A DNA stretch of 64,000 nt from Bacteroidaceae bacterium (GTDB lineage Bacteria > Bacteroidota > Bacteroidia > Bacteroidales > Bacteroidaceae): NCBI GenBank assembly GCA_017560125.1, contig JAFYOS010000029.1, positions 1 through 64,000 of the forward strand, written 5' to 3'. Numbering within the stretch: the first letter of the stretch is position 1; the number at the start of each line of letters is the position of its first letter. The position numbers and the translations under genes were made by a program. Under the pieces are notes generated by a model. It was not told the origin of the DNA. It saw nothing but the letters and a program-made list of their open reading frames with translations, and did not search any database. Positions 1 to 64,000 of this stretch are shown piece by piece.

Positions 1-88
1 CACCTCTTCCCATCCCGAACAGAGAAGTTAAGCCCAACCGCGCCGATGGTACTGCATTTAGTTGTGGGAGAGTAGGTCGTCGCCACTT
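1..88 (+). rRNA. rrf: 5S ribosomal RNA, 3' part (cut by window edge)
   Basis: The first bases read CCCATCCCGAACAGAGAAG, the conserved loop B/helix III part of bacterial 5S rRNA. They continue through GGGAGAGTAGGTCGTCGCC, the conserved loop E/3' region. The 5' part of the gene lies outside the window. The rRNA operon therefore runs left to right and ends here. The exact 3' end (around 86-88) is estimated from the usual end of the family. Confidence 0.93.
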
Positions 89-97
89 TTTTTCTCG

Positions 98-135
98 AGT
101 TCCCTTGGTTCTTACGAACTGAGGGAACTTTTTTT
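98..135 (+). terminator. Terminator of the rRNA operon
   Basis: AGTTCCCT (98-105) pairs with AGGGAACT (122-129), with a second short GTTC/GAAC pairing inside. The stem is followed by a run of T residues. It lies directly after the 5S gene. Confidence 0.8.
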
Positions 136-523
136 GTATATGCACTCCACGTTGTTCAGCCTGGTTGTAGGCCTCTGAAAGGCAGTTTAACGCTGTTTTG
201 TGTGTTCTTATGGTAAAATATAAACCTAAATGTGATAAGCGTCGTTAGAGCGCGTATGGATTTATATTACATCAAATTGTTTTAAGCCTAGTATTCCTGC
301 CTAGTTTTGCATATATTCTTCTCTCGCTTTGAAAAATATTAAAGCAAGCTTTATATTTCTCGCTCGTTTGTCACTATATTTGACATCGAAATTATTATAT
401 AATTTGCAAACTTGTTTTTTGCATAGCTAACGCCTTTTAATTACTTTTGAGATAAATCTTGAAGATAGGATGCGATTCTGAATAAAATTCAAATAAATGT
501 GATATTATTCGCTCGCCTTTCAT
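136..523. other. Gene-free AT-rich spacer
   Basis: I see no credible coding frame, tRNA or repeat here. A TATATTTG-like box occurs at 375-382, but no TTTG lies at the expected distance upstream, so I do not call it a promoter. The spacer separates the rRNA operon from the structured RNA that follows. Confidence 0.5.
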
Positions 524-531
524 TATCTTTG
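524..531 (+). promoter_or_regulatory. -7 box of the structured RNA
   Basis: TATCTTTG matches the Bacteroidota -7 consensus TAnnTTTG. The -33 element is weak: TGTG at 498-501 with a 22-nt spacer. Transcription should start at about 536, just before the folded region. Confidence 0.55.
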
Positions 532-535
532 CATC

Positions 536-783
536 GTTCTTAGGACAATAGTTCTTTGAACGGACATATTTAATTATAGGGCGTTTAGCAAAATTATCCC
601 TCACTTGAATCTGGACAATTCAAACACCGTGGATAATGAGCAAGAAACGCCCACGTCTGTGGTATATATATCCCGCATGGGATTGTTATATATCATTGGG
701 CGTGGGCTTTGCTTATTATATACGGTTGAGGCAGTCCAGAGCCTAAGTGAGATATATAAGCGAAGTTCCCACGTCCTTTTTTT
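536..783 (+). ncRNA. Structured small RNA, possibly 6S-like (Bacteroidales-1 type)
   Basis: Several nested helices are visible by eye. Domain one: GGGCGTTT (579-586) with AAACGCCC (645-652), ATTATCC (593-599) with GGATAAT (631-637), and TTGAAT (605-610) with ATTCAA (618-623). Domain two: an AU-rich stem 661-668/687-694 capped by TCCC-GCAT-GGGA (671-682). Domain three: CGTGGG (701-706) with CCCACG (768-773), continued by 707-721 with 753-765, then seven T residues at 777-783, as in an intrinsic terminator. A promoter box sits just upstream. The frame read through it (605-829) is not a protein gene. From memory, similar sequence is often mis-annotated as a small protein in other Bacteroidales. 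The link to 6S RNA is an inference from size, structure and taxon. Confidence 0.6.
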
Positions 784-834
784 ATTTATCCGCTTTCATC
801 GGGGAATTGTGAGGGCAAGAAAATATTAAATATT

Positions 835-1197
835 ATGGATGAGAGAATTAACTGTCTCTTGAGCGAAAATGAAAAGAAAGAGCTTGTATCTCAAATTGAA
901 AATTTTCTTAGCAAGTATTGGGCAAAATGTGTCGAGTCGTTAATCTATGAATGGACAATCATTAATATTTATGATGTCAAAGTCTCGATAGAATCTATAA
1001 ATGAAATAGTGAAAAACTTTTGGACTTTCGAAGCTATAGCCAATGTAGTAACTTCTGAACAATCAACATCTGTAACAATTGAAAAAAAGATGTCTTTAGT
1101 GGGTAATGTTCAATTTATATCTCGTGAAAATTCTTCTATTGATAAAACCTTGATTCCCGAAGTTAAAAATATTGTAATAACCCAAATCAAGGGGTAA
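835..1197 (+). CDS. Hypothetical protein, 120 aa
   Basis: I do not recognise this protein. It is AT-rich and acidic to neutral, has no signal peptide or membrane segment, and has an N-terminal half that looks helical (residues 8-60) with Ser/Thr-rich strands after it. It begins 51 nt after the T-run that ends the structured RNA, so it may be read by leaky termination or from a promoter I could not identify. The next gene starts one base after its stop codon, so the two are very likely cotranscribed. A small immunity-like or remnant accessory gene is possible but not shown. Confidence 0.55.
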   Translation: MDERINCLLSENEKKELVSQIENFLSKYWAKCVESLIYEWTIINIYDVKVSIESINEIVKNFWTFEAIANVVTSEQSTSVTIEKKMSLVGNVQFISRENSSIDKTLIPEVKNIVITQIKG

Positions 1198-1198
1198 T

Positions 1199-1429
1199 AT
1201 GAGGCAAATAACAGAAGATCTTTTCAATCAAATAGTTTCGGAAAAACCTCAAAATGTAGTCCTTGTGAAAATGTTTGATTCATACATATATATAGAATTG
1301 GACGCTGATATAGTAGGTGAACATCCTAGTGTGATTTCAAATGCTATTCATAAATTTATTAGAGGATTAGGGTATATTGAGAATGACGCAAATTTTGAAA
1401 TGTCTTATTATGCGAAAGGTTTAAAATGA
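1199..1429 (+). CDS. Hypothetical protein, 76 aa
   Basis: Not recognised. The frame starts at an ATG one base after the preceding stop (TAATATG), which suggests translational coupling with the 120-aa gene upstream. The product is small and soluble, with no signal sequence. Composition is AT-rich like its neighbour and unlike the housekeeping genes beyond 5 kb, so the pair may be acquired DNA. The BspA-like gene fragment starts 13 nt downstream. Confidence 0.5.
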   Translation: MRQITEDLFNQIVSEKPQNVVLVKMFDSYIYIELDADIVGEHPSVISNAIHKFIRGLGYIENDANFEMSYYAKGLK

Positions 1430-1442
1430 AAATAATTTGTTT

Positions 1443-1736
1443 ATGAGAAATATTAAACAACTGCTGATGACAGTAGCAGTGCTACTGTGCAGCGTAGCAG
1501 CGAGCGCCCACGACTTTGAAGTGGATGGAATATTTTATAAAATTTCGTACGATGACGCTATTGTGACCTTCAAAGGACAGAGGAGTGATCAGTATTCTAA
1601 TGAATATTCGGGTAGTGTTGTCATTCCTGAAGAAGTAACTTATAATGGAAAAACTTACAGCGTTACAAGCATAGGAAGTGATGCGTTCTCTGGTTGCAGT
1701 GGTCTTACAAGTGTAACAATCCCTAACAGCGTTACA
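1443..1736 (+). pseudogene. BspA-like leucine-rich-repeat surface protein, 5' fragment
   Basis: The ATG at 1443 opens a signal peptide (MRNIKQLLMTVAVLLCSVAA, cleavage near SAH) followed by a short N-terminal region. The first BspA-type LRR_5 repeat follows, with the motif SIGSDAFSGCSGLTSVTIP. The frame then enters foreign sequence and stops four codons later (1743-1745). The rest of the same gene resumes at 3547. Joining 1736 to 3547 gives one unbroken frame of about 561 aa in which VT is followed by SIGSAAF, as the repeat pattern predicts. BspA-like proteins are secreted or surface-exposed and often bind host or bacterial partners. As it stands the gene is interrupted and probably yields only a secreted stub. 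Confidence 0.85.
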
Positions 1737-1749
1737 AAAATTTAACACG

Positions 1750-1770
1750 ATTTTATAGTTTCGTTACATA
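1750..1770 (+). repeat. Left inverted repeat of the insertion
   Basis: 21 nt, matching the reverse complement of 3509-3529 at 20 of 21 positions (A versus G at the sixth position). Confidence 0.8.
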
Positions 1771-1960
1771 GTTTTCCCACTTTCTACCAAGTAAACCACC
1801 AAATCCGTTTACTTCTTTAGATGTTATATGTAGTATTGGCTACTTACTTTTTTGTTTTTTGCTAATAGAGGAATAATGAAAGAAGATAATTGATTTGCCA
1901 GAATCCTTGGCTGTATGCCTTACCCTGAAGGATGGGTAGTGGGTAAAAGGGTAAGAAAAT

Positions 1961-1981
1961 CCCCACCTTAGTTGGGTGGGG
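1961..1981 (-). terminator. Terminator of the two cargo genes
   Basis: CCCCACC (1961-1967) pairs with GGTGGGG (1975-1981). Read on the minus strand, the hairpin is followed by ATTTTCTT, so it would end transcription of the 339-aa gene 20 bases after its stop codon. The stretch between it and the left repeat (1771-1960) holds no gene I can support. Confidence 0.65.
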
Positions 1982-2000
1982 TATTTAATTATCAACACAA

Positions 2001-3020
2001 TTAGAACCTACTATGGGTAGTTATGATAGATTCAAATAGGTGTATTCCTGTGGCAGTTTCAAATTCACTTTTTGAAACACATCCCTTGAATTTGAACATT
2101 TGCAAATACTCTATATCACCAAAATAGTCTTGTTTGTCTTGTTGAATAATATCTGCAATTTTGGCTATTTGATTTATAAATTTGAGTAAATGATATGAAG
2201 ACTGAAACCTATAAATTGCCCATAAATATCTATCTGTACTATCTAACCATTCATCATCTTTGTTGAAAATTCGCCCGCTTTCTTGATGTAGATTTTCTTC
2301 ATAGGTCAAAAATACAAATTGTTTCCTAATATCAAACGATAGATAACTAAAAGTAGAATCATCTTTTTTATTGCCCAATACTTCTTCCCACTTATGTGAA
2401 GGTCTTCCACTATATCCACTCTTACATTTTTGTATAAAATCCATAATGTCCTTAGGGTGAAGAAGGCTTCCTGGGTTTTGACTTAGTATTTGTCCATTTA
2501 ATTCTTCACCATTAATGGTGAATTGACATTTGTTATCGGTGATTTTCTTAATTAGTTCTACTTCTCCATTGGGAGCAAACCGATAAAAGTTAATACTGAA
2601 AGGTCCAGCACCATATGCAGGATGTGGGGATTTCTGTCCACCTTTAATTTCTATAACATCACAAATAAATGGTGAATTGCTACTGTTTTCAGAGGGTTCT
2701 GTATTAAGCCTAACAGAAAACTGCATATTGGGATAACCAATAATAGCTCCTCTAAATCCATTCAATATGTTTTTATCTATTTCTTTGGGTTCTACAAAAG
2801 TGAATGAATAATATTGGCTGATTTCAATTGGTTTCCCGTTATTATTAGGAATGATATTTGCAAGTATATCACCATCATTAAGACCTTCTACAACTTGAAC
2901 ATCCAAATAATGGGCTGATAACTTCAATGTTTCTCCGTATATCCAAGGGTGTGAGTTTTCAACCAAACAAAATTCCCAAGTTCTTTCATTTTTATGGTTA
3001 TATATTTTTTGCCATAACAT
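2001..3020 (-). CDS. Hypothetical protein, 339 aa, cargo of the insertion
   Basis: I do not recognise this family. There is no signal peptide or membrane segment, so it is probably cytoplasmic. The N-terminal 200 residues look beta-rich and contain a Gly/Pro/His stretch (IEIKGGQKSPHPAYGAGP). The C-terminal part looks helical (about 260-310). It lies 12 nt after the 127-aa gene and should be translated from the same transcript. Its place in a small transposase-free insert beside a PUA/EVE-like gene suggests the pair acts together, possibly in defence or nucleic-acid modification sensing. That role is inference from context only. Composition is AT-rich compared with the core genes. Confidence 0.6.
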   Translation of the reverse strand: MLWQKIYNHKNERTWEFCLVENSHPWIYGETLKLSAHYLDVQVVEGLNDGDILANIIPNNNGKPIEISQYYSFTFVEPKEIDKNILNGFRGAIIGYPNMQFSVRLNTEPSENSSNSPFICDVIEIKGGQKSPHPAYGAGPFSINFYRFAPNGEVELIKKITDNKCQFTINGEELNGQILSQNPGSLLHPKDIMDFIQKCKSGYSGRPSHKWEEVLGNKKDDSTFSYLSFDIRKQFVFLTYEENLHQESGRIFNKDDEWLDSTDRYLWAIYRFQSSYHLLKFINQIAKIADIIQQDKQDYFGDIEYLQMFKFKGCVSKSEFETATGIHLFESIITTHSRF

Positions 3021-3032
3021 TGTTCTAATGTT

Positions 3033-3416
3033 TTAATCTTCTTCAAAGGTGGATTCTATATAACTAAGCAATTCAATATTGTTTTTCAAGGGATGCTGTA
3101 GACTTTTTCCACCCTTGAAACCGTGTTGGGCAAGATCATCTTCATCCAACTTGTTTCCTGTGTATTCCTTGACCAATTCCAACTTATATGTGAAGTGCAT
3201 ATTGGGCTTAATTTGCCAATAAGCAATATCAGTTCTATCACAATCTTTGGCAACTACTTTTGTCTTGAAAGCAACTTTTCTTTCATCAGACATAAAAAGG
3301 AATACAATATCACCAACTTCAAAGTTTGTTCGGTGCATTGTCCAATTTATATATCCAAGTTCCATCAGGGCTTCCCTGTGATGGCAACTTTTTCTTTGTG
3401 CGAAGGCTAACCACAT
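3033..3416 (-). CDS. PUA/EVE-like domain protein, 127 aa, cargo of the insertion
   Basis: Residues 25-75 read WTMHRTNFEVGDIVFLFMS followed by a strand ending in VVAKD. This is the layout of PUA-like/EVE domains: aromatic, then GDIVxLY/F, then a V-rich strand. Such domains bind modified bases and occur in restriction and HNH-type defence proteins. The tail GFKGGKSLQHPL resembles the segment after this domain in some HNH endonucleases, but no HNH or other nuclease motif is present here. The protein is soluble and stands alone. It is the first gene of the minus-strand pair, read from a promoter in the right inverted repeat. The family call is from motif recognition and needs a profile search. 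Confidence 0.55.
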   Translation of the reverse strand: MWLAFAQRKSCHHREALMELGYINWTMHRTNFEVGDIVFLFMSDERKVAFKTKVVAKDCDRTDIAYWQIKPNMHFTYKLELVKEYTGNKLDEDDLAQHGFKGGKSLQHPLKNNIELLSYIESTFEED

Positions 3417-3496
3417 AATACAAAAAAATAGGTTAATCTTATTCTTGATTTACAAAGTGGCTTTTCACAATTGTAAAGTATAAATTTATATATGCA

Positions 3497-3527
3497 CAAA
3501 ATTACTAATATGTAACGAAACTACAAA
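3497..3527 (-). promoter_or_regulatory. Promoter of the cargo genes, overlapping the right inverted repeat
   Basis: On the minus strand TTTG (3524-3527) is followed after exactly 19 nt by TAATTTTG (3497-3504). This matches the Bacteroidota consensus TTTG-N19-TAnnTTTG. The -33 box lies inside the right inverted repeat, so the end of the element drives its own cargo. Confidence 0.65.
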
Positions 3528-3529
3528 AT
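3509..3529 (-). repeat. Right inverted repeat of the insertion
   Basis: Reverse complement of the left repeat with one mismatch. It contains the -33 box of the cargo promoter. Confidence 0.8.
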
Positions 3530-3546
3530 AATATCAAGGAATTACA

Positions 3547-4938
3547 AGCATAGGAAGTGCTGCGTTCTCTTATTGCAGTGGTCTTACAAGCGTTACAATT
3601 CCTAATAGTGTTACAAGCATAGGCTCACTCGCGTTTAATAATTGTACAAATTTGGAAAGAATATGTATGTTTCCTAGAATGGCAATATCTTGTGAAAAAG
3701 ATGTCTTTTCGGAAAGCACCTACAACAATGCTTTGCTATATGTTCCGCAAGGAAGGGAATTTGCATATTCAAAGACTGAGCCTTGGTCGAACCTCTATAT
3801 ACAGGGAATGAAAAGCTACAATGTTACCTATAAGATTGATGGCGAAGTTTATGAAACATATTCGGTAGAATGTTTCGCGGAAATCCCAACGCCTGATTCC
3901 CCTACAAAAGAGGGATATACATTTATGGGTTGGAGCGAAATTCCTTCGTATATGCCCGAAAAAGATATTGTTATAAATGGCTCTTTTGTGGTAAATAAAT
4001 ACACCGTTGCCTATGTGGTCGATGGCGACACAATAGCCACCGATAGCATTGCTTATGGCGCAGAAATTACACCTATTGCAGCTCCCGCGAAAGAGGGTTA
4101 TACCTTCAGTGGATGGAGCGAAGCGCCCGCCACGATGCCTGCAAATGATATTGTAATCCGTGGCTCGTTTGAAATAAATACTTATGTGGTTACATACATT
4201 GTAGATGGAGTGACTTTTGCAACTGATAGCATAGTATTTAATGGTGACGTGGCATTGATTCCTGCTCCTGCGAAAGAGGGTTATACCTTCAGCGGATGGA
4301 GCTACGCGCCCAAGAAAATGCCGGCGGAAAATATCACTATAAGTGGTTCGTTTGCAGTGAATTATTACACCGTTGTCTATGTGGTCGATGGCGACACGAT
4401 AGCAACTGAGAGCATTGCCTACGGTGTGGAAATTACACCTATCGCAGCTCCTGCGAAAGAGGGTTATACCTTTAGTGGATGGAGCGAGGCGCCCTCTAAA
4501 ATGCCCGCAAATGATATTGTAATCAGCGCCTCGTTCAGTGTAAATTATTATACACTGACATACATGGTCGATGGCGAGGAGTACAAAGAGGAGCAGATTG
4601 CTTATGGCGACAGCGTTGTGCTGATAGATGCTCCTGTAAAAGAAAATTACATTTTCAGTGGTTGGAGTGGGGCGCCCGTGACAATGCCTGCCGAGGATGT
4701 CACAATCACAGGCTCGTTTGTTCATACAAGTATTTCGAGCGTGTCGGCTGGCGCGATGGTTAAGGTCGATGGCAACAGCATCACTTTGGCCGGGGCTGAG
4801 AATAGCTGTGTGGCTATTTACTCGGTAAGTGGTGCTCTTGTAAATAAATATGATAACTACGACGGCGAAGGGATAGTACTCGATAGAGGTGTGTATGTTA
4901 TTCGCATTGGTGAAAAGACGATGAAAATAAAGCTGTAA
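3547..4938 (+). pseudogene. BspA-like surface protein, 3' fragment with InlB-type repeats
   Basis: This is the rest of the gene begun at 1443. It holds further LRR_5 repeats (SIGSAAFSYCSGLTSVTIP and a second unit) and a linker. Five tandem repeats of the Listeria-Bacteroides/InlB B-repeat type follow, each exactly 61 residues (183 bp), starting at 3817, 4000, 4183, 4366 and 4549. Each carries the pattern YTVxYVVDG...KEGYTFSGWSEAP. The C-terminus (SVSGALVNKY then GVYVIRIGEKTMKIKL) resembles a type IX secretion sorting domain. The frame is open and undamaged apart from the insertion. An internal ATG at 3652 could give a protein without a signal peptide, which would not be exported. Confidence 0.85.
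3817..4731 (+). repeat. Five tandem 183-bp repeats (InlB B-repeat coding)
   Basis: Units start at 3817, 4000, 4183, 4366 and 4549 with an exact 183-bp period. Units two and four are the most alike at the DNA level, for example around TGGTCGATGGCGACAC. The exact period and high identity fit repeat gain and loss by recombination. Confidence 0.85.
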
Positions 4939-4982
4939 ACAGTCCTCTTCGGGTTGCGGAAAGGTCGGCCTGTATAGTGCGC

Positions 4983-5023
4983 AAAATCCCTCGAAAGTAT
5001 GCGAATTGCTTTCGAGGGATTTT
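4983..5023. terminator. Bidirectional terminator after the BspA-like gene
   Basis: A perfect 15-bp stem, 4983-4997 with 5009-5023, containing TCCCTCGAAAG and its complement, with an 11-nt loop. It has A residues before and T residues after it. Confidence 0.85.
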
Positions 5024-5184
5024 GTTTTGTGGTCGAAAATTATTGGTGGTGTGTAAAATATATTTACCACTCAGCGCCGCTTGTCCTTTTTTTTCGATAG
5101 AAATTTGTGCTATCTATTAGCGTTTTCGATAGATATTATCGTAAAAACTGAATATTTCATACTATAAAATTGCAAGAATATAAG

Positions 5185-5192
5185 TAACTTTG
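5185..5192 (+). promoter_or_regulatory. -7 box of the DASS transporter gene
   Basis: TAACTTTG matches TAnnTTTG and is followed by C, 48 nt before the start codon at 5240. No clear -33 box was found. Confidence 0.5.
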
Positions 5193-5239
5193 CACCCGTT
5201 TTGGAGAAATTTATTTTTATTTTATAAAAACCAACAATT

Positions 5240-6742
5240 ATGTTTAAAAATTTTGCAGGCTTTAACATTCTGGAGAAAATTCAGAAGGACAAGCAGGAGA
5301 AAAGAAAAAAACAGCTTCCCGTTAAGCTGATTAAGATTCTTGTGATTACAATTATCAGTGCCGCTGTGGCGTTGTTGCCTACCGAGTCGTTCGGTATCGA
5401 AGGACTGACAGCTGTTCACCAGCGTATTATTTCGCTCTTTGTGTTTGCTGCTTTGATGTGGCTTACAGAGGCTTTGCCTTCTTGGGTTACCTCTATGATT
5501 GTGGTTACCGTAATGTTGTTTACCGTTTCTACAAGTGCATTCAGTTTCCTTCGCCCCGAAGATCCTGCAGCTGCTTCAGGTTTGGTTCCTTTCAAGAGCA
5601 TCATGGCTTGTTTTGCCAATCCTACAATCATGCTGTTCATCGGTGGATTTGTGCTTGCAATCGGATTGACAAAGGTTAAGCTCGATGTGGCTCTCGCTCG
5701 TTTCCTTTTGAAGCCCTTCGGTACACGTTCGGAGGTTGTGTTGCTTGGTTTTATCCTTGTAACAGCTATCTTCTCGGCTTTTGTGAGCAACACTGCTACT
5801 GCTGCCATGATGTTGGCTTTCCTTACTCCCGTGTTGCGCCAGCTGCCTGCTGACGGTAAAGGTCGTATCGCTCTTGCACTTGCAATTCCCATCGGTGCAA
5901 ACCTCGGTGGTATGATGACTCCCATTGGTACTCCTCCCAACATGATTGCTCTCGATTACCTCTCTTCTATCGGCATGGGTATCAGCTTTGTTGACTGGAC
6001 TATCAAAATGACTCCTTTTGTATTGGTACTTCTCTTCCTTGCTTGGATGTTGCTTCGCTTTATGTTCCCCTTCAAGCAGAAGAACATCGAGATTAAGATC
6101 GAGGGTGATATTGAGTGGAACTTCCAGACATGGTCAGTGGTTGCTGCTTTCGCTGTAACTATCTTCATGTGGATGTTCGGTACCGACCTTTGGGGTGTGG
6201 ATACTAACGTAGTTGCGATGTTGCCTATCGCTATCTTCTGTGCAACAGGTATCCTTACTCGTCGCGACCTTGAGGAGATTAACTGGAGCGTTCTGTGGAT
6301 GGTTGCCGGTGGTTTCGCCCTCGGTGTTGCCCTCAACTACAAGGGTGCTGAATGCAACAGCTTGAGCAACTTGATTGTAAGCTCTGTTCCCTTCGGTGAA
6401 TTCTCTCCCATTGCTGTGATGATTCTTGCTGGTCTCATCTGCTTCGGCTTCTCTAACTTCATTTCTCACTCGGCTGCAACATCATTGCTCGTTCCCGTGC
6501 TCGGCGTTGTTGCTGTAGGTATGTCGGATGCTCTTGCAAATGTAGGTGGTGCTCAGGCTATGTTGGTAGGTATTGCTATCGCTTCTTCAGTTTCTATGAT
6601 TTTGCCTATCAGTACTCCTCCCAATGCTATCGCTCACTCAACAGGCTTTATCGAGCAGAAGGATATGATGAAGGTGGGTATCACTATCGGTGTCCTTGGT
6701 ATTATCCTCGGATATTTGATGTTGATTTTCATCGGTTTCTAA
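5240..6742 (+). CDS. DASS/SLC13-family sodium-coupled anion transporter
   Basis: This 500-aa inner-membrane protein has at least ten hydrophobic segments. It carries the two SNT-type signatures of the divalent anion:sodium symporter family: SNTATAAMM (residues 183-191) and SNFISHSAAT (near 405). The usual PIGTPPN and PISTPPNA loops follow the two signatures. Family members import dicarboxylates such as succinate or fumarate, or sulfate, with sodium. The substrate cannot be told from sequence. The N-terminal 30 residues are charged and cytoplasmic. It stands alone between terminators, and its codon choice suggests high expression. A LysR regulator follows with its own promoter and could control it. 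Confidence 0.9.
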   Translation: MFKNFAGFNILEKIQKDKQEKRKKQLPVKLIKILVITIISAAVALLPTESFGIEGLTAVHQRIISLFVFAALMWLTEALPSWVTSMIVVTVMLFTVSTSAFSFLRPEDPAAASGLVPFKSIMACFANPTIMLFIGGFVLAIGLTKVKLDVALARFLLKPFGTRSEVVLLGFILVTAIFSAFVSNTATAAMMLAFLTPVLRQLPADGKGRIALALAIPIGANLGGMMTPIGTPPNMIALDYLSSIGMGISFVDWTIKMTPFVLVLLFLAWMLLRFMFPFKQKNIEIKIEGDIEWNFQTWSVVAAFAVTIFMWMFGTDLWGVDTNVVAMLPIAIFCATGILTRRDLEEINWSVLWMVAGGFALGVALNYKGAECNSLSNLIVSSVPFGEFSPIAVMILAGLICFGFSNFISHSAATSLLVPVLGVVAVGMSDALANVGGAQAMLVGIAIASSVSMILPISTPPNAIAHSTGFIEQKDMMKVGITIGVLGIILGYLMLIFIGF

Positions 6743-6772
6743 TATAGAAACAGCATAATAACATAAATACAT

Positions 6773-6804
6773 AAAGAGGCGTCGCTATATTGCGGCGCCT
6801 CTTT
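6773..6804 (+). terminator. Terminator of the DASS gene
   Basis: AAAGAGGCGTCGC (6773-6785) pairs with GCGGCGCCTCTTT (6792-6804), one G-U pair, followed by GCTTATTT. Confidence 0.8.
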
Positions 6805-6931
6805 GCTTATTTAAATATGTTGTATAAATATTAAGTATTGTTATCCGCAGGGTGAATTTATGCAGTTTGTTGCATAAAAGCTTGTTTTTTGCCGAAAAAT
6901 CGCTATCTTCGCAAAAACAGGATTTTAGTAT

Positions 6932-7837
6932 ATGGAATTACGACAGCTGAAATATTTTGTGATGAGCGCGGAGTATCTCAATTTTTCGGAGGCCGCAAAG
7001 CATCTGTTTATTACGCAGAGTACGCTGTCGCAGCAGATTAAGCAATTGGAATTCGAACTGGGTTTTCCTCTGTTCACGCGCAGCAGTCGTCGCATGGTGC
7101 TCACCGAGGCGGGCGAGGAATTTCTGCCGTTTGCCCAGAAGACCATACGGGATGCCGAGGATGGTGTGCAGCGCCTACACGACCTGCAGCATGTGAAGGC
7201 CGGTACGTTGCGCGTGGGTGTAACGTACAGCCTCAGCTCGATGCTGACCGAGGGATTGATGCGTTTCATGAAGCACTATCCCGATGTGAAGCTGAATATA
7301 TGCTACGAAACAGTTAACCGCTTGCTGGAGCTGCTCAAGGAGCGCAAGCTCGATTTTGTGCTGTCGTACAAGCCTGTGAACGATATGCCCGAGATTGATT
7401 CCATATCGCTGTTCGAAAATCCCCTTTCGGCGGTTGTTGCTGTCACGCATCCGCTTGCCGAAAGAGGTCGCATATCCCTGGCCGAAATGCAGAACTACCC
7501 CTTAGTGCTGCCATCGAAGGATTTGCAGGCGCGCATGATGCTCGAGCGTTTGATGCAGGGTAAGGATTTTTCGCTGACATCGCAAGTGGAGCTCAACGAA
7601 ACGAATATTCTGTTGCAATTGGTTTCTACGGGCAACTATGTGACGGTGCTTTCGGCTTCGGTGGTGTTTGATAACAAGCGTTTCAAGGCGGTTCCGCTCG
7701 ACGAGCCGGACAACACCATGACGGCCTCCATGTTGACGCTGAAGGGCGCCTATCAGAAGGCTTCGGCTGCGGCGTTCATAAATATATTGCTTGATACGGA
7801 TGCTGTGAAGCGGCGAGCAATAATAGGGTGTGATTGA
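6932..7837 (+). CDS. LysR-family transcriptional regulator
   Basis: The 301-aa protein begins MELRQLKYFV and has the family's winged helix-turn-helix in residues 1-60 (FSEAAKHLFITQSTLSQQIK). A substrate-binding-like effector domain follows from about 90 to 295 (GTLRVGV, then typical alternating strands). Length is normal for the family. TATCTTCG at about 6902-6909 is a likely -7 box just upstream. LysR proteins usually bind near a divergent or neighbouring target gene. The DASS transporter upstream runs in the same direction, so its control by this regulator is only possible. A gene for a small membrane protein follows. Confidence 0.92.
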   Translation: MELRQLKYFVMSAEYLNFSEAAKHLFITQSTLSQQIKQLEFELGFPLFTRSSRRMVLTEAGEEFLPFAQKTIRDAEDGVQRLHDLQHVKAGTLRVGVTYSLSSMLTEGLMRFMKHYPDVKLNICYETVNRLLELLKERKLDFVLSYKPVNDMPEIDSISLFENPLSAVVAVTHPLAERGRISLAEMQNYPLVLPSKDLQARMMLERLMQGKDFSLTSQVELNETNILLQLVSTGNYVTVLSASVVFDNKRFKAVPLDEPDNTMTASMLTLKGAYQKASAAAFINILLDTDAVKRRAIIGCD

Positions 7838-7914
7838 TGCGCTTCCCCCGTGCGGGCGTGTCGCACACAAATAGAGTGAGTGATATTAGTATGTGATTTT
7901 TTAATTTGTTGATT

Positions 7915-8082
7915 ATGATCTGGCTGGTAATTTTTGTTATTGTGACGATCGGTTTTGTTTTCAAATGTATAGACAAGGTGCGCACTATTACGAAAAAGGA
8001 GCGCGACAGACGCAACATAATTGACGAAATGGAAATTCACGAATTGTTGGAGCATTATAAGGATTTCGACGACTACGATTGA
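7915..8082 (+). CDS. Small membrane protein, 55 aa
   Basis: An ATG at 7915 opens a frame of 55 codons ending at TGA 8080-8082. The product starts MIWLVIFVIVTIGFVFK, one clear membrane helix. A charged, probably helical cytoplasmic tail follows, rich in Lys/Arg then Glu/Asp (KKERDRRNIIDEMEIHELL) and ending in an acidic DFDDYD. No family is recognised. It lies between the LysR gene and the CotH-like gene on the same strand. The codon pattern and clean membrane-plus-tail design support a real gene, but its expression is unproven. Confidence 0.55.
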   Translation: MIWLVIFVIVTIGFVFKCIDKVRTITKKERDRRNIIDEMEIHELLEHYKDFDDYD

Positions 8083-8146
8083 GGTCGCAATGCTTCTGTG
8101 CAAATTTGTATAATAGTTGAATGATAATAGGTTTGAGCCTGTTTAT

Positions 8147-9670
8147 ATGAAAAAGGTTTGGCTGCTGTTGACCATGCTCGCTGTTGCATGGGGAGTATCG
8201 TCGTGCGACGACAGCAATGATTTTTCGGATGTTGAAGCCCCCGTGGCCGCCCGGCTCGAGGGTTTCCGTTTTTTGGCAAGCAATAACCTCATGTCGCTTA
8301 TTTCCGATGTGGAATGCTCGGTGGTGGGCGACAGCCTCGTCGATTGCCATATTCCCCATATTGTCGATGGCAAGGTGCTTGTTCCCTCGTTCGAAGTGGA
8401 GGGCGGTAGGCTCATGCTCAATGGCGAGGAGGTGATAAGCGATGTGACGGCATTGGACTGCTCGCGCCCGTTGAATATGGAGCTGGTCGGCACAGACCAC
8501 TCGAGCGCGTGCCGCCTCTGTGTGAAATGCTTCACAGGCTTGCCCGTCGTTTATATCGACACGGAGAACAAGGCTGCCATCACCTCCAAAGAGGAGTATC
8601 TAAAGGGTATAATGCGCGTGGTAGAGGATATTGTGACGCGTGGTGCGGGCGATGTCTTCGAGTGCGCCGTCAATATCAGGGGGCGCGGAAATTCTACATG
8701 GGGCTTCCCGAAAAAGCCGTATAAAATAAAATTCGACGAGAAATTTTCGCTGCTTGGCGAGCCTGCCGACAAGGAGTGGGTGCTGCTTGCCAACTACACC
8801 GACAAGACATCGTTGCGAGGCGAAACGGCCTTCGACCTTGGCCGAATGAGCAACCTCGATTATACCCCGCGCACACATTTTGTAGAGCTGATACTGAACG
8901 GGGTGTATAGCGGCACCTATCAGCTTTGCGAACAGCTGAAGGTGGCGGAACAGCGAGTGAATGTGGGCGACGACGGCTTTCTGCTAGAGATTGATTCCAA
9001 GGCTTCGGCCGCTGATGTTACATTCGATATTGCACACATAGGGCAACCGATAAATATAAAAGAGCCCGCCGTGCTGGTTGGCGACGAGGCCTATAGCTAT
9101 GTGAAGCGCTTTATCGAACAGGCTGATGCAGTCCTGTTCGGTGCGAATTTCAAGGACGAGGCCGAAGGATATGCGAAATATCTCGATGTGGAATCGTTTG
9201 TCGATTGGTATTTGATAAACGAAATAGGCAAGAACAACGACGCCTGTTTCTTTACAAGCTGCTATATGAACCTGTCGCGTGGCGGCAAACTGAAAATGGG
9301 CCCTCTTTGGGATTTTGATATAGCATTTGGAAATGTGAATTACAACGGCTGTGACGATCCCGAGGGGTTTTGGATAAAGAGGGTGCCGTGGTTCACCCGC
9401 ATGTTCGAAGATGCCCGTTTTGTGGAAAAAATAAAGGAGCGTTTTGCCTGTTTCTACGAGTCGCGCGAGAGCATTTATGCCGAAATAAATGCCAATGCCG
9501 ACTATCTGAAATATTCGGCGGTGGAGAACAACAACAAGTGGAATACGCTATACAACTATACATGGCCTAACAATCTGATTTGGGGCGCTTACGAGAACGA
9601 AGTGCAGTCGATGAAGATGTGGCTCGAAAAGCGTTTCCAATGGCTGAACGAGCAGTTCGCTGCAATGTAG
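8147..9670 (+). CDS. CotH-kinase-like lipoprotein
   Basis: I place the start at 8147, because MKKVWLLLTMLAVAWG followed by VSSC is a lipoprotein signal; the longer frame from 8117 adds ten non-signal residues. After a short N-terminal beta domain, the CotH family core is clear: NIRGRGNSTW, KKPYKIKF, EWVLLANYTDKT, LRGETAFDLGR and GPLWDFDIAFG. CotH proteins are atypical kinases first known from spore coats. Bacteroidota encode many as surface or periplasmic lipoproteins whose substrates are unknown. The length (about 507 aa) is usual. The gene stands alone, with the lon promoter downstream. Confidence 0.85.
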   Translation: MKKVWLLLTMLAVAWGVSSCDDSNDFSDVEAPVAARLEGFRFLASNNLMSLISDVECSVVGDSLVDCHIPHIVDGKVLVPSFEVEGGRLMLNGEEVISDVTALDCSRPLNMELVGTDHSSACRLCVKCFTGLPVVYIDTENKAAITSKEEYLKGIMRVVEDIVTRGAGDVFECAVNIRGRGNSTWGFPKKPYKIKFDEKFSLLGEPADKEWVLLANYTDKTSLRGETAFDLGRMSNLDYTPRTHFVELILNGVYSGTYQLCEQLKVAEQRVNVGDDGFLLEIDSKASAADVTFDIAHIGQPINIKEPAVLVGDEAYSYVKRFIEQADAVLFGANFKDEAEGYAKYLDVESFVDWYLINEIGKNNDACFFTSCYMNLSRGGKLKMGPLWDFDIAFGNVNYNGCDDPEGFWIKRVPWFTRMFEDARFVEKIKERFACFYESRESIYAEINANADYLKYSAVENNNKWNTLYNYTWPNNLIWGAYENEVQSMKMWLEKRFQWLNEQFAAM

Positions 9671-9726
9671 GGCGTTTGGGCGCGTTGCGGTTGCTATTGC
9701 TCGGCATTAAAAATAACTAAAGTTAT

Positions 9727-9757
9727 TTTGTATTGCGCTCACTTTATTGTAAATTTG
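9727..9757 (+). promoter_or_regulatory. Promoter of the lon operon
   Basis: TTTG (9727-9730), a 19-nt spacer and TAAATTTG (9750-9757) match the Bacteroidota consensus fully. The start codon of lon lies about 98 nt downstream. Confidence 0.75.
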
Positions 9758-9854
9758 CAAAAGTGGAGGTTTGTGCGATGGTGTTTCGTACTTGATGACG
9801 CCGTCGTATGTTCCATGTTGAATGATTTATGTTTGAATAATAATTGTAATAGAT

Positions 9855-12291
<2,437 letters not shown>

Positions 12292-12302
<11 letters not shown>

Positions 12303-13422
12303 CCTATTACATAAAGACAATGGCTCCGAGGCCCGTGCCGGTGTGTTGCACACCGCGCATGGCGACATCGAGACCCCCATATTCATGCCGGTGGGCACTG
12401 TCGGCTCGGTGAAAGCTGTGCAGATGCCCGAGCTGGTGACCGATATCAAGGCTCAGATAATTTTGGGCAATACCTATCATCTGTACCTTCGTCCCGGACT
12501 CGATGTGCTGAAGAATGCCGGCGGTCTGCATAAGTTCAACAGCTGGAACCGCCCCATACTCACCGACAGCGGTGGCTTTCAGGTGTTTTCGCTCAAGGAT
12601 ATTCGCAAGCTGCGCGAAGAGGGTGTCGAATTCCGTTCGCACATAGATGGTTCGAAACACTTTTTCTCTCCCGAGCGCGTGATGGATATTGAGCGCACCA
12701 TCGGAGCCGACATCATGATGGCCTTCGACGAGTGCCCTCCGGGCGATTCCGATTACAACTATGCCAAGCGCTCAATGGAGCTCACACACCGCTGGCTAGA
12801 CCGTTGCATTGCCCGTCTGAACGAAACGGAACCCATGTATGGCTACGAGCAGGCATTGTTCCCCATTGTGCAGGGCTGTGTATATCCCGAATTGCGTCGT
12901 CGCTCTGCCGAATATATCGCATCCAAGGAGTGTGCCGGCAATGCCATCGGTGGTCTTGCAGTGGGCGAGCCCACCGACAAGATGTACGAGATGATTGAGG
13001 TGGTGAACGAGATACTTCCCAAGGACAAGCCCCGCTATCTGATGGGTGTAGGTACTCCGGCCAACATACTCGAGGCTATCGAGCGTGGAGTGGATATGTT
13101 CGATTGTGTAATGCCCACCCGCAACGGCCGTAACGGTATGCTCTTCACCAAGAACGGTATAATGAACATGCGCAACGAAAAGTGGAAGAACGACTTCTCG
13201 CCCATTGAAGAGGACGGTGCTTCCTATGTCGATAGGCTCTATAGCCGTGCATATCTGCGCCACCTGTTTGTTTCGGACGAACTGCTGGCATTGCAGATTG
13301 CTTCGTTGCACAACCTTGCCTTCTACGTGTGGCTCACCGGCGAGGCGCGCAAGCACATTTTGCTCGACGACTATGCGTCGTGGAAGAAGGAGATGCTCGA
13401 AAGAGTCACTTACCGTCTTTAA
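12292..13422 (+). CDS. tgt: tRNA-guanine transglycosylase, zinc-cysteine-free form
   Basis: The 376-aa protein exchanges guanine-34 in GUN anticodons for the queuosine precursor preQ1. Visible family motifs are TDSGGFQVFSL, MAFDECPPGD, GGLAVGEP, YLMGVGTP and DCVMPTRNGRNG. It starts with GTG at 12292, inside the end of lon. The C-terminal zinc site is altered. Where Escherichia coli has C-D-C-Y-T-C before YSRAYLxHL, this protein has Gly309, Ser311 and Asp314, and only the histidine (His340) is kept. I recall this as a feature of Bacteroidota enzymes, so it is probably functional. The residues after the altered site (YSRAYLRHL, IASLHNLAFY) are normal. Confidence 0.93.
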
Positions 13423-13516
13423 TAAGAAATTGTCAGGAATTTTATAAATAATTCTTATTGAGGTTGTTCCCGCGGTTTGCCGTTGTGCGACAGGGGTGCC
13501 TCTTAACCGAAAAACG

Positions 13517-14632
13517 ATGGGTTTAAGATTATTCAAAGGTTTTTTCATAAAGAGGATAGACTGGTATATAATATCCAAGTTCCTCGGAACATATTTCTTT
13601 GCCATTGCGTTGATTATTTCAATCGTTGTAGTGTTCGACTATAACGAAAATATCGACGATTTTACAAATTACAATGTTCCGTTGAAGGCTATCATCTTCG
13701 ACTACTACATGAACTTTGTACCCTACATAACAAATATGTTCAGTGCATTGTTCGTGTTTATCGCCGTCATATATTTCACATCTAAACTGGCCGACAACTC
13801 CGAGATAATTGCGGCTTTTGCTTCGGGTGTGAGCTTCAAGCGCCTGTTGCGCCCCTATATGATTTCGGCCGGTATAATTGCTGTTCTCACATATGTGCTT
13901 GGTGCCTACATGATACCGCTCAGCAGTCAGACGCGCATCGATTTCGAGGTGCAATACAAGGGCAAGGATCAGATAGAAACAGCGCGAAATATACAGCTCG
14001 AAATTGACGCCAATACCATTGCCTACATCGAGCGATACGAAAGTCGCAACAAAACCGGTTACCGATTTTCGTTGGACAAGTTCGAGGACAAGCGCTTGGT
14101 TTCCCACATGACGGCGCGCACCATCACCTATCATCCCGAAGAGAAGTACAAGTGGACGGCCAAGGGTTGGACCATACGCGAGCTCTACGACGACAAGGAG
14201 GTTATACGCTCCGATATGCGCAATGCGCTCGATACGGTTATTCGCTTCGAACCCAGCGACTTCCTTATCACCTTGGGTATGCAGGAAACGATGACCAGCC
14301 CCAAGCTGAAGGCCTACATAGAGCAGCAAAAGGCTCGCGGAATGGCCAATGTGAAGCCCTTCGAAGTGGAGTATCACAAACGAATAGCGATGTCATTCGC
14401 CGCCTTCATCCTCACGCTCATCGGTGCTTCGCTCTCGTCGAAAAAGACAAAGGGCGGCATGGGATTGTCGCTTGGAATAGGTTTGGGACTAAGCTTCTCG
14501 TACATTCTTTTCCAGACCATATCATCGACATTTGCGCTTAACGGAAATACCCCTGTGGTGATTGCAGTGTGGTTGCCCAATATACTATATAGCTTCATTG
14601 CGGCCTATCTCTATTGGAAGGCCCCCAAATAA
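13517..14632 (+). CDS. LptF/LptG-family permease (YjgP/YjgQ)
   Basis: I choose the ATG at 13517 (MGLRLFKGFF). An upstream ATG-like extension to 13496 adds only polar residues. The 371-aa protein has the family pattern: one N-terminal membrane helix (YIISKFLGTYFFAIALIISIV), two more before residue 130, a large periplasmic beta-jellyroll (about 140-280), and three helices at the C-terminus. LptF and LptG form the inner-membrane part of the ABC transporter that lifts lipopolysaccharide to the outer membrane. Bacteroidota often encode such permeases apart from lptB. Whether this is the F or G partner is not clear. It lies in the lon-tgt-helicase gene run. Confidence 0.85.
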   Translation: MGLRLFKGFFIKRIDWYIISKFLGTYFFAIALIISIVVVFDYNENIDDFTNYNVPLKAIIFDYYMNFVPYITNMFSALFVFIAVIYFTSKLADNSEIIAAFASGVSFKRLLRPYMISAGIIAVLTYVLGAYMIPLSSQTRIDFEVQYKGKDQIETARNIQLEIDANTIAYIERYESRNKTGYRFSLDKFEDKRLVSHMTARTITYHPEEKYKWTAKGWTIRELYDDKEVIRSDMRNALDTVIRFEPSDFLITLGMQETMTSPKLKAYIEQQKARGMANVKPFEVEYHKRIAMSFAAFILTLIGASLSSKKTKGGMGLSLGIGLGLSFSYILFQTISSTFALNGNTPVVIAVWLPNILYSFIAAYLYWKAPK

Positions 14633-14640
14633 TTGCATAC

Positions 14641-16065
14641 ATGGATTTTTATGATATAGATTTCGAGGACGAGGTGCTCGATGCCCTCGATGCCATGAAT
14701 TTCAGGGAGTGTACTCCCATACAGGAAAAAACCATTATACCGCTGATGGAAGGTCGCGACCTTATAGGCGTGGCACAGACCGGTACCGGCAAGACTGCCG
14801 CCTATCTGCTGCCTGTGCTCAATAAATTGTGTCGTGGCGATTACCCTTCCGATGCCATCAACTGCGTGATTATGGCGCCCACGCGCGAGCTTGCACAGCA
14901 GATAGACCGTCAGCTCGAAGGCTTCACCTATTTTATGGATGTGTCGAGCGTTGCTGTCTATGGCGGTAACGACGGCGTGCGCTATGGTCAGGAGCTCAAG
15001 GGTATGAACCTTGGTGCCGATATTCTTGTAGCCACCCCCGGTCGTCTTATCAGCCACATCAGCTTGGGCAATGTAGATTTGTCCAAGGTGTCGTTCTTCA
15101 TCCTCGACGAGGCCGACCGCATGCTCGATATGGGTTTCTACAACGACATCATGACCATTGCCAAGCAGTTGCCAGCCAATCGTCAGACCATGCTTTTCTC
15201 GGCCACCATGCCCGAAGAGATACGCAAACTGGCCGGCAACCTTCTGAGCAACCCTGTGCAGGTGACACTGTCGTTGGCCAAGCCCGCCGACGGCATCACA
15301 CAGCAGGCCTATATCTGCCACGAGGCACAGAAGATGGGTATAATAAAGGATATGTTTTCCAAAGAGAGCGCCGAGCGTGTGATACTTTTCGTTTCGAAGA
15401 AGAGCAAGGTGCGCGAGGTGGCTACCGCTTTGCGCCGCATGGGGCTCAACGTGGGTGAAATGCACAGTGACCTCACACAGAACGAGCGCGACGAGATAAT
15501 GTTCCTGTACAAGAGCCGCAAGATAGACCTTCTTGTTGCCACCGACATTCTTGCTCGCGGTATCGACATCGACGACATACGCATAGTGATAAACTACGAT
15601 GTGCCGGGCGATTGCGACGATTATATACATCGCGTGGGACGTACTGCGCGTGCCAATACACAGGGACGAGGCATCACGCTTGTGAGCATCAACGACCAGC
15701 TGGCGTTCAAACGAATAGAAAATTTCATCGGCAAGGATATCGATAAAATACCGCTTCCCGAGGGGCTGGGCGAGGCGCCTGAGTATAACCCCAAGAAGCC
15801 CGAAAAGAGCAACGGCAAGGGTCGTCGCGGTCATTCGTCGTCGGGTAGGGGAGGCAAGCATGGTAAAAAGGGTGGTGCCCCCAAGGCGCAGGGCGACGCT
15901 TCGGCAAAGAGCAGCGCCAAGCAACAGCCTGCAACGCAGAAACCCGCGCGGGGCGATGCCGCTTCGAAAAACGGCGCGCCACGTAACAAGAAACGCAGAT
16001 ATTACGGAAAGCGCAAGAATGGCTCGCAATCGTCGGGCGGCGCTTCGGAAAACAATAAGGGTTGA
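14641..16065 (+). CDS. DEAD-box RNA helicase
   Basis: The start at 14641 (MDFYDIDFED) fits better than the upstream frame, which overlaps the previous gene. Helicase motifs appear in order: TPIQEKTI (Q motif), AQTGTGKT (I), PTRELAQQ (Ia), LDEADRMLDMGF (II), SATMP (III), LVATDILARGIDID (V) and HRVGRTAR (VI). After about residue 385 comes a long, basic tail rich in Gly, Ser, Lys and Ala, typical of RhlE/CsdA-type helicases of Bacteroidota and likely to bind RNA non-specifically. Such proteins act in ribosome assembly, cold adaptation or mRNA decay. The stop codon lies inside the terminator hairpin. Confidence 0.94.
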   Translation: MDFYDIDFEDEVLDALDAMNFRECTPIQEKTIIPLMEGRDLIGVAQTGTGKTAAYLLPVLNKLCRGDYPSDAINCVIMAPTRELAQQIDRQLEGFTYFMDVSSVAVYGGNDGVRYGQELKGMNLGADILVATPGRLISHISLGNVDLSKVSFFILDEADRMLDMGFYNDIMTIAKQLPANRQTMLFSATMPEEIRKLAGNLLSNPVQVTLSLAKPADGITQQAYICHEAQKMGIIKDMFSKESAERVILFVSKKSKVREVATALRRMGLNVGEMHSDLTQNERDEIMFLYKSRKIDLLVATDILARGIDIDDIRIVINYDVPGDCDDYIHRVGRTARANTQGRGITLVSINDQLAFKRIENFIGKDIDKIPLPEGLGEAPEYNPKKPEKSNGKGRRGHSSSGRGGKHGKKGGAPKAQGDASAKSSAKQQPATQKPARGDAASKNGAPRNKKRRYYGKRKNGSQSSGGASENNKG

Positions 16066-16084
16066 GCAATGCTCAACCCTTATT
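16054..16084. terminator. Bidirectional terminator between helicase and proC
   Basis: A perfect 14-bp stem, 16054-16067 with 16071-16084 (AATAAGGGTTGAGC and its complement), with a 3-nt loop. It contains the helicase TGA stop and serves both converging genes. Confidence 0.85.
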
Positions 16085-16104
16085 GTTTATGTAAATATAT
16101 TTCC

Positions 16105-16893
16105 CTATTTGCTCGCTTTCAGTCCGCGTATGACAGCCGATGTAAATCCGGCCTCTTCCATTTCGTTCAGTCCCTTGATGGTGATGCCGCCGGGGGTAGT
16201 CACCTTGTCAATCTCCGTTTCGGGGTTGTTGCCGCTTGCCAGCAGCAGTTCGGCAGCGCCCTTCACTGTGTGGCTCACTATTTTTTGTGCATCGGCAGGG
16301 CGAAATCCCAGTTCCACACCACCTTCGGTGGCAGCGCGTATGTAGCGCATTGCATATGCTATGCCGCACGAGGCAAGCGCGGTGCCGGCCGCTATCAGCT
16401 TCTCTTCGACAAGCATAGTGCAACCAAGCTCGTCGAACAGCCCAAGAATGGTTGCCTCCTGGCTTTTCGATGCGCCATGCGAAGCTACAAAGGTCATGCT
16501 GCTTTTCAGAGCTATCGCCGTATTGGGGATAACGCGGAACATGGCGGGTTGCTCGTCCTCTTTTGTAAGGTATTTTCCGAGCTCGTCGAACGTCACTCCG
16601 GCTGCCACCGAAACGACAATCTGCTTTCCGTAGTCCAGTTCCTCTTTTATTTCGTTTATGATGTCGGCTACAAGCCAGGGCTTCACGGCGATAATCACAA
16701 TATCGGCTGCTTTTGCAGCCTCACGGTTGTCCAGCGTCACTGCAATCTCGGCACACTGTTTTTGCAACCTCTCGAGCGTGCTTGCCGATTTTGCAGTGCA
16801 GACAATGTCGGCGGCCGATATTTTTGTGCCTTGTGCAAGCCCCATGGCTATGGCGCTGCCCATGTTTCCCGAACCTATTATTGCTATCTTCAT
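16105..16893 (-). CDS. proC: Pyrroline-5-carboxylate reductase
   Basis: I start at 16893 (MKIAIIGSGNMGSAIAMGL), the usual N-terminus with its Rossmann NAD(P)-binding motif; upstream residues lack family character. The 263-aa product reduces 1-pyrroline-5-carboxylate to proline in the cytoplasm. Typical segments are VIIAVKPW, VSVAAGVTFDELGKYL and FRVIPNTAIALKSSMTFV. The C-terminal dimer domain carries GTALASCGIAYAMRYIRA and VTTPGGITIKGLNEME. Length is normal. It is a single gene convergent with the helicase, so its promoter should lie in the spacer before the thioesterase gene. Confidence 0.94.
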   Translation of the reverse strand: MKIAIIGSGNMGSAIAMGLAQGTKISAADIVCTAKSASTLERLQKQCAEIAVTLDNREAAKAADIVIIAVKPWLVADIINEIKEELDYGKQIVVSVAAGVTFDELGKYLTKEDEQPAMFRVIPNTAIALKSSMTFVASHGASKSQEATILGLFDELGCTMLVEEKLIAAGTALASCGIAYAMRYIRAATEGGVELGFRPADAQKIVSHTVKGAAELLLASGNNPETEIDKVTTPGGITIKGLNEMEEAGFTSAVIRGLKASK

Positions 16894-17003
16894 ACTAAAA
16901 TATATTTCCACAAAAATAGTGCTTGTTGTTTGCAAAACAAAAAACCGAAGGGCTTTATATTCCCTTTGCCGCTGAAAAATGTGGTCGGTAAATGAATTTT
17001 ATG

Positions 17004-17011
17004 TATCTTTG
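17004..17011 (+). promoter_or_regulatory. -7 box that decides the start of the thioesterase gene
   Basis: TATCTTTG lies inside the longest possible reading frame (from 16992). Transcription would begin at about 17017, so translation must start at the ATG at 17037 or 17043, not upstream. Confidence 0.6.
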
Positions 17012-17036
17012 CACAAAATTAAAAATTTGTGCACGA

Positions 17037-17513
17037 ATGACAATGAAGAAGATTAAGAATCCCTGGATTGGAAAAGAGGGATATTTTTGTGTAGGTTGTT
17101 GCCCCACCAACGAGGCCGGTCTGAAAATGGAGTTTTACGAGGATGGCGATGAAATTGTATCCTATTGGCATCCGCAGGAACGTTACCAAGGATGGATAAA
17201 TGTGTTGCATGGTGGCATTCAGGCGCTTTTGCTCGACGAGATAAGCGGTTGGGTGGTGTCGCGTAAGCTGCAGACTGCTGCCGTTACTGCCAAGATGGAG
17301 CTGCAGTACAAAAAATCTATCTACACTACCGAGGATTGCCTTGAAATTCGTGGCAAAATATTGAGCCAGCGTCGCAACCTGGTGGAGATAGAGGCCAGCA
17401 TCTACAATAGCGAGAAGGAGCTTTGTTGTCGCGCGGTATCTACCTTCTTCTGCCTGCCCAAAGAGAAGGCGGTGGCCGAAATGGGCTTCGAAGATTTCGA
17501 GCTCGAGGATTAG
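17037..17513 (+). CDS. PaaI-like hotdog-fold thioesterase
   Basis: The 158-aa product (MTMKKIKNPW) has the hotdog thioesterase signature LHGGIQALLLDEISGW, where the Asp/Glu pair following HGG forms the active site, and the strand TAKMELQYKKSI after it. An N-terminal CVGCCPTNEAGLKMEF segment is common in Bacteroidota members of this group. It probably hydrolyses an acyl-CoA; the substrate is unknown. The start is set by the promoter box at 17004. The gene is alone and ends at a good terminator. Confidence 0.85.
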   Translation: MTMKKIKNPWIGKEGYFCVGCCPTNEAGLKMEFYEDGDEIVSYWHPQERYQGWINVLHGGIQALLLDEISGWVVSRKLQTAAVTAKMELQYKKSIYTTEDCLEIRGKILSQRRNLVEIEASIYNSEKELCCRAVSTFFCLPKEKAVAEMGFEDFELED

Positions 17514-17530
17514 TATATCGGGTATCATAT

Positions 17531-17565
17531 AACAGCCCGCTTCCCTTCGGGGGGCGGGCTGTTTT
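17531..17565 (+). terminator. Terminator of the thioesterase gene
   Basis: AACAGCCCGC (17531-17540) pairs with GCGGGCTGTT (17554-17563), then TTT. Confidence 0.85.
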
Positions 17566-17755
17566 TGTATAGAGCAACGGCGGTTCGTTTCCGTTTTCTT
17601 CGCACCTTGCAATTACGGCGTGGGCTGTGGAATTGTGAACAAATTATAATGCATTAAAAATAAACCGTTTTTTGTTGAAATATATTTAATAAATGTGTAC
17701 ATTAGCACGGAATTATTTTCAACAATAATAGTCGTTATTTTTAAGCAGATATATT

Positions 17756-19165
17756 ATGAAAACTCGTCTTGAACACGATTCGCTTGGCGAAATGCAGGTG
17801 CCTGCAGATGCTTACTATGGTGTGCAGACCCTACGTGCCATTGAAAATTTCAGCGAAATCAGTGGCATTACAATCAGTGATCATCCCTACTATGTGAAGG
17901 CTCTTGCCATGGTTAAGTGGGCTGCCGCGCATGCCAATATGTCGCTCGGCATCCTCGACGAAAAGATAGGCAAGGCCATTAAGGCAGCTTGCGAGGAGAT
18001 TATCGGCGGTGCGCTTGTCGATCAGTTTCCCATCGACCTCATTCAGGGCGGTGCAGGTACATCGACCAATATGAATATCAACGAGGTGGTAGCCAACAGA
18101 GCGCTCGAGATTATGGGCTATCAGAAGGGCGAGTACAAGTATTGCCACCCCAACGACCATGTGAACCTGTCGCAATCGACAAACGATGCATACCCCACAT
18201 CGTTCAAGCTCTGTTTCATTTTCCACAACGAAGACCTTGTTGTCGAATTGAAGAAGCTTATCGCTTCGTTCCGTGCCAAGGGCAAGGAATTCGACCATGT
18301 GCTGAAGATGGGACGCACCCAGTTGCAGGACGCCGTTCCCATGACCCTTGGTCAGGAGTTTGAAGCCTTTGCTTCTACCCTCGAAGAGGAGGTTGAGCGT
18401 CTGAATGAGATGGCGCGTCTTTTCCTCGAGGTTAATATGGGTGCCACTGCCATTGGTACGGGTATCAACACCGAGCCTGGCTACTCCGAGGCGTGTGTGA
18501 CAGCCTTGCGCATCATTTCGGGCAAGGAATTTGTGCTTGCCGGCAATCTAGTAGAGGCTACTCCCGATGCCGGTTCATCGGTGATGTACTCATCGGCCAT
18601 GAAGCGATTGGCCGTTAAGCTGTCGAAAATATGTAACGACCTTCGCCTGCTGTCTAGCGGTCCACGTTGCGGCCTCAACGAGATAAATCTTCCTCCCATG
18701 CAACCCGGTTCGAGCATCATGCCTGGCAAGGTGAACCCCGTAATCCCCGAGGTGGTCAACCAGATATGCTTCCGCGTGATTGGTAACGACCTTACCATCA
18801 CATTTGCGGCCGAGGCGGGCCAGTTGCAGCTGAATGTGATGGAGCCGGTGATAGTTCACGCCATCATCTCGTCTATACGTATGTTGCTCAAGGGTATGGC
18901 GCGCCTCAGAACGCTCTGCGTCGATGGTATCACTGCCAACGAGGGACATTGTCGCGAATTGGTTATGGGCAGCATAGGTATTGTAACCGCTCTTAACCCC
19001 ACGCTTGGTTACGAGAACTCGGCACGCATTGCGAAACGTGCGCTCAAAGAGAACCGCAGTGTATATGACCTAGTGCTCGAAGAGGAGCTGCTCACCAAGG
19101 AGGAACTGGACGAATTGCTCAAGCCTGAGCTGATGATTATGCCTCACAAATTCTATACAAAATAG
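17756..19165 (+). CDS. aspA: Aspartate ammonia-lyase
   Basis: The 469-aa protein belongs to the fumarase/aspartase superfamily. It has the signature GSSIMPGKVNPV on the flexible active-site loop, GGAGTSTNMNINEV and the substrate-binding QSTNDAYPTS. The N-terminus (RLEHDSLGEMQVPADAYYG) is closer to aspartases than to class II fumarases, so it should convert L-aspartate to fumarate and ammonia. In anaerobic Bacteroidales this feeds fumarate respiration, which fits the DASS dicarboxylate-type transporter elsewhere in the window. The gene is monocistronic, with a long upstream spacer and a strong terminator. Confidence 0.93.
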   Translation: MKTRLEHDSLGEMQVPADAYYGVQTLRAIENFSEISGITISDHPYYVKALAMVKWAAAHANMSLGILDEKIGKAIKAACEEIIGGALVDQFPIDLIQGGAGTSTNMNINEVVANRALEIMGYQKGEYKYCHPNDHVNLSQSTNDAYPTSFKLCFIFHNEDLVVELKKLIASFRAKGKEFDHVLKMGRTQLQDAVPMTLGQEFEAFASTLEEEVERLNEMARLFLEVNMGATAIGTGINTEPGYSEACVTALRIISGKEFVLAGNLVEATPDAGSSVMYSSAMKRLAVKLSKICNDLRLLSSGPRCGLNEINLPPMQPGSSIMPGKVNPVIPEVVNQICFRVIGNDLTITFAAEAGQLQLNVMEPVIVHAIISSIRMLLKGMARLRTLCVDGITANEGHCRELVMGSIGIVTALNPTLGYENSARIAKRALKENRSVYDLVLEEELLTKEELDELLKPELMIMPHKFYTK

Positions 19166-19186
19166 TTAGTGTAGCTATTAGGATAA

Positions 19187-19219
19187 CAAAACGAGCTTGC
19201 AATATTGCAAGCTCGTTTT
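19187..19219. terminator. Bidirectional terminator between aspA and ddh
   Basis: A near-perfect palindrome (ACGAGCTTGCAATATTGC and onward) with a stem of about 15 bp, ending in TTTTG on the right and flanked by AAAA on the left. Confidence 0.85.
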
Positions 19220-19250
19220 GTTTATGTATCATGTGTATGTTATTGCTCTT

Positions 19251-20150
19251 TTATACAAGATGTGCTATGTGCTCCTCGCGGTCGCCACTGAGCAAATCTA
19301 TCACAGGAATCTCAATCATGGTGTAGCAACCGGGCTGCTGTCGCATGGTTGCGCGTGCAGCGCACACAAGTACCTGGCCGGTGAGGGCGGGGTTGTTGAT
19401 GCGCATGTTGAATTCGAACAACTGGTTCTGTGTAGTGCCCGAAACGCCTTTGCGTGTGAGGTTTACACCGTGTCCCATGTCCAAAAGCTCGTTTACGCAG
19501 GGTACCTGTTTCACGTGTGTCTCGTCGTTTACGAAGTATGCGTCGGCCTTGATGGCTGCTGCCACCTCGTCGAAATTGTAACCCTCCTTCACCTCTATAT
19601 ATACCATGCGGCGGTGAATGCCGGTGCCGGTGGGGATGGTCATCGAGAGTGCAGCCTGTACGCCTTCGATGGCCTTAACCGCTACGGTGTGTCCCATGCT
19701 CATGCCGGGGCCGAAATTGGTATATGTGATGCCGTTGGGGGCGATGGCCTGCAACAGGGTTCTTACAACTGAGTCGCTTCCGGGGTCCCAGCCTGCCGAA
19801 ATAATCGACACGGCGTTACCCTTCTTGGCGCTTTCGTTGAGCGAACGACGAAGGGGTACTATCTGTGAATGGATATCGAAGCTGTCAACGGTGTTTATTC
19901 CTGCTTCGAGTATCTGCTTGGCATACTGCTCGACGCTTCGTGTGGGGGTTGACAGAATGGCTACATCAACATCCTGAAGCTCGCTGATCTCCTTTACTAC
20001 AGGATATTTCTCGAGCTCGGCGGGCTTGTTGTCGCCGCCTGAACGACGTACAACTCCTGCTACTTCGAAATCGGGGGCGCTTTCCAACGCCTGTAATGCA
20101 TATTTGCCTATGTTGCCGTAACCGACAATTGCGGCTCTTATTTTCTTCAT
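19251..20150 (-). CDS. ddh: meso-Diaminopimelate D-dehydrogenase
   Basis: The start at 20150 (MKKIRAAIVGYGNIGKYAL) gives the usual NADP-binding Rossmann N-terminus and about 299 aa, the normal length. Family segments include VDSFDIHSQI, SAGWDPGSDSVVRTL and the loop FGPGMSMGHTVAVKAI that contacts substrate. The enzyme makes meso-diaminopimelate from tetrahydrodipicolinate in one step, bypassing the acylated lysine pathways, and supplies cell-wall and lysine synthesis. It is known in Bacteroides and relatives. A consensus promoter lies at 20176-20206. It is a single gene convergent with aspA. Confidence 0.94.
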   Translation of the reverse strand: MKKIRAAIVGYGNIGKYALQALESAPDFEVAGVVRRSGGDNKPAELEKYPVVKEISELQDVDVAILSTPTRSVEQYAKQILEAGINTVDSFDIHSQIVPLRRSLNESAKKGNAVSIISAGWDPGSDSVVRTLLQAIAPNGITYTNFGPGMSMGHTVAVKAIEGVQAALSMTIPTGTGIHRRMVYIEVKEGYNFDEVAAAIKADAYFVNDETHVKQVPCVNELLDMGHGVNLTRKGVSGTTQNQLFEFNMRINNPALTGQVLVCAARATMRQQPGCYTMIEIPVIDLLSGDREEHIAHLV

Positions 20151-20175
20151 ATTTTCAATAATTATTTTACCGATG

Positions 20176-20206
20176 CAAAAATAGTGCAACCCGACACGAG
20201 TACAAA
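20176..20206 (-). promoter_or_regulatory. Promoter of ddh
   Basis: On the minus strand, TTTG (20203-20206), 19 nt and TATTTTTG (20176-20183). A full match to the Bacteroidota consensus, ending 26 nt before the start codon. Confidence 0.75.
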
Positions 20207-20417
20207 ATAAATTATTTGTTTTTTATGCCACGATGCCACCGATTTTTTCTAAAAATTGTGAAAAGAGGCTTGTCGTTTGTCTGTTTTGTAAGGATATTTT
20301 CCGTGCTTTGTTCGCGCAATGGCGGGTATATGTGCCCTGTGAGGCTCATATATCGAAAAAATGTCGTTTATGTGAGTATTTTTGCGTATCTTCGCGTGTT
20401 AAACACACGCATATAAT

Positions 20418-22055
20418 ATGGTTTCAGTAGATGGATTGACCGTCGAGTTTGGCGGTACAACGCTTTTTAAAGATATATCCTTTCAGATAAACGAAAAGGA
20501 TCGCATCGCTCTTATGGGTAAGAACGGTGCCGGAAAGAGTACGTTGCTTAAAATACTTGCCGGTGTGCGACAGGCTACACGCGGTACGGTGTCGGCGCCC
20601 AAGGATTGTGTAATTGCCTATTTGCCACAGCACCTGATGACTGAGGATGGACGTACCGTCTTCGAAGAGACTGCGCAGGCATTTGCCCACCTCAAAGAGA
20701 TTGAGCAGGAGATTGAGCGCCTGAACAACGAAATGATGGAGCGCACCGACTACGAGAGCGATTCCTATATGGAGCTCATCGAGAAGGTGACAGCGCTCAG
20801 CGAAAAATTCTATGCCATCGACATGACACACTTCGAGGAGGATGTCGAGAAGACACTCCTTGGATTGGGATTTGAGCGCAGCGACTTCAACCGACAGACA
20901 AGCGAGTTCTCGGGAGGATGGCGCATGCGTATTGAGCTTGCAAAATTGCTGCTCAAGGACCCCGATGTGCTTCTGCTCGATGAGCCCACCAACCACCTAG
21001 ACATCGAGAGTATCCAGTGGCTCGAGGAATTCATCAAGACATCGTCGAAGGCGGTGGTGCTCATCAGCCACGACCGTAAATTCGTCGATTCAATCACCAC
21101 CCGCACCATCGAGGTGACCATGGGACGCATCTACGACTACAAGGCATCGTACAGCCACTATCTGGAGCTGCGCAAGGAGCGTCGCGAACAGCAGCGCAAG
21201 CAGTACGAGGAGCAGCAGAAGATGATACGCGAGACCAAGGATTTCATCGAGCGCTTCAAGGGTACATATTCGAAGACCTTGCAAGTGCAGAGCCGTGTGA
21301 AGATGCTCGAAAAGCTCGAGATAATAGAGGTTGACGAAGAGGATACATCACAGCTGAGGCTCAAGTTCCCTCCATCGCCCCGCAGCGGCAGCTACCCTGT
21401 GCAGTGCGACGAGGTGGGCAAGAGCTATGGCGACAAACTGATATACAGCAATGCCAATTTCACTATTGAGCGAGGCGACAAGGTGGCCTTCGTGGGTCGC
21501 AACGGCGAGGGTAAATCGACCATGGTGAAATCCATCATGGGCGAAATAGAGCACGATGGAAAAATCACCCTCGGCCACAATGTGCAGATAGGATATTTCG
21601 CACAGAACCAGGCGTCGTTGCTCGATGACGAACTGACGGTGTTCCAGACCATCGACGATGTAGCCAAGGGCGATGTCCGCAACAAGATACGCGACCTGCT
21701 GGGCGCATTTATGTTCGGCGGCGAAGAGAGCACCCGCAAAGTGAAGGTGCTTTCGGGTGGCGAGCGTACACGTCTTGCCATTCTGAAGCTGTTGCTCGAA
21801 CCGGTGAACCTGCTCATTCTCGACGAGCCTACCAACCACCTCGACCTCAAGACGAAGGATGTGCTCAAACAGGCCCTTCAGGACTACGACGGAACGCTCA
21901 TCCTTGTGAGCCACGACCGTGATTTCCTCGATGGTCTTGTAACCAAGGTATATGAATTCGGCCACAAGCGAGTGCGCGAGCACCTGGGTGGAATTTACGA
22001 GTTCCTCGATACAAAGAAGATGGAGAGCCTTCAGGAGCTTGAAAGAAAAGCCTGA
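20418..22055 (+). CDS. ABC-F family ATPase
   Basis: This 545-aa soluble protein has two ABC domains and no membrane helices. Walker A motifs are GKNGAGKST (about residue 35) and GRNGEGKST (about 360). Signature sequences are FSGGWRMRIELA and LSGGERTRLAIL, each followed by LLLDEPTNHLD or LILDEPTNHLD. Between the domains lies the charged, helical interdomain linker (LRKERREQQRKQYEEQQK), the P-site-tRNA interaction motif of the family. ABC-F proteins act on the ribosome as translation factors or antibiotic-protection factors. The sequence looks like the housekeeping YbiT/EttA-like kind rather than a resistance protein, but this is a judgement. Confidence 0.92.
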   Translation: MVSVDGLTVEFGGTTLFKDISFQINEKDRIALMGKNGAGKSTLLKILAGVRQATRGTVSAPKDCVIAYLPQHLMTEDGRTVFEETAQAFAHLKEIEQEIERLNNEMMERTDYESDSYMELIEKVTALSEKFYAIDMTHFEEDVEKTLLGLGFERSDFNRQTSEFSGGWRMRIELAKLLLKDPDVLLLDEPTNHLDIESIQWLEEFIKTSSKAVVLISHDRKFVDSITTRTIEVTMGRIYDYKASYSHYLELRKERREQQRKQYEEQQKMIRETKDFIERFKGTYSKTLQVQSRVKMLEKLEIIEVDEEDTSQLRLKFPPSPRSGSYPVQCDEVGKSYGDKLIYSNANFTIERGDKVAFVGRNGEGKSTMVKSIMGEIEHDGKITLGHNVQIGYFAQNQASLLDDELTVFQTIDDVAKGDVRNKIRDLLGAFMFGGEESTRKVKVLSGGERTRLAILKLLLEPVNLLILDEPTNHLDLKTKDVLKQALQDYDGTLILVSHDRDFLDGLVTKVYEFGHKRVREHLGGIYEFLDTKKMESLQELERKA

Positions 22056-22135
22056 TGCCACTCTGTTAATATTAAAGGAAATTAGTATATTCGCACAATA
22101 GTATATTCATTAAAATTTATAATACACAAACAGTT

Positions 22136-23440
22136 ATGTTAAAACGCTATTTTACCATTATGTTGCTGGTCGTTTTTGCGGTGACACTCAACGCCAAGAA
22201 GAACGACATAGAGAAAATGCTCAAGAAGATTGAGAAGGTAAGCAGTTTCGAAAAAATAGAGAAAAGAGATACCTTGCGTAGCTACTATTCTCTGAAGTTC
22301 ACACAGCAGCTCGACAAGGACAACCCCAAGGCAGGTACTTTCGAGCAGCGCATACTTTTGGGACACCGCGGATGGGATCGTCCCATGGTTATCATCACCC
22401 AGGGTTACGGTGGTGGCGGCAGCTTCTCGAGCAACCACTTCTACGAGGAGTTGACCACTCTTATCGATGCCAACGTACTCTTCGTTGAGCACAGATACTT
22501 CGACGAATCTACACCCACTCCCTGCAACTGGGACTACCTTACAATCCCCAATTCAATGGAGGACTACCACGCTATTACAACAGCCTTCAAAGAGTACTAT
22601 AAGGACAAATGGTTGTCAACAGGTATAAGCAAGGGTGGTTCTACGTCTATGTTCTACCGTGCATACTATCCCGACGATGTAGATGTATCGGTTCCCTATG
22701 TAGCTCCCTTGTGCGTGGCACTCGAGGATGGCCGTCACGAGTCGTTCCTTGAGCAGGCTTCTACCAAGGCAAAGCGTGACGCTGTAAGAAACTACCAGCT
22801 TCTTCTTCTCGAGCGCAAGGAGGTATATATGCCCCTTTTCGAGGACTACTGCCGTCAGAAGAAATACACATTCCGTCAGCCCCTCTCGGTTATCTACGAC
22901 TACTGCGTTCTTGAGTATGCATTCTCATTCTGGCAGTGGGGTTCACCCGTCGATAAGATCCCCACACTCGAGGCTGGCGACGAGGCTGTATTCAAATACT
23001 TTATGAGCAGCTGCGATCCCAGCTATTTCTCACGTGGCAACCGCCTCGATTCATTCTCGGTGCAGGCTGTTAAGGACTTTGGTTACTATGGCTACAATAT
23101 CGAGCCTTTCAAAAAGTATATCAAAGAGCCTTTGAAGGACTACTACAAGAAGATTATGCTCAGCGAGGAGTGGTACGACGTGGAGTTCGACGGCAGCACA
23201 CACCGCAAGGTTGTTGACTACCTCACAGAGAACGATCCCAAGATGATTTACATCTATGGTGAGTGGGACCCCTGGACAGCTAACGGTGTTACATGGTTGC
23301 GCGACCGCAACAAGAAGAACATCCGTATCTTCATTGAGCCCGATGGCAGCCACCGTGCACGCATCGGCACCATGCCCAAGGAGACACAGAAAGAGATTCT
23401 CGATCTCTTGCAGGAGTGGACAAACTATCGCAAGCAGTAA
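22136..23440 (+). CDS. Secreted S37-type (PS-10) serine aminopeptidase
   Basis: The 434-aa product has a signal peptide (MLKRYFTIMLLVVFAVTLNA) and an alpha/beta-hydrolase fold. The segments VIITQGYGGGGSFSS, LFVEHRYFDES and WLSTGISKGGSTSMF match the S37/PS-10 tripeptidyl-peptidase-like family. The serine in GISKGG is the likely nucleophile; the Asp in YGEWDPWT and the His in PDGSHRARI would complete the triad. It probably removes short peptides from protein N-termini in the periplasm or outside the cell. A TATATTCG box lies about 45 nt upstream. The orphan ABC ATPase gene follows after 15 nt. Confidence 0.85.
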   Translation: MLKRYFTIMLLVVFAVTLNAKKNDIEKMLKKIEKVSSFEKIEKRDTLRSYYSLKFTQQLDKDNPKAGTFEQRILLGHRGWDRPMVIITQGYGGGGSFSSNHFYEELTTLIDANVLFVEHRYFDESTPTPCNWDYLTIPNSMEDYHAITTAFKEYYKDKWLSTGISKGGSTSMFYRAYYPDDVDVSVPYVAPLCVALEDGRHESFLEQASTKAKRDAVRNYQLLLLERKEVYMPLFEDYCRQKKYTFRQPLSVIYDYCVLEYAFSFWQWGSPVDKIPTLEAGDEAVFKYFMSSCDPSYFSRGNRLDSFSVQAVKDFGYYGYNIEPFKKYIKEPLKDYYKKIMLSEEWYDVEFDGSTHRKVVDYLTENDPKMIYIYGEWDPWTANGVTWLRDRNKKNIRIFIEPDGSHRARIGTMPKETQKEILDLLQEWTNYRKQ

Positions 23441-23455
23441 TAAAAACCATACACC

Positions 23456-24235
23456 ATGGATAAGCCGGCTCTTGTTCTTTCCAATCTTGCCATCGGATAC
23501 ACCGTAGGCAAGAGAGAACATCAGGTGGTTGATACAATCGATGCAACGCTGCACTGCGGCGAGCTTGTGTCGTTGGTGGGAACTAATGGTGCGGGGAAGT
23601 CAACGCTTCTTCGCACCATTTCTGCATTCCAGCCGGCGCTCTCGGGCTCTATAAGCTATCGCGGAATGAGTGGCGAGGTTACGGCTGCATCGCAGCTGTC
23701 GCGTCATTTAGCCATAGTGCTCACCGGCCGCGAACCGATATACAACCTTTCGGTGCGCGAGGTAGTTGCCATGGGACGCTTGCCCTATACCGGCTTTTTG
23801 GGCGTAAATTCCAAGCACGACAATGCCGTGGTCGATGACGCCATGGATATGCTTGGAATTGTTTCGCTTGCTTCGCGCCGAATAGAGACGCTGAGCGATG
23901 GCGAACGACAGAAGGTGATGATTGCCAAGGCGCTGGCACAGGAAACAGCGCTCATACTGCTCGACGAACCTACGGCCTATCTCGATTTTATGAGCCGTGT
24001 GCGTCTGATGCAGTTCCTTCGTCATTTGGCTCACGAGAGCGGCAAGGCAATATTGCTCTCAACCCACGACCTCGAGCTAGCCTTGCAATTGTCCGACCGC
24101 TTGTGGCTCATCGATGATGGTCGCATGCACACAGGCACGGTAGAGCAGCTGTCGCAGAGTGGTGCGCTCTCCTCGTTCATCGACCGCGAGGGCATACGCT
24201 ACGACAGGGCCGAGAGGAAAATAATAATAACCTGA
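23456..24235 (+). CDS. FecE/BtuD-like ABC transporter ATPase without permease
   Basis: The 259-aa ATPase has Walker A GTNGAGKST (near residue 42), the signature variant LSDGERQKVMIAKAL, Walker B ALILLDEPTAYLD and the switch STHDLELAL. The spacing and the segment VREVVAMGRLPYTGFLG are typical of importers for iron siderophores, heme or cobalamin. No permease or binding-protein gene lies near it. It follows a peptidase gene by 15 nt and probably shares its transcript. It must pair with a permease encoded elsewhere, or the cluster has been split. The substrate is not predictable here. Confidence 0.88.
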   Translation: MDKPALVLSNLAIGYTVGKREHQVVDTIDATLHCGELVSLVGTNGAGKSTLLRTISAFQPALSGSISYRGMSGEVTAASQLSRHLAIVLTGREPIYNLSVREVVAMGRLPYTGFLGVNSKHDNAVVDDAMDMLGIVSLASRRIETLSDGERQKVMIAKALAQETALILLDEPTAYLDFMSRVRLMQFLRHLAHESGKAILLSTHDLELALQLSDRLWLIDDGRMHTGTVEQLSQSGALSSFIDREGIRYDRAERKIIIT

Positions 24236-24304
24236 ATAGTTGGATGCAGTGGGGCGTGCAGCCCGCATCCCCGATAAATTAGTCTATAAAATATTACAAA
24301 ATCT

Positions 24305-25486
24305 ATGAAATATAATTTCGACGAAATTGTGCCGCGCGAAAATACCGATTGTCTTAAATATGACATCAGAAAAGAAACATTTGGTCGCGACGATATTATC
24401 CCCATGTGGATAGCCGACATGGATTTCAAGACACCCCCCTTCATCATGAAGGCCATTTGCGAGCGTGTCGAGCACGAGATTCTTGGATATACACAGAAGT
24501 GCGGCAAATGGCTGCCTGCCATACAATATTGGGCAAAAACCCAATATGGATGGGATGTGGATGCAGAATACATAGAGCACGTTTCGGGCATCGTTCCGGC
24601 TATATCGTTTGCCGTGCAGTGCCTCACCGAGAAGGGCGACAATGTGCTCATACAGCCCCCTGTATATCACCCCTATTTCCATGTGCCCGAGTGGAACGAG
24701 CGCACCGTGGTTACCAACCCCCTGAAGCTTGTCGATGGTCAGTACGAGATTGATTTCGACGATTTCGAGGCGAAGGCCAAACAGTGTAAGCTGTTCCTGT
24801 TGTGCCATCCCCACAACCCCGGAGGACGCGTGTGGCGTCGCGAGGAGCTTGAGCGCATGGCCGAGATTTGCGCCGACAACAATGTCATTGTAATTTCGGA
24901 CGAGATACACGCCGACATGACCTTCAAAGGCTTCAAGCATATTCCGTTTGCTACTGTGAGCGAGAAGGCACGCATGAATTCTATCACCATGATGGCGGCG
25001 AGCAAGTCGTTCAATATCGCCGGTCTTATGTCATCGTTCACCATCATCCCCAACCAGCAGTTGCGCGAGTGCTACAACGGCTTCCTCATGAAGAGCGAGC
25101 TGAACCACGCTCATATCTTTGCGACCATTGCAACAGCGGCTGCCTTCAGCGACGAGGGTGCCGAGTGGCTTGGCGAGCTTGTCGATTACATCACAGCCAA
25201 CGTCGATTACATGCAGCAGTTCATTGCCGAGAATATGCCCTTGCTCGATATCATTCGCCCCCAGGCATCGTACCTTGTATTCCTCGATTGCCGCAAACTG
25301 AACCTTTCGGTTGAGCAGTTGAAAGATTTCTGCGTGAACAAGGCGCGCATAGCCATGAACGAGGGCTCTACCTTTGGTGTCGAGGGAACGGGCTTCATGC
25401 GTATGAATGTCGGTTGTCCGCTATCTACGCTCAAGCAGGCGTTGCAGCAGTTGCTAGAGGCTTATAACGAATTTATAAACAAATAA
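24305..25486 (+). CDS. MalY/PatB-family PLP-dependent lyase/aminotransferase
   Basis: The 393-aa product is a fold-type I PLP enzyme. The PLP lysine lies in MAASKSFNIAGL (about residue 240), preceded by VVISDEIHADMTF, which holds the Asp that contacts the cofactor. The N-terminal segment PMWIADMDFKTPPFI and the late MRMNVGCP are diagnostic of the MalY/PatB subgroup. These are usually cystathionine beta-lyases, releasing homocysteine or hydrogen sulfide from cysteine conjugates. The start MKYNFDEIVPREN is the standard N-terminus. A GH43 gene follows after 8 nt, so they are probably cotranscribed, although no functional link is evident. Confidence 0.9.
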   Translation: MKYNFDEIVPRENTDCLKYDIRKETFGRDDIIPMWIADMDFKTPPFIMKAICERVEHEILGYTQKCGKWLPAIQYWAKTQYGWDVDAEYIEHVSGIVPAISFAVQCLTEKGDNVLIQPPVYHPYFHVPEWNERTVVTNPLKLVDGQYEIDFDDFEAKAKQCKLFLLCHPHNPGGRVWRREELERMAEICADNNVIVISDEIHADMTFKGFKHIPFATVSEKARMNSITMMAASKSFNIAGLMSSFTIIPNQQLRECYNGFLMKSELNHAHIFATIATAAAFSDEGAEWLGELVDYITANVDYMQQFIAENMPLLDIIRPQASYLVFLDCRKLNLSVEQLKDFCVNKARIAMNEGSTFGVEGTGFMRMNVGCPLSTLKQALQQLLEAYNEFINK

Positions 25487-25494
25487 TAAACACT

Positions 25495-26508
25495 ATGAAA
25501 GACTTTTTTAGATCAGTTTGCGTGGCGCTGTTGTCGATAGTGGCGGTGTCATGTGCGCAGAAACAGGCCGAGCCTGTCTATTACCAAAACCCCGTTGTAC
25601 GCGCCGAGGCTCCCGATCCTTCGGTAATTCGCGTTGCCGATGGCTCGTTCTATCTCTATGCAACCGGTGGAAATTACTCTATATACAAGTCGGACGACAT
25701 GGTCAACTGGCAGAAGGTGGGCGAGGTGTTCAACGAAGAGACATTCCCCAAGGAGGTTCGCAACGACCGCAAGGCTACATTGTGGGCGCCCGAGATACGT
25801 TACATCAAGGATAAGTATGTGATATTCTATACCATGTGGTTCGGCACAGAGTGGCTCAGCGCCATCGGTTATGCAGTAGCCGATTCGCCCACCGGCCCCT
25901 TCACCGACAAGGGAATACTTATCGACAGCAAGCCTATCAACGTGGAGCAGTCTATCGACCAGTTCTATTACGAGGATGGTGGCAAGGCTTACCTTTTCTG
26001 GGGAAGCTTCCGCAACATCTATGCAGTGGAGCTCGACGTGACCGACAACGTGGATATCGCTATCAAGCCCGAGACAATGGTTCAGATTGGCAGCACCGCA
26101 TACGAGGGATCAAATATCTGGAAACGTGGCGATTACTACTATATGTTTGCCTCTACAGGCAATTTCGCAGGTGGCGCCAAGAGCACCTATCGCACCGTGG
26201 TTACACGCTCGAAGAATGTACTCGGCCCCTATGTGGATAAAAAGGGTGTGAGCATGCTCGAGAATGGTTTCGAGCTTGTACTCGACAGAGATGACAAGTT
26301 CACAGGCCCCGGTCACAATGCAGGTATCGTCGAGGACGACGCCGGTCAGACATGGATGTTCTACCACGCCTATCAGCTGAGCAACCTCGGCTTGCGCCGT
26401 CAGTCGATGCTTGACAAGGTGCAGTGGGACGAGGAGGGTTGGCCCTATATAGAGGATGGCACTCCTTCGGATAGTGCGGTTGTCCCCGTTATAAACATCA
26501 AGAAATAG
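25495..26508 (+). CDS. GH43-family glycoside hydrolase, lipoprotein
   Basis: The 337-aa product begins MKDFFRSVCVALLSIVAVSC, a lipoprotein signal with the cysteine at 20. The five-bladed propeller of GH43 follows. APDPSVIRVADGSFYLYAT holds the catalytic base aspartate, and LWAPEIRYIKDKYVIFYT and a later YEGSNIWKRGDYYYMFAS holding the acid glutamate are visible. GH43 enzymes are mostly alpha-L-arabinofuranosidases, endo-arabinanases or beta-xylosidases. The subfamily is not clear, and no SusC/SusD pair is nearby, so it is not in a typical polysaccharide utilisation locus. Confidence 0.88.
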   Translation: MKDFFRSVCVALLSIVAVSCAQKQAEPVYYQNPVVRAEAPDPSVIRVADGSFYLYATGGNYSIYKSDDMVNWQKVGEVFNEETFPKEVRNDRKATLWAPEIRYIKDKYVIFYTMWFGTEWLSAIGYAVADSPTGPFTDKGILIDSKPINVEQSIDQFYYEDGGKAYLFWGSFRNIYAVELDVTDNVDIAIKPETMVQIGSTAYEGSNIWKRGDYYYMFASTGNFAGGAKSTYRTVVTRSKNVLGPYVDKKGVSMLENGFELVLDRDDKFTGPGHNAGIVEDDAGQTWMFYHAYQLSNLGLRRQSMLDKVQWDEEGWPYIEDGTPSDSAVVPVINIKK

Positions 26509-26538
26509 TGGCGTGGCGCTAAGCGCTCCGTCGTATAT

Positions 26539-26580
26539 AAAGCAAATGCCATTGCGGATTTCCGCAATGGCATTTGCTTT
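26539..26580. terminator. Bidirectional terminator, 20-bp perfect stem
   Basis: 26539-26558 pairs perfectly with 26561-26580 (AAAGCAAATGCCATTGCGGA and its complement) around a TT centre. It serves the converging GH43 and TPR genes. Confidence 0.88.
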
Positions 26581-26593
26581 ATCTGTGTGGTTG

Positions 26594-28804
26594 CTATTCT
26601 ACTATATCCCTTATCAGTATAAGGTCGTTCATTGAAATGCCTTTGGATAGCAATACCTTCTTGTCGCCGAACAGGTGCTCCGAGAATTCGTTGCTGTCCT
26701 TGCACAGCGTGGCGGCCTTTTTGTAATGCTCTATGGCTTCGCCGTTGTTGCCGGCTACAAATTCCACGTGGCCGGCGTTCAGCCAGTCCTGCATGTTGCG
26801 TTCGGGGGTGTCGAGCAGTTTCTTGTAGTAGTTGCGTGCCTGTTCATATTTTTCGACCATGAACGAGCACCATGCTATGGCACGCCACGCGCGTTTCGAC
26901 TGGGCGTCGAGGTATTCAACCTTGAAGAAACGTGCGAAGGCTTCGTCGTATCTTTTCAGTGCCACAAGGCATTCGCCCGTCTGCAATAGTATTGAGCGGT
27001 TTTCGGGTGCAAGCTCCTCGGCTTGCATGTAGTAGGGGAGAGCGGCCTTGGTGTTGCGGCCCATTCTGTGGCACTGCGCTATGTGGCGTATGGTCCACAG
27101 GGTGTTGGGCTTGATGATGTCGGCCTTCAGATAATATTCCAAAGCCTTTTCGTGCTCGCCCGTTTGCTGTTTGCAGTAGCCCATCTCCTGATAGAAGCGT
27201 GCGTCGGCGGTTGTTGCGGCCTCTCTTTTTTCGAGCTCGCGGCCTATTGCGAATGCCTCGGTGTAATACTCCTTCTGTATCAGGTAGTGGAATATGTTGG
27301 ACATGGCTTCGGGGGTGCGAAGCAGATTGCCGGGTATCTCGCTTTCGAGCAGGTTGAGCGATAGCGAGAATGGATCGATGAAATCCTTGCTGAAGGTCGA
27401 TAGCTTGAAGAAACGGTACAAATCCTGTATGTACTGGTTGCTTTGCAGCTCCTCCTCCACCTTGCGGGGGATTGCCGGCATTGCCGTGTCGGGGATGGCT
27501 GTTCCATCGCCATGCTGTTCGCCCAGTTGCTGCATCAGCATTGAGCGCTGTTCCTCGGGTACTTGCCCGAATGTGAAGCAGAATGAGTATTTGTCGCTGT
27601 TGCAGAAGTACTTCGATTCGAACAGTGTTTTCAAGATGAGCTCTTTGCTTGAACTCGATTTGGGAATGATTTTTGTGACGGCAGGGTCGTTCATGTCGAA
27701 GGGACGGAACCAGTTGGGCATTTCGTTGAAGAAAGGGTAGTGCTTCAGTTGCGAGAAGGTGCTCATATATACATCGGCTCCCTCCTGCTGCCATTGCGCC
27801 ATCTCGTCGAGCTTGTTCTTTATGCTGTCCTCGGCGAACCATGCCTCCCATTCGGGGTTTTTGTCCTCCTTCTCAATCTCCTTTTCCACCTCTATTCCCA
27901 GCTTGGGGTTGCGCAGGTTGGGGTTCTTGAGCATTGCGGGGATTATCTCCTCGCGCATTTTGCGGTCTATTTTCTGTGTTTCGCGACAACGCAATAACTG
28001 TATTTGTGTGATGTATAGACGATGGGAGAAGCCGGCTATTTCGTTTAGTCCTTTTATTGCCTCCTTTAGCTCGGGATAGTACTCAATGCGGTGGCTGTTG
28101 GCATAGGTGGTTATGGCAAGGCCCACCAAGGCGCGCTGAGCTATTACTATTTCGTCGTTGCCGACAGCGCTGCACAGAGCGATGGCCTTCACCGGGTCGA
28201 ATATCTTCATGAGGCTCATGGTTATGGCGCTTATTGCCATAGCCTTGTCGCTGTTATCCACTTCGAGGTCGTTAAGGAAATCTGTGATGCTCTTTCCTTC
28301 GTTGCTGCTGAGCGAACCGCGGCTCCACATGTACATGAACATTTCGTTGCTGTCGCGGTGGTGTCTTTCGGTGAGCTCCTTTATGGCGGTTTCGTTGTTC
28401 TCGCCCGGGAGCATGCACATAAGCGCCATCTTTACGGCGTGCTCCTTCAGCAGTTCGTGATAGCGCTCTATGCGTTTCTCTTCCTTGAACTTGCGACGCA
28501 TTTGGCAATAGACGCTCATGCTGTGTTCCGACAAGCGCGATGCGGCTATTTCGTCGTTCAACAGGAAGGTTTTTCCCACCAGCTCGCCGTACAGGCGTTT
28601 GCGGTCGGGGTCGGGCATGCCCTTGCCCATGTATTCGAGCATGTATCTGTATGCGGTCTGCACTTCGGAGAAACGTGTACATAGCTCCCAATTGTTTAGG
28701 GAGTCTATCTCTTCGGAAATGAGCTCTATGGCCTGCTTCATTCTGTTTTCGCGCAACAGCGTGTCCGCTTTCCTGTATATTTCGTTTATTCGTTTCTCTT
28801 CCAT
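26594..28804 (-). CDS. TPR-repeat protein, 736 aa
   Basis: I use the ATG at 28804 (MEEKRINEIYRKADTLL). The protein has no signal peptide or membrane segment. The N-terminal two thirds are helical and not recognised. From about residue 520 on, tetratricopeptide repeats are clear: MGYCKQQTGEHEKALEYYLK, a unit with MGRNTKAALPYYMQAEELAP, one with LVALKRYDEAFARFFKVEY, and two more. It is probably a cytoplasmic scaffold for protein-protein contacts; the function is unknown. It is separated from pgk upstream by a terminator hairpin and ends at the hairpin shared with GH43. Confidence 0.75.
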   Translation of the reverse strand: MEEKRINEIYRKADTLLRENRMKQAIELISEEIDSLNNWELCTRFSEVQTAYRYMLEYMGKGMPDPDRKRLYGELVGKTFLLNDEIAASRLSEHSMSVYCQMRRKFKEEKRIERYHELLKEHAVKMALMCMLPGENNETAIKELTERHHRDSNEMFMYMWSRGSLSSNEGKSITDFLNDLEVDNSDKAMAISAITMSLMKIFDPVKAIALCSAVGNDEIVIAQRALVGLAITTYANSHRIEYYPELKEAIKGLNEIAGFSHRLYITQIQLLRCRETQKIDRKMREEIIPAMLKNPNLRNPKLGIEVEKEIEKEDKNPEWEAWFAEDSIKNKLDEMAQWQQEGADVYMSTFSQLKHYPFFNEMPNWFRPFDMNDPAVTKIIPKSSSSKELILKTLFESKYFCNSDKYSFCFTFGQVPEEQRSMLMQQLGEQHGDGTAIPDTAMPAIPRKVEEELQSNQYIQDLYRFFKLSTFSKDFIDPFSLSLNLLESEIPGNLLRTPEAMSNIFHYLIQKEYYTEAFAIGRELEKREAATTADARFYQEMGYCKQQTGEHEKALEYYLKADIIKPNTLWTIRHIAQCHRMGRNTKAALPYYMQAEELAPENRSILLQTGECLVALKRYDEAFARFFKVEYLDAQSKRAWRAIAWCSFMVEKYEQARNYYKKLLDTPERNMQDWLNAGHVEFVAGNNGEAIEHYKKAATLCKDSNEFSEHLFGDKKVLLSKGISMNDLILIRDIVE

Positions 28805-28823
28805 TTGCACGTTCTTATTAAAA

Positions 28824-28857
28824 AGGGCGTGTCAAAACTGCACATTTTGACACGCCC
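28824..28857 (-). terminator. Terminator between pgk and the TPR gene
   Basis: GGGCGTGTCAAAA pairs with TTTTGACACGCCC; on the minus strand it follows pgk and precedes the TPR gene. The minus-strand T-run comes from the AAAA before the stem. Confidence 0.8.
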
Positions 28858-28878
28858 CCATGTATTTTCAATTATAGA

Positions 28879-30132
28879 TTATTCGCCTTTGATAGCAGCT
28901 ACTCCGGGGAGTACCTTGCCCTCGATAGCCTCCAACAATGCACCACCACCTGTTGAGATGTATGATACCTGATCGGCCATGCCGAACTTGTTGATACATG
29001 CTACTGAGTCGCCACCACCGATGAGTGAGAATGCACCCTCGCTTGTTGCCTTTGCGATAGCCTCGGCAATAGCACGTGAACCTGCGGTGAAGTTGTCGAA
29101 CTCGAATACACCAGCGGGACCGTTCCAAAGGATTGTCTTAGCGCCCTCAATTGCAGCAGCGAATGCTTTCTGTGCGTTGGGACCTGCATCGAGACCTTCC
29201 CAACCATCGGGGATCTCCTTAACGGGAACAACCTGTGAATTAGCATCGTTAGAGAAGTCGTCAGCTGCAACGCAGTCTGTAGCGAGTACGAGGTTTACAC
29301 CCTTAGTCTTAGCCTGCTCCATGATGTTGAGAGCGAGGTCGAGCTTGTCGTCCTCAACGATTGATTTACCAATCTGACCGCCCTGTGCCTTAGCGAATGT
29401 GTATGTCATACCACCGCAGAGGATGAGGTTGTCAACCTTGTCCATGAGGTTCTCGATGATACCGATTTTTGTAGAAACCTTTGAACCACCCATGATAGCT
29501 GTGAAGGGACGTTTGATATCCTTGAGGATGTTATCAACAGCCTGCACCTCTTTCTCCATGAGGTAACCGAGCATCTTGTTGTCAGCGTCGAAGTAGTCGG
29601 CAACAACTGCTGTAGATGCGTGACGACGGTGTGCTGTACCGAATGCGTCGTTGATGTAGCAGTCTGCGTATGATGCCAATGTCTTAGCGAACTCTTTCTG
29701 TGACTCTTTCATTGCCTTCTTAGCATCGTTGTATGCAGGATCCTCCTTGTCGATACCAACGGGCTTGCCCTCCTCTTCGGGATAGAAACGGAGGTTCTCG
29801 AGAAGAAGCACTTCGCCTGCCTTCAAAGCGGCTGCTGCCTCTGCTGCCTTAGCGCAGTCGGGAGCAAACTGAACTGCTACGCCGAGCTTCTCTGCAACAG
29901 CGTCAACGATCTGGCTCAATGAATATTTTGCATTTACCTTGCCCTTGGGCTTGCCCATGTGTGACATGATGATGAGTGCGCCACCGTCGGCCAAAACCTT
30001 CTTGAGTGTGGGGAGTGCACCACGGATACGTGTGTCGTCTGTGATTTTGCCCTCTTCGTTCAAGGGTACGTTGAAATCTACGCGAACGATTGCCTTTTTA
30101 CCGGCGAAATTGTAATTGTCAATTGTCATCAT
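28879..30132 (-). CDS. pgk: Phosphoglycerate kinase
   Basis: The 417-aa enzyme transfers phosphate from 1,3-bisphosphoglycerate to ADP in glycolysis. The family signature [10 protein letters not shown] lies near the N-terminus. [20 protein letters not shown] and [14 protein letters not shown] follow, and the nucleotide-binding [14 protein letters not shown] is near the C-terminus. The first ATG or the one directly after it may be used. Codons are highly biased, as expected for an abundant protein. TATATTTG on the minus strand at 30205-30212 is a likely -7 box. The nth-pheS pair upstream on the same strand probably has a separate transcript. Confidence 0.97.
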
Positions 30133-30204
30133 TGCTTTGTTATTTGATATTGGTTAATTTGTCTTGTTGTTGCTTGGTGTAACTCTTTGCGCTTTACACT
30201 TTTG

Positions 30205-30212
30205 CAAATATA
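30205..30212 (-). promoter_or_regulatory. -7 box of pgk
   Basis: TATATTTG on the minus strand, about 75 nt before the pgk start codon. No clear -33 box. Confidence 0.5.
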
Positions 30213-30255
30213 GCTCTTATTTTTAGAAGCTGTTTGAATTTTAGTGAATTTTTTC

Positions 30256-30918
30256 TTATTTTGTTGGTGCTTGTCGGCTGTTGCGTGTGGCATGTTCCTT
30301 GCATATTTCGGTCAGTCCGCACGAAGCGCAGTCGGGTACTCTTGCCTTGCACACATATCGCCCATGCAATATGAGCCAATGGTGTGCCTTGGGCATCAGT
30401 TTTTCGGGTATGTATTTTACAAGACGTTTCTCTACGCTGTAGGGCGTAGTGCAACTCTTAGGCACCAGTCCTATGCGGTGGCTCACGCGAAATACGTGGG
30501 TATCTACCGCCATGGCTGCTTTGTTATATACAACTGCCTGTATCACGTTGGCTGTCTTGCGTCCGACGCCCGGAAGGGTGGTGAGCTCTTCGAGCGTGGC
30601 GGGTACTTCGCCGCCGAAATCGCAGCACAGCTTTTGTGCCATTCCAACAAGATGTTTGGCCTTGTTGTTTGGGTACGAGATGCTTTTTATGTAGTTGAAT
30701 ACTTCGTCGGGATGTGCTGCTGCCAGCTCCTCGGCTGTGTCGTAACGTGCAAACAGATCTGGTGTTACCATATTCACACGCTTGTCGGTGCATTGCGCCG
30801 ACAGGATGACGGCTATCAGCAGTTGGAACGGATTTTCGTAGTGAAGCTCCGTTTCGGCAACAGGCATTGCCTTTTCGAAGTATTCGAGCGTCTTGCTATA
30901 CAGCTCCTGTATTCTCAT
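30256..30918 (-). CDS. nth: Endonuclease III
   Basis: This 220-aa DNA glycosylase/AP lyase removes oxidised pyrimidines. The helix-hairpin-helix LPGVGRKTANVI carries the catalytic Lys121, and Asp139 follows in AVDTHVFR. The four cysteines of the [4Fe-4S] cluster are Cys190, Cys197, Cys200 and Cys206 with the correct C-x6-C-x2-C-x5-C spacing. Length is normal. The gene lies 11 nt downstream of pheS and is almost certainly cotranscribed with it. Confidence 0.96.
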   Translation of the reverse strand: MRIQELYSKTLEYFEKAMPVAETELHYENPFQLLIAVILSAQCTDKRVNMVTPDLFARYDTAEELAAAHPDEVFNYIKSISYPNNKAKHLVGMAQKLCCDFGGEVPATLEELTTLPGVGRKTANVIQAVVYNKAAMAVDTHVFRVSHRIGLVPKSCTTPYSVEKRLVKYIPEKLMPKAHHWLILHGRYVCKARVPDCASCGLTEICKEHATRNSRQAPTK

Positions 30919-30929
30919 TCCCGTTGGGG

Positions 30930-31949
30930 TTAGTTGGCGCTTTCGAACAGCTTCAGGAAGCGTATGTCGTTCTCGCTGAATAGTCGAAGGTCCTTAACCT
31001 GATATTTAAGGTTGGTGATGCGCTCTATACCCATGCCGAGAGCATATCCCGAATACTCCTTGCTGTCTATGCCGCAGAGCTCGAGTACGTTGGGATCGAC
31101 CATGCCGCAACCGAGAATCTCCACCCATCCTGTGCCTTTGCAGAAGGGACAACCTTTACCGCCGCAGATGTTACAGCTGATGTCCATTTCGGCCGAGGGC
31201 TCGGTGAAGGGGAAGTACGAGGGACGCAAACGTATTTTTGTGTCGTTGCCGAACATCTCTTTTGCAAAGAGCAGTAGTACCTGTTTCAGGTCGGTGAACG
31301 ATACGTTCTTGTCTATGTAGAGTGCTTCCAACTGGTGGAAGAAGCAGTGTGCGCGGTAGCTGATAGCCTCGTTGCGATATACGCGTCCGGGAGCGATGAT
31401 GCGGATGGGGGGCTGTGTTGTTTCCATCACGCGGCTCTGCACGCTACTGGTGTGTGTGCGCAGTATGATGTCGGGGTGCGCCTCGACGAAGAATGTGTCC
31501 TGCATGTCGCGTGCGGGGTGGTCGTCGGCGAAGTTCATGGCCGAGAATACGTGCCAGTCGTCTTCTACCTCCACGCCGTTGGCGATAGAGAAGCCCAAAC
31601 GTGCGAAAATATCTACTATTTCGTTCTTTACAATCGACAAGGGGTGGCGTGTACCCAATTTGCCGGGGTAGCCGGGACGGGTAAGGTCAAGCTCGCACTG
31701 TTCTTCCTCTTTGCTTTCGAGGCTCTCTTTCAGGGCGTTTATCTTCTCCTGTGTAGCGCTCTTCAGTTCGTTGAGCTTCACACCGAATTCTCTCTTCTGC
31801 TCGGCGGGTACTTCGCGGAACTGTGCCATCAGGCTGTTAAGGATTCCCTTCTTACTCAGGTATTTGAGTCGGAGTGCCTCCAACTCCTCGGCGTTGTTAG
31901 CCGTAATGCTTTTAATCTCTTCAAGCAATTTTTCTATTTGCTCAATCAT
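30930..31949 (-). CDS. pheS: Phenylalanine-tRNA ligase alpha subunit
   Basis: The start at 31949 (MIEQIEKLLEEIKS) gives 339 aa, the normal size; the frame extends further upstream without family character. The N-terminal coiled coil that binds tRNA-Phe is visible (about 1-90). The class II catalytic core follows with HPLSIVKNEIVDIFARLGF, MQDTFFVE, VYRNEAISYRAHCFFHQLE (motif 2) and GYALGMGIERI (motif 3). A Cys cluster (CNICGGKGCPFCKGTGW) is typical of this subunit in many bacteria. The beta subunit is not nearby. TACTTTTG at 32025-32032 is a probable -7 box. Confidence 0.96.
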   Translation of the reverse strand: MIEQIEKLLEEIKSITANNAEELEALRLKYLSKKGILNSLMAQFREVPAEQKREFGVKLNELKSATQEKINALKESLESKEEEQCELDLTRPGYPGKLGTRHPLSIVKNEIVDIFARLGFSIANGVEVEDDWHVFSAMNFADDHPARDMQDTFFVEAHPDIILRTHTSSVQSRVMETTQPPIRIIAPGRVYRNEAISYRAHCFFHQLEALYIDKNVSFTDLKQVLLLFAKEMFGNDTKIRLRPSYFPFTEPSAEMDISCNICGGKGCPFCKGTGWVEILGCGMVDPNVLELCGIDSKEYSGYALGMGIERITNLKYQVKDLRLFSENDIRFLKLFESAN

Positions 31950-32024
31950 ATTGTATATTGCTTTTTGTTTTCTGTTATTCGGTTGGTCAAATGTCTTTAC
32001 AGATACATTTAACCAAATATCTTG

Positions 32025-32032
32025 CAAAAGTA
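32025..32032 (-). promoter_or_regulatory. -7 box of the pheS-nth operon
   Basis: TACTTTTG on the minus strand, 76 nt before the pheS start. The -33 region is not convincing. Confidence 0.5.
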
Positions 32033-32116
32033 ATAAATTTTGTGGTGAAATACCATAGTAGTGCTCTCTTTTTTTGCGCTGATTTTCTTGCTGTCTTGGG
32101 CGAGTGCGTGGTTATA

Positions 32117-32156
32117 AGGAAAGTGGTTGCACGAATATTCGTGCAACCACTTTCCT
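32117..32156. terminator. Terminator of the AGCS gene, 40-bp perfect palindrome
   Basis: AGGAAAGTGGTTGCACGAAT is followed directly by its exact complement. It lies 8 nt after the stop of the minus-strand symporter gene. Confidence 0.8.
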
Positions 32157-32163
32157 GTTTCTG

Positions 32164-33585
32164 CTATAGCGATGGTATTTCTTCGTCGTCCGTTTCGTCG
32201 AGCCTGTCTTCCCACAGGTAGTAGCGTGTCTCTTTTACTATCAGCTTGGTGAGCATGATGAGCGAGAAGAGGTTGGGTAGTGCCATGAATATCACCGCTG
32301 TAGAGCTTACGTTCCACGCGAGCTCCAGTGGCATTATGGCGCCGACGAATGTCGATAGCACCCAGCATGCGCGGAACAGGTGGATGGCCTTTCGGCTGCG
32401 GCGTCCCAGCAGGTATTCTATGGAGCGCTCGCCGTAGTATGTCCAGCTGAGTATTGTGCTGAATGCGAATGTGAACATTGATATGTTCAGTATGTGGCCG
32501 CCTATGACCGGAATCTGACCGAATGCGTCCTGCATTATCAGGCTGCTTGCTCCGTCGGCGTCGGTGATTCCAAGGGCGAGCATGGTTGTTACGGTGACGA
32601 TACCTGTCATTGAGCACACTACAAGGGTGTCCCAAAATGTTGATGTCGATGATACAAGTGCCTGTCGCACTGGGTTGCGTGTCTTTGCTGCGGCTGCAAT
32701 GATAGGTGCCGAGCCCATACCCGATTCGTTGGACAGCAAGCCGCGGCTGACACCATACTGTATGGATATCATGAAACCACCGATGGCGCCTCCGCCCATG
32801 GCTTGTGGCGCGAATGCAGATTTGCATATAAGTGCTATTGCATCGCCTATGTAGCCGAAATTTATTGCTATAAGTGTAAGGCAGCTAATGACGTATATGA
32901 GCGCCATCAAGGGGACGAGTCGCTCGCATACGTTGGCAATGCCTTTCAGTCCGAAGAATATTACCGAACCTACGAGTATGGTCAGCACCAATGCTGTTGC
33001 ATAGGGGTCGATGCTGTAGGTGTTCTGCATGGCTTCGGAGATGGCGTTGCCTTGCAGGAAATTACCTCCGCAAAGGCTCATTATCAGTGTGAATATGCAG
33101 AACAGCGCAGCAAGGATGGGCTTGTTAAGTCCTCTTTCCAGTACGTACATGGGGCCACCGGCAATCTTGCCGTTGCGACGCTTCACGCGGTATTTAATCG
33201 CTACAAGGCCCTCGGCATATTTTGTGGCCATTCCCAGGAAGCCTGTCAGCAGACACCACAGCACGGCGCCCGGACCGCCAATGAGCACTGCTGTTGCCAC
33301 GCCTACGATGTTGCCTGTGCCGATTGCTCCGGCAAGCGAGGTGGTGAGCGCTGCAAACTGGCTCACTTCGCCACTTGAATTTTTATCCTTGGTGATAGAT
33401 AGTTTTATGGCCTTTAACAGATATTTCTGGGGGAATTTCAGTTTGTATGTAAGGTATAGGTGTGTACCGAGCAATATGGTGAGCATGGGCCACCCCCAAA
33501 GTACGTCGTTTATCTGTTGTATCCATATGTTGAGGACATCAAATGCCTCGGCTATTCCTGTTCTTATTATATTTATATAATCCAC
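32164..33585 (-). CDS. AGCS-family sodium:alanine symporter
   Basis: This 473-aa membrane protein has about ten to eleven helices. It shows the alanine-or-glycine:cation symporter family motifs: the conserved GTGNIVGVATAVLIGGPGA, ATKYAEGLVAIKYRVK, GGPMYVLERG and NESGMGSAPIIAAAA. It should import small neutral amino acids with sodium. The length fits the family. The gene stands alone between two hairpins. No regulator or metabolic partner is adjacent. Confidence 0.92.
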   Translation of the reverse strand: MDYINIIRTGIAEAFDVLNIWIQQINDVLWGWPMLTILLGTHLYLTYKLKFPQKYLLKAIKLSITKDKNSSGEVSQFAALTTSLAGAIGTGNIVGVATAVLIGGPGAVLWCLLTGFLGMATKYAEGLVAIKYRVKRRNGKIAGGPMYVLERGLNKPILAALFCIFTLIMSLCGGNFLQGNAISEAMQNTYSIDPYATALVLTILVGSVIFFGLKGIANVCERLVPLMALIYVISCLTLIAINFGYIGDAIALICKSAFAPQAMGGGAIGGFMISIQYGVSRGLLSNESGMGSAPIIAAAAKTRNPVRQALVSSTSTFWDTLVVCSMTGIVTVTTMLALGITDADGASSLIMQDAFGQIPVIGGHILNISMFTFAFSTILSWTYYGERSIEYLLGRRSRKAIHLFRACWVLSTFVGAIMPLELAWNVSSTAVIFMALPNLFSLIMLTKLIVKETRYYLWEDRLDETDDEEIPSL

Positions 33586-33601
33586 ACTGTATTACATTTT
33601 T

Positions 33602-33645
33602 TTTGGCAGCCACCTTGCTCCTTAAAAGCAAGATGGCTGCCAAAT
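33602..33645 (-). terminator. Terminator of the fasciclin gene
   Basis: TTTGGCAGCCA-CCTTGCT pairs with AGCAAG-ATGGCTGCCAAA with one mismatch. On the minus strand it follows the fasciclin gene and ends in a T-run (plus-strand side is T-rich before it and A-rich after it). Confidence 0.65.
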
Positions 33646-33671
33646 CCTATTTTAATAAATTATAAATTCTG

Positions 33672-35765
33672 TTAGTATCTATCCTCCGGCTTGTCGGGGT
33701 TCGAGATTACGCTCTTGGGGACAATCTCGAAGTAGTCGAGCTGAAGTGCCTTGTCCGAGTACTCGGCTTGTACGTTCTTAATTCGTACCCAGTGGTCAAC
33801 GCCCTCGCTCAGGTGTGATGTCGAGAGGATTACTCGAACGGTCATGTTCCAGTCGCGAATAGATTCGCCTACAAAGCGCTGGATTGATGCGGGAGCCTTC
33901 ATGAAGCCACGGTTGCGCATAGCCTTGTCGTTCTCGTTGTCAACCTCCTCTTCGCCGGTGTCGGCAAGCCAGCCGATGCGGGGGTTGGTTGTTGACATGT
34001 TCATGTCGATGGGGAGGCCTGTTACTTTGCCGTCAACATAGAACTGTGCAATACCACGGTTGCTCCATACCTGATATCCGTAGCGAAGCTCGTATGTACC
34101 TTCGGGCAAGTAGGGCAGACGGTGTTCGAAGTCGTAGTTCTGCATCACCTGAAGCTCGTCGCCCTGATATACTCCGGGTCCACCGCCGGTGGGGCAGTAC
34201 ATGGCTATCTTGCCATCGGGGGTGTTGAAGCGGAGACGTTTGCAATATCCATCGGGAATCATCACCTGCTCGATAGCCGATTTCTGGCGCCAACGTACGT
34301 TGTTGTTGGTGAGCTCGGGCCAGAACGAGAGGTAGTCGAAGCGCATACGCTCGTTAAGGATGTTACCCTGCATCTCGTTTCTGTTATAAATGATGGGACG
34401 GTCTATCACGTGGATAATACCGTTGAGGGCATTCTGGTCGAAATCGCTGATGCCGAGCTCGTCTATTACGCGGCTGAGGGGCATTACGATTACGTTCATG
34501 TGCTTGCGCATTTCGGCGTTGTAGAAGCGCTTACCATTGTCCTGTGCGTAGTTGAGTACAATCTCGTTGCTCAGTTCGGCGTTGGTGAAAGGTTTTGTAA
34601 CCTTCATTGTGGTGTAGGGCATCATTGTCTCGAAATAGTCGTAGCGGTCGTGTGTTGTGGGCATGTTGATTTCCGAGCTGAAGCCTGAGTAGTCGCTTTT
34701 GTAGTTTTCCATAAGGAAACCACCGGTACCGCTACCGCTTGCATAGAGCAACTGGCGGTCGATGATGTGGTAAGATATGAAGCGGTTCAAGGGATTGTTG
34801 CGGCTTCTGTAGTCCTCGTCAACAACGTCGTAGTAGGTTTTGCCGTACCATTTATTGGCAAGCTCGATGAGACCGTCGATGTCCTTGATGCCGAAATCCG
34901 ATTCAAGAAGGCTGTTAGGCATTACAAGCACTGTGTTCTTGTAGTATTTTGTCTCGGGGTAGGGTACCTTGCCGTTACCAAAGAGCGACTGCTCCGATTT
35001 GCCGCCGAGATCGTAGCTATCATCTCTGTATAGACGAAGCGAATCTTCTAAGCCGGTGAGTGCGAGAGCCTCGGCGTAGATGCTGAAGCTGTCCTGGCTC
35101 TTCAGAAGGTCGGGGAGAAGCTCGGTTGAGGGGCTGAGCACCTCGTCGAGTACCTGGATGACACCATTCTCCACCTCGGTGTCGGCCAATATGATTCGTG
35201 CGTTGTTATTTACCTTTGCATACACGTTCTGGTTTTCGTCGTTCTCCCATGCAATGCTCAAGAAACGGTCGTTCAGGTTGGCATCGGGGAATGCACCCTC
35301 GTTGAGGTCTCTGGTCAGGTGTGCTCTGTTCAGAAGGTGGTTCTTGGCAATCTCGTTGGCCATTGAATCGGTCAGTTCCGAGAGCAGAGGCGAGTGGATA
35401 CCGGTGTCGAAGAAATCCTTCAAGCCTATTTCGCCGGCCTCCAAAGCGCGTACGTTCTCCCAGTAGATAGAATCCTGCTGAATGAGGAAACGCTCAACCG
35501 CCTCGTTGGTGGGGGCAAAGCATGTGAAGTGGCCGTATGTACCCAATAGCGCCATGATGTTGCTGGCAGAATTGGTGCCGAGGTTGGCCTTCTTGAGTAT
35601 TTCTGTGAAAGACGAGAACTGGTCTTCGCGGTTCAAAAGAAAGTCGGCAATGGTCTCACCTGTAAAGGTGTATCTGTTGCGCTCGTCGATATCCTCTTTA
35701 CATGACGAGAACGAAAATATTGCTGCCGCTATAAGCAATACTTTTGCTAATGTATGTTTTTTCAT
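33672..35765 (-). CDS. Fasciclin (FAS1)-domain lipoprotein, 697 aa
   Basis: The N-terminus (MKKHTLAKVLLIAAAIFSFS then SCKED) is a lipoprotein signal with the cysteine at 22. A FAS1 domain follows (about 40-220), with SSFTEILKKANL, GHFTCFAPTNEAVERFL and a late VIQVLDEVLSPS. A second FAS1-like domain runs from about 225 to 460 and ends in GIIHVIDRPIIYN. The C-terminal 220 residues look like a beta-sandwich of the carbohydrate-binding or discoidin type (TYELRYGYQVWSNRG). Such proteins are outer-membrane adhesin-like components and often sit beside SusC/D pairs, but none is here. A plausible promoter lies at 35789-35820. Confidence 0.85.
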   Translation of the reverse strand: MKKHTLAKVLLIAAAIFSFSSCKEDIDERNRYTFTGETIADFLLNREDQFSSFTEILKKANLGTNSASNIMALLGTYGHFTCFAPTNEAVERFLIQQDSIYWENVRALEAGEIGLKDFFDTGIHSPLLSELTDSMANEIAKNHLLNRAHLTRDLNEGAFPDANLNDRFLSIAWENDENQNVYAKVNNNARIILADTEVENGVIQVLDEVLSPSTELLPDLLKSQDSFSIYAEALALTGLEDSLRLYRDDSYDLGGKSEQSLFGNGKVPYPETKYYKNTVLVMPNSLLESDFGIKDIDGLIELANKWYGKTYYDVVDEDYRSRNNPLNRFISYHIIDRQLLYASGSGTGGFLMENYKSDYSGFSSEINMPTTHDRYDYFETMMPYTTMKVTKPFTNAELSNEIVLNYAQDNGKRFYNAEMRKHMNVIVMPLSRVIDELGISDFDQNALNGIIHVIDRPIIYNRNEMQGNILNERMRFDYLSFWPELTNNNVRWRQKSAIEQVMIPDGYCKRLRFNTPDGKIAMYCPTGGGPGVYQGDELQVMQNYDFEHRLPYLPEGTYELRYGYQVWSNRGIAQFYVDGKVTGLPIDMNMSTTNPRIGWLADTGEEEVDNENDKAMRNRGFMKAPASIQRFVGESIRDWNMTVRVILSTSHLSEGVDHWVRIKNVQAEYSDKALQLDYFEIVPKSVISNPDKPEDRY

Positions 35766-35788
35766 GTTGGTAGTTTTATTTTATTTTC

Positions 35789-35820
35789 CAAAGGTAGTGA
35801 CTTTTTTTGGAATTTGCAAC
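35789..35820 (-). promoter_or_regulatory. Promoter of the fasciclin gene
   Basis: TACCTTTG (35789-35796, minus strand) with GTTG (35817-35820) upstream at a 20-nt spacer; one base off the -33 consensus. Confidence 0.55.
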
Positions 35821-35840
35821 ATCGCACGGCTGTTAATGCT

Positions 35841-36314
35841 TTATAATTGTGCAATTAGCTTAAATCTTATTCGCAAAGTGCCGCTTTCCCATGTGTGGCT
35901 TATTATTTTAAAGGTACCTATCTGCGATGTGTTCTCCACATGCGCTCCCACGCAGGCACATAGGTCGTAGTTGCCTATGCGTACAAGGCGTATCGTGTTG
36001 CTCGCGTTTTCGGGCAGTTTGTCGGTCTCCACTTCGGGTGGTATCTGGTCGCGGGTGGTGTACTCCTCGGTGACCGGTAGGTGCGATGCTATCACCTCGT
36101 TTACTTGAGCCTCTATTGCTGCCATCTGCTCGGCTGTGGGCTCACAGGTCAGTTGGTAGTCGCATTTGCTCTTTTTGCGCTCAATGTGCGCGTTCTTGCT
36201 GCGTGTGCAACCGAACATCCTTACCATCGTTTGGTTCAGAATGTGCTCGGCGGTGTGCATAGGAGGGTACTCCTGCTTGTTATGCTCGTTTAGGATAGGT
36301 GTTTCGTTTGTCAT
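35841..36314 (-). CDS. AlaX-like tRNA-editing domain protein
   Basis: The 157-aa protein keeps the metal site of the AlaRS/ThrRS second additional (editing) domain: His20 and His24 in HTAEH, and Cys121 and His125 in CVGAH. The segment VENTSQIGTFKI after it is the usual strand of this domain. No aminoacylation domain is present. Free-standing AlaX proteins hydrolyse mischarged Ser- or Gly-tRNA-Ala in the cytoplasm. The N-terminal 15 residues are polar and may be extra. It is a single gene between the fasciclin and nucleotidase genes. Confidence 0.82.
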   Translation of the reverse strand: MTNETPILNEHNKQEYPPMHTAEHILNQTMVRMFGCTRSKNAHIERKKSKCDYQLTCEPTAEQMAAIEAQVNEVIASHLPVTEEYTTRDQIPPEVETDKLPENASNTIRLVRIGNYDLCACVGAHVENTSQIGTFKIISHTWESGTLRIRFKLIAQL

Positions 36315-36400
36315 AGGTTGTGTGCGGGTTATGTTTGTTTAAGCAACGTTGGTGGAGTTATTGAAATGCACCATGACTTCCCGTTCCCTTTGGCAATATG

Positions 36401-36438
36401 CAATTATGGCGTGTAAAATGTTTTGCCCGCCATAATTG
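36401..36438 (-). terminator. Hairpin after the 5'-nucleotidase gene
   Basis: CAATTATGGCG (36401-36411) pairs with CGCCATAATTG (36428-36438). It lies 11 nt past the stop of the minus-strand nucleotidase gene; the T-run after it is poor. Confidence 0.5.
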
Positions 36439-36448
36439 TATCTATTTA

Positions 36449-36895
36449 TTACATCAGTAGGTATTTCAGTACTGCATCCCAATCGGGGAATTGCTCCGAG
36501 CCGAACTGTATCCATTCGCCCTTGAATTCGCTGGCACCGTTCTTGCCCCTGTCGTCGATGAGGTAGTCACCTTCGAGGAGGTCTTTGCGGTGGGTTATTA
36601 TAAGGCGTTTGTGGAACACGTCGTCAAGATATTTTTTCACCCACTGCACTTTGTCCGATGCGGCGGTGGGGTTGTTCCAAGGCGATGTGGTGAGGATGAA
36701 TATGTCGTAGTGACGTGCCAATAGACGAACTACTTCTGCTGCGCCGGGGATTGGCTCCATCAGCGAAAATATTCCGGGTATTTCGTCGAGCTTTCCCTTG
36801 TACTCCTCTTTTGTGGCTTCGTCTATCTTTGCCACTCCCGATTGAAAATCGACAAGCACTCCGTCCATGTCGAAGTATATTCTCTTTTTGTTCAT
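36449..36895 (-). CDS. 5'(3')-deoxyribonucleotidase-like HAD protein
   Basis: The 148-aa HAD-fold protein begins with IYFDMDGVLVDF, in which DMDGV carries the nucleophile and general acid aspartates. It continues with ILTTSPWNNPTA (motif II Thr/Ser) and the metal-binding YLIDDRGKNG. These fit the NT5C group of short 5'-nucleotidases. It probably dephosphorylates deoxyribonucleoside monophosphates in the cytoplasm. CAAATATA on the plus strand at 36950-36957 (TATATTTG on the minus) is a possible -7 box. It stands alone. Confidence 0.85.
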   Translation of the reverse strand: MNKKRIYFDMDGVLVDFQSGVAKIDEATKEEYKGKLDEIPGIFSLMEPIPGAAEVVRLLARHYDIFILTTSPWNNPTAASDKVQWVKKYLDDVFHKRLIITHRKDLLEGDYLIDDRGKNGASEFKGEWIQFGSEQFPDWDAVLKYLLM

Positions 36896-37093
36896 GTCTG
36901 TCTATTTTTCGTTATTTATCAATTCCGTATTTTGCGTGTTGTGTATTAGCAAATATACGGTGTTTTTGGATAAATACTATAATTTTCGTCGAAAAAATAG
37001 ATACTTTTTATGTTTATGGCTAAAAACGGGGTGCCGGCTACCGTGGTTTTGCAATGGTGTATGCGTTGCGTAGCGCCGGGGTGATGTAGTGGC

Positions 37094-37780
37094 TTACTTC
37101 TTGATCTTCTTGGGCTTGTATAGGTTGAGCGCTCCAAGGTTTTTCATGTTTTTCAGTATATCCTGCTCCCTCTTTAGCATATATTTCGATGGCTTTGCCG
37201 AATTGAATTTGCGAGGGTTGGGTAGTGTGGCTGCTATCAGTGCACATTGGTTGCGGGTGAGCTTGTCGGGGGTGGTACCGAAATTTTTTGCTGCTACGGC
37301 CTTGGCACCATATATGCCATTGCCCATCTCTATGCAGTTGAGATAGGCTTCCATTATGCGTTTCTTGTCCCAGAAAAATTCTATCAGCACGGTGAAGTAG
37401 GCCTCCAATCCCTTGCGTAGCCAGGTGCGTCCCTGCCACAGGAATATGTTTTTGGCGGTCTGTTGCGAAATGGTGCTTGCTCCGCGAAAGCGTTTGCCTG
37501 CTTCGGCCTCTTTGCGGGCTATTTCTATCTGCTTGAAATCGAACCCGTTGTGTTGCATGAATAGGTTGTCCTCCGATGCTACCACGGCAAGTGCAAGGTC
37601 GGGGTTTATCTCCTCAATAGGCGTCCATTGGTAGTTGATGGGGGTGCCCTCTTCTATGTTGCGTATGAGCATGAGCGGCGTGCCGGGTATCGGTATATAC
37701 TTATATATTATTACGCTGCCTATCGACAGTATAAAGAATAGCAGTATGGCGCCGAGGGTTATTTTGAGTACTCTTTTCAT
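37094..37780 (-). CDS. mtgA: Monofunctional peptidoglycan transglycosylase
   Basis: The 228-aa protein has one N-terminal membrane helix (LKITLGAILLFFILSIGSVI) and a GT51 domain. Motifs are VASEDNLFMQHNGFD with the catalytic glutamate, RGASTISQQTAKN, RKGLEAYFTVLIE and KKRIMEAYLNCIEMGNGIYG. It polymerises lipid II glycan strands on the outer face of the inner membrane and lacks a transpeptidase domain. Length is normal for MtgA. The C-terminus is basic. It lies just downstream of a terminator that ends the fabD operon, so it needs its own promoter. Confidence 0.93.
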   Translation of the reverse strand: MKRVLKITLGAILLFFILSIGSVIIYKYIPIPGTPLMLIRNIEEGTPINYQWTPIEEINPDLALAVVASEDNLFMQHNGFDFKQIEIARKEAEAGKRFRGASTISQQTAKNIFLWQGRTWLRKGLEAYFTVLIEFFWDKKRIMEAYLNCIEMGNGIYGAKAVAAKNFGTTPDKLTRNQCALIAATLPNPRKFNSAKPSKYMLKREQDILKNMKNLGALNLYKPKKIKK

Positions 37781-37802
37781 GCTTTGCGCTGTTGTTTATT
37801 GT

Positions 37803-37849
37803 AAAGAGGCTGGTCAAAATGAATATGCTCAATTTTGACTCAGCCTCTT
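37803..37849 (-). terminator. Terminator of the fabD-GH13-DUF4919 operon
   Basis: AAGAGGCTG and TCAAAATTG-type arms pair with TCAATTTTGA and CAGCCTCTT (37803-37849) on both sides of a short loop. It lies between the DUF4919 stop and the mtgA start. Confidence 0.75.
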
Positions 37850-37867
37850 AGTCGGTTGTGTATGTTT

Positions 37868-38527
37868 CTATTTCTTCGATGTGTGCGACAGGTAGCGGCT
37901 AACGTCGAAGTACATTACGTTGGCATTGAATTTCGCGCTGGGGGTGACGCTGATGATGTTGCAGAGCGTTTTTGTGTCGAGGTTGCGCGATTTTACATTC
38001 TCGATGTCGAGCATGCCATACATTACGTGCTCCTGATCATCGGGGGTGATTACTCGGAAGGGGGTTCTGCTGCTTTTGCCGTCGCCCATGGTTGTAATCA
38101 TCTCCAATATTCTCAGGTACTTGGTTACGTATGACGATACTTCGGTTTCGGGCTTGCCCAGCTTCTGTGATGATAACCATGCATAGAACAGCGCGTTAAG
38201 GCTCACGGGATTGTATGTGAGGATTTTTGTGGCTGTTTCGTATGTCTTTTTGTTGTTACCCTCGGCGACGAACGATTTCAGCGATTTCTCGTTGATGTCG
38301 TTGCCGGCGTTGTATGACGGCAGATAGGACTGACCGTAATATACAAGAGCGATGTCGTCGATGCGCAGTAGCTTGTCATCGGCGATGTAGAGCTTGGTTA
38401 TGTCGTTGAAATAGTTCCTTTCGTTATCTACAATCTCCTTCACGAGCTTGTAGTCGAATTTGTCCTGTGCATGTGCCGCGCCCATCAATGCGATGAGTAG
38501 TGTGGCAAGTGTAATCAGTTTTTTCAT
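37868..38527 (-). CDS. DUF4919-like secreted protein
   Basis: The start at 38527 (MKKLITLATLLIALMGAAHA, cleaved before QDKFDYK) is clearly a signal peptide; the longer frame is out of place. The 219-aa product has the pattern I link with DUF4919 proteins of Bacteroidota (YYGQSYLPSYN, NPVSLNALFYAW). It seems to have a TPR-like helical arrangement. The function is unknown; it is probably periplasmic. Its ATG overlaps the stop of the GH13 gene by 4 bases, so the two are translationally coupled. Confidence 0.7.
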   Translation of the reverse strand: MKKLITLATLLIALMGAAHAQDKFDYKLVKEIVDNERNYFNDITKLYIADDKLLRIDDIALVYYGQSYLPSYNAGNDINEKSLKSFVAEGNNKKTYETATKILTYNPVSLNALFYAWLSSQKLGKPETEVSSYVTKYLRILEMITTMGDGKSSRTPFRVITPDDQEHVMYGMLDIENVKSRNLDTKTLCNIISVTPSAKFNANVMYFDVSRYLSHTSKK

Positions 38528-40212
38528 GCTAGTTTGAATTTTAAGATTGTTCCGCTCAATGCAGGTATGTTCACCTGTACCGGGCTGTTGGGGGTTAGTT
38601 TGCATTTAACGGTTTTGCCGGTAAACAGTTCGGTTGCCTTCACCTGTTTGTCCTGCGGCTCCATGTTGTGGAATGCGAATGCCTCTTCGGGGATTCTTAT
38701 CTCCTGGCGGCGTGTCTCCTTGCTGAAGTTTACTGCAATGAGCAGCAGCTCCTTTTCGGTGGCACGTATGTACGAGTACACGTTGTATGCGTCGTAAACC
38801 TCGGAATTGGGGTTTGCGTATTGCAGATCGTAGAGTGTGCCGTCGCTCAGTGCCTCCTCGCTGTTGCACAGGTTGAGCAGCTGCGAATAGATGTTACGCA
38901 ATTTTTTCTCGTCGGATGTCAGCTGTGCATCGTCGAACTTGCCGTTGTTGTTCCAGCGACGCAATGTATCTACGCTCCAATAGTCGAAGATGGTTGTTCG
39001 GCCGTCGATGCCGCTGTATCCCTCCTTGTCCATGCCTTTTTCGCCGAGCTCCTGTCCTGCGTAGAACATGAAGGGCTGCACGCCGATGGTGGCCGACACG
39101 ATGAGCGCGGGGATGGCGTTGAAGCCGTTGCCTACGAAGAAATCCGATGCAATGCGCTGCTCGTCGTGGTTCTCGAGGAATGTGAGCATGTGCTTGCTGA
39201 TGTCGGCTGTCTGCTGCAGTGTGCCGGTGATGTTGCATGCATTACCGCGGTTTTCGCATATTGCTCGCAGTGTGTCGTAAAGGCCCACCTTGTCGTACAG
39301 GTAGTCGAATCCTCCTTGATATATATAGCTGCGATAGAGGTGGGGCTGATATACTTCGCCTATGAAGATTATTTCGGGATATTCAGCCTTTATCTGAGGA
39401 ACTGCCCACTGCCAGAATGCTACGGGGGTGAGCTCCACCATGTCGCAACGGAAGCCATCGACGCCCTGCGATGCCCAGTAGAGCAAAATCTTCAGCATTT
39501 TTACCCATGTATCGGGTATGGGGGTGAACTGCTGCATACCGGTGCTGTAGTCAACGCCGTAGTTCAGCTTCACGGTGTCGAACCAGTCGTTGCGGTGGGG
39601 CACACCGAAGCAGTCGTTACCGGTTGCTCGCATAGGGCTCTCGCTGTATGCAACGTCGCTTGTTCCTTTGGTGTCGATGTCATCGCCGAAGGGCTGCTCT
39701 CCCAGGTAGTAGAAATTGTTGTGACCTTTGAAGAAGAAATCCTTTTCGTCGTTGGCGCCGAAATCGAATGTGCGCTTGGGGCGGTTGTCGCTCTCGTAGT
39801 GGCGTGCCACGTGGTTGGGGATGAAGTCGATGATGGCTTTCAAACCTATTTCGTGGGTGCGCTCTATGAGTGCCTTGAATTCCTCTCTGCGGGCGTTTAC
39901 ATCCTCGGCAAGGTCGGGGTCAACGTCGTAGTAGTCCTTGATGGCGTAGGGCGAGCCTGCCACTCCTTTTATCATGGCGGGGTGGTCGGGTGTGATGCCA
40001 TATGCGGTGTAGTCGGTGCATGTCGCATGCTCCAAAATACCTGTGTACCAAACGTGTGTGACGCCCAGCTCCTGTATTGCTTTAAGTGCTTTGGGTGTTA
40101 TGTCGTTGAATTTACCGCATCCGTTGGTTGTGATATCTCCGCCGGGGACGCAGTGGCTTTTCTTGTTACCGAACAGTCGCGGTAACATCTGATATATTAC
40201 TATTTTAGACAT
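38524..40212 (-). CDS. GH13-family alpha-amylase-type enzyme
   Basis: The 562-aa product has the TIM-barrel motifs of GH13: GLKAIIDFIPNHVARHY (region I), GVDGFRCDMVELTP with the nucleophile aspartate (region II), IIFIGEVY with the acid glutamate (region III) and FLENHDEQR (region IV). No signal peptide is seen, so it should act in the cytoplasm on malto-oligosaccharides or glycogen-like glucans. A C-terminal beta domain of about 100 residues follows. It lies 12 nt after fabD and overlaps the DUF4919 gene. Confidence 0.9.
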   Translation of the reverse strand: MSKIVIYQMLPRLFGNKKSHCVPGGDITTNGCGKFNDITPKALKAIQELGVTHVWYTGILEHATCTDYTAYGITPDHPAMIKGVAGSPYAIKDYYDVDPDLAEDVNARREEFKALIERTHEIGLKAIIDFIPNHVARHYESDNRPKRTFDFGANDEKDFFFKGHNNFYYLGEQPFGDDIDTKGTSDVAYSESPMRATGNDCFGVPHRNDWFDTVKLNYGVDYSTGMQQFTPIPDTWVKMLKILLYWASQGVDGFRCDMVELTPVAFWQWAVPQIKAEYPEIIFIGEVYQPHLYRSYIYQGGFDYLYDKVGLYDTLRAICENRGNACNITGTLQQTADISKHMLTFLENHDEQRIASDFFVGNGFNAIPALIVSATIGVQPFMFYAGQELGEKGMDKEGYSGIDGRTTIFDYWSVDTLRRWNNNGKFDDAQLTSDEKKLRNIYSQLLNLCNSEEALSDGTLYDLQYANPNSEVYDAYNVYSYIRATEKELLLIAVNFSKETRRQEIRIPEEAFAFHNMEPQDKQVKATELFTGKTVKCKLTPNSPVQVNIPALSGTILKFKLA

Positions 40213-40224
40213 CTCGTATTGTTG

Positions 40225-41088
40225 TTATCCTTTAATTTTCTTAATAAGTCCCTGAAGTACATTGCCGGGGCCACACTCTGTGAATTCGGTTACGCCGTCA
40301 GCTATCATGTTCTGCACTGACGCAGTCCACAGCACGGGCGATGTGAGCTGTGCAATAAGGTTGCTCTTGATCTCCTCGGGGTTGGTGTGGGGCTTTGCGT
40401 CAACGTTCTGATACACAGAGCATCGGGGTGTGCTGAAGGTGGTGGCAACGATGGCTGCTTCGAGCTCGTCCTTGGCAGGCTGCATCAGAGGTGAGTGGAA
40501 TGCACCACCTACGCTCAAGGGGAGTGCGCGCTTTGCGCCGGCTGCTTTAAGAGCCTCGCATGCGAGGTTGACACCCTCTACTGTTCCCGATATTACAATC
40601 TGTCCGGGGCAGTTGTAGTTTGCCGCTACAACGAGGTTGCCGTTCTTGGTAATTTCGGCACAAATCTCTTCAACCTTCTCGTCGGCCAATGCAATGATGG
40701 CTGCCATGGTCGATGACTGCATTTCGCAGGCCTTTTGCATGGCGAACGCCCTAGCTGAAACCAATTTAAGACCGTCTTCGAAAGTGAGTGCGCCGGCTGC
40801 TGTGAGTGCCGAGAGCTCGCCAAGTGAGTGACCTGCAACCACTTCGGGGTTGAACTCCTCGCCCAAGGCTATTGCCGATATTACAGAGTGCAGAAAAACG
40901 GCTGGCTGAGTCACTTTGGTCTCTTTCAGCTCTTCGGCTGTGCCGTTAAACATGATATCTGTAATGCGAAAACCCAATATTTCGTTTGCTTTTTCGAAAA
41001 GGTTTCTAGCCGTTTCGTTATTGTCGTATAGGTCTTTTCCCATACCGGTGAATTGTGCTCCCTGTCCGGGAAATACAAATGCTTTCAT
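40225..41088 (-). CDS. fabD: Malonyl-CoA-acyl carrier protein transacylase
   Basis: The 287-aa enzyme loads malonate on acyl carrier protein for fatty acid synthesis. It begins MKAFVFPGQGAQFTGMG, has the nucleophile Ser88 in GHSLGE, and His198 in GGAFHSPLM. The ANYNCPGQIVISG segment is also typical. Length is slightly below the usual 300 or more, which is common in Bacteroidota. A full consensus promoter lies at 41185-41215. It heads a minus-strand operon with GH13 and DUF4919 genes. Confidence 0.95.
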   Translation of the reverse strand: MKAFVFPGQGAQFTGMGKDLYDNNETARNLFEKANEILGFRITDIMFNGTAEELKETKVTQPAVFLHSVISAIALGEEFNPEVVAGHSLGELSALTAAGALTFEDGLKLVSARAFAMQKACEMQSSTMAAIIALADEKVEEICAEITKNGNLVVAANYNCPGQIVISGTVEGVNLACEALKAAGAKRALPLSVGGAFHSPLMQPAKDELEAAIVATTFSTPRCSVYQNVDAKPHTNPEEIKSNLIAQLTSPVLWTASVQNMIADGVTEFTECGPGNVLQGLIKKIKG

Positions 41089-41184
41089 TTCTGTGTGGTT
41101 TTATGTAATAAAAATGGCAAATGTACGTTATTTGTTTTGAGAGCTATTTATAGTACACTATATTGCCAATATATAATTTGTTTG

Positions 41185-41215
41185 CAAAATTAGTGCTTAT
41201 TGGGCGCAATACAAA
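41185..41215 (-). promoter_or_regulatory. Promoter of the fabD operon
   Basis: On the minus strand, TTTG (41212-41215), 19 nt and TAATTTTG (41185-41192). A full consensus match. Confidence 0.75.
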
Positions 41216-41503
41216 ACAATTCCTTTTGTTTTTTTGCTTCAGCCCCTTGGGGTGGGGCGTTGGGAGTGCCTTTTTGCCTTGCAGCCGAACGCTGCTTGCG
41301 GGCGTTCACTCCCTTCAATTTTAACACATTTTGCAATGTGCGATGCTTATTTTGGTATTAAGGATGCCAATTTTAGAAAAATTAGCATTATCTTTACGAA
41401 ATTTTACGAAAGAAAGGGTGTGTCCCATTTATCTTGTCCGATAATTTTTTGGAACAGCCCTGTTTTGTTAGTGCCTTTTATTTAATAACATAATAAATAT
41501 TTT
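41216..41503. other. Intergenic region with a GC-rich hairpin
   Basis: GGGAGTG (41262-41268) pairs with CACTCCC (41307-41313). Inside it GCAGC (41281-41285) pairs with GCTGC (41291-41295). The GC-rich block sits in otherwise AT-rich DNA between the fabD promoter and the exopolysaccharide operon. A TATCTTTA box at 41389-41396 may be the -7 box of that operon. I see no convincing gene; the frame at 41234-41485 lacks coding character. Confidence 0.5.
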
Positions 41504-44023
41504 ATGCGAAAAATAAATATATTGTTGATGGCGCTGTTGTGCGCCGCTCAGGTGATTTTTGCCCAAAGTGGCAACAACAATGCAAATTATAAAAACAGCA
41601 ATCACGTCCAAAAAGATTACGGTAAGGACAAGAAAGATGTTTCTGTTGATAATGTAATGACTGATGAGGAGATTCTCGATTACATTAAAGTGGAGCAGAG
41701 CAAGGGAACTGCTAGTCGTACCATTGTGCTCAATTTGCTGAAGAAGGGTGTTACCCAGGAGCAGTTGAACCGCATTCGCAAGGGCTATGTAGAGGCCGAG
41801 AACAAAAAGAAAAAGAACCTCTTCACCGACGACGAATATGTAGAAAGAAAGCGCGAACGACAGAGCATAACCAATGATATGGGCTTCTTCAAGGACTCGT
41901 TGGATGTGGTTATTCCCGATTCGACCGATCTGTTGCTGTTGAGCGCCGAACTTGATAAAAAGATTAAAATCTTTGGTCATAATATATTCAAGGACAAGGA
42001 ATTGAATTTCGAGCCGAACCTTAATATCTCTACACCGGCCAATTACAAACTGGGCCCCGGCGACGAGGTTATTGTAGATATATGGGGCGCTACTCAGTCA
42101 ACCGCCAAGGATGTTATTTCGCCCGACGGTTACATCAACGTAGAGAATTTGGGCCTTGTATATCTCAATGGCATGACCATAAAAGAGGCCGATGCATACC
42201 TGAAAGAGCAGTTCGGCCAAATTTACGAGGGTATCAACGGCGAGCAGCCCAGCGCCAACATCAAACTGACGCTCGGACAGATACGTACCATTCAGGTGCG
42301 CGTCATGGGTGAGGTGGAGAACCCCGGTACCTACTCGCTGTCGGCGTTTGCTTCGGTGTTCCACGCTCTCTATCAGGCGGGTGGAGTGAACGAGATAGGT
42401 ACACTGCGTGCCATAAAAGTGTCTCGTGGCAACAGTGTAATAATGACGCTCGACGTATATGATTACCTGTTGAACGGAAAGACCGGCGACGATATTCGCC
42501 TCGAGGATGGAGATGTCATCACTGTCGATACATATAACTGCCTTGTAAATGTCGAAGGCAAGGTGAAGCGTCCTATGTTCTACGAAATGAAGCAGACCGA
42601 AACCGTTGCCGACCTTCTGAAGTATGCCGGCGGTTTCACGCGCGACGCCTATCGCGGCGACGTACGCATCGAGCGTATGGGCGAGCGTGAACGACAGATA
42701 TATACCATCGACGACAGACAGCAGAAGGATTTTGCAGTGCGCGACGGCGATATAATGACAGTCGATTCCATCCGCGACACCTATGAGAACCTCGTAGAGG
42801 TCAAGGGTGCTCTCTTCCGCCCCGGAAAATTCCAGTGCGGTGGCGAAATAAAAACCGTAAAAGACCTTATATCGAAAGCCGGTGGCTTAACCCCCGATGC
42901 GTTCGTGAATCGAGCGTTGCTCAACCGTCGTCTGCCCGACATGACCATGGAAAATCTTTCGGTTGATGTCAAGGGCATCATGGCCGGCACCACAGCCGAC
43001 ATCCAGTTGCGTCCCAACGATATACTTTTTGTTCCCAGCATCAACGATGTAGAGGAAACAAAATTGCTTATGATATATGGCGAGGTTGCCTTCCCCGGCA
43101 AGTATCGTTACGCGGCAAATACCACTATAGAGGATTTGATCTTGTTGGCCGGCGGCCTCAAGGACAAGGCTTCTACCGTGAAAATAGATGTGGCTCGTCG
43201 CAAACGCGATTCCGAGGCATTGACATCGGGCGACACCATTGCACAGATATTTACATTTGCCATAAACAAGGGCCTTGTGGTGTCGGGCGACAGAGATTTC
43301 GTGCTCGAACCCTATGACGCGGTATATGTTCGTCGTTCGCCCATGTACTACGAGCAGCAGAACGTAGAGATAACAGGCGAGGTGGCATTTGCCGGTACAT
43401 ATGTGCTCGACCGCAAGGAGCTTCGCTTGAGCGATATTGTGAAGAACGCCGGTGGCATCACCAATAAGGCATATATCAAGGGTGCTCGTCTTGAGCGTCG
43501 CATGACTGCCGAGCAGCGCCAGAGAACATTGGATGCGTTGAAGACCGTGCAGAAGCAGATGGACTCATTGGATATCAGCGCCATAGAGGTTAAGCCCATT
43601 ATTCAGGTGGGTATCGAGCTCGATAAGGCTCTTTCTGAGCCCGGATGCGATGCCGACATCGTTCTCGAGGACGGCGACCGTCTTGTAATTCCCCAGTTGA
43701 CCAATACCGTAAAGGTGGATGGTCAGGTGATGTTCCCCAACGCCGTTGCTTTCAAAGAGAATGCAAAGCTCAAGCATTACATAGAGCAGGCCGGTGGATA
43801 CGGAATGAATGCCAAGAAGTCCAAAGCCATCGTTGTGTATATGAACGGTACTGTAGCCAAGGCCAAGAAGAACAGCAAGGACCTCATACAGCCGGGATGC
43901 CAGATTATTGTCCCCTCGAAGCTTGCACGCAAGGGCATGAGCACCACCGAGATATTGAGCCTCTCTTCAACCTCGGCTTCACTTGCAACGGTTGTTCTTG
44001 CGCTTATAAACCTGCTTAATTAA
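41504..44023 (+). CDS. Polysaccharide export protein with SLBB domains (Wza-like)
   Basis: The 839-aa product has a signal peptide (MRKINILLMALLCAAQVIFA) and a polysaccharide export domain starting at about residue 180 (YKLGPGDEVIVDIWGATQ). A series of SLBB beta-grasp domains follows, visible as repeats of the form MGEVENPGTYSL, VEGKVKRPMFYEM, VKGALFRPGKF, IYGEVAFPGKYRY and ITGEVAFAGTYVL. The last 28 residues form a membrane segment. Such large SLBB proteins form the periplasmic and outer-membrane channel for capsule or exopolysaccharide. It is the first gene of a six-gene operon. Confidence 0.92.
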   Translation: MRKINILLMALLCAAQVIFAQSGNNNANYKNSNHVQKDYGKDKKDVSVDNVMTDEEILDYIKVEQSKGTASRTIVLNLLKKGVTQEQLNRIRKGYVEAENKKKKNLFTDDEYVERKRERQSITNDMGFFKDSLDVVIPDSTDLLLLSAELDKKIKIFGHNIFKDKELNFEPNLNISTPANYKLGPGDEVIVDIWGATQSTAKDVISPDGYINVENLGLVYLNGMTIKEADAYLKEQFGQIYEGINGEQPSANIKLTLGQIRTIQVRVMGEVENPGTYSLSAFASVFHALYQAGGVNEIGTLRAIKVSRGNSVIMTLDVYDYLLNGKTGDDIRLEDGDVITVDTYNCLVNVEGKVKRPMFYEMKQTETVADLLKYAGGFTRDAYRGDVRIERMGERERQIYTIDDRQQKDFAVRDGDIMTVDSIRDTYENLVEVKGALFRPGKFQCGGEIKTVKDLISKAGGLTPDAFVNRALLNRRLPDMTMENLSVDVKGIMAGTTADIQLRPNDILFVPSINDVEETKLLMIYGEVAFPGKYRYAANTTIEDLILLAGGLKDKASTVKIDVARRKRDSEALTSGDTIAQIFTFAINKGLVVSGDRDFVLEPYDAVYVRRSPMYYEQQNVEITGEVAFAGTYVLDRKELRLSDIVKNAGGITNKAYIKGARLERRMTAEQRQRTLDALKTVQKQMDSLDISAIEVKPIIQVGIELDKALSEPGCDADIVLEDGDRLVIPQLTNTVKVDGQVMFPNAVAFKENAKLKHYIEQAGGYGMNAKKSKAIVVYMNGTVAKAKKNSKDLIQPGCQIIVPSKLARKGMSTTEILSLSSTSASLATVVLALINLLN

Positions 44024-44047
44024 CCCTATCAAAGATTGTATCTCACT

Positions 44048-45133
44048 ATGGAATTCGATATAAACAAGAAAATAGACGATATAGTACCCTTGTTGCGCCG
44101 CATATGGGGCGACCGCCGTCGCTTGGTGCGCAACTGTGTGATAGCTGGTGTAGTTGCAATAATTGTTGCTTTCAGCCTCCCTCGCAAGTATGAAAGTGTG
44201 GTGGTGCTTGCTCCCGAATCGGCACAGGGCAATTCGCTCTCGGGCCTCAGTTCGTTGGCCTCTTTTGCCGGCGTGAATGTTGGCGGTCTCACCAGCGAGG
44301 ATGCGCTCTATCCCGAGCTCTACCCGCAGATAGTGGGTTCGACAACCTTCCTTTCCGAACTTTATGCAATGAACGTAACATCGTCCGATGACGAGATAAA
44401 TACAACCCTCTTCGATTACATAGGCAACAAACAGAAATTCCCTTGGTGGGAGTATGCAGTGATACTGCCCATGCGCCTGAAAGAGATGCTTCTGCCCAAG
44501 GATAGAAGCGCTGTCGGCATCCCCGAGGATGTTACCTATTACAGCTACTCCGAGAAGGAGCACAGCGTCATCAACAAGTTGAGCAAGCTCGTGTGGACAT
44601 CGGTGGATGTAGGTAACAACGTCATCACCATCACCGTAGCCATGCAGGATCCCAAGATAGCGGCTCAGGTGGCCGACCGCGTGGCTGTGCAGCTGCAGGA
44701 GTATGTGACAAGATATCGTACAAGCAAGGCTAAAAAGGACTACGAGTACAGCGAAACGCTGTTCAAAGAGGCCGAGGCAATCTATCACCAGAAACAGGAA
44801 GAGTATGCACGTTATATGGACCGCCACATGCTTGGTACATTGAAATTGCAGTACAAGGCCGAGGAGGAGCGACTGATGAACGAAATGCAGTTGGCCTTCG
44901 GCATATACAATCAGATGGCCCAGCAGAAGGAGCTTGCCAAGGCCAAGGTGCAGGAGCGCACCCCTGTATATACAGTGATGCAGCCCGCCGTAGTGCCTGA
45001 ACTGCCTGCCGGTCCGCGCAAATTGTTCATCCTTGTAGGTTTCCTGTTCCTCACACTGTTCGGTCACATAGCGTGGCTCATTACCGGTGCACATTTGAAG
45101 AGTGGAATTCGCAAGATTGCCGCACGCGATTAA
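44048..45133 (+). CDS. Chain-length determinant protein (Wzz/PCP family)
   Basis: I use the ATG at 44048 (MEFDINKKIDDIVPLLRRIW). The 361-aa protein has one N-terminal helix (NCVIAGVVAIIVAFSLP), a large periplasmic region with long coiled-coil helices (about 220-310, rich in Glu, Lys and Gln), and a C-terminal helix (KLFILVGFLFLTLFGHIAWL). This is the polysaccharide co-polymerase layout that sets polymer length. No cytoplasmic kinase domain is fused. It follows the export gene after 24 nt. Confidence 0.88.
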   Translation: MEFDINKKIDDIVPLLRRIWGDRRRLVRNCVIAGVVAIIVAFSLPRKYESVVVLAPESAQGNSLSGLSSLASFAGVNVGGLTSEDALYPELYPQIVGSTTFLSELYAMNVTSSDDEINTTLFDYIGNKQKFPWWEYAVILPMRLKEMLLPKDRSAVGIPEDVTYYSYSEKEHSVINKLSKLVWTSVDVGNNVITITVAMQDPKIAAQVADRVAVQLQEYVTRYRTSKAKKDYEYSETLFKEAEAIYHQKQEEYARYMDRHMLGTLKLQYKAEEERLMNEMQLAFGIYNQMAQQKELAKAKVQERTPVYTVMQPAVVPELPAGPRKLFILVGFLFLTLFGHIAWLITGAHLKSGIRKIAARD

Positions 45134-45149
45134 ATACGAATAAGCGGTA

Positions 45150-46433
45150 ATGGATATACGTGCCTATCTTAAAAAGTACAACAAGATAATAGAGAATTTT
45201 TTCTCTATATCACTGTTGAATGCCATCAGCCAGATAATAAGTTTCTTTCTTGTGCCATATCTGGTTGCTGTGCTTGGCTTCAAAACATATGGAGCCTATT
45301 GCTTTATATATACCATAGCCCTATATCTTGTACTTTTCGGTACATACGGTTTCCGCTTTTCGGTGACGCGACAGATATCCATTCATCGCGACGATCGCGA
45401 GAAGGTAAATACCATATTCAACGCCGCCATAGCAGCCCGTCTCATGCTGTCGGCTGCGGCCGCAGTGGTGGTCGGCATTGCTGTCTTTCTGCTCATGGAT
45501 AGCGATGACATGCTCATGTATATCTTCGCCATGGGAATAGTCTTTGGCGATGTTTTTATACCCGTGTGGCTCTTCCAGGGAATGGAGCAGATGCGCTACG
45601 TTACCATTGTGAATGTGGTATCCAAAATAGTTTTCGCCGTATTGGTCTTTGTGCTCATAAAAGAGCAGAGCGACTACATATACATACTTATACTAAATTC
45701 CTGCGGATACATTGCAGCCGGAGCATTGAGTATGTATATTGCATTTCGTCAGTATGGCCTCTCTTTGGCGTTGCCCCGATGGAGCGACATTGTGGAACTG
45801 TTGAAGGATGGATGGCACATATTCGTGTCGAACATCGGAATGGAACTGTATAGAAATTCCAATAGCTTTCTGCTGGGCGTGTTGGTTGGCGACACAGCGT
45901 TGGGCATATACAATTCCGTCGAGAAGCTCGTCAAGGTGGGCCAGTCTGTGATAAATGCTCTGCCCATGGCTATATTCCCCCATGCGAGCCGTCTTTTCCA
46001 CGGTGGCGACATGCGACAGAATGTAGCCAAACTGAATAAAATGTTGCGCGTGTCGTTCGTGCTGCTCTTCGTCATCGCCTTGCTCTTTGCATGTTCGCCG
46101 CGTTTGGTGGTTCTTTATCTTTCGGAGCTCGACTACAATGTGGCGAAATACCTCGTATGGCTCATGTCGCCGGTGGTTGTCTTTGGCTGCATGAATTACA
46201 TCGCAGGTATCCTGGGATTGGTCAATCTGAATGCATCGAATCTATTCGAGCGCAATATATGGATAGCCGGCGTTACCTCGGTGGCGCTCATGCTTATCTT
46301 CTGCAAGGAATATACATACTATGCGGCAGCAGCAGCGTGGAGCATTGCCGAGACATTGCTGTTTGTGCTCTGCCTGTTCTCTATACGAAGTATTAAAAAC
46401 AGAAATATGAATTTGGTCAATGGGGCTGACTGA
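45150..46433 (+). CDS. Oligosaccharide flippase (Wzx-like, MOP superfamily)
   Basis: The 427-aa membrane protein has about twelve helices. It shows the polysaccharide biosynthesis/Wzx pattern: an N-terminal FFSISLLNAISQIISFFLVPYL, then FKTYGAYCFIYTIALYLVLF, a central WHIFVSNIGMELYRNSNSFLLG and VGDTALGIYNSVEKLV. It should flip lipid-linked repeat units across the inner membrane. Its stop overlaps the next gene by 14 nt, which points to coupled translation. Confidence 0.88.
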   Translation: MDIRAYLKKYNKIIENFFSISLLNAISQIISFFLVPYLVAVLGFKTYGAYCFIYTIALYLVLFGTYGFRFSVTRQISIHRDDREKVNTIFNAAIAARLMLSAAAAVVVGIAVFLLMDSDDMLMYIFAMGIVFGDVFIPVWLFQGMEQMRYVTIVNVVSKIVFAVLVFVLIKEQSDYIYILILNSCGYIAAGALSMYIAFRQYGLSLALPRWSDIVELLKDGWHIFVSNIGMELYRNSNSFLLGVLVGDTALGIYNSVEKLVKVGQSVINALPMAIFPHASRLFHGGDMRQNVAKLNKMLRVSFVLLFVIALLFACSPRLVVLYLSELDYNVAKYLVWLMSPVVVFGCMNYIAGILGLVNLNASNLFERNIWIAGVTSVALMLIFCKEYTYYAAAAAWSIAETLLFVLCLFSIRSIKNRNMNLVNGAD

Positions 46434-47676
46434 TTTTATCTCTCTCGTAGCATTATATGTCGAGATGGGCGTGCTTGCCTACATCGACTGGAAGCTGTGG
46501 CGTACGATGTACACGCCGCTTAATATGCTCATGCTGCCATACGCCTTCATGCTTGCTGTGACGCTTATGTGCTGTGGCAATTTCGGTGTTGCCGAATTCT
46601 ATTATCCCAGCCTGTTGGTGTGGATGGTGGGATTGCCGCTGTTTGCACTGCCCAGCTGGTTCTTTGGCTATGCCTTTCGTGGCAAACTTGCTGTCGAAAA
46701 TGGTGGCATCATAAACGAAAATATCGATATGCGCATCCTCAACATAGTCACCACCGTCATTGTAGTTGCATTCATCATGCGCTTTGTGTCGATGGTGGGT
46801 AGCAGCCCCTATCTGCCCGGTACCGAGGATTTCGGTTACGACTATTGCGGTGGCGGCTTTTGGGGACACCTGCATCGTGTGCTTCATGCGTTGTCGATAA
46901 TATACATATATAAAATAGACAAAAAGCACTGGTACTACATACTGCTCATAATGGGCATGTTCTTCGTTACGCTCATGTATGGCGTGAAATCGTGGGTGCT
47001 CATTCCCGCTATGGCCGGTTTCTGCATGCGCCTGTTCGCGGGCAAGATGCAACTGAAAATGGGGCTCATTTTTAAGGTGCTTTTCTTTGCATTCGTGGTC
47101 TTTTTTGTGACATACTCTTTCTCGCTTGTGCTGGGACAAGAGGAGGTGGCCACGTTCGATGTTATCTTCGAAATTATTTATAGAAATTTCGCTCATTATG
47201 TCGTCAGCGGTATTTTGGGATGGAGCCAGGATTTGCAGCTTGGTATTCTGGAACAGGCCAATTTCGATGTGCTGCTCGTAAACGTATTGAACCTTATTTA
47301 TGTGGTCACGGGTGACGAATTTGTATCTCCCGTCAACCCCTTTTTCATTCACAACGGAATAAACGGCTCCAACGTGCGTGCCTTCTTTGGTACCATATAT
47401 ATCCACACCACTGCCATACAGTTTGTGATAGTGGTGGTGATGGTTTCGGCCATCAATTACGTTGTAAAACTGGTTGCACTCAAGACACGCGATTTTTTTG
47501 TGAATATCGTATATTTTTTCTATTTGGGTATGTTGTGCATGGGATGGTTCGAGATATATTTCTACCATCTGCAGTTCTTCGAAGTGCCTGTGTGGGTGTT
47601 CATCCTCTATTTGGCATTCCGCAAAAAGGATAAGAAAGAGAGCAAGGCTTTGCCCGTTACGGATGAAAAAGAATGA
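46420..47676 (+). CDS. Multi-spanning membrane protein, probable Wzy-type polymerase
   Basis: The 418-aa protein has at least ten hydrophobic segments and a larger polar loop around 250-310. This is the general layout of O-antigen/exopolysaccharide polymerases, which have low sequence conservation. Its place after the flippase supports this role. I find no diagnostic motif. An alternative is another membrane enzyme such as an acyltransferase. The tail (RKKDKKESKALPVTDEKE) is charged and cytoplasmic. Confidence 0.65.
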   Translation: MGLTDFISLVALYVEMGVLAYIDWKLWRTMYTPLNMLMLPYAFMLAVTLMCCGNFGVAEFYYPSLLVWMVGLPLFALPSWFFGYAFRGKLAVENGGIINENIDMRILNIVTTVIVVAFIMRFVSMVGSSPYLPGTEDFGYDYCGGGFWGHLHRVLHALSIIYIYKIDKKHWYYILLIMGMFFVTLMYGVKSWVLIPAMAGFCMRLFAGKMQLKMGLIFKVLFFAFVVFFVTYSFSLVLGQEEVATFDVIFEIIYRNFAHYVVSGILGWSQDLQLGILEQANFDVLLVNVLNLIYVVTGDEFVSPVNPFFIHNGINGSNVRAFFGTIYIHTTAIQFVIVVVMVSAINYVVKLVALKTRDFFVNIVYFFYLGMLCMGWFEIYFYHLQFFEVPVWVFILYLAFRKKDKKESKALPVTDEKE

Positions 47677-47685
47677 TATAGATTT

Positions 47686-49752
47686 ATGAAAAAAACAATA
47701 ATAATCATACTGAACTGGAATGGGGCAGACGACACTATTGCTTGTCTGAACTCCATATTGGCATTGCAAGGTAATTTCCATGTGCTTGTCGTCGATAACG
47801 GATCTGCCGATGATTCGGTTGAGCGTATCGGAGTGTGGATGGATGCTCACAAAGATAGCGTTTCGTGCGAACTGCTTCCGCTTGACAGGAACTATGGCTT
47901 TGCCATGGGCAACAACAAAGGAATAGCCTACGCCCGCAAATATAATCCCGATTACTATTTGCTGCTTAACAACGATACCGAGGTTACTCCCGATTTCCTC
48001 GCGAAATTGGTGGCCTTCTCGCAGTGCCACCCCGAATATCGTGTGCTTACACCCAAAATCCACTATTTTTCCGATAAGACGAAGATATGGAACTGTGGCG
48101 GCAAGCTATCCTTGGGATTTAGAAAATACTATTACGCGGGGCAGACCGATGCCGATGTGAAAGAGAAGGAGTATTTACCTATAGGCTTTGTTACGGGTTG
48201 TGCGCTCTTCTTCTCGCCCGAATTGCTCGATAGCGAGGGAAGGCTGCTGACCGAGCGTTTCTTCTTCGGTGAGGAGGATTTCGAATTCTCAATGCGTATG
48301 AATGCACAGGGAATAAAGATGGCTTGCCTTCTCTCTTCGGTCATTTATCACAAGGTGGGTGGTGCTACCAACAAAAATATGTTGCCGGGTAAGACATATA
48401 TTTACTACCTTAATCGCTTTATAAATGTGCGTCAGCATTATGGTAACCTTTTTTATACTGTATGGTCGTTACTTTACAGGCCGTACATTATGCGTACACT
48501 TATAAAATCTGGTTGCCCAAAGTGTTTTGTTACAAGATTCATCAAGCAGCTTTACGCCGACGCTAAGCTTAAAGAATATGTTACTGCCGATGATTTCACA
48601 TCTGCGCTTAATTCGGGCTGGGGAAGAATCCCTAAAGAGAGAAAAAAGCGTATAATGATACTTTCAGATTCGAGTAGCGATCACACCAAACGATGGGTTA
48701 AAGCTATTGCCGAAAGTGGCTACGATGTAGCGCTCTTTAGCCTTAACAACAAAGATTATGATTACTATCGTAATCTAGAAAATGTGAAATTGTATTTTTA
48801 TGATATTTTCGGCAAAATCAAAGCGCAAAGAAAAAACGGCCATTTTGAAAAGATAAGTTACCTTAAACCCATTTTTAATCTGCGACGTCACATCAACGAG
48901 TTCAAGCCCGATATTCTTCATGCTCATTATGCTACGAGCTATGGAATGCTCGGCGTGCTATCGGGATTTCATCCGCTGATAATCTCTTTGTGGGGCTCCG
49001 ATGCATATTTATTCCCCAAGGTGTCGTTTATTCATCGCAGCTTGTTTAAATTCAATTTGTTGAAAGCCGACAAAATACTGTCAACAAGTTGCTGCATGGC
49101 GCGCGAGGTCGCTCAATATACCAAAAAGGATATAACCGTCACTCCTTTTGGTGTTGATGTTGATAAATTCAAGCCTATATCCCAAACAACAGATAAAGAT
49201 GTTATTACCATTGGTACGGTAAAGACACTATCCTATATTTATGGTATAGATACTTTGATTGATGCTTTTGCTATAGTTGTTGACAGGTGCCGAGGCATGA
49301 ACCTGAGGTTGAATATAGCCGGAGATGGCCCGGAGCTTGAAAATCTTAAGGCGCAAACGGAACGTCTTTCATTGACGGATAAGGTTAATTTTTTAGGTCG
49401 CATACCCAATGATTCTGTTCCTGAATTTTTGTCGCAATTGGATGTATATGCTGCTCTATCGCGCAGTGATAGCGAAAGCTTTGGTGTTGCCGTTGTCGAG
49501 GCAATGTCATGTGCAGTCCCTGTGGTAGTAGCCGATGCCGATGGCTTCAAAGAGGTTGTTCCCGATGGTGTTGCCGGATATGTTGTTCCTAAAAATAATG
49601 CACAAGCCGCAGCCGACCGTATGATGGAGATTATATCGGATAAAGAACTCGCTGATAAAATGGGAGAAGCCGGACGCAAGCATGTTATCGAGAATTATAC
49701 TTTCAGTAGTTCTGTAGAAATAATGAAAGGTGTTTATAACCTCTTGTCGTAA
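47686..49752 (+). CDS. GT2-GT4 fused glycosyltransferase, 688 aa
   Basis: Two full glycosyltransferases lie in one frame. Residues 1-300 are a GT2 (rhamnosyltransferase-like) domain: IIILNWNGADDTIACLNSIL, VVDNGSADDS, NNDTEVTPDF (DxD-like) and the EEDFEFSMR base motif. Residues 320-688 are a GT4 domain: KKRIMILSDSSSDHTKRWV, LISLWGSDAYL, GTVKTLSYIYGIDTL, VNFLGRIPNDSVPEFL and SDSESFGVAVVEAMSCAVPVV. The join (about 300-320) has no clear linker. Codon use changes near 48.4 kb, with the GT4 half more AT-rich, so the second half may have been acquired and fused. It probably adds two sugars to the repeat unit. Confidence 0.85.
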   Translation: MKKTIIIILNWNGADDTIACLNSILALQGNFHVLVVDNGSADDSVERIGVWMDAHKDSVSCELLPLDRNYGFAMGNNKGIAYARKYNPDYYLLLNNDTEVTPDFLAKLVAFSQCHPEYRVLTPKIHYFSDKTKIWNCGGKLSLGFRKYYYAGQTDADVKEKEYLPIGFVTGCALFFSPELLDSEGRLLTERFFFGEEDFEFSMRMNAQGIKMACLLSSVIYHKVGGATNKNMLPGKTYIYYLNRFINVRQHYGNLFYTVWSLLYRPYIMRTLIKSGCPKCFVTRFIKQLYADAKLKEYVTADDFTSALNSGWGRIPKERKKRIMILSDSSSDHTKRWVKAIAESGYDVALFSLNNKDYDYYRNLENVKLYFYDIFGKIKAQRKNGHFEKISYLKPIFNLRRHINEFKPDILHAHYATSYGMLGVLSGFHPLIISLWGSDAYLFPKVSFIHRSLFKFNLLKADKILSTSCCMAREVAQYTKKDITVTPFGVDVDKFKPISQTTDKDVITIGTVKTLSYIYGIDTLIDAFAIVVDRCRGMNLRLNIAGDGPELENLKAQTERLSLTDKVNFLGRIPNDSVPEFLSQLDVYAALSRSDSESFGVAVVEAMSCAVPVVVADADGFKEVVPDGVAGYVVPKNNAQAAADRMMEIISDKELADKMGEAGRKHVIENYTFSSSVEIMKGVYNLLS

Positions 49753-51336
49753 ATGGGTAAACTAGAACTATATTACAATACCATAATACATTTGCGCAGC
49801 GGTCAGGTATTTTATCAGTGCCTGAACCGTTTGCGTAAGACTGTGCGCAGGTTGCTGCGCAAGCAGTACGATTTTTCTCTCTATCGACAGGGCGTTGCAT
49901 TGCAATTGGATGCGCCCATCAATAAATACGAATCGTGCAGTGGCGACAGCTTTACCTTCCTTAATCTGAGCGAGCGTTTCGATGGCAGCTGGGAATATAA
50001 GCATCTTGGCGCGTTGTGGAGCTTCAATATAAATTATATGGAGTATCTGTTGCAACCGTCGATGGATGTGGCCACGGGCCGCCGGTGGATTATGCGTTTT
50101 ATTTCCTCGCAAACAACCAATGTAATCGGCCTTTCGCCCTATTGCATTGCGCTTAGGAGCGTAAACTGGATAAAATTCCTTACGGCGAACCGCGCTGCGT
50201 TGACCGCCGAGGATATAGCAACGATAGAAACATCGCTCTATTCGCAGTGCCGCATATTGCAGGACAATCTAGAATATAATCTTGCGGGCAACCATTTGCT
50301 CGAGGATTTCTTTGCCCTGCTGTGGGGTGGCATCTATTTCGCCGACGAAAAAATGTATCGCATAGCGGCTGCCAACCTGGTTGCACAGCTCAGGGAGCAG
50401 ACCTTGGCCGATGGCGCCAATTTCGAGCAGTCGCCCATGTACCACTGCATCATTCTCGACCGAGTGCTCGATGCAGTAAATCTGTTGCAAGGCAATGCCC
50501 GCTTCCCCGATACGAAGGCTCTGTGCGACCAATTGCGCCATATAGCATCGTCCATGCTCGGTTGGTTGCAAGCGATATGTTATGCCGACGGTTCATTCCC
50601 GTTGTTCAACGATTCGGCCGAAGGTATAGCTCCCACTTCTGCCATGCTGTTCGATTACGCCTCGCGTTTGGGCGTCGAGTGGCAGGCCTGTGCTTCCGAT
50701 GCCTCGGGCTACTACTGCATCGATAGCGCCAACTACGAATTGCGCGTCGATATGGGCGGCATTGCGGCTTCATACATTCCCGGCCATTCACATGCCGATA
50801 CCTTCAATTTCGAACTACGCGTTGCGGGCCGTCCATTCATTGTTGATAGCGGAATATCCACCTATCAGTGGTGCGAGAGGCGTCAATATGAGCGCTCTAC
50901 CGCGGCGCACAATACGGTTACGGTCAACGACGAGAATTCGAGCCGTGTGTGGGCGGCCTTCCGCTGTGCACAGCGTGCAAAGGTCTTCGATATTAAAAAA
51001 GATGCAGCTTCGATAAGCGCTACGCACGACGGCTATTCCAAGCATGGCGCGCTTCATACACGTAGCTTTGCATGGAGCGACGCGGGCGTGGCTATAACTG
51101 ATACGCTGTCGGGCAATGTATGTGGCAAGGCCTATCTGCATTTTGCTCCGGGAGTGGATGTCGCGCTCGATGGCAATAGGGTGGTTACCCCCGTAGCGCA
51201 AATTATTTTCGATAATGCCCTGTCGGTGGAGATGTCCGACGGCGAGGTTGCTCGCAAGTACAACCGCCTCGAGAAAAACATCGTTGTTTCCATTTCCTTC
51301 AAGGGTAAGCTCAGCAGCAAGATACAATTACAATAG
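49753..51336 (+). CDS. Heparinase II/III-like protein
   Basis: The 527-aa product has an N-terminal alpha/alpha toroid (about 80-310), with NLAGNHLLEDFFALLWGG and NFEQSPMYHCIILDR. A C-terminal beta-sandwich of the heparinase II/III family follows, with IPGHSHADTFNFELRVAGRP and AAHNTVTVNDENSSRVW. Such proteins in polysaccharide operons act as lyases or hydrolases on polymer rich in uronic acids or amino sugars, or trim and process the nascent polymer. No signal peptide is visible, as is usual for the operon-borne type. It starts immediately after the GT gene stop and ends the operon at a strong terminator. Confidence 0.85.
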   Translation: MGKLELYYNTIIHLRSGQVFYQCLNRLRKTVRRLLRKQYDFSLYRQGVALQLDAPINKYESCSGDSFTFLNLSERFDGSWEYKHLGALWSFNINYMEYLLQPSMDVATGRRWIMRFISSQTTNVIGLSPYCIALRSVNWIKFLTANRAALTAEDIATIETSLYSQCRILQDNLEYNLAGNHLLEDFFALLWGGIYFADEKMYRIAAANLVAQLREQTLADGANFEQSPMYHCIILDRVLDAVNLLQGNARFPDTKALCDQLRHIASSMLGWLQAICYADGSFPLFNDSAEGIAPTSAMLFDYASRLGVEWQACASDASGYYCIDSANYELRVDMGGIAASYIPGHSHADTFNFELRVAGRPFIVDSGISTYQWCERRQYERSTAAHNTVTVNDENSSRVWAAFRCAQRAKVFDIKKDAASISATHDGYSKHGALHTRSFAWSDAGVAITDTLSGNVCGKAYLHFAPGVDVALDGNRVVTPVAQIIFDNALSVEMSDGEVARKYNRLEKNIVVSISFKGKLSSKIQLQ

Positions 51337-51337
51337 T

Positions 51338-51368
51338 AAAAGGCCGTAAATGCATTTACGGCCTTTTT
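51338..51368. terminator. Bidirectional terminator of the polysaccharide operon
   Basis: AAAAGGCCGTAAATG (338-352) faces CATTTACGGCCTTTT directly, a palindrome of about 30 bp, with A-rich and T-rich ends. It serves the converging beta-barrel gene as well. Confidence 0.85.
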
Positions 51369-51400
51369 CTATGATGGCGTCGTTTGTGGGTGAATTACGC

Positions 51401-52282
51401 TCAGAGATTAAGCATCATACCTGCCGACATCGAATGGAATTTGGGCCCGTAGCTTGTGTCGAGCATATTGACAGGTGAGTATTTAAAGTAGAACGAAATG
51501 TCCTTTATCCTCATTTCGGCCTTGTAATCTATTGTTACAGCATTTTGGTGGATATTGTTACTGGTTTCCTTGAAGCGCTCGTCGCCCACTCTGTATCGTG
51601 TCTTCAGCGAACCGTGTGTATTGAAATTAACCACCGCGCCTATACCGAAGCACTTTCGCCTGAGCATAACCTCCGTTGTAAGGCTGAAAATCTTCAGTCG
51701 CGAGAAATTTATGTCGGCGCCATCGGGGTAAGGAGCTACGACCACGTGTGAGCCCTCTTTCAGAAAACGGTTTTCGCCCTTCATGCGATAGTTGCGCCAG
51801 TTTACACCGAAATTGGTTTCAAATACACTGTTCCTTGTGAGGCGGTATTCGATGCTGATGAGCCTGTTCAGTGTAAATTCCATTCCGCAGTTGGCCATCT
51901 TCACATCCATGCCTTCGGCCTGATTGGTGGCTGTCACAAGGCCTATGCCGAACTGCATGTCGCACAGAATATTTGTTTCCATTGTGGCATTGTGGCGTTT
52001 TTCCTCCTTTTTCTTCCGCTTGTTGGTGAAAGGGATATCGAAATTCCACTCCTGCTTTTCGTTAATGACGGTTACGCCCTCTGTCGTCAGTTCGCGCTTC
52101 AGTTTGTATTCGTTGCCGTTGTTGTTTACCTCGATGGCAATGAATTGCTCGTTGTTGGTAATCTTCACCGTGTCGGGGTGGCATATGACCACGGTGCTGT
52201 CCCTGTGTGTATTGCTTTGTGCATTTGTGGTTGCGAAGGATATTATCAGCAGCAATGCTGTGGTGAGAATGGTTCGTTTCAT
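51401..52282 (-). CDS. Secreted beta-rich protein, probable outer-membrane beta-barrel
   Basis: The 293-aa product starts with a signal peptide (MKRTILTTALLLIISFATTNA). Its second half alternates polar and hydrophobic residues (ISIEYRLTRNSVFETNFGVN, KIFSLTTEVMLRRKCFGIG) and ends in MSAGMMLNL, consistent with a beta-barrel. No named family is recognised. It is the last gene of a minus-strand group (ECF sigma, anti-sigma, secreted protein, barrel), which suggests it may be part of the sigma factor's regulon. Confidence 0.65.
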   Translation of the reverse strand: MKRTILTTALLLIISFATTNAQSNTHRDSTVVICHPDTVKITNNEQFIAIEVNNNGNEYKLKRELTTEGVTVINEKQEWNFDIPFTNKRKKKEEKRHNATMETNILCDMQFGIGLVTATNQAEGMDVKMANCGMEFTLNRLISIEYRLTRNSVFETNFGVNWRNYRMKGENRFLKEGSHVVVAPYPDGADINFSRLKIFSLTTEVMLRRKCFGIGAVVNFNTHGSLKTRYRVGDERFKETSNNIHQNAVTIDYKAEMRIKDISFYFKYSPVNMLDTSYGPKFHSMSAGMMLNL

Positions 52283-52301
52283 ATATTTATGTGTTTATGG
52301 T

Positions 52302-52739
52302 TTATTTGAACATTTTTTTAAGCTCTTTCAGTGTCACATAGCCCTCGATATATACTACCGTCACTTCGTTGGGGCTGTTTTTGCGCAGCGAACTGTTGCG
52401 ATAGAAGAGGTACTGGTATTTATTGTTTTTCGGCTTGAACTGGTAGAAGGCATAGTAGAGCTTTTCGCCCATGTAGCCGCTCTCCTTGTCTATGGCCGCT
52501 TTGCCATCCTTCTCGACGAGTGCTTCAATGTCGTCGTATATGCGGTAGTCGCTTGTGGTTATGCTGCGGAACAGTGTCAGGTTGTATGGCTTCAGCATTT
52601 TGCCTTCGAGGTGCGATGCTGTGAACGCGACCCCTTTGTATAACCCTTTGAATAGTGGGGCTACATTCAAATGGCTCTGTGCGCTTGCTGTTATGGCAAT
52701 GAGCAGGGTGAGCAGTAGTGCTGTTATATGTCGTTTCAT
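52302..52739 (-). CDS. Small secreted protein, DUF6108-like
   Basis: The start at 52739 (MKRHITALLLTLLIAITASAQ) is a signal peptide; the longer frame overlaps the anti-sigma gene and is spurious. The mature part is about 125 residues with GLYKGVAFTASHLEGKMLK, YYAFYQFKPKNNKYQYLFYR and EVTVVYIEGYVTLKELKKMF. I associate this with DUF6108 proteins of Bacteroidota, whose genes often follow ECF sigma/anti-sigma genes. The function is unknown. It starts two bases after the anti-sigma gene's stop. Confidence 0.7.
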   Translation of the reverse strand: MKRHITALLLTLLIAITASAQSHLNVAPLFKGLYKGVAFTASHLEGKMLKPYNLTLFRSITTSDYRIYDDIEALVEKDGKAAIDKESGYMGEKLYYAFYQFKPKNNKYQYLFYRNSSLRKNSPNEVTVVYIEGYVTLKELKKMFK

Positions 52740-52741
52740 CT

Positions 52742-53191
52742 CTATTCCTCCTCTATGTTTGGTGTGTTGAACATATTTCTGAGCTGATTTTCTATGGAAT
52801 GCTCCGTAGTTGTGTGGCTTATTATCGCCATGGTGTTGCGCATCTGTTGCATGACGATAGCCTCGTCTGTTTCGATGCGCCCGTCGATATATGCTATGCA
52901 GATATCCTGCTCCCGGCCTGTGTGCCACATAGATATTATTGCCGCCAATATGGCTGCGGCTGCAATGCCGCGGGTGATGGTGCTTGCTATGCTCCTAGTG
53001 CTTTTGCGCTTCTGTTTGGCGGTGGCAAAATAGGCGAGCGTGGCCTTTATTTCGTCGAAGCATGGGGCGTCGGCTTGCGGTGTGGATAAAAATTCCTTCA
53101 GCTCGCGCTCCTCTTGCGGGGTGGTGAGAGCATCGTAATATCTCTCAATGAGCATAAGCCATTGTTCGTTATTTCTGTTGTTCTTGTTCAT
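52742..53191 (-). CDS. Probable anti-sigma factor, 149 aa
   Basis: The protein has a short helical cytoplasmic N-terminus with YYDALTTPQEERELKEFL, as in Bacteroidota anti-sigma proteins, one membrane helix (about 85-105, ITRGIAAAAILAAIISMW) and a periplasmic tail of 45 residues with YIDGRIETDEAIVMQQM. It overlaps the sigma gene by 4 bases (ATGA-type coupling). It should hold the ECF factor at the membrane until a periplasmic signal frees it. The tail lacks a FecR domain, so the signal is unknown. Confidence 0.75.
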   Translation of the reverse strand: MNKNNRNNEQWLMLIERYYDALTTPQEERELKEFLSTPQADAPCFDEIKATLAYFATAKQKRKSTRSIASTITRGIAAAAILAAIISMWHTGREQDICIAYIDGRIETDEAIVMQQMRNTMAIISHTTTEHSIENQLRNMFNTPNIEEE

Positions 53192-53679
53192 AGCTCTCGT
53201 TGTTTATAAATTTCCCGTACTTTTTTTCTCGCTCTCGATAGTTGCATCCTCACTGCGGTGGGCTGCATGTTCATGGTGGCTGCTATCTCTTCTATGCTTT
53301 TGTTGTCGTATTCCCTTGCTGCTATTATTTTTTGTTGCTGTGGAGTGAGCTCGCGGTTTATTATGCTTTCTATTTCCTGCAACAGCTCCTCTCGATCTTC
53401 GTTGTCGGGGGCGGCTGTGTCGTCGCGTTCCTCGTCTATCTGTATCGTGTCCAGCTTTTTCTTTCTAAGCTTGTCTATACATATATTTTTTACTGTGGTG
53501 GTGACAAGCGCTTCCGCTTCGCTGGGGCTGTTTATTCCTTGCCGTCGCGACCATAGTCGGCAGAAAGCATCTTGCAGGGCATCTTCGGCATCCTCTTTTT
53601 GGGGCAGGAAGAGCGTGGCTATGTGCAGGAATTTCCTGCGCATGGCTGTAAATGTCTTTGTCAGTAGCTCTTCGCTCAT
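53188..53679 (-). CDS. ECF-type RNA polymerase sigma factor
   Basis: The 163-aa protein has region 2 (about 10-75: KFLHIATLFLPQKEDAEDAL, DAFCRLWSRR) and region 4 with a helix-turn-helix (about 110-155: REYDNKSIEEIAATMNMQPT and AVRMQLSRARKKVREIY). Region 3 is absent, as in ECF factors. It heads a transcript with the anti-sigma, secreted protein and barrel genes. Its targets are probably in that group. No autoregulated promoter could be identified. Confidence 0.9.
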   Translation of the reverse strand: MSEELLTKTFTAMRRKFLHIATLFLPQKEDAEDALQDAFCRLWSRRQGINSPSEAEALVTTTVKNICIDKLRKKKLDTIQIDEERDDTAAPDNEDREELLQEIESIINRELTPQQQKIIAAREYDNKSIEEIAATMNMQPTAVRMQLSRARKKVREIYKQREL

Positions 53680-53772
53680 TTTGGTGTCCTTTTTTTGTGT
53701 GCTTTCTATTAAGCTAAACGTACATATTTGTCATTTGTAACATCTTTTTCCGCTTTTTTCGAAAAAAAATAA

Positions 53773-53806
53773 AACAACCTTGAACATTTTGGTGCCCAAG
53801 GTTGTT
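53773..53806 (-). terminator. Terminator of the Wzi-lipocalin operon
   Basis: AACAACCTTG (53773-53782) pairs with CAAGGTTGTT (53797-53806); on the minus strand it ends in a T-run from the A-rich 53764-53774. Confidence 0.8.
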
Positions 53807-53820
53807 ATATATGGATGGTG

Positions 53821-54234
53821 TTACCATTTTCGCAGTACGTATCTCGCCTCGTTGCTTCTCATTATCAGCATTTCGTCGTCGAGCTTCTCTATTTTCAGTA
53901 CGCTGCTGTCGTTGTACAGATAGAAGCCTTTCAGTATGTCGGGGGTGGCTATTTTATCCTCCTCGAGGTATTTGCGGAATCCGCTCATGGTTATTGTGTC
54001 GCCACGGTATGTCATGTGTCCTATGAAGCGCAGTGGCGGCTTCTCGTCGTAGTGCTTACTCACCTGTGCCATGTGGCGCTGGAACGAGTAGTATATGTCG
54101 GTGGGGTGGTGGCTCTCCTCGCCTTGTTCCACCTGTTGCAGTTTCCACATTCCATCGAGGTCGCCGTTTATATATACCTTGTCGCATGCGGCCAATATCG
54201 CGGCAAGCATCAGTATGATTGCTGTCTTCTTCAT
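53821..54234 (-). CDS. Lipocalin-like lipoprotein, 137 aa
   Basis: The start at 54234 (MKKTAIILMLAAILAACDKV) gives a lipoprotein signal with the cysteine at 17. The body fits the lipocalin-like pattern of Bacteroidota lipoproteins: LDGMWKLQQVEQ near the N-terminus, then strands with PLRFIGHMTYRGDTITM and LKIEKLDDEMLIMRSN. It is small and probably outer-membrane anchored. Its start overlaps the stop of the Wzi-like gene by 4 bases, so the two are made together and may work together at the cell surface. Confidence 0.75.
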   Translation of the reverse strand: MKKTAIILMLAAILAACDKVYINGDLDGMWKLQQVEQGEESHHPTDIYYSFQRHMAQVSKHYDEKPPLRFIGHMTYRGDTITMSGFRKYLEEDKIATPDILKGFYLYNDSSVLKIEKLDDEMLIMRSNEARYVLRKW

Positions 54235-55862
54235 CGTTTTCTGAATATTTCTCCTACCCTTGTAAGGGTGAACATTACTCCTGTATTGTCGCCTATGTAG
54301 TCGCTCTTGTCGTAGGCGACGGCTATGCTGCCGAGCCACTTACCCTTGCCCGGGGCGTAAGTGAATTCACCAAGCAGCGAGGTTGAATATTTTTTGCTTT
54401 CGAACGGGTTGGAATATGTGCCCCAGTTCTCGCTGTAGGCATATTGCAGGCGGTAGTGTATGGGTACTTTTATGCATTCCAATGTACCGTTCATGCCCAC
54501 GTTGTGTGCAACGAGGCGGTTGCTGCGAAATTTCAAGCTGCCGTTGTCGTTGTATGCCGGCGACACAATCAGCGGGTTGCCAATGCCCATTCCCCAATGG
54601 TGCCATCCGGGGTATATGCCGTGGTTGTAGTAGTTATCGGCACCATCCATCTGCTCCGGGAAATTTACGCTGGGGTCGTTGTACAGGGCTCCGCTTTGGT
54701 CTTTTGTGGTCAGGAATTCATATTGTATGGCCGAAATGAACGGCAGCTTTTTCGATTTGTTCGTTATCCTCACGCCCAGCATCATGTCGCGCCACGGGTA
54801 GTAGATGATGTTGCGGTCGCCATGTCTGTCGCTCTGGTATTCAAAGAAGAACAGCTGCGAGAAATCCTCGAACATGTGTTCGCCATACACCCTCACCTCC
54901 ATCTGCTTCATGGGGACGGTGAAGGCGGCGTGCCAGCTGCCAATCTGGTTGCCCGATATGTTTGTCTGTTCCACCTCGGGGGTGTCGTCGCTTCCGCTTA
55001 GTGGGATGAAAGCTTTCCAATAGTCTGCCAGGGTGTTGGGCATCGATAGCTTCAATCCGCCTCCGTGGGTGTATATGTCGCCTCCGAATTGTGTGTACAT
55101 TTCAAGGCCACCCTCGAACAGCAGCGGGAATTTCTCGGCGTTTCCTATCTCGATGAAGCCTGCCTTGCTGTGGAAGAGGATGTTCTTTCCATATAGCGTG
55201 ATGTCGTTGTTGCGGCTGAATTTTTCCTGGAAATGGTCGTCGGTAAATCTGCCATAGGCGATGTGTCCGCGCATTTTCAGCCAGCCGTTTGTTCCGGATA
55301 TCTTGGTGTATTCGGGCACTTCGATGCGTACCTGTGGTATGGGGCGGCTGTTTCCGCTGTATGCCATGCTACCGCTGCTGAGCATGGTGCCACCTTCGTA
55401 GTGCAGGGCGGGGAATAGGCTGTTCACCCTGTTTGCGGCATAGGCCGTTGCAGCAAATTGCGACAGGTGGGTGCGTGTTTCCGAAAAGCGTTCCTTGCTA
55501 CCGATGCTCAATCGGAGCCATCGCCACGACAATTCGCCGTACAGTTGCTGTACGAAGAAATCGGCATTGTAGTTGTGCGACAGCACAACGTCGGCCACAG
55601 CGTTATAGCCGAATTTGTTGTTCTTGAATGTGCCGCCATACTCGATGCCTGTTCGCCTGAAATAGCTGTTGCATCGCACCGACGACAATCCCTGCCTGTT
55701 GGCAGTGAACCAGAAAGGCGCATTGTCGCCGTCGGTCGTTTGCAGGCTCGATTGCATGAAATATGTCAAGTGGCTCTCCTGTGCCATTGCGGTTACACCC
55801 AAGCACAATAGCAGTGTGACTACTATGGCTTTTGCGTATATTTTCCCGTGTAGTATCATCAT
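54231..55862 (-). CDS. Wzi-family capsule assembly outer-membrane protein
   Basis: The 543-aa protein has a signal peptide (KAIVVTLLLCLGVTAMA) and beta-barrel character throughout. Segments such as GDNAPFWFTANRQGLSS near the N-terminus and LYGELSWRWLRLSIGSKERF are typical of the capsule assembly protein Wzi of Bacteroidota. Wzi-type proteins hold capsule or exopolysaccharide on the cell surface. It lies 3 kb from the exopolysaccharide operon but runs in the opposite direction with its own lipoprotein partner. The C-terminus (GDNTGVMFTLTRVGEIFRKR) is a typical last strand region. Confidence 0.85.
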   Translation of the reverse strand: MMILHGKIYAKAIVVTLLLCLGVTAMAQESHLTYFMQSSLQTTDGDNAPFWFTANRQGLSSVRCNSYFRRTGIEYGGTFKNNKFGYNAVADVVLSHNYNADFFVQQLYGELSWRWLRLSIGSKERFSETRTHLSQFAATAYAANRVNSLFPALHYEGGTMLSSGSMAYSGNSRPIPQVRIEVPEYTKISGTNGWLKMRGHIAYGRFTDDHFQEKFSRNNDITLYGKNILFHSKAGFIEIGNAEKFPLLFEGGLEMYTQFGGDIYTHGGGLKLSMPNTLADYWKAFIPLSGSDDTPEVEQTNISGNQIGSWHAAFTVPMKQMEVRVYGEHMFEDFSQLFFFEYQSDRHGDRNIIYYPWRDMMLGVRITNKSKKLPFISAIQYEFLTTKDQSGALYNDPSVNFPEQMDGADNYYNHGIYPGWHHWGMGIGNPLIVSPAYNDNGSLKFRSNRLVAHNVGMNGTLECIKVPIHYRLQYAYSENWGTYSNPFESKKYSTSLLGEFTYAPGKGKWLGSIAVAYDKSDYIGDNTGVMFTLTRVGEIFRKR

Positions 55863-55920
55863 TTTATGTTTAGCGACGCTAAGTTACTAAAAAAATGGTG
55901 AATATATGATAATTTTTTTC

Positions 55921-55928
55921 TATCTTCG
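55921..55928 (+). promoter_or_regulatory. -7 box of the GH110-like gene
   Basis: TATCTTCG, about 138 nt before the start codon at 56067. No clear -33 box was seen. The rest of the spacer has no other feature I can support. Confidence 0.4.
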
Positions 55929-56066
55929 CTTTTCAAAGCAGTAATAGGCTCGCTTCTGGCGAGTGGGGCTGCGTGGCTTTCGATGTCACAGCCAATGTGC
56001 GTCGTCGGCCTTGCCAATATTGAATAGAGATAAATAGTAATAATTTTTTAATCAGTTTCTTAAACT

Positions 56067-57728
56067 ATGAATCTAAGAAAAAGTCTATCTTTCGCAGCAC
56101 TTGCAGCAGGAATGTTGCTTGTTGCATGTGGCGCTTCGTCGTCGCAGGTGTCTGTCGAGCAGTTTGGTGCAATACCCAACGATGGTAAAAACGATTTCGA
56201 GGCACTTCGTAAGGCTACAGCCTACTGTCGCGAAAATCCCGGGACAACCCTCTTTTTCCCTCCCGGAAAGTATGATATAGATAACGAGAAGGCTCGCAAA
56301 ATCGAGTTCGAGGCCATCAGCGGTGCCTATGGCGAGAATGTGCAGGGCGTGCTCTTCCGTCCCGATGGTCCCTATGTAACAGCCCTCGACCTCAGAGATT
56401 GCGACAATACAACCGTCAAGGCACATGGTGCAACACTCTTCCTTCATGGTTGGTACGAGGTTGTGACAATGCAGGGTGCCGAGAATATCACACTCGAGGG
56501 TATATCTATCCTCTACAATCGTCCCCCCTCGACAATCGGTTACATCACCGAGAGCAACGAAGAGTGGTTCGATGCTCAGTTCGACACCGAGCGCTACCGT
56601 TTCATCGACAACAAGGTTACCGGTCGTCTTCACTTCTTCGACAATGTGCGCAACCGCCTCTACACAGGCTGGGCGCATAAGAAAGAGCTCATCGAGCCCG
56701 GAAAAATACGTTTCTACTCAAAATCGAACCCCGCTGTAGGCGATTGTTTCGTATTGCGTCACGGTGGTCACTACCGTCCTGCCATCATGGTTAAGGAGTG
56801 CGAGAATGTGGTTATTCGCGATGTGAAAATCCACAGCCAGCCGGGTATGGGTATCGTAGGTCACCTTACAAAGGATGTACTTATCGACAACCTGCAGGTA
56901 GTTCCCGAGGTGGGCAGCGTAATCTCTTCGAACACCGATGCTACACACTTTACATCGTGCTCGGGTACCATCACCATACAGAACTCCAAGTTCAAGGGAC
57001 AGGGCGACGACTGTACCAACATCCACGGCTACTACTATAAAATGTATCCCGAGGCCGACAACAAGATTGAGATCAGAATCGAGGGTGCCGATCTTCACGC
57101 CCTTTCGCTCGACTATCCTCAGATTGGCGACACCATGTGTGTGATTGACAACAAGAATATGTCCGAGCTTGGCCGCTACACAGTGCAGAGTGTCGATACA
57201 TCTTCTGTAGATTGGAAGGTGGTTATCGGCCTTGACAAGCCCATTGAGCCCGAGTACTTCGAGAACGGCTACATGTGGAACTATACTCGTTTCCCCGCCG
57301 TACGCATCTACAACAACTCGGTTCACAGCCACCTCGCTCGTTCGTTCCTCATCAAGAGCCGCGATGTGATTATAGCCAAGAACTGCATCCTCAACAGCAC
57401 CATCACAGCCATTAAACTCGGTGCCGAGCTAGGATGGCGCGAGAGCGGTCCTGCCGAGAATGTACTCGTAGAGGAGAACTACATCACCAACTGCGGTTAT
57501 GCAGCCGGTCCTTCTACTCCTTCGTGCATCACACTCAGCACCGAGGCACGCGAGCTTCCTCCCTGCTTGAACAAGAACATTGTCATCCGCAACAACGTAT
57601 TCGACACCAACAAGGATGTTGCAATCCTCCTGAAGGATGCCGAGAACATTGTTGTCGAGAACAACATGGCAAACAAGAAGGGCTATGTGAAGATGGAGAA
57701 CTGCCAGAATGTGAAAATCAGCGAATAA
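56067..57728 (+). CDS. GH110-like right-handed beta-helix lipoprotein
   Basis: The 553-aa product begins MNLRKSLSFAALAAGMLLVA followed by CGASSS, a lipoprotein signal. The body is a parallel beta-helix with a repeated NxxVEN/ENVVIRDV pattern. The segment VISSNTDATHFTSCSGTITI and then GQGDDCTNIHGYYYKM matches the region of GH110 alpha-1,3-galactosidases that holds acidic catalytic residues. GH110 enzymes remove terminal alpha-1,3-galactose, for example from blood-group-B or alpha-Gal glycans. Another beta-helix glycosidase or lyase role remains possible. The gene is monocistronic. Confidence 0.75.
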   Translation: MNLRKSLSFAALAAGMLLVACGASSSQVSVEQFGAIPNDGKNDFEALRKATAYCRENPGTTLFFPPGKYDIDNEKARKIEFEAISGAYGENVQGVLFRPDGPYVTALDLRDCDNTTVKAHGATLFLHGWYEVVTMQGAENITLEGISILYNRPPSTIGYITESNEEWFDAQFDTERYRFIDNKVTGRLHFFDNVRNRLYTGWAHKKELIEPGKIRFYSKSNPAVGDCFVLRHGGHYRPAIMVKECENVVIRDVKIHSQPGMGIVGHLTKDVLIDNLQVVPEVGSVISSNTDATHFTSCSGTITIQNSKFKGQGDDCTNIHGYYYKMYPEADNKIEIRIEGADLHALSLDYPQIGDTMCVIDNKNMSELGRYTVQSVDTSSVDWKVVIGLDKPIEPEYFENGYMWNYTRFPAVRIYNNSVHSHLARSFLIKSRDVIIAKNCILNSTITAIKLGAELGWRESGPAENVLVEENYITNCGYAAGPSTPSCITLSTEARELPPCLNKNIVIRNNVFDTNKDVAILLKDAENIVVENNMANKKGYVKMENCQNVKISE

Positions 57729-57749
57729 CAAGCTGCTTATAGATAGTGC

Positions 57750-57786
57750 CAAGGCGACGGACGAGTGTCCGTCGCCTTGCTTTTTT
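57750..57786 (+). terminator. Terminator of the GH110-like gene
   Basis: CAAGGCGACGGAC (57750-57762) pairs with GTCCGTCGCCTTG (57767-57779), then CTTTTTT. Confidence 0.88.
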
Positions 57787-57898
57787 ATCCACCCGACAAT
57801 GTGGCGTGCCCATAGAGAAAATGTTTCGGTGTAAACCCTTTTGCTCTTCGCGCTAAAATCATTATCTTCGCACATATTTGTATAAAGAGAACCATACA

Positions 57899-59731
57899 AT
57901 GGCACAACATCCCACTAAGATAGAATTGCTTGCGCCGGCCCGCAATCTGGCGACGGCCATCGATGCCGTCAACCATGGCGCCGACGCAGTATATATAGGT
58001 GCTCCGCGTTTCGGTGCACGACAAGCCGCCGGTAATTCGTTGGACGATATTTCGCAACTGGTGGAATATGCCCATCTTTTCGGTGTAAAGGTCTATGTTA
58101 CACTGAATACGATACTCTACGACGAGGAACTTCCCGAGGTTGAGGCGCTTGTGAACGACCTGTACAAAATAGGCGTCGATGCGCTCATTGTGCAGGATAT
58201 GGCGCTTACCCGCATGAATATTCCGCCCATAGCGCTGCACGCGAGTACTCAAATGGATAACCGCGATGCCCTCAAGGCCGAATTTCTCTACAACGCCGGT
58301 TTCGAACAGATTGTCCTTGCGCGCGAATTGTCGCTCGAACAGATTACCGCCATCCACAAGCGAGTGCCACAGGCAAGGCTCGAGGCCTTCGTGCATGGTG
58401 CTCTGTGCGTAAGCTACAGCGGACGCTGCTACGCCTCGCAGCACTGCTTCGGACGCAGCGCCAATCGTGGCGCATGTGCGCAGTTCTGCCGTCTGCCGTT
58501 CACGTTGGTCGATGCCGACGAGCAAGTAATCATCAAGGACAAGCATCTGCTTTCGCTCAAGGACATGAACCGCAGCCGCTCGTTGGAGCGTATGCTCGAT
58601 GCGGGTGTCGTTTCGCTGAAGATAGAGGGACGTCTGAAAGACAACGCCTATGTGAAGAATGTCACCGCCTATTATCGCCGTTGCCTTGACGAGATATTTG
58701 CCCGCCGTCCCGAGTACGTGCGTGCTTCGTACGGTACATCGGCTCCCACCTTCGAGCCCTCGCCCGTAAAAAGTTTCAACCGTGGCTTCACCGACTATTT
58801 TCTCGATGGCCGCACCGAGGATGTAGCCTCGTTCAATACCCCTAAATCGCTGGGCGAGCAAATGGGTGTAGTGCGCCGTGTCTTCAAGAACTATTTGGTG
58901 GTTGATGGTGGCCGCGATTTTTCGAATGGTGACGGTGCATGCTTCATCGATGGCGCCGGCACGTTGCATGGCTTCAGGGTGAACCGCGTCGAGGGCGACA
59001 GGCTTTTTCCGCAGACCATGCCCGATATTGCAGCCGGCACAAGGCTCTATCGTAACCACAATATAGCCTTCGAACGCGAGGTGGAGCACTCCAACGCTGT
59101 TCGTCGCTTGGCCCTGGATATCCGCTTCGAAGCCACCGACGATGGATTTGCGCTTGTGGCCACCGACGAGGCCGGCATCTCTGCAACGGTGTCGTTGCAG
59201 CACGAGAAAAGCGCTGCCCGCACACCGCAGCGCGACAATCTGTTGGCCCAGCTTGCCAAGTGGGGTAACACCCCCTTCGAGGTAAGGAATATTACGGTCG
59301 CCTTCGATGAGGACTATTTTATCCCATCGTCGATGGTTGCCGATATGCGTCGTCGAGTGTGCGAAAAGCTCTTGCAGAGCCATTTGACCGAATACAAGCG
59401 CGACACGCAGCGCCCCGTTCCCGCCGACCTGCAGTTTATAGAAAACAGCATGGACTACACGGGCAATGTGGCCAACCGCCTTGCCGCCGATTTCTATAAA
59501 GACCATGGAGTAGCCGAACTGAGCCCGGCATTCGAAATAGCACCAGAAAGGGGTGTGCCCATAATGTACTGCAAGCATTGCATACGCTACAGCATGGGGT
59601 GGTGCAGCAAGAACGGCGATAAAATTCCATATAACGAGCCCCTCTACCTTGTATCTGCCGACGGCCGCCGTTTCAGGCTGAAGTTCGATTGCAGAAACTG
59701 CATGATGCAGGTGCTCACCAGTAACGAATAA
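57899..59731 (+). CDS. Peptidase U32 family protein (RlhA/TrhP-like)
   Basis: The start at 57899 (MAQHPTKIELLAPARN) is the usual N-terminus. The 610-aa protein has the U32 signature EAFVHGALCVSYSGRCYAS (about residues 160-180) and cysteines in CFGRSANRGACAQFCR, which may hold an iron-sulfur cluster. C-terminal cysteines (CKHCIRYSMGWC and CRNCMM) add to this. Family members once called collagenases now include RlhA and TrhP, which hydroxylate 23S rRNA or tRNA uridine. The length fits the RlhA-like branch with its added C-terminal domain. The next gene starts within its stop codon. Confidence 0.88.
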   Translation: MAQHPTKIELLAPARNLATAIDAVNHGADAVYIGAPRFGARQAAGNSLDDISQLVEYAHLFGVKVYVTLNTILYDEELPEVEALVNDLYKIGVDALIVQDMALTRMNIPPIALHASTQMDNRDALKAEFLYNAGFEQIVLARELSLEQITAIHKRVPQARLEAFVHGALCVSYSGRCYASQHCFGRSANRGACAQFCRLPFTLVDADEQVIIKDKHLLSLKDMNRSRSLERMLDAGVVSLKIEGRLKDNAYVKNVTAYYRRCLDEIFARRPEYVRASYGTSAPTFEPSPVKSFNRGFTDYFLDGRTEDVASFNTPKSLGEQMGVVRRVFKNYLVVDGGRDFSNGDGACFIDGAGTLHGFRVNRVEGDRLFPQTMPDIAAGTRLYRNHNIAFEREVEHSNAVRRLALDIRFEATDDGFALVATDEAGISATVSLQHEKSAARTPQRDNLLAQLAKWGNTPFEVRNITVAFDEDYFIPSSMVADMRRRVCEKLLQSHLTEYKRDTQRPVPADLQFIENSMDYTGNVANRLAADFYKDHGVAELSPAFEIAPERGVPIMYCKHCIRYSMGWCSKNGDKIPYNEPLYLVSADGRRFRLKFDCRNCMMQVLTSNE

Positions 59732-61191
59732 TGATAAATACTATGACAAATATACTCAGAAAGCTTTTTCACACGGTCACCGGGGCGCTCCCCGATGAGG
59801 TTATAAAACTGACTGGCGACGGTTCCAACCGCGCCTACTATCGCATGCGCTCGGGCGAGGTGTCGCTCATAGGTACCGTAGGCACATCGGTCGAGGAGAA
59901 CAGGGCGTTTTTTGCCCTCTCGGCACAGATGGCTGTTCGTGGCCTCGATGTCCCCGTGGTTATGGCTATTTCCAGTGACGGCCTCTGCTACATACAGAAC
60001 GATCTGGGCGATACCAACCTGTACGAAAGACTGAAGCCCGCCCGCGAGCGCGGCTCTTTCACCGACGAGGAGTGTGCCGACCTGTGCAAGGTGATGGCGC
60101 TGTTGCCCGATATACAATATCTTGGTGCCGAGGATTTCGATTTCTCGGTCTGCTATCCCGTGGCCCGTTTCGACCGTCGTTCCATCTTCTGGGATTTGAA
60201 CTACTTTAAATATTGCTTCCTGAAGGCAGTCGGTGTGGAATTCAACGAAGCCCCCCTCGAAGAGGAATTCGAGCGACTGTGCAGCCTGTTGCTCCGCGAC
60301 GACGCAAATACATTTATGTTCCGCGATTTCCAGTCGCGGAATGTTATGTGGCACGACGAACGCCCCTTCTTCATCGATTTCCAGGGTGGACGCCGCGGCC
60401 CCATTTACTACGACGTGGCATCGTTCGTGGGACAGGCGCGTGCAAAATATACCGACGAGGCGGTGGACAAAATGCTCGATGCCTATCTGGAATCGTTGCA
60501 GCGCTACCGCGCGGTCGATAGGGAGGCTTTCATGCACGAGCTATCCTATTTCCGCCTCTTCCGCCTGTTGCAAAATCTGGGTGCATACGGCTTCCGAGGA
60601 CTGCTGGAGCGTAAAAAGGCATTCGTCGAGAGCATTCCTGCGGCGTTGGCACAGGCCATCGATGTGCTCGGCCTGTTGAACGGCGAATTTCCCGTTCTTG
60701 CCGACCTCATGGCAAAGGCATCGAACATGCCCATGCTCATGAAACAAGAGGACGACGAGCTGACCGTCGATGTCATGAGCTTCTCGTATAAGCGTGGCAT
60801 CCCCGACGACTATTCGGGCAACGGCGGTGGCTTCGTATTCGATTGCCGCGCCATTCACAATCCCGGTCGCTACACCGAGTACAAGAAACTGTGCGGCTTC
60901 GACGAGCCTGTAATTCGTTTCCTCGAAGAGAAAAGCGACATAAAATCCTTCCTCGACAATGTGTATGGCATTGTGGATATGATGGTTGCAAATTACAAGG
61001 AGCGCGGTTTCAAGCACATACAGATATGCTTCGGATGTACCGGTGGACAGCATCGCTCGGTCTATAGCGCCGAGCACACCGCGCAGCATATTGCCGAGAA
61101 GCATGGCGTGAAGGTGGTGGTCAACCACATTATGCAGAACCGGAAATATACCATCGAATCTAAAAAAACAGGGTTGATAACAGATATATAA
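59731..61191 (+). CDS. Sugar kinase-like (APH fold) protein fused to a RapZ C-terminal domain
   Basis: Residues 20-330 are an aminoglycoside phosphotransferase/AmgK-like kinase domain: GDGSNRAYYRM (nucleotide loop), FRDFQSRNVM with the catalytic Asp199 and Asn204, and FIDFQGG with the metal-binding Asp216. Residues 345-472 match the C-terminal domain of the RNase adapter RapZ: FVFDCRAIHNPGR, CGFDEPVIRFL and CTGGQHRSVYSAEHTA. RapZ's N-terminal Walker A domain is missing. RapZ's C-domain senses glucosamine-6-phosphate. AmgK phosphorylates N-acetylmuramic acid. The fusion may therefore link amino-sugar recycling to sensing, but that is inference. Its ATG shares a base with the U32 stop, and an aminopeptidase gene follows. 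Confidence 0.88.
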   Translation: MINTMTNILRKLFHTVTGALPDEVIKLTGDGSNRAYYRMRSGEVSLIGTVGTSVEENRAFFALSAQMAVRGLDVPVVMAISSDGLCYIQNDLGDTNLYERLKPARERGSFTDEECADLCKVMALLPDIQYLGAEDFDFSVCYPVARFDRRSIFWDLNYFKYCFLKAVGVEFNEAPLEEEFERLCSLLLRDDANTFMFRDFQSRNVMWHDERPFFIDFQGGRRGPIYYDVASFVGQARAKYTDEAVDKMLDAYLESLQRYRAVDREAFMHELSYFRLFRLLQNLGAYGFRGLLERKKAFVESIPAALAQAIDVLGLLNGEFPVLADLMAKASNMPMLMKQEDDELTVDVMSFSYKRGIPDDYSGNGGGFVFDCRAIHNPGRYTEYKKLCGFDEPVIRFLEEKSDIKSFLDNVYGIVDMMVANYKERGFKHIQICFGCTGGQHRSVYSAEHTAQHIAEKHGVKVVVNHIMQNRKYTIESKKTGLITDI

Positions 61192-61201
61192 AAATAGGAC
61201 T

Positions 61202-62479
61202 ATGAATAATTTGTTGAATATGCTCGACAGCTCGCCTGTGAATTTTCTTGCAGTCGATTATGCCGCTCGACGCCTCGAGGCCAATGGCTTCATAAGGGTT
61301 GAGCTCGGCAATATGCCACAGTTGCAGCCCGGCACCGGCTATTATATGACCAAAAACGGTTCGGCGCTCTTTGCCTTCCGCGTAGGTACGGGTAGTGCCA
61401 CCGAGGGCTTCAAGCTGATATGCGCTCACACCGATTCCCCCGGTTTCCGCATAAAACCATCGCCCGAAATGTACTCCGAGGGTGGTATGATAAGATTGAA
61501 CACCGAGGTGTATGGTGGCCCTATACTTTATACATGGTTCGACCGTCCCTTGTCTATTGCCGGACGCGTCATTTTGCGCGGCCAGTCGCCGTTGCGTCCC
61601 GATGCACGCTTGTTGCATGTGAAGCGTCCGCTGTTGCTGATACCTCACATTGCCATCCATTTCAATAGAGAGGTCAACGACGGCAACCCGTTGAACCGAC
61701 AGCGCGACATGATGCCAGTGCTCGGATTTATCAACGGCCACTTCGAAAGGGACAATCTGTTGCTCCGCATCATTGCCGAGGAGCTCAATGTAGATGCCTC
61801 TGATATTCTCGATTTCGATTTGTCGTTGTACGATGTGATGCCCGCAACGCTATGTGGGCTCAACAACGAATTTGTATCGTGTGGCCGACAGGACGACCTG
61901 TTGATGGCCTTCGCCGGCCTCGAGGCAATGCTTGGTAGCGCCCCCTCGTCCATGACACAGGTGCTCGCCCTCTTCGACAACGAAGAAACGGGCAACGTCA
62001 CCAAGCAGGGCTCGGCTTCGCCCGTATTGCGCAACCTGCTCGACACCATTATCCTTAACCGTGGCGGCAAGCCCGGCGATTTATATGGTGCAGTGGAGAA
62101 TTCATTTATGATATCGGCCGACATGGCACACGCCTTGCACCCCAATTATCCCGAGAAGCACGATCCCACGAACCATCCTGTAATGGGTGGCGGCCCGGTC
62201 ATCAAGTTCAATGCCAATCAGAAGTATGTCACCGATGCCGATTCGGCTGCCGTCTTTGCCGAGATATGTCGCAAGGCCGGTGTACCGTTCCAATATTTTG
62301 TGAATCGTTCCGACATGGTGGGTGGTGGTACGCTTGGCAACACCCTGACCACACAGCTTCCCATGCGTGGCGTCGATATGGGCAACCCCATGTGGGGCAT
62401 GCATTCGGTGCGCGAAACCTCGGCGCTGGTCGATACCGAATATACCATTAAAGCATTTAAGCAGTTCTACAATCTGTAG
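61202..62479 (+). CDS. M18-family aminopeptidase
   Basis: The 425-aa product is a two-zinc metalloaminopeptidase of the aspartyl-aminopeptidase type. Metal ligands and catalytic residues appear in ICAHTDSPGFRIKPSP, LFDNEETGN and HALHPNYPEKHD, with late GGGTLGNTL and MHSVRETSALVDTEY. It should cleave N-terminal residues from cytoplasmic peptides. The start MNNLLNMLDSSPVNFLAVD is typical. It follows the kinase-RapZ gene after 10 nt and ends at a terminator, so it closes the U32 operon. Confidence 0.93.
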   Translation: MNNLLNMLDSSPVNFLAVDYAARRLEANGFIRVELGNMPQLQPGTGYYMTKNGSALFAFRVGTGSATEGFKLICAHTDSPGFRIKPSPEMYSEGGMIRLNTEVYGGPILYTWFDRPLSIAGRVILRGQSPLRPDARLLHVKRPLLLIPHIAIHFNREVNDGNPLNRQRDMMPVLGFINGHFERDNLLLRIIAEELNVDASDILDFDLSLYDVMPATLCGLNNEFVSCGRQDDLLMAFAGLEAMLGSAPSSMTQVLALFDNEETGNVTKQGSASPVLRNLLDTIILNRGGKPGDLYGAVENSFMISADMAHALHPNYPEKHDPTNHPVMGGGPVIKFNANQKYVTDADSAAVFAEICRKAGVPFQYFVNRSDMVGGGTLGNTLTTQLPMRGVDMGNPMWGMHSVRETSALVDTEYTIKAFKQFYNL

Positions 62480-62492
62480 GCTTGCCCGAAAA

Positions 62493-62532
62493 AACAAATC
62501 CATCGAATGCATCTGCATCCGATGGATTTGTT
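62493..62532. terminator. Bidirectional terminator after the M18 gene
   Basis: AACAAATCCATCG (62493-62505) pairs with CGATGGATTTGTT (62520-62532), extended by ATGCA/TGCAT inside one mismatch. It serves the converging YkvA gene. Confidence 0.85.
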
Positions 62533-62535
62533 ATA

Positions 62536-62940
62536 TCATGCTTCGTCATCTTCGGGCCCCGGTTTGTCGGGGTTGTTGCCGTCGAACCATTCCGACAGTT
62601 TCTCCTTGGCCTGTCGTCTTACCTCGTCGTCAATGCTGCACAGCATTTTTATTACGGCAAGCAGGGCGGCTGCGTCGTCCATGAAACCGGCCACGGGTAT
62701 TACGTCGGGTACAAGGTCGGCAGGCAGAATGAAATAGCCCAATGCGCCTATGATGAGTGCCTTTTCCTTGGACGATATCTTGTCCGATTGCAGGGCATAG
62801 AAAAGCAGTAGCACATGGTATATTACCTTGGAACCCGCCGTTTTTGCGACGGCGCCAATCTTTTTCCACATGTTGCTCTCGGAGTACTCCTTCTCGTATT
62901 TTTTCAGTTCGAAGCCACCGTTCTGTTGCTTTTCGTCCAT
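62536..62940 (-). CDS. YkvA-like (DUF1232) membrane protein
   Basis: The 134-aa protein has the DUF1232 core ALIIGALGYFILPADLVPDV and IPVAGFMDDAAALLAVI, which forms short hydrophobic segments, and charged ends. The family is small, widespread and of unknown function. It is the last gene of a minus-strand operon with DUF418 and GNAT genes; the GNAT stop lies 9 nt before its start. Confidence 0.85.
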   Translation of the reverse strand: MDEKQQNGGFELKKYEKEYSESNMWKKIGAVAKTAGSKVIYHVLLLFYALQSDKISSKEKALIIGALGYFILPADLVPDVIPVAGFMDDAAALLAVIKMLCSIDDEVRRQAKEKLSEWFDGNNPDKPGPEDDEA

Positions 62941-62949
62941 AGTCCTTCT

Positions 62950-63477
62950 TTATATTTTTCCATATACCGTGCGATAAATGTCGCTCTTTATCTGTTCGAA
63001 ACAGCTTTCCATCTCCATCCCGCACGCCATCAGTCGCATGGGCACTTCGTTGCTGTCGGCTTGGTAGGCGGGCTGCATGTACTCCCTGTCGCACATTTCA
63101 AGCCCGCATCGACCATAGAAGCCTATGCGACGGCGGCTCGTTTCGTCGGTGGGCAGTTCCACTTCGAGCACCACCTTGCTCTCCGTTTTCAGCAGCTGCT
63201 TCAGTGCCATGGCGCCATAGCCCTTGTTGCGCTGCGATGCCTCAATGGCAAAATGCTCTATATATATGTAGCCGTCGAATTGCCAGTAGCTAAGCAGCCC
63301 AATGGGGCAGCCGTCGTTGCACAGGATATTCATGCAGAAGGCTTCTTTGCTATCTACGTTGCTTCGCTGCTCGTGCAGTGCGCGATACTCGTCGCGCGGA
63401 AATGCGGCGGTGAGCAGCCTCTCGGTGTAGAGATATTCCTCGCAGCTACTTGTGGTAATTCGCTCTATGGTAATCAT
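62950..63477 (-). CDS. GNAT-family N-acetyltransferase
   Basis: The start at 63477 (MITIERITTSSCEEYLY) overlaps the stop of the DUF418 gene in an ATGA arrangement and is preferred over longer forms. The 175-aa protein has the GNAT pattern with IYIEHFAIEASQRNKGYGAM (motif A, R/Q-x-x-G-x-G/A for acetyl-CoA) and RRRIGFYGRCGLEMCDR (motif B). The substrate is unknown. Confidence 0.86.
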   Translation of the reverse strand: MITIERITTSSCEEYLYTERLLTAAFPRDEYRALHEQRSNVDSKEAFCMNILCNDGCPIGLLSYWQFDGYIYIEHFAIEASQRNKGYGAMALKQLLKTESKVVLEVELPTDETSRRRIGFYGRCGLEMCDREYMQPAYQADSNEVPMRLMACGMEMESCFEQIKSDIYRTVYGKI

Positions 63478-64000
63478 TTTCTTTTGCCTATCCATGTAGC
63501 CTTTTTCCAAATGTATTCAAGCGGGCCGTGTGCGTGCGATTTGAACCACCAGCGTGCAAACAGGAACTGCGCAACGAAAATAGCTATTCCCACAAGCAGG
63601 CTGCGGGTGTGGTCGAGCTGCATGTGCAATCCCCAGTTGTAGAATATAGCACTACCTATTATTGATTGTGTAATGTAGTTCGTAAGGCTCATTTTGCCAT
63701 AGGGGATTATCTTGCTCATCGCTTTTTTCAGCGGCGACAGGTAGTAGAGCAGCACCACGCCCGATACAAGGAACATCATGAATGCAAATTTAGCCAATGA
63801 GCTTGCGATAAGTGTGGCGGGGCCTGCCACCGCTCTGTTCTCGATGAAATTGCGGAGCATGGGTACAAGGCCGTCGAGCGGGAAGAAGGCTGCCAACGAA
63901 ATGGCGGCTGTTGCCATCCAAAAACGCATGTTGCTCTCGCTGTAACAGAATAGCCCGCGGCGTCCTATCCACATACCAAGCAGGAACAGAGCCGGTGTCT
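63474..64000 (-). CDS. DUF418-like membrane protein, C-terminal part (cut by window edge)
   Basis: The frame continues past the window: before the ATG at 63974 it reads TPALFLLG without a stop. The visible part has at least four membrane helices and the DUF418 C-terminal pattern: ALFLLGMWIGRRGLF, YGKMSLTNYITQSIIGS, FLFARWWFKSHAHGPLEYIW and a basic end. Such proteins are related to membrane acyltransferases; the function is unclear. It is the first visible gene of the operon with GNAT and YkvA genes. Confidence 0.82.
   Translation of the reverse strand, partial: TPALFLLGMWIGRRGLFCYSESNMRFWMATAAISLAAFFPLDGLVPMLRNFIENRAVAGPATLIASSLAKFAFMMFLVSGVVLLYYLSPLKKAMSKIIPYGKMSLTNYITQSIIGSAIFYNWGLHMQLDHTRSLLVGIAIFVAQFLFARWWFKSHAHGPLEYIWKKATWIGKRK

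Follow-up and report, generated by a model that had tools for sequence, protein, structure and literature searches.

A probable non-autonomous inverted-repeat cassette with defence-type cargo in BspA-like LRR genes of two Bacteroidaceae genera

Background

MITEs are short elements with inverted repeats and a flank repeat that have no transposase of their own, and internally deleted derivatives belong to their usual picture. MITEAba12 is an example of such bacterial MITEs, or non-autonomous elements derived from insertion sequences (IS), in the accessible part of its description (PMC6382973). Another class of enzyme-free DNA is formed by the dif/pdif modules of Acinetobacter, which are moved by host XerC/D according to the accessible parts of two reports (PMC13141974, PMC6449649). 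With regard to cargo, EVE-domain modified-base readers occur in contexts of type IV restriction and of defence, as stated in the accessible part of their description (PMC7641849).

In this paper, an insertion of 1,805 bp is compared with these systems. It occupies positions 1739..3543 (no strand assigned) of the window, that is, the whole 64,000-nucleotide stretch of a Bacteroidaceae contig that was analysed. The insertion is probably a non-autonomous inverted-repeat cassette that is moved in trans, apparently prefers BspA-type LRR repeats (n=2) and carries defence-type cargo kept by selection.

Structure of the insertion and its ends

Two 21-nt inverted repeats lie near the ends of the insertion, at 1750..1770 on the plus strand and at 3509..3529 on the minus strand, and they are complementary at 20 of 21 positions. 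One such separated pair was observed in the region 1400-3900 and none in 300 dinucleotide shuffles, so that the repeats given in a preliminary description of this DNA are confirmed; when palindromes were also allowed, in an earlier count, 4 of 200 shuffles contained a pair. The repeats begin 11 and 14 nt inside the ends that the element has in common with a second copy, found in the genome G626 and described below. The left outer end, AATTTAACACG (1739..1749, plus strand), lies outside the inverted repeat and is identical over all 11 nt in G626, and the right outer end, AATATCAAGGAATT (3530..3543, plus strand), which also lies outside the repeat, is identical at 12 of 14 nt. The element can be described as two ends of about 35 nt, each made of AATT, 7-10 variable nt and the 21-nt inverted repeat, around a short cargo of two genes. 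The outer ends are unequal, with 7 nt on the left and 10 nt on the right between AATT and the inverted repeat, and such unlike left and right outer ends are unusual for a classic transposon. The left element end may in part resemble an Xer half-site.

The limits of the element follow from the comparison by blastn of the two copies, in which homology begins at AATTC and stops abruptly at TTAAATT, placing the element at 1739-3543. Limits of 1737..3541, with TTACAA at both edges, had been proposed previously. The insertion itself is real and TTACAA is present at 1732-1737 and 3542-3547, but the ends shared with G626 shift the limits and leave the hexamer only partly in the flank. Directly outside the shared ends are ACAAA (1734..1738, plus strand) and ACAAG (3544..3548, plus strand), a candidate 5-bp target duplication with agreement at four of five positions, and the flanks in G626, GTGAC and GTCAC, agree to the same degree. 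Read in an alternative register, the 6-bp TTACAA would be duplicated without mismatch in the window, but not so in G626. The flanks of both copies are consistent with 5-bp target duplications carrying one change apiece.

As stated in the preliminary description, the insert brings no recombinase: neither of its ORFs matches a known one, and none was recognised by eye among the ORFs of at least 150 aa in the 64-kb window. The source genome is 98.5% complete and 6.4% contaminated. No further copy of the repeat was found in it at 1 mismatch in 15 or 3 in 21, and the whole insert, searched as DNA, matches itself alone there. Against 101 relatives, the same search returned the source genome and a 92-nt match in G029 that represents the family of the 127-aa cargo gene, and no match to the element DNA was obtained in plasmids or phages.

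A second copy in another genus

The search for further copies used the repeat and was run blind to cargo and host. Among 399 genomes of the family, scanned with at most 1 mismatch, 16 match the repeat and 2 have it as a convergent pair, namely the source genome and G626 (JAFYQQ010000004.1, Bacteroidaceae bacterium RGIG7333), a MAG from water buffalo cecum that belongs to another genus. The scan of genome_contigs with the 19-nt core gave 3 stretches, of which one holds a pair, in the same record as G626, and two hold single sites. When 3 mismatches were permitted, 129 of 393 genomes of the order matched; a reversed-pattern control matches many as well, most of these matches look like chance, and no other convergent pair on one contig is present among the matches listed. 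The viral scan with the 15-nt repeat core yielded 29 contigs with one exact site each. We attribute to chance the weak second sites with 5-6 mismatches in L055, L067, L069, L073 and the genome locus L039, as well as the single matches L049, L081 and L082, which fall within long ORFs.

The element in G626 measures 693 bp, of which 597 nt align with the window element at 85% (507/597), a stretch that takes in the right end together with the 127-aa gene. At the left end (38 nt) 37 nt are identical, and at the right end (42 nt) 40 nt. Between the aligned parts, on reading of the sequence, a stub of some 27 codons is left of the second cargo gene, which encodes 339 aa in the window. When positions 1-20000 of the window were compared with the 14-kb locus of G626 at E 1e-6, only 1739-1776 and 2957-3543 matched. 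Since the host flanks have no DNA homology at this threshold and only LRR-level similarity as proteins, the two insertions look independent. Independent copies with the same ends at different loci number two, in two genera. A different history would be a single entry into an LRR gene, followed by spread through homologous recombination between similar repeats, and the repeat units of BspA-like genes in congeners, which in many matches agree to about 80-89% over stretches of some 80 nt, would be possible homology arms for it. However, the copies are oriented oppositely to their host genes, each with full ends, and are shifted by 3 bp, with the flanks unlike as noted. Opposite orientation together with complete ends argues against recombination between repeats as well as against inversion between the 21-nt repeats, and the single-entry history is considered very improbable.

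The ends of the two copies are identical at 77 of 80 positions. Fourfold sites of the 127-aa gene agree at 22 of 31 (p 0.0005), and the remaining upstream non-coding sites at 70 of 84 (p 0.009); the windows used for the two ends (42 and 38 nt) were set after the alignment was seen. We read this unusual conservation as selection on mobility; in these two sequences, the ends look maintained. The idea of a non-autonomous mobile cassette, put forward when only one copy was known, is strengthened by a second copy with the same conserved ends, flipped, in a different host gene of another genus. Copies of the repeat around different cargo, which had been proposed as a thing to look for, were not found in these scans, in which only the same cargo, full or deleted, was seen.

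Interrupted gene and insertion target

The BspA-like gene is interrupted, and its 5' part (1443..1745, plus strand) ends in NSVTKI and a stop and matches LRR_5 at E 3e-6 with 27.6 bits against a cut-off of 27.7. The 3' part (3541..4938, plus strand) contains LRR repeats, List_Bact repeats and a T9SS tail that scores below cut-off. The host frame runs on across the insert, from ACA at 1734 on the left to ACA at 3544 on the right, with the 69-nt period in step, as had been observed earlier. This continuity is no evidence of a switch, because any clean insertion with target duplication gives the same result.

It had been suggested that the segment excises or inverts and thereby toggles the surface protein. 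The inverted repeats around the segment, and a frame that continues after clean loss, are what phase variation of this kind would use, and inversions are much reported in Bacteroides, at least in the accessible part of that literature. However, if the segment inverted between the 21-nt repeats, the gene would not be restored and the outer ends would stay behind, whereas the outer 11-14 nt are in fact carried along with each end in the flipped copy. Additionally, no recombinase of the window was recognised by eye and no second arrangement was seen. A phase-variation switch is therefore regarded as very improbable.

Neither an empty nor a filled allele of this locus was found elsewhere. In six congeners (G020, G028, G041, G024, G025 and G017), for which 2.7-7.7 kb upstream were fetched, the place beside the transporter gene has no BspA-like homology, G020 being 92% identical there, so that the empty allele named in the preliminary description as a thing to look for was not found at the matching place in these six; in blastn of window positions 1-8000 against them, no match lies upstream of about 5111-5214. 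Among 61 genomes, the host gene has its best homologue in G028:C4 (75% / 58% aa), on another contig and not in the same place. It is uninterrupted through the repeats, as far as fetched.

Both copies of the element break BspA-type genes between ...NSVT and (T)SIG..., and if the AATT ends are used, the two insertion points lie no more than 3 bp apart in the 69-nt unit. LRR_5 takes up 8,193 of the 2,612,092 bp of the source genome (0.31%) and, in G626, 8,481 bp of about 3.1 Mb (0.27%). Under even insertion, the chance of a second landing in an LRR repeat would be about 0.003 before the matching point in the unit is counted, a post hoc figure from n=2 that insertion tolerance of such genes would raise. 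These figures point to an apparent preference for BspA-type LRR repeats (n=2). The contrary explanation is that the element is mobile but has no real preference for its target, that its LRR sites reflect chance or tolerance and that the cassettes are now dead. It agrees with there being just two copies, one per genome at the mismatch levels searched, and with the reduction of the second cargo gene in G626. Yet both copies are at the same unit point although LRR_5 makes up only about 0.3% of each genome, and ends more conserved than neutral sites are unlike those of long-dead copies. This explanation is unlikely, and the preferred reading of a mobile cassette with a target preference is retained.

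Cargo genes and their relatives

Two genes are carried on the minus strand. Gene 1 (3033..3416) encodes 127 aa and belongs to a family that is often beside defence genes; gene 2 (2001..3020) encodes 339 aa, follows in the same frame after a TAA and has no detectable relative. A terminator-like hairpin at 1961..1981 (minus strand) lies 3' of both genes and was scored on both strands; terminator-like sites in the region number 3, against a shuffle mean of 1.2 (sd 1.0). Single-sequence structure predictions for the two cargo proteins had mean pLDDT of 35 and 33 and were unusable.

Among 393 genomes of the order, the 339-aa protein is matched in its own genome alone. It was found in 0 of 28 genomes with the 127-aa family in a search run without positive control, had no match in plasmids, phages and viral contigs, and gave none below E 0.6 in PDB. 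By sequence comparison, it is an orphan within the searched sets.

The 127-aa family is present in 29 of 399 family genomes, including the source genome. Pairwise dN/dS among the genes of the window, G626 and G670 is 0.05-0.09, dN/dS being 0.05/0.54 between the window and G626 copies, and on these ratios the gene is judged to be under purifying selection. The 127-aa protein had no convincing match in PDB and none in plasmids, phages or viral contigs. The 127-aa domain also forms the N-terminus of longer proteins, at L007 640-1893 (G477, 417 aa) and L099 1480-2598 (G756, 373 aa), which have no Pfam match at E 0.1.

The window gene is nearer to the gene of G670, which is not part of such an element (92.4% nt), than to that of the G626 element (89.0%). 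The 127-aa gene therefore has a history of its own, and the identities count against simple common descent of the two cassettes. The relative in G670 (94% aa; L180 8705-9088) is directly beside a large serine recombinase (9251-10972), and the DNA homology is limited to the gene (91%, element positions 1293-1705) and does not cover the ends. It is as if this gene also travelled by other routes, as a unit between mobile elements.

This neighbour bears on a further alternative, according to which a tyrosine or serine site-specific recombinase, rather than a DDE transposase, acts in trans and the flank repeat of 4-6 bp is the crossover. Such an enzyme would suit the position of the inverted repeats inside outer ends that are unlike each other, and also the target point common to the two genera, the single mismatch of either flank repeat and the serine recombinase that adjoins the G670 relative. 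On the other side, the homology to G670 stops short of the element ends, and no integrase with these ends was found. Site-specific recombination is accordingly rated as unlikely.

Defence context of the 127-aa family

Beyond the source genome and G626, 27 genomes have a match to the 127-aa protein, and the contexts of 14 of the closer ones were examined. Tool-supported defence neighbours occur in 7 of the 14, figures that have no background rate, with neighbours picked by eye and scanned in 9 of the 14 contexts; the rest are without one shown. The neighbours are BrxC/BrxP/PglZ in G029, a type IV enzyme and a PADLOC candidate in G606, GmrSD-type genes in G607 and G677 (PADLOC Orf5, with Pfam GmrSD for the G607 one), a type I-like methyltransferase and an OLD-like ATPase in G554, HsdM/HsdS and GmrSD in G704, and an AAA_15 ATPase in G786, the weakest of the seven. 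An HNH gene in G756 and a GmrSD look-alike recognised by eye in G772 were left out of the count, and by eye no defence neighbour was seen in G057, G603, G477 and G791; the remaining context is that of G670 described above. Additionally, in G025 a GIY-YIG-type (T5orf172) domain is fused to a distant homologue. From this company, the 127-aa protein is probably a phage-defence factor. Its identity as an EVE-type modified-base reader was considered and is a guess not supported by Pfam, with 0 of 16 members matching an EVE model at E up to 1.

Surroundings of the locus

The BspA-like locus sits between a 5S rRNA (window 1-88, cut by the contig start) and the transporter gene. A leader at about 607-790 (plus strand), upstream of 835 and the operon, recurs in congeners. 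G024 has at least 6 copies among the matches listed, 3 of which abut starts of BspA-like genes; at G024:C19, leader and gene abut directly. In the window, about 600 bp (824-1424) with two small ORFs (120 aa and 76 aa) lie between the leader and the BspA-like start, and neither ORF has a family match above cut-off. Nine aligned leader copies support a 33-pair structure (96.9% paired) with covariation of 0.277 against 0.149 in shuffles (0/500), the structure being derived from the same alignment as was used for the covariation test. A second, terminator-like hairpin before a T run, 97.9% paired and with no covariation beyond shuffles, would compete with the first. No Rfam family was reached at threshold, and the leader may act on surface-protein genes as an attenuator or riboswitch-like RNA.

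Proposed mechanism

In the reading that is preferred here, a transposase or recombinase supplied in trans would bind the 21-nt repeats and cut at the outer AATT ends. The cassette would then go in with a duplication of about 5 bp, preferring the NSVT/SIG part of LRR repeats. BspA-type LRR repeats would offer a many-copy target that is presumably dispensable to the cell, and the 127-aa cargo gene would be retained by selection, probably for phage defence. The trans-acting enzyme, its class and the length of the duplication are all inferred. Short flank duplications fit a DDE transposase, and a common target and unlike outer ends fit a site-specific recombinase; neither enzyme was found in the sets searched. 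Against this reading stand the number of known copies, which is two, the mismatch in each putative duplication and the unlikeness of the left and right outer ends. An autonomous element with these ends was not found in the 399 family genomes at one mismatch or in genome_contigs with the exact core, nor was one present as a convergent pair among the matches listed in the 3-mismatch scan of 393 order genomes; the recombinase with ends matching the repeat, named in the preliminary description as a thing to look for, was likewise not found in the 399 family genomes at one mismatch.

A wider interpretation would see here a family of LRR-homing, enzyme-free cassettes for which BspA-type repeats are a dedicated, many-copy landing site throughout Bacteroidaceae. 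They would ferry defence genes and silence one surface protein wherever they land. This interpretation is tentative, and rather doubtful as it stands. Small cassettes of the enzyme-free kind are easily missed and may nevertheless disseminate defence genes. Should the preference for LRR repeats be real, surface-protein repeats would be a safe harbour for mobile DNA, and gaining a defence gene would go together with losing a surface protein. With the ends and the target defined, more copies and the enzyme can be sought directly.

Comparison with known systems

Among the matches listed in a literature search whose coverage is mostly without subscription journals, no title describes this element. 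As described in the accessible parts of the reports, the dif/pdif modules resemble it in being gene cassettes that lack a recombinase and are moved in trans, but they are bounded by Xer sites and described on plasmids, whereas the target here is a coding repeat. Invertible promoters and segments of Bacteroidales, as far as their accessible descriptions go, also have a segment that lies close to a surface gene and is flanked by inverted repeats; in the present cassette, however, the ends outside the repeats travel along, no invertase was recognised and orientation would not restore the gene.

In its cargo, the closest likeness is to the EVE readers, to which we liken the 127-aa protein as presumably a small single-domain protein with homologues beside type IV/GmrSD, BREX and type I genes. 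The fusion of its distant homologue to the T5orf172 domain adds to this likeness, and the failure of every one of the family members compared to match Pfam EVE separates the two.

The likeness to MITEs lies in the short length, the inverted repeats, the missing transposase, the flank repeat and an internally deleted derivative, that of G626. The cassette differs from them in its two intact genes with their terminator-like hairpin and in that no parent IS was found, in ends that are unlike outside the inverted repeat, in its one copy per genome and in its LRR targets. It works like a passenger element of the MITE type or cassette type, and a named IS family is not claimable without a parent. 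What makes it unusual is defence-type cargo in so small an element, together with the repeated landing in LRR coding repeats.
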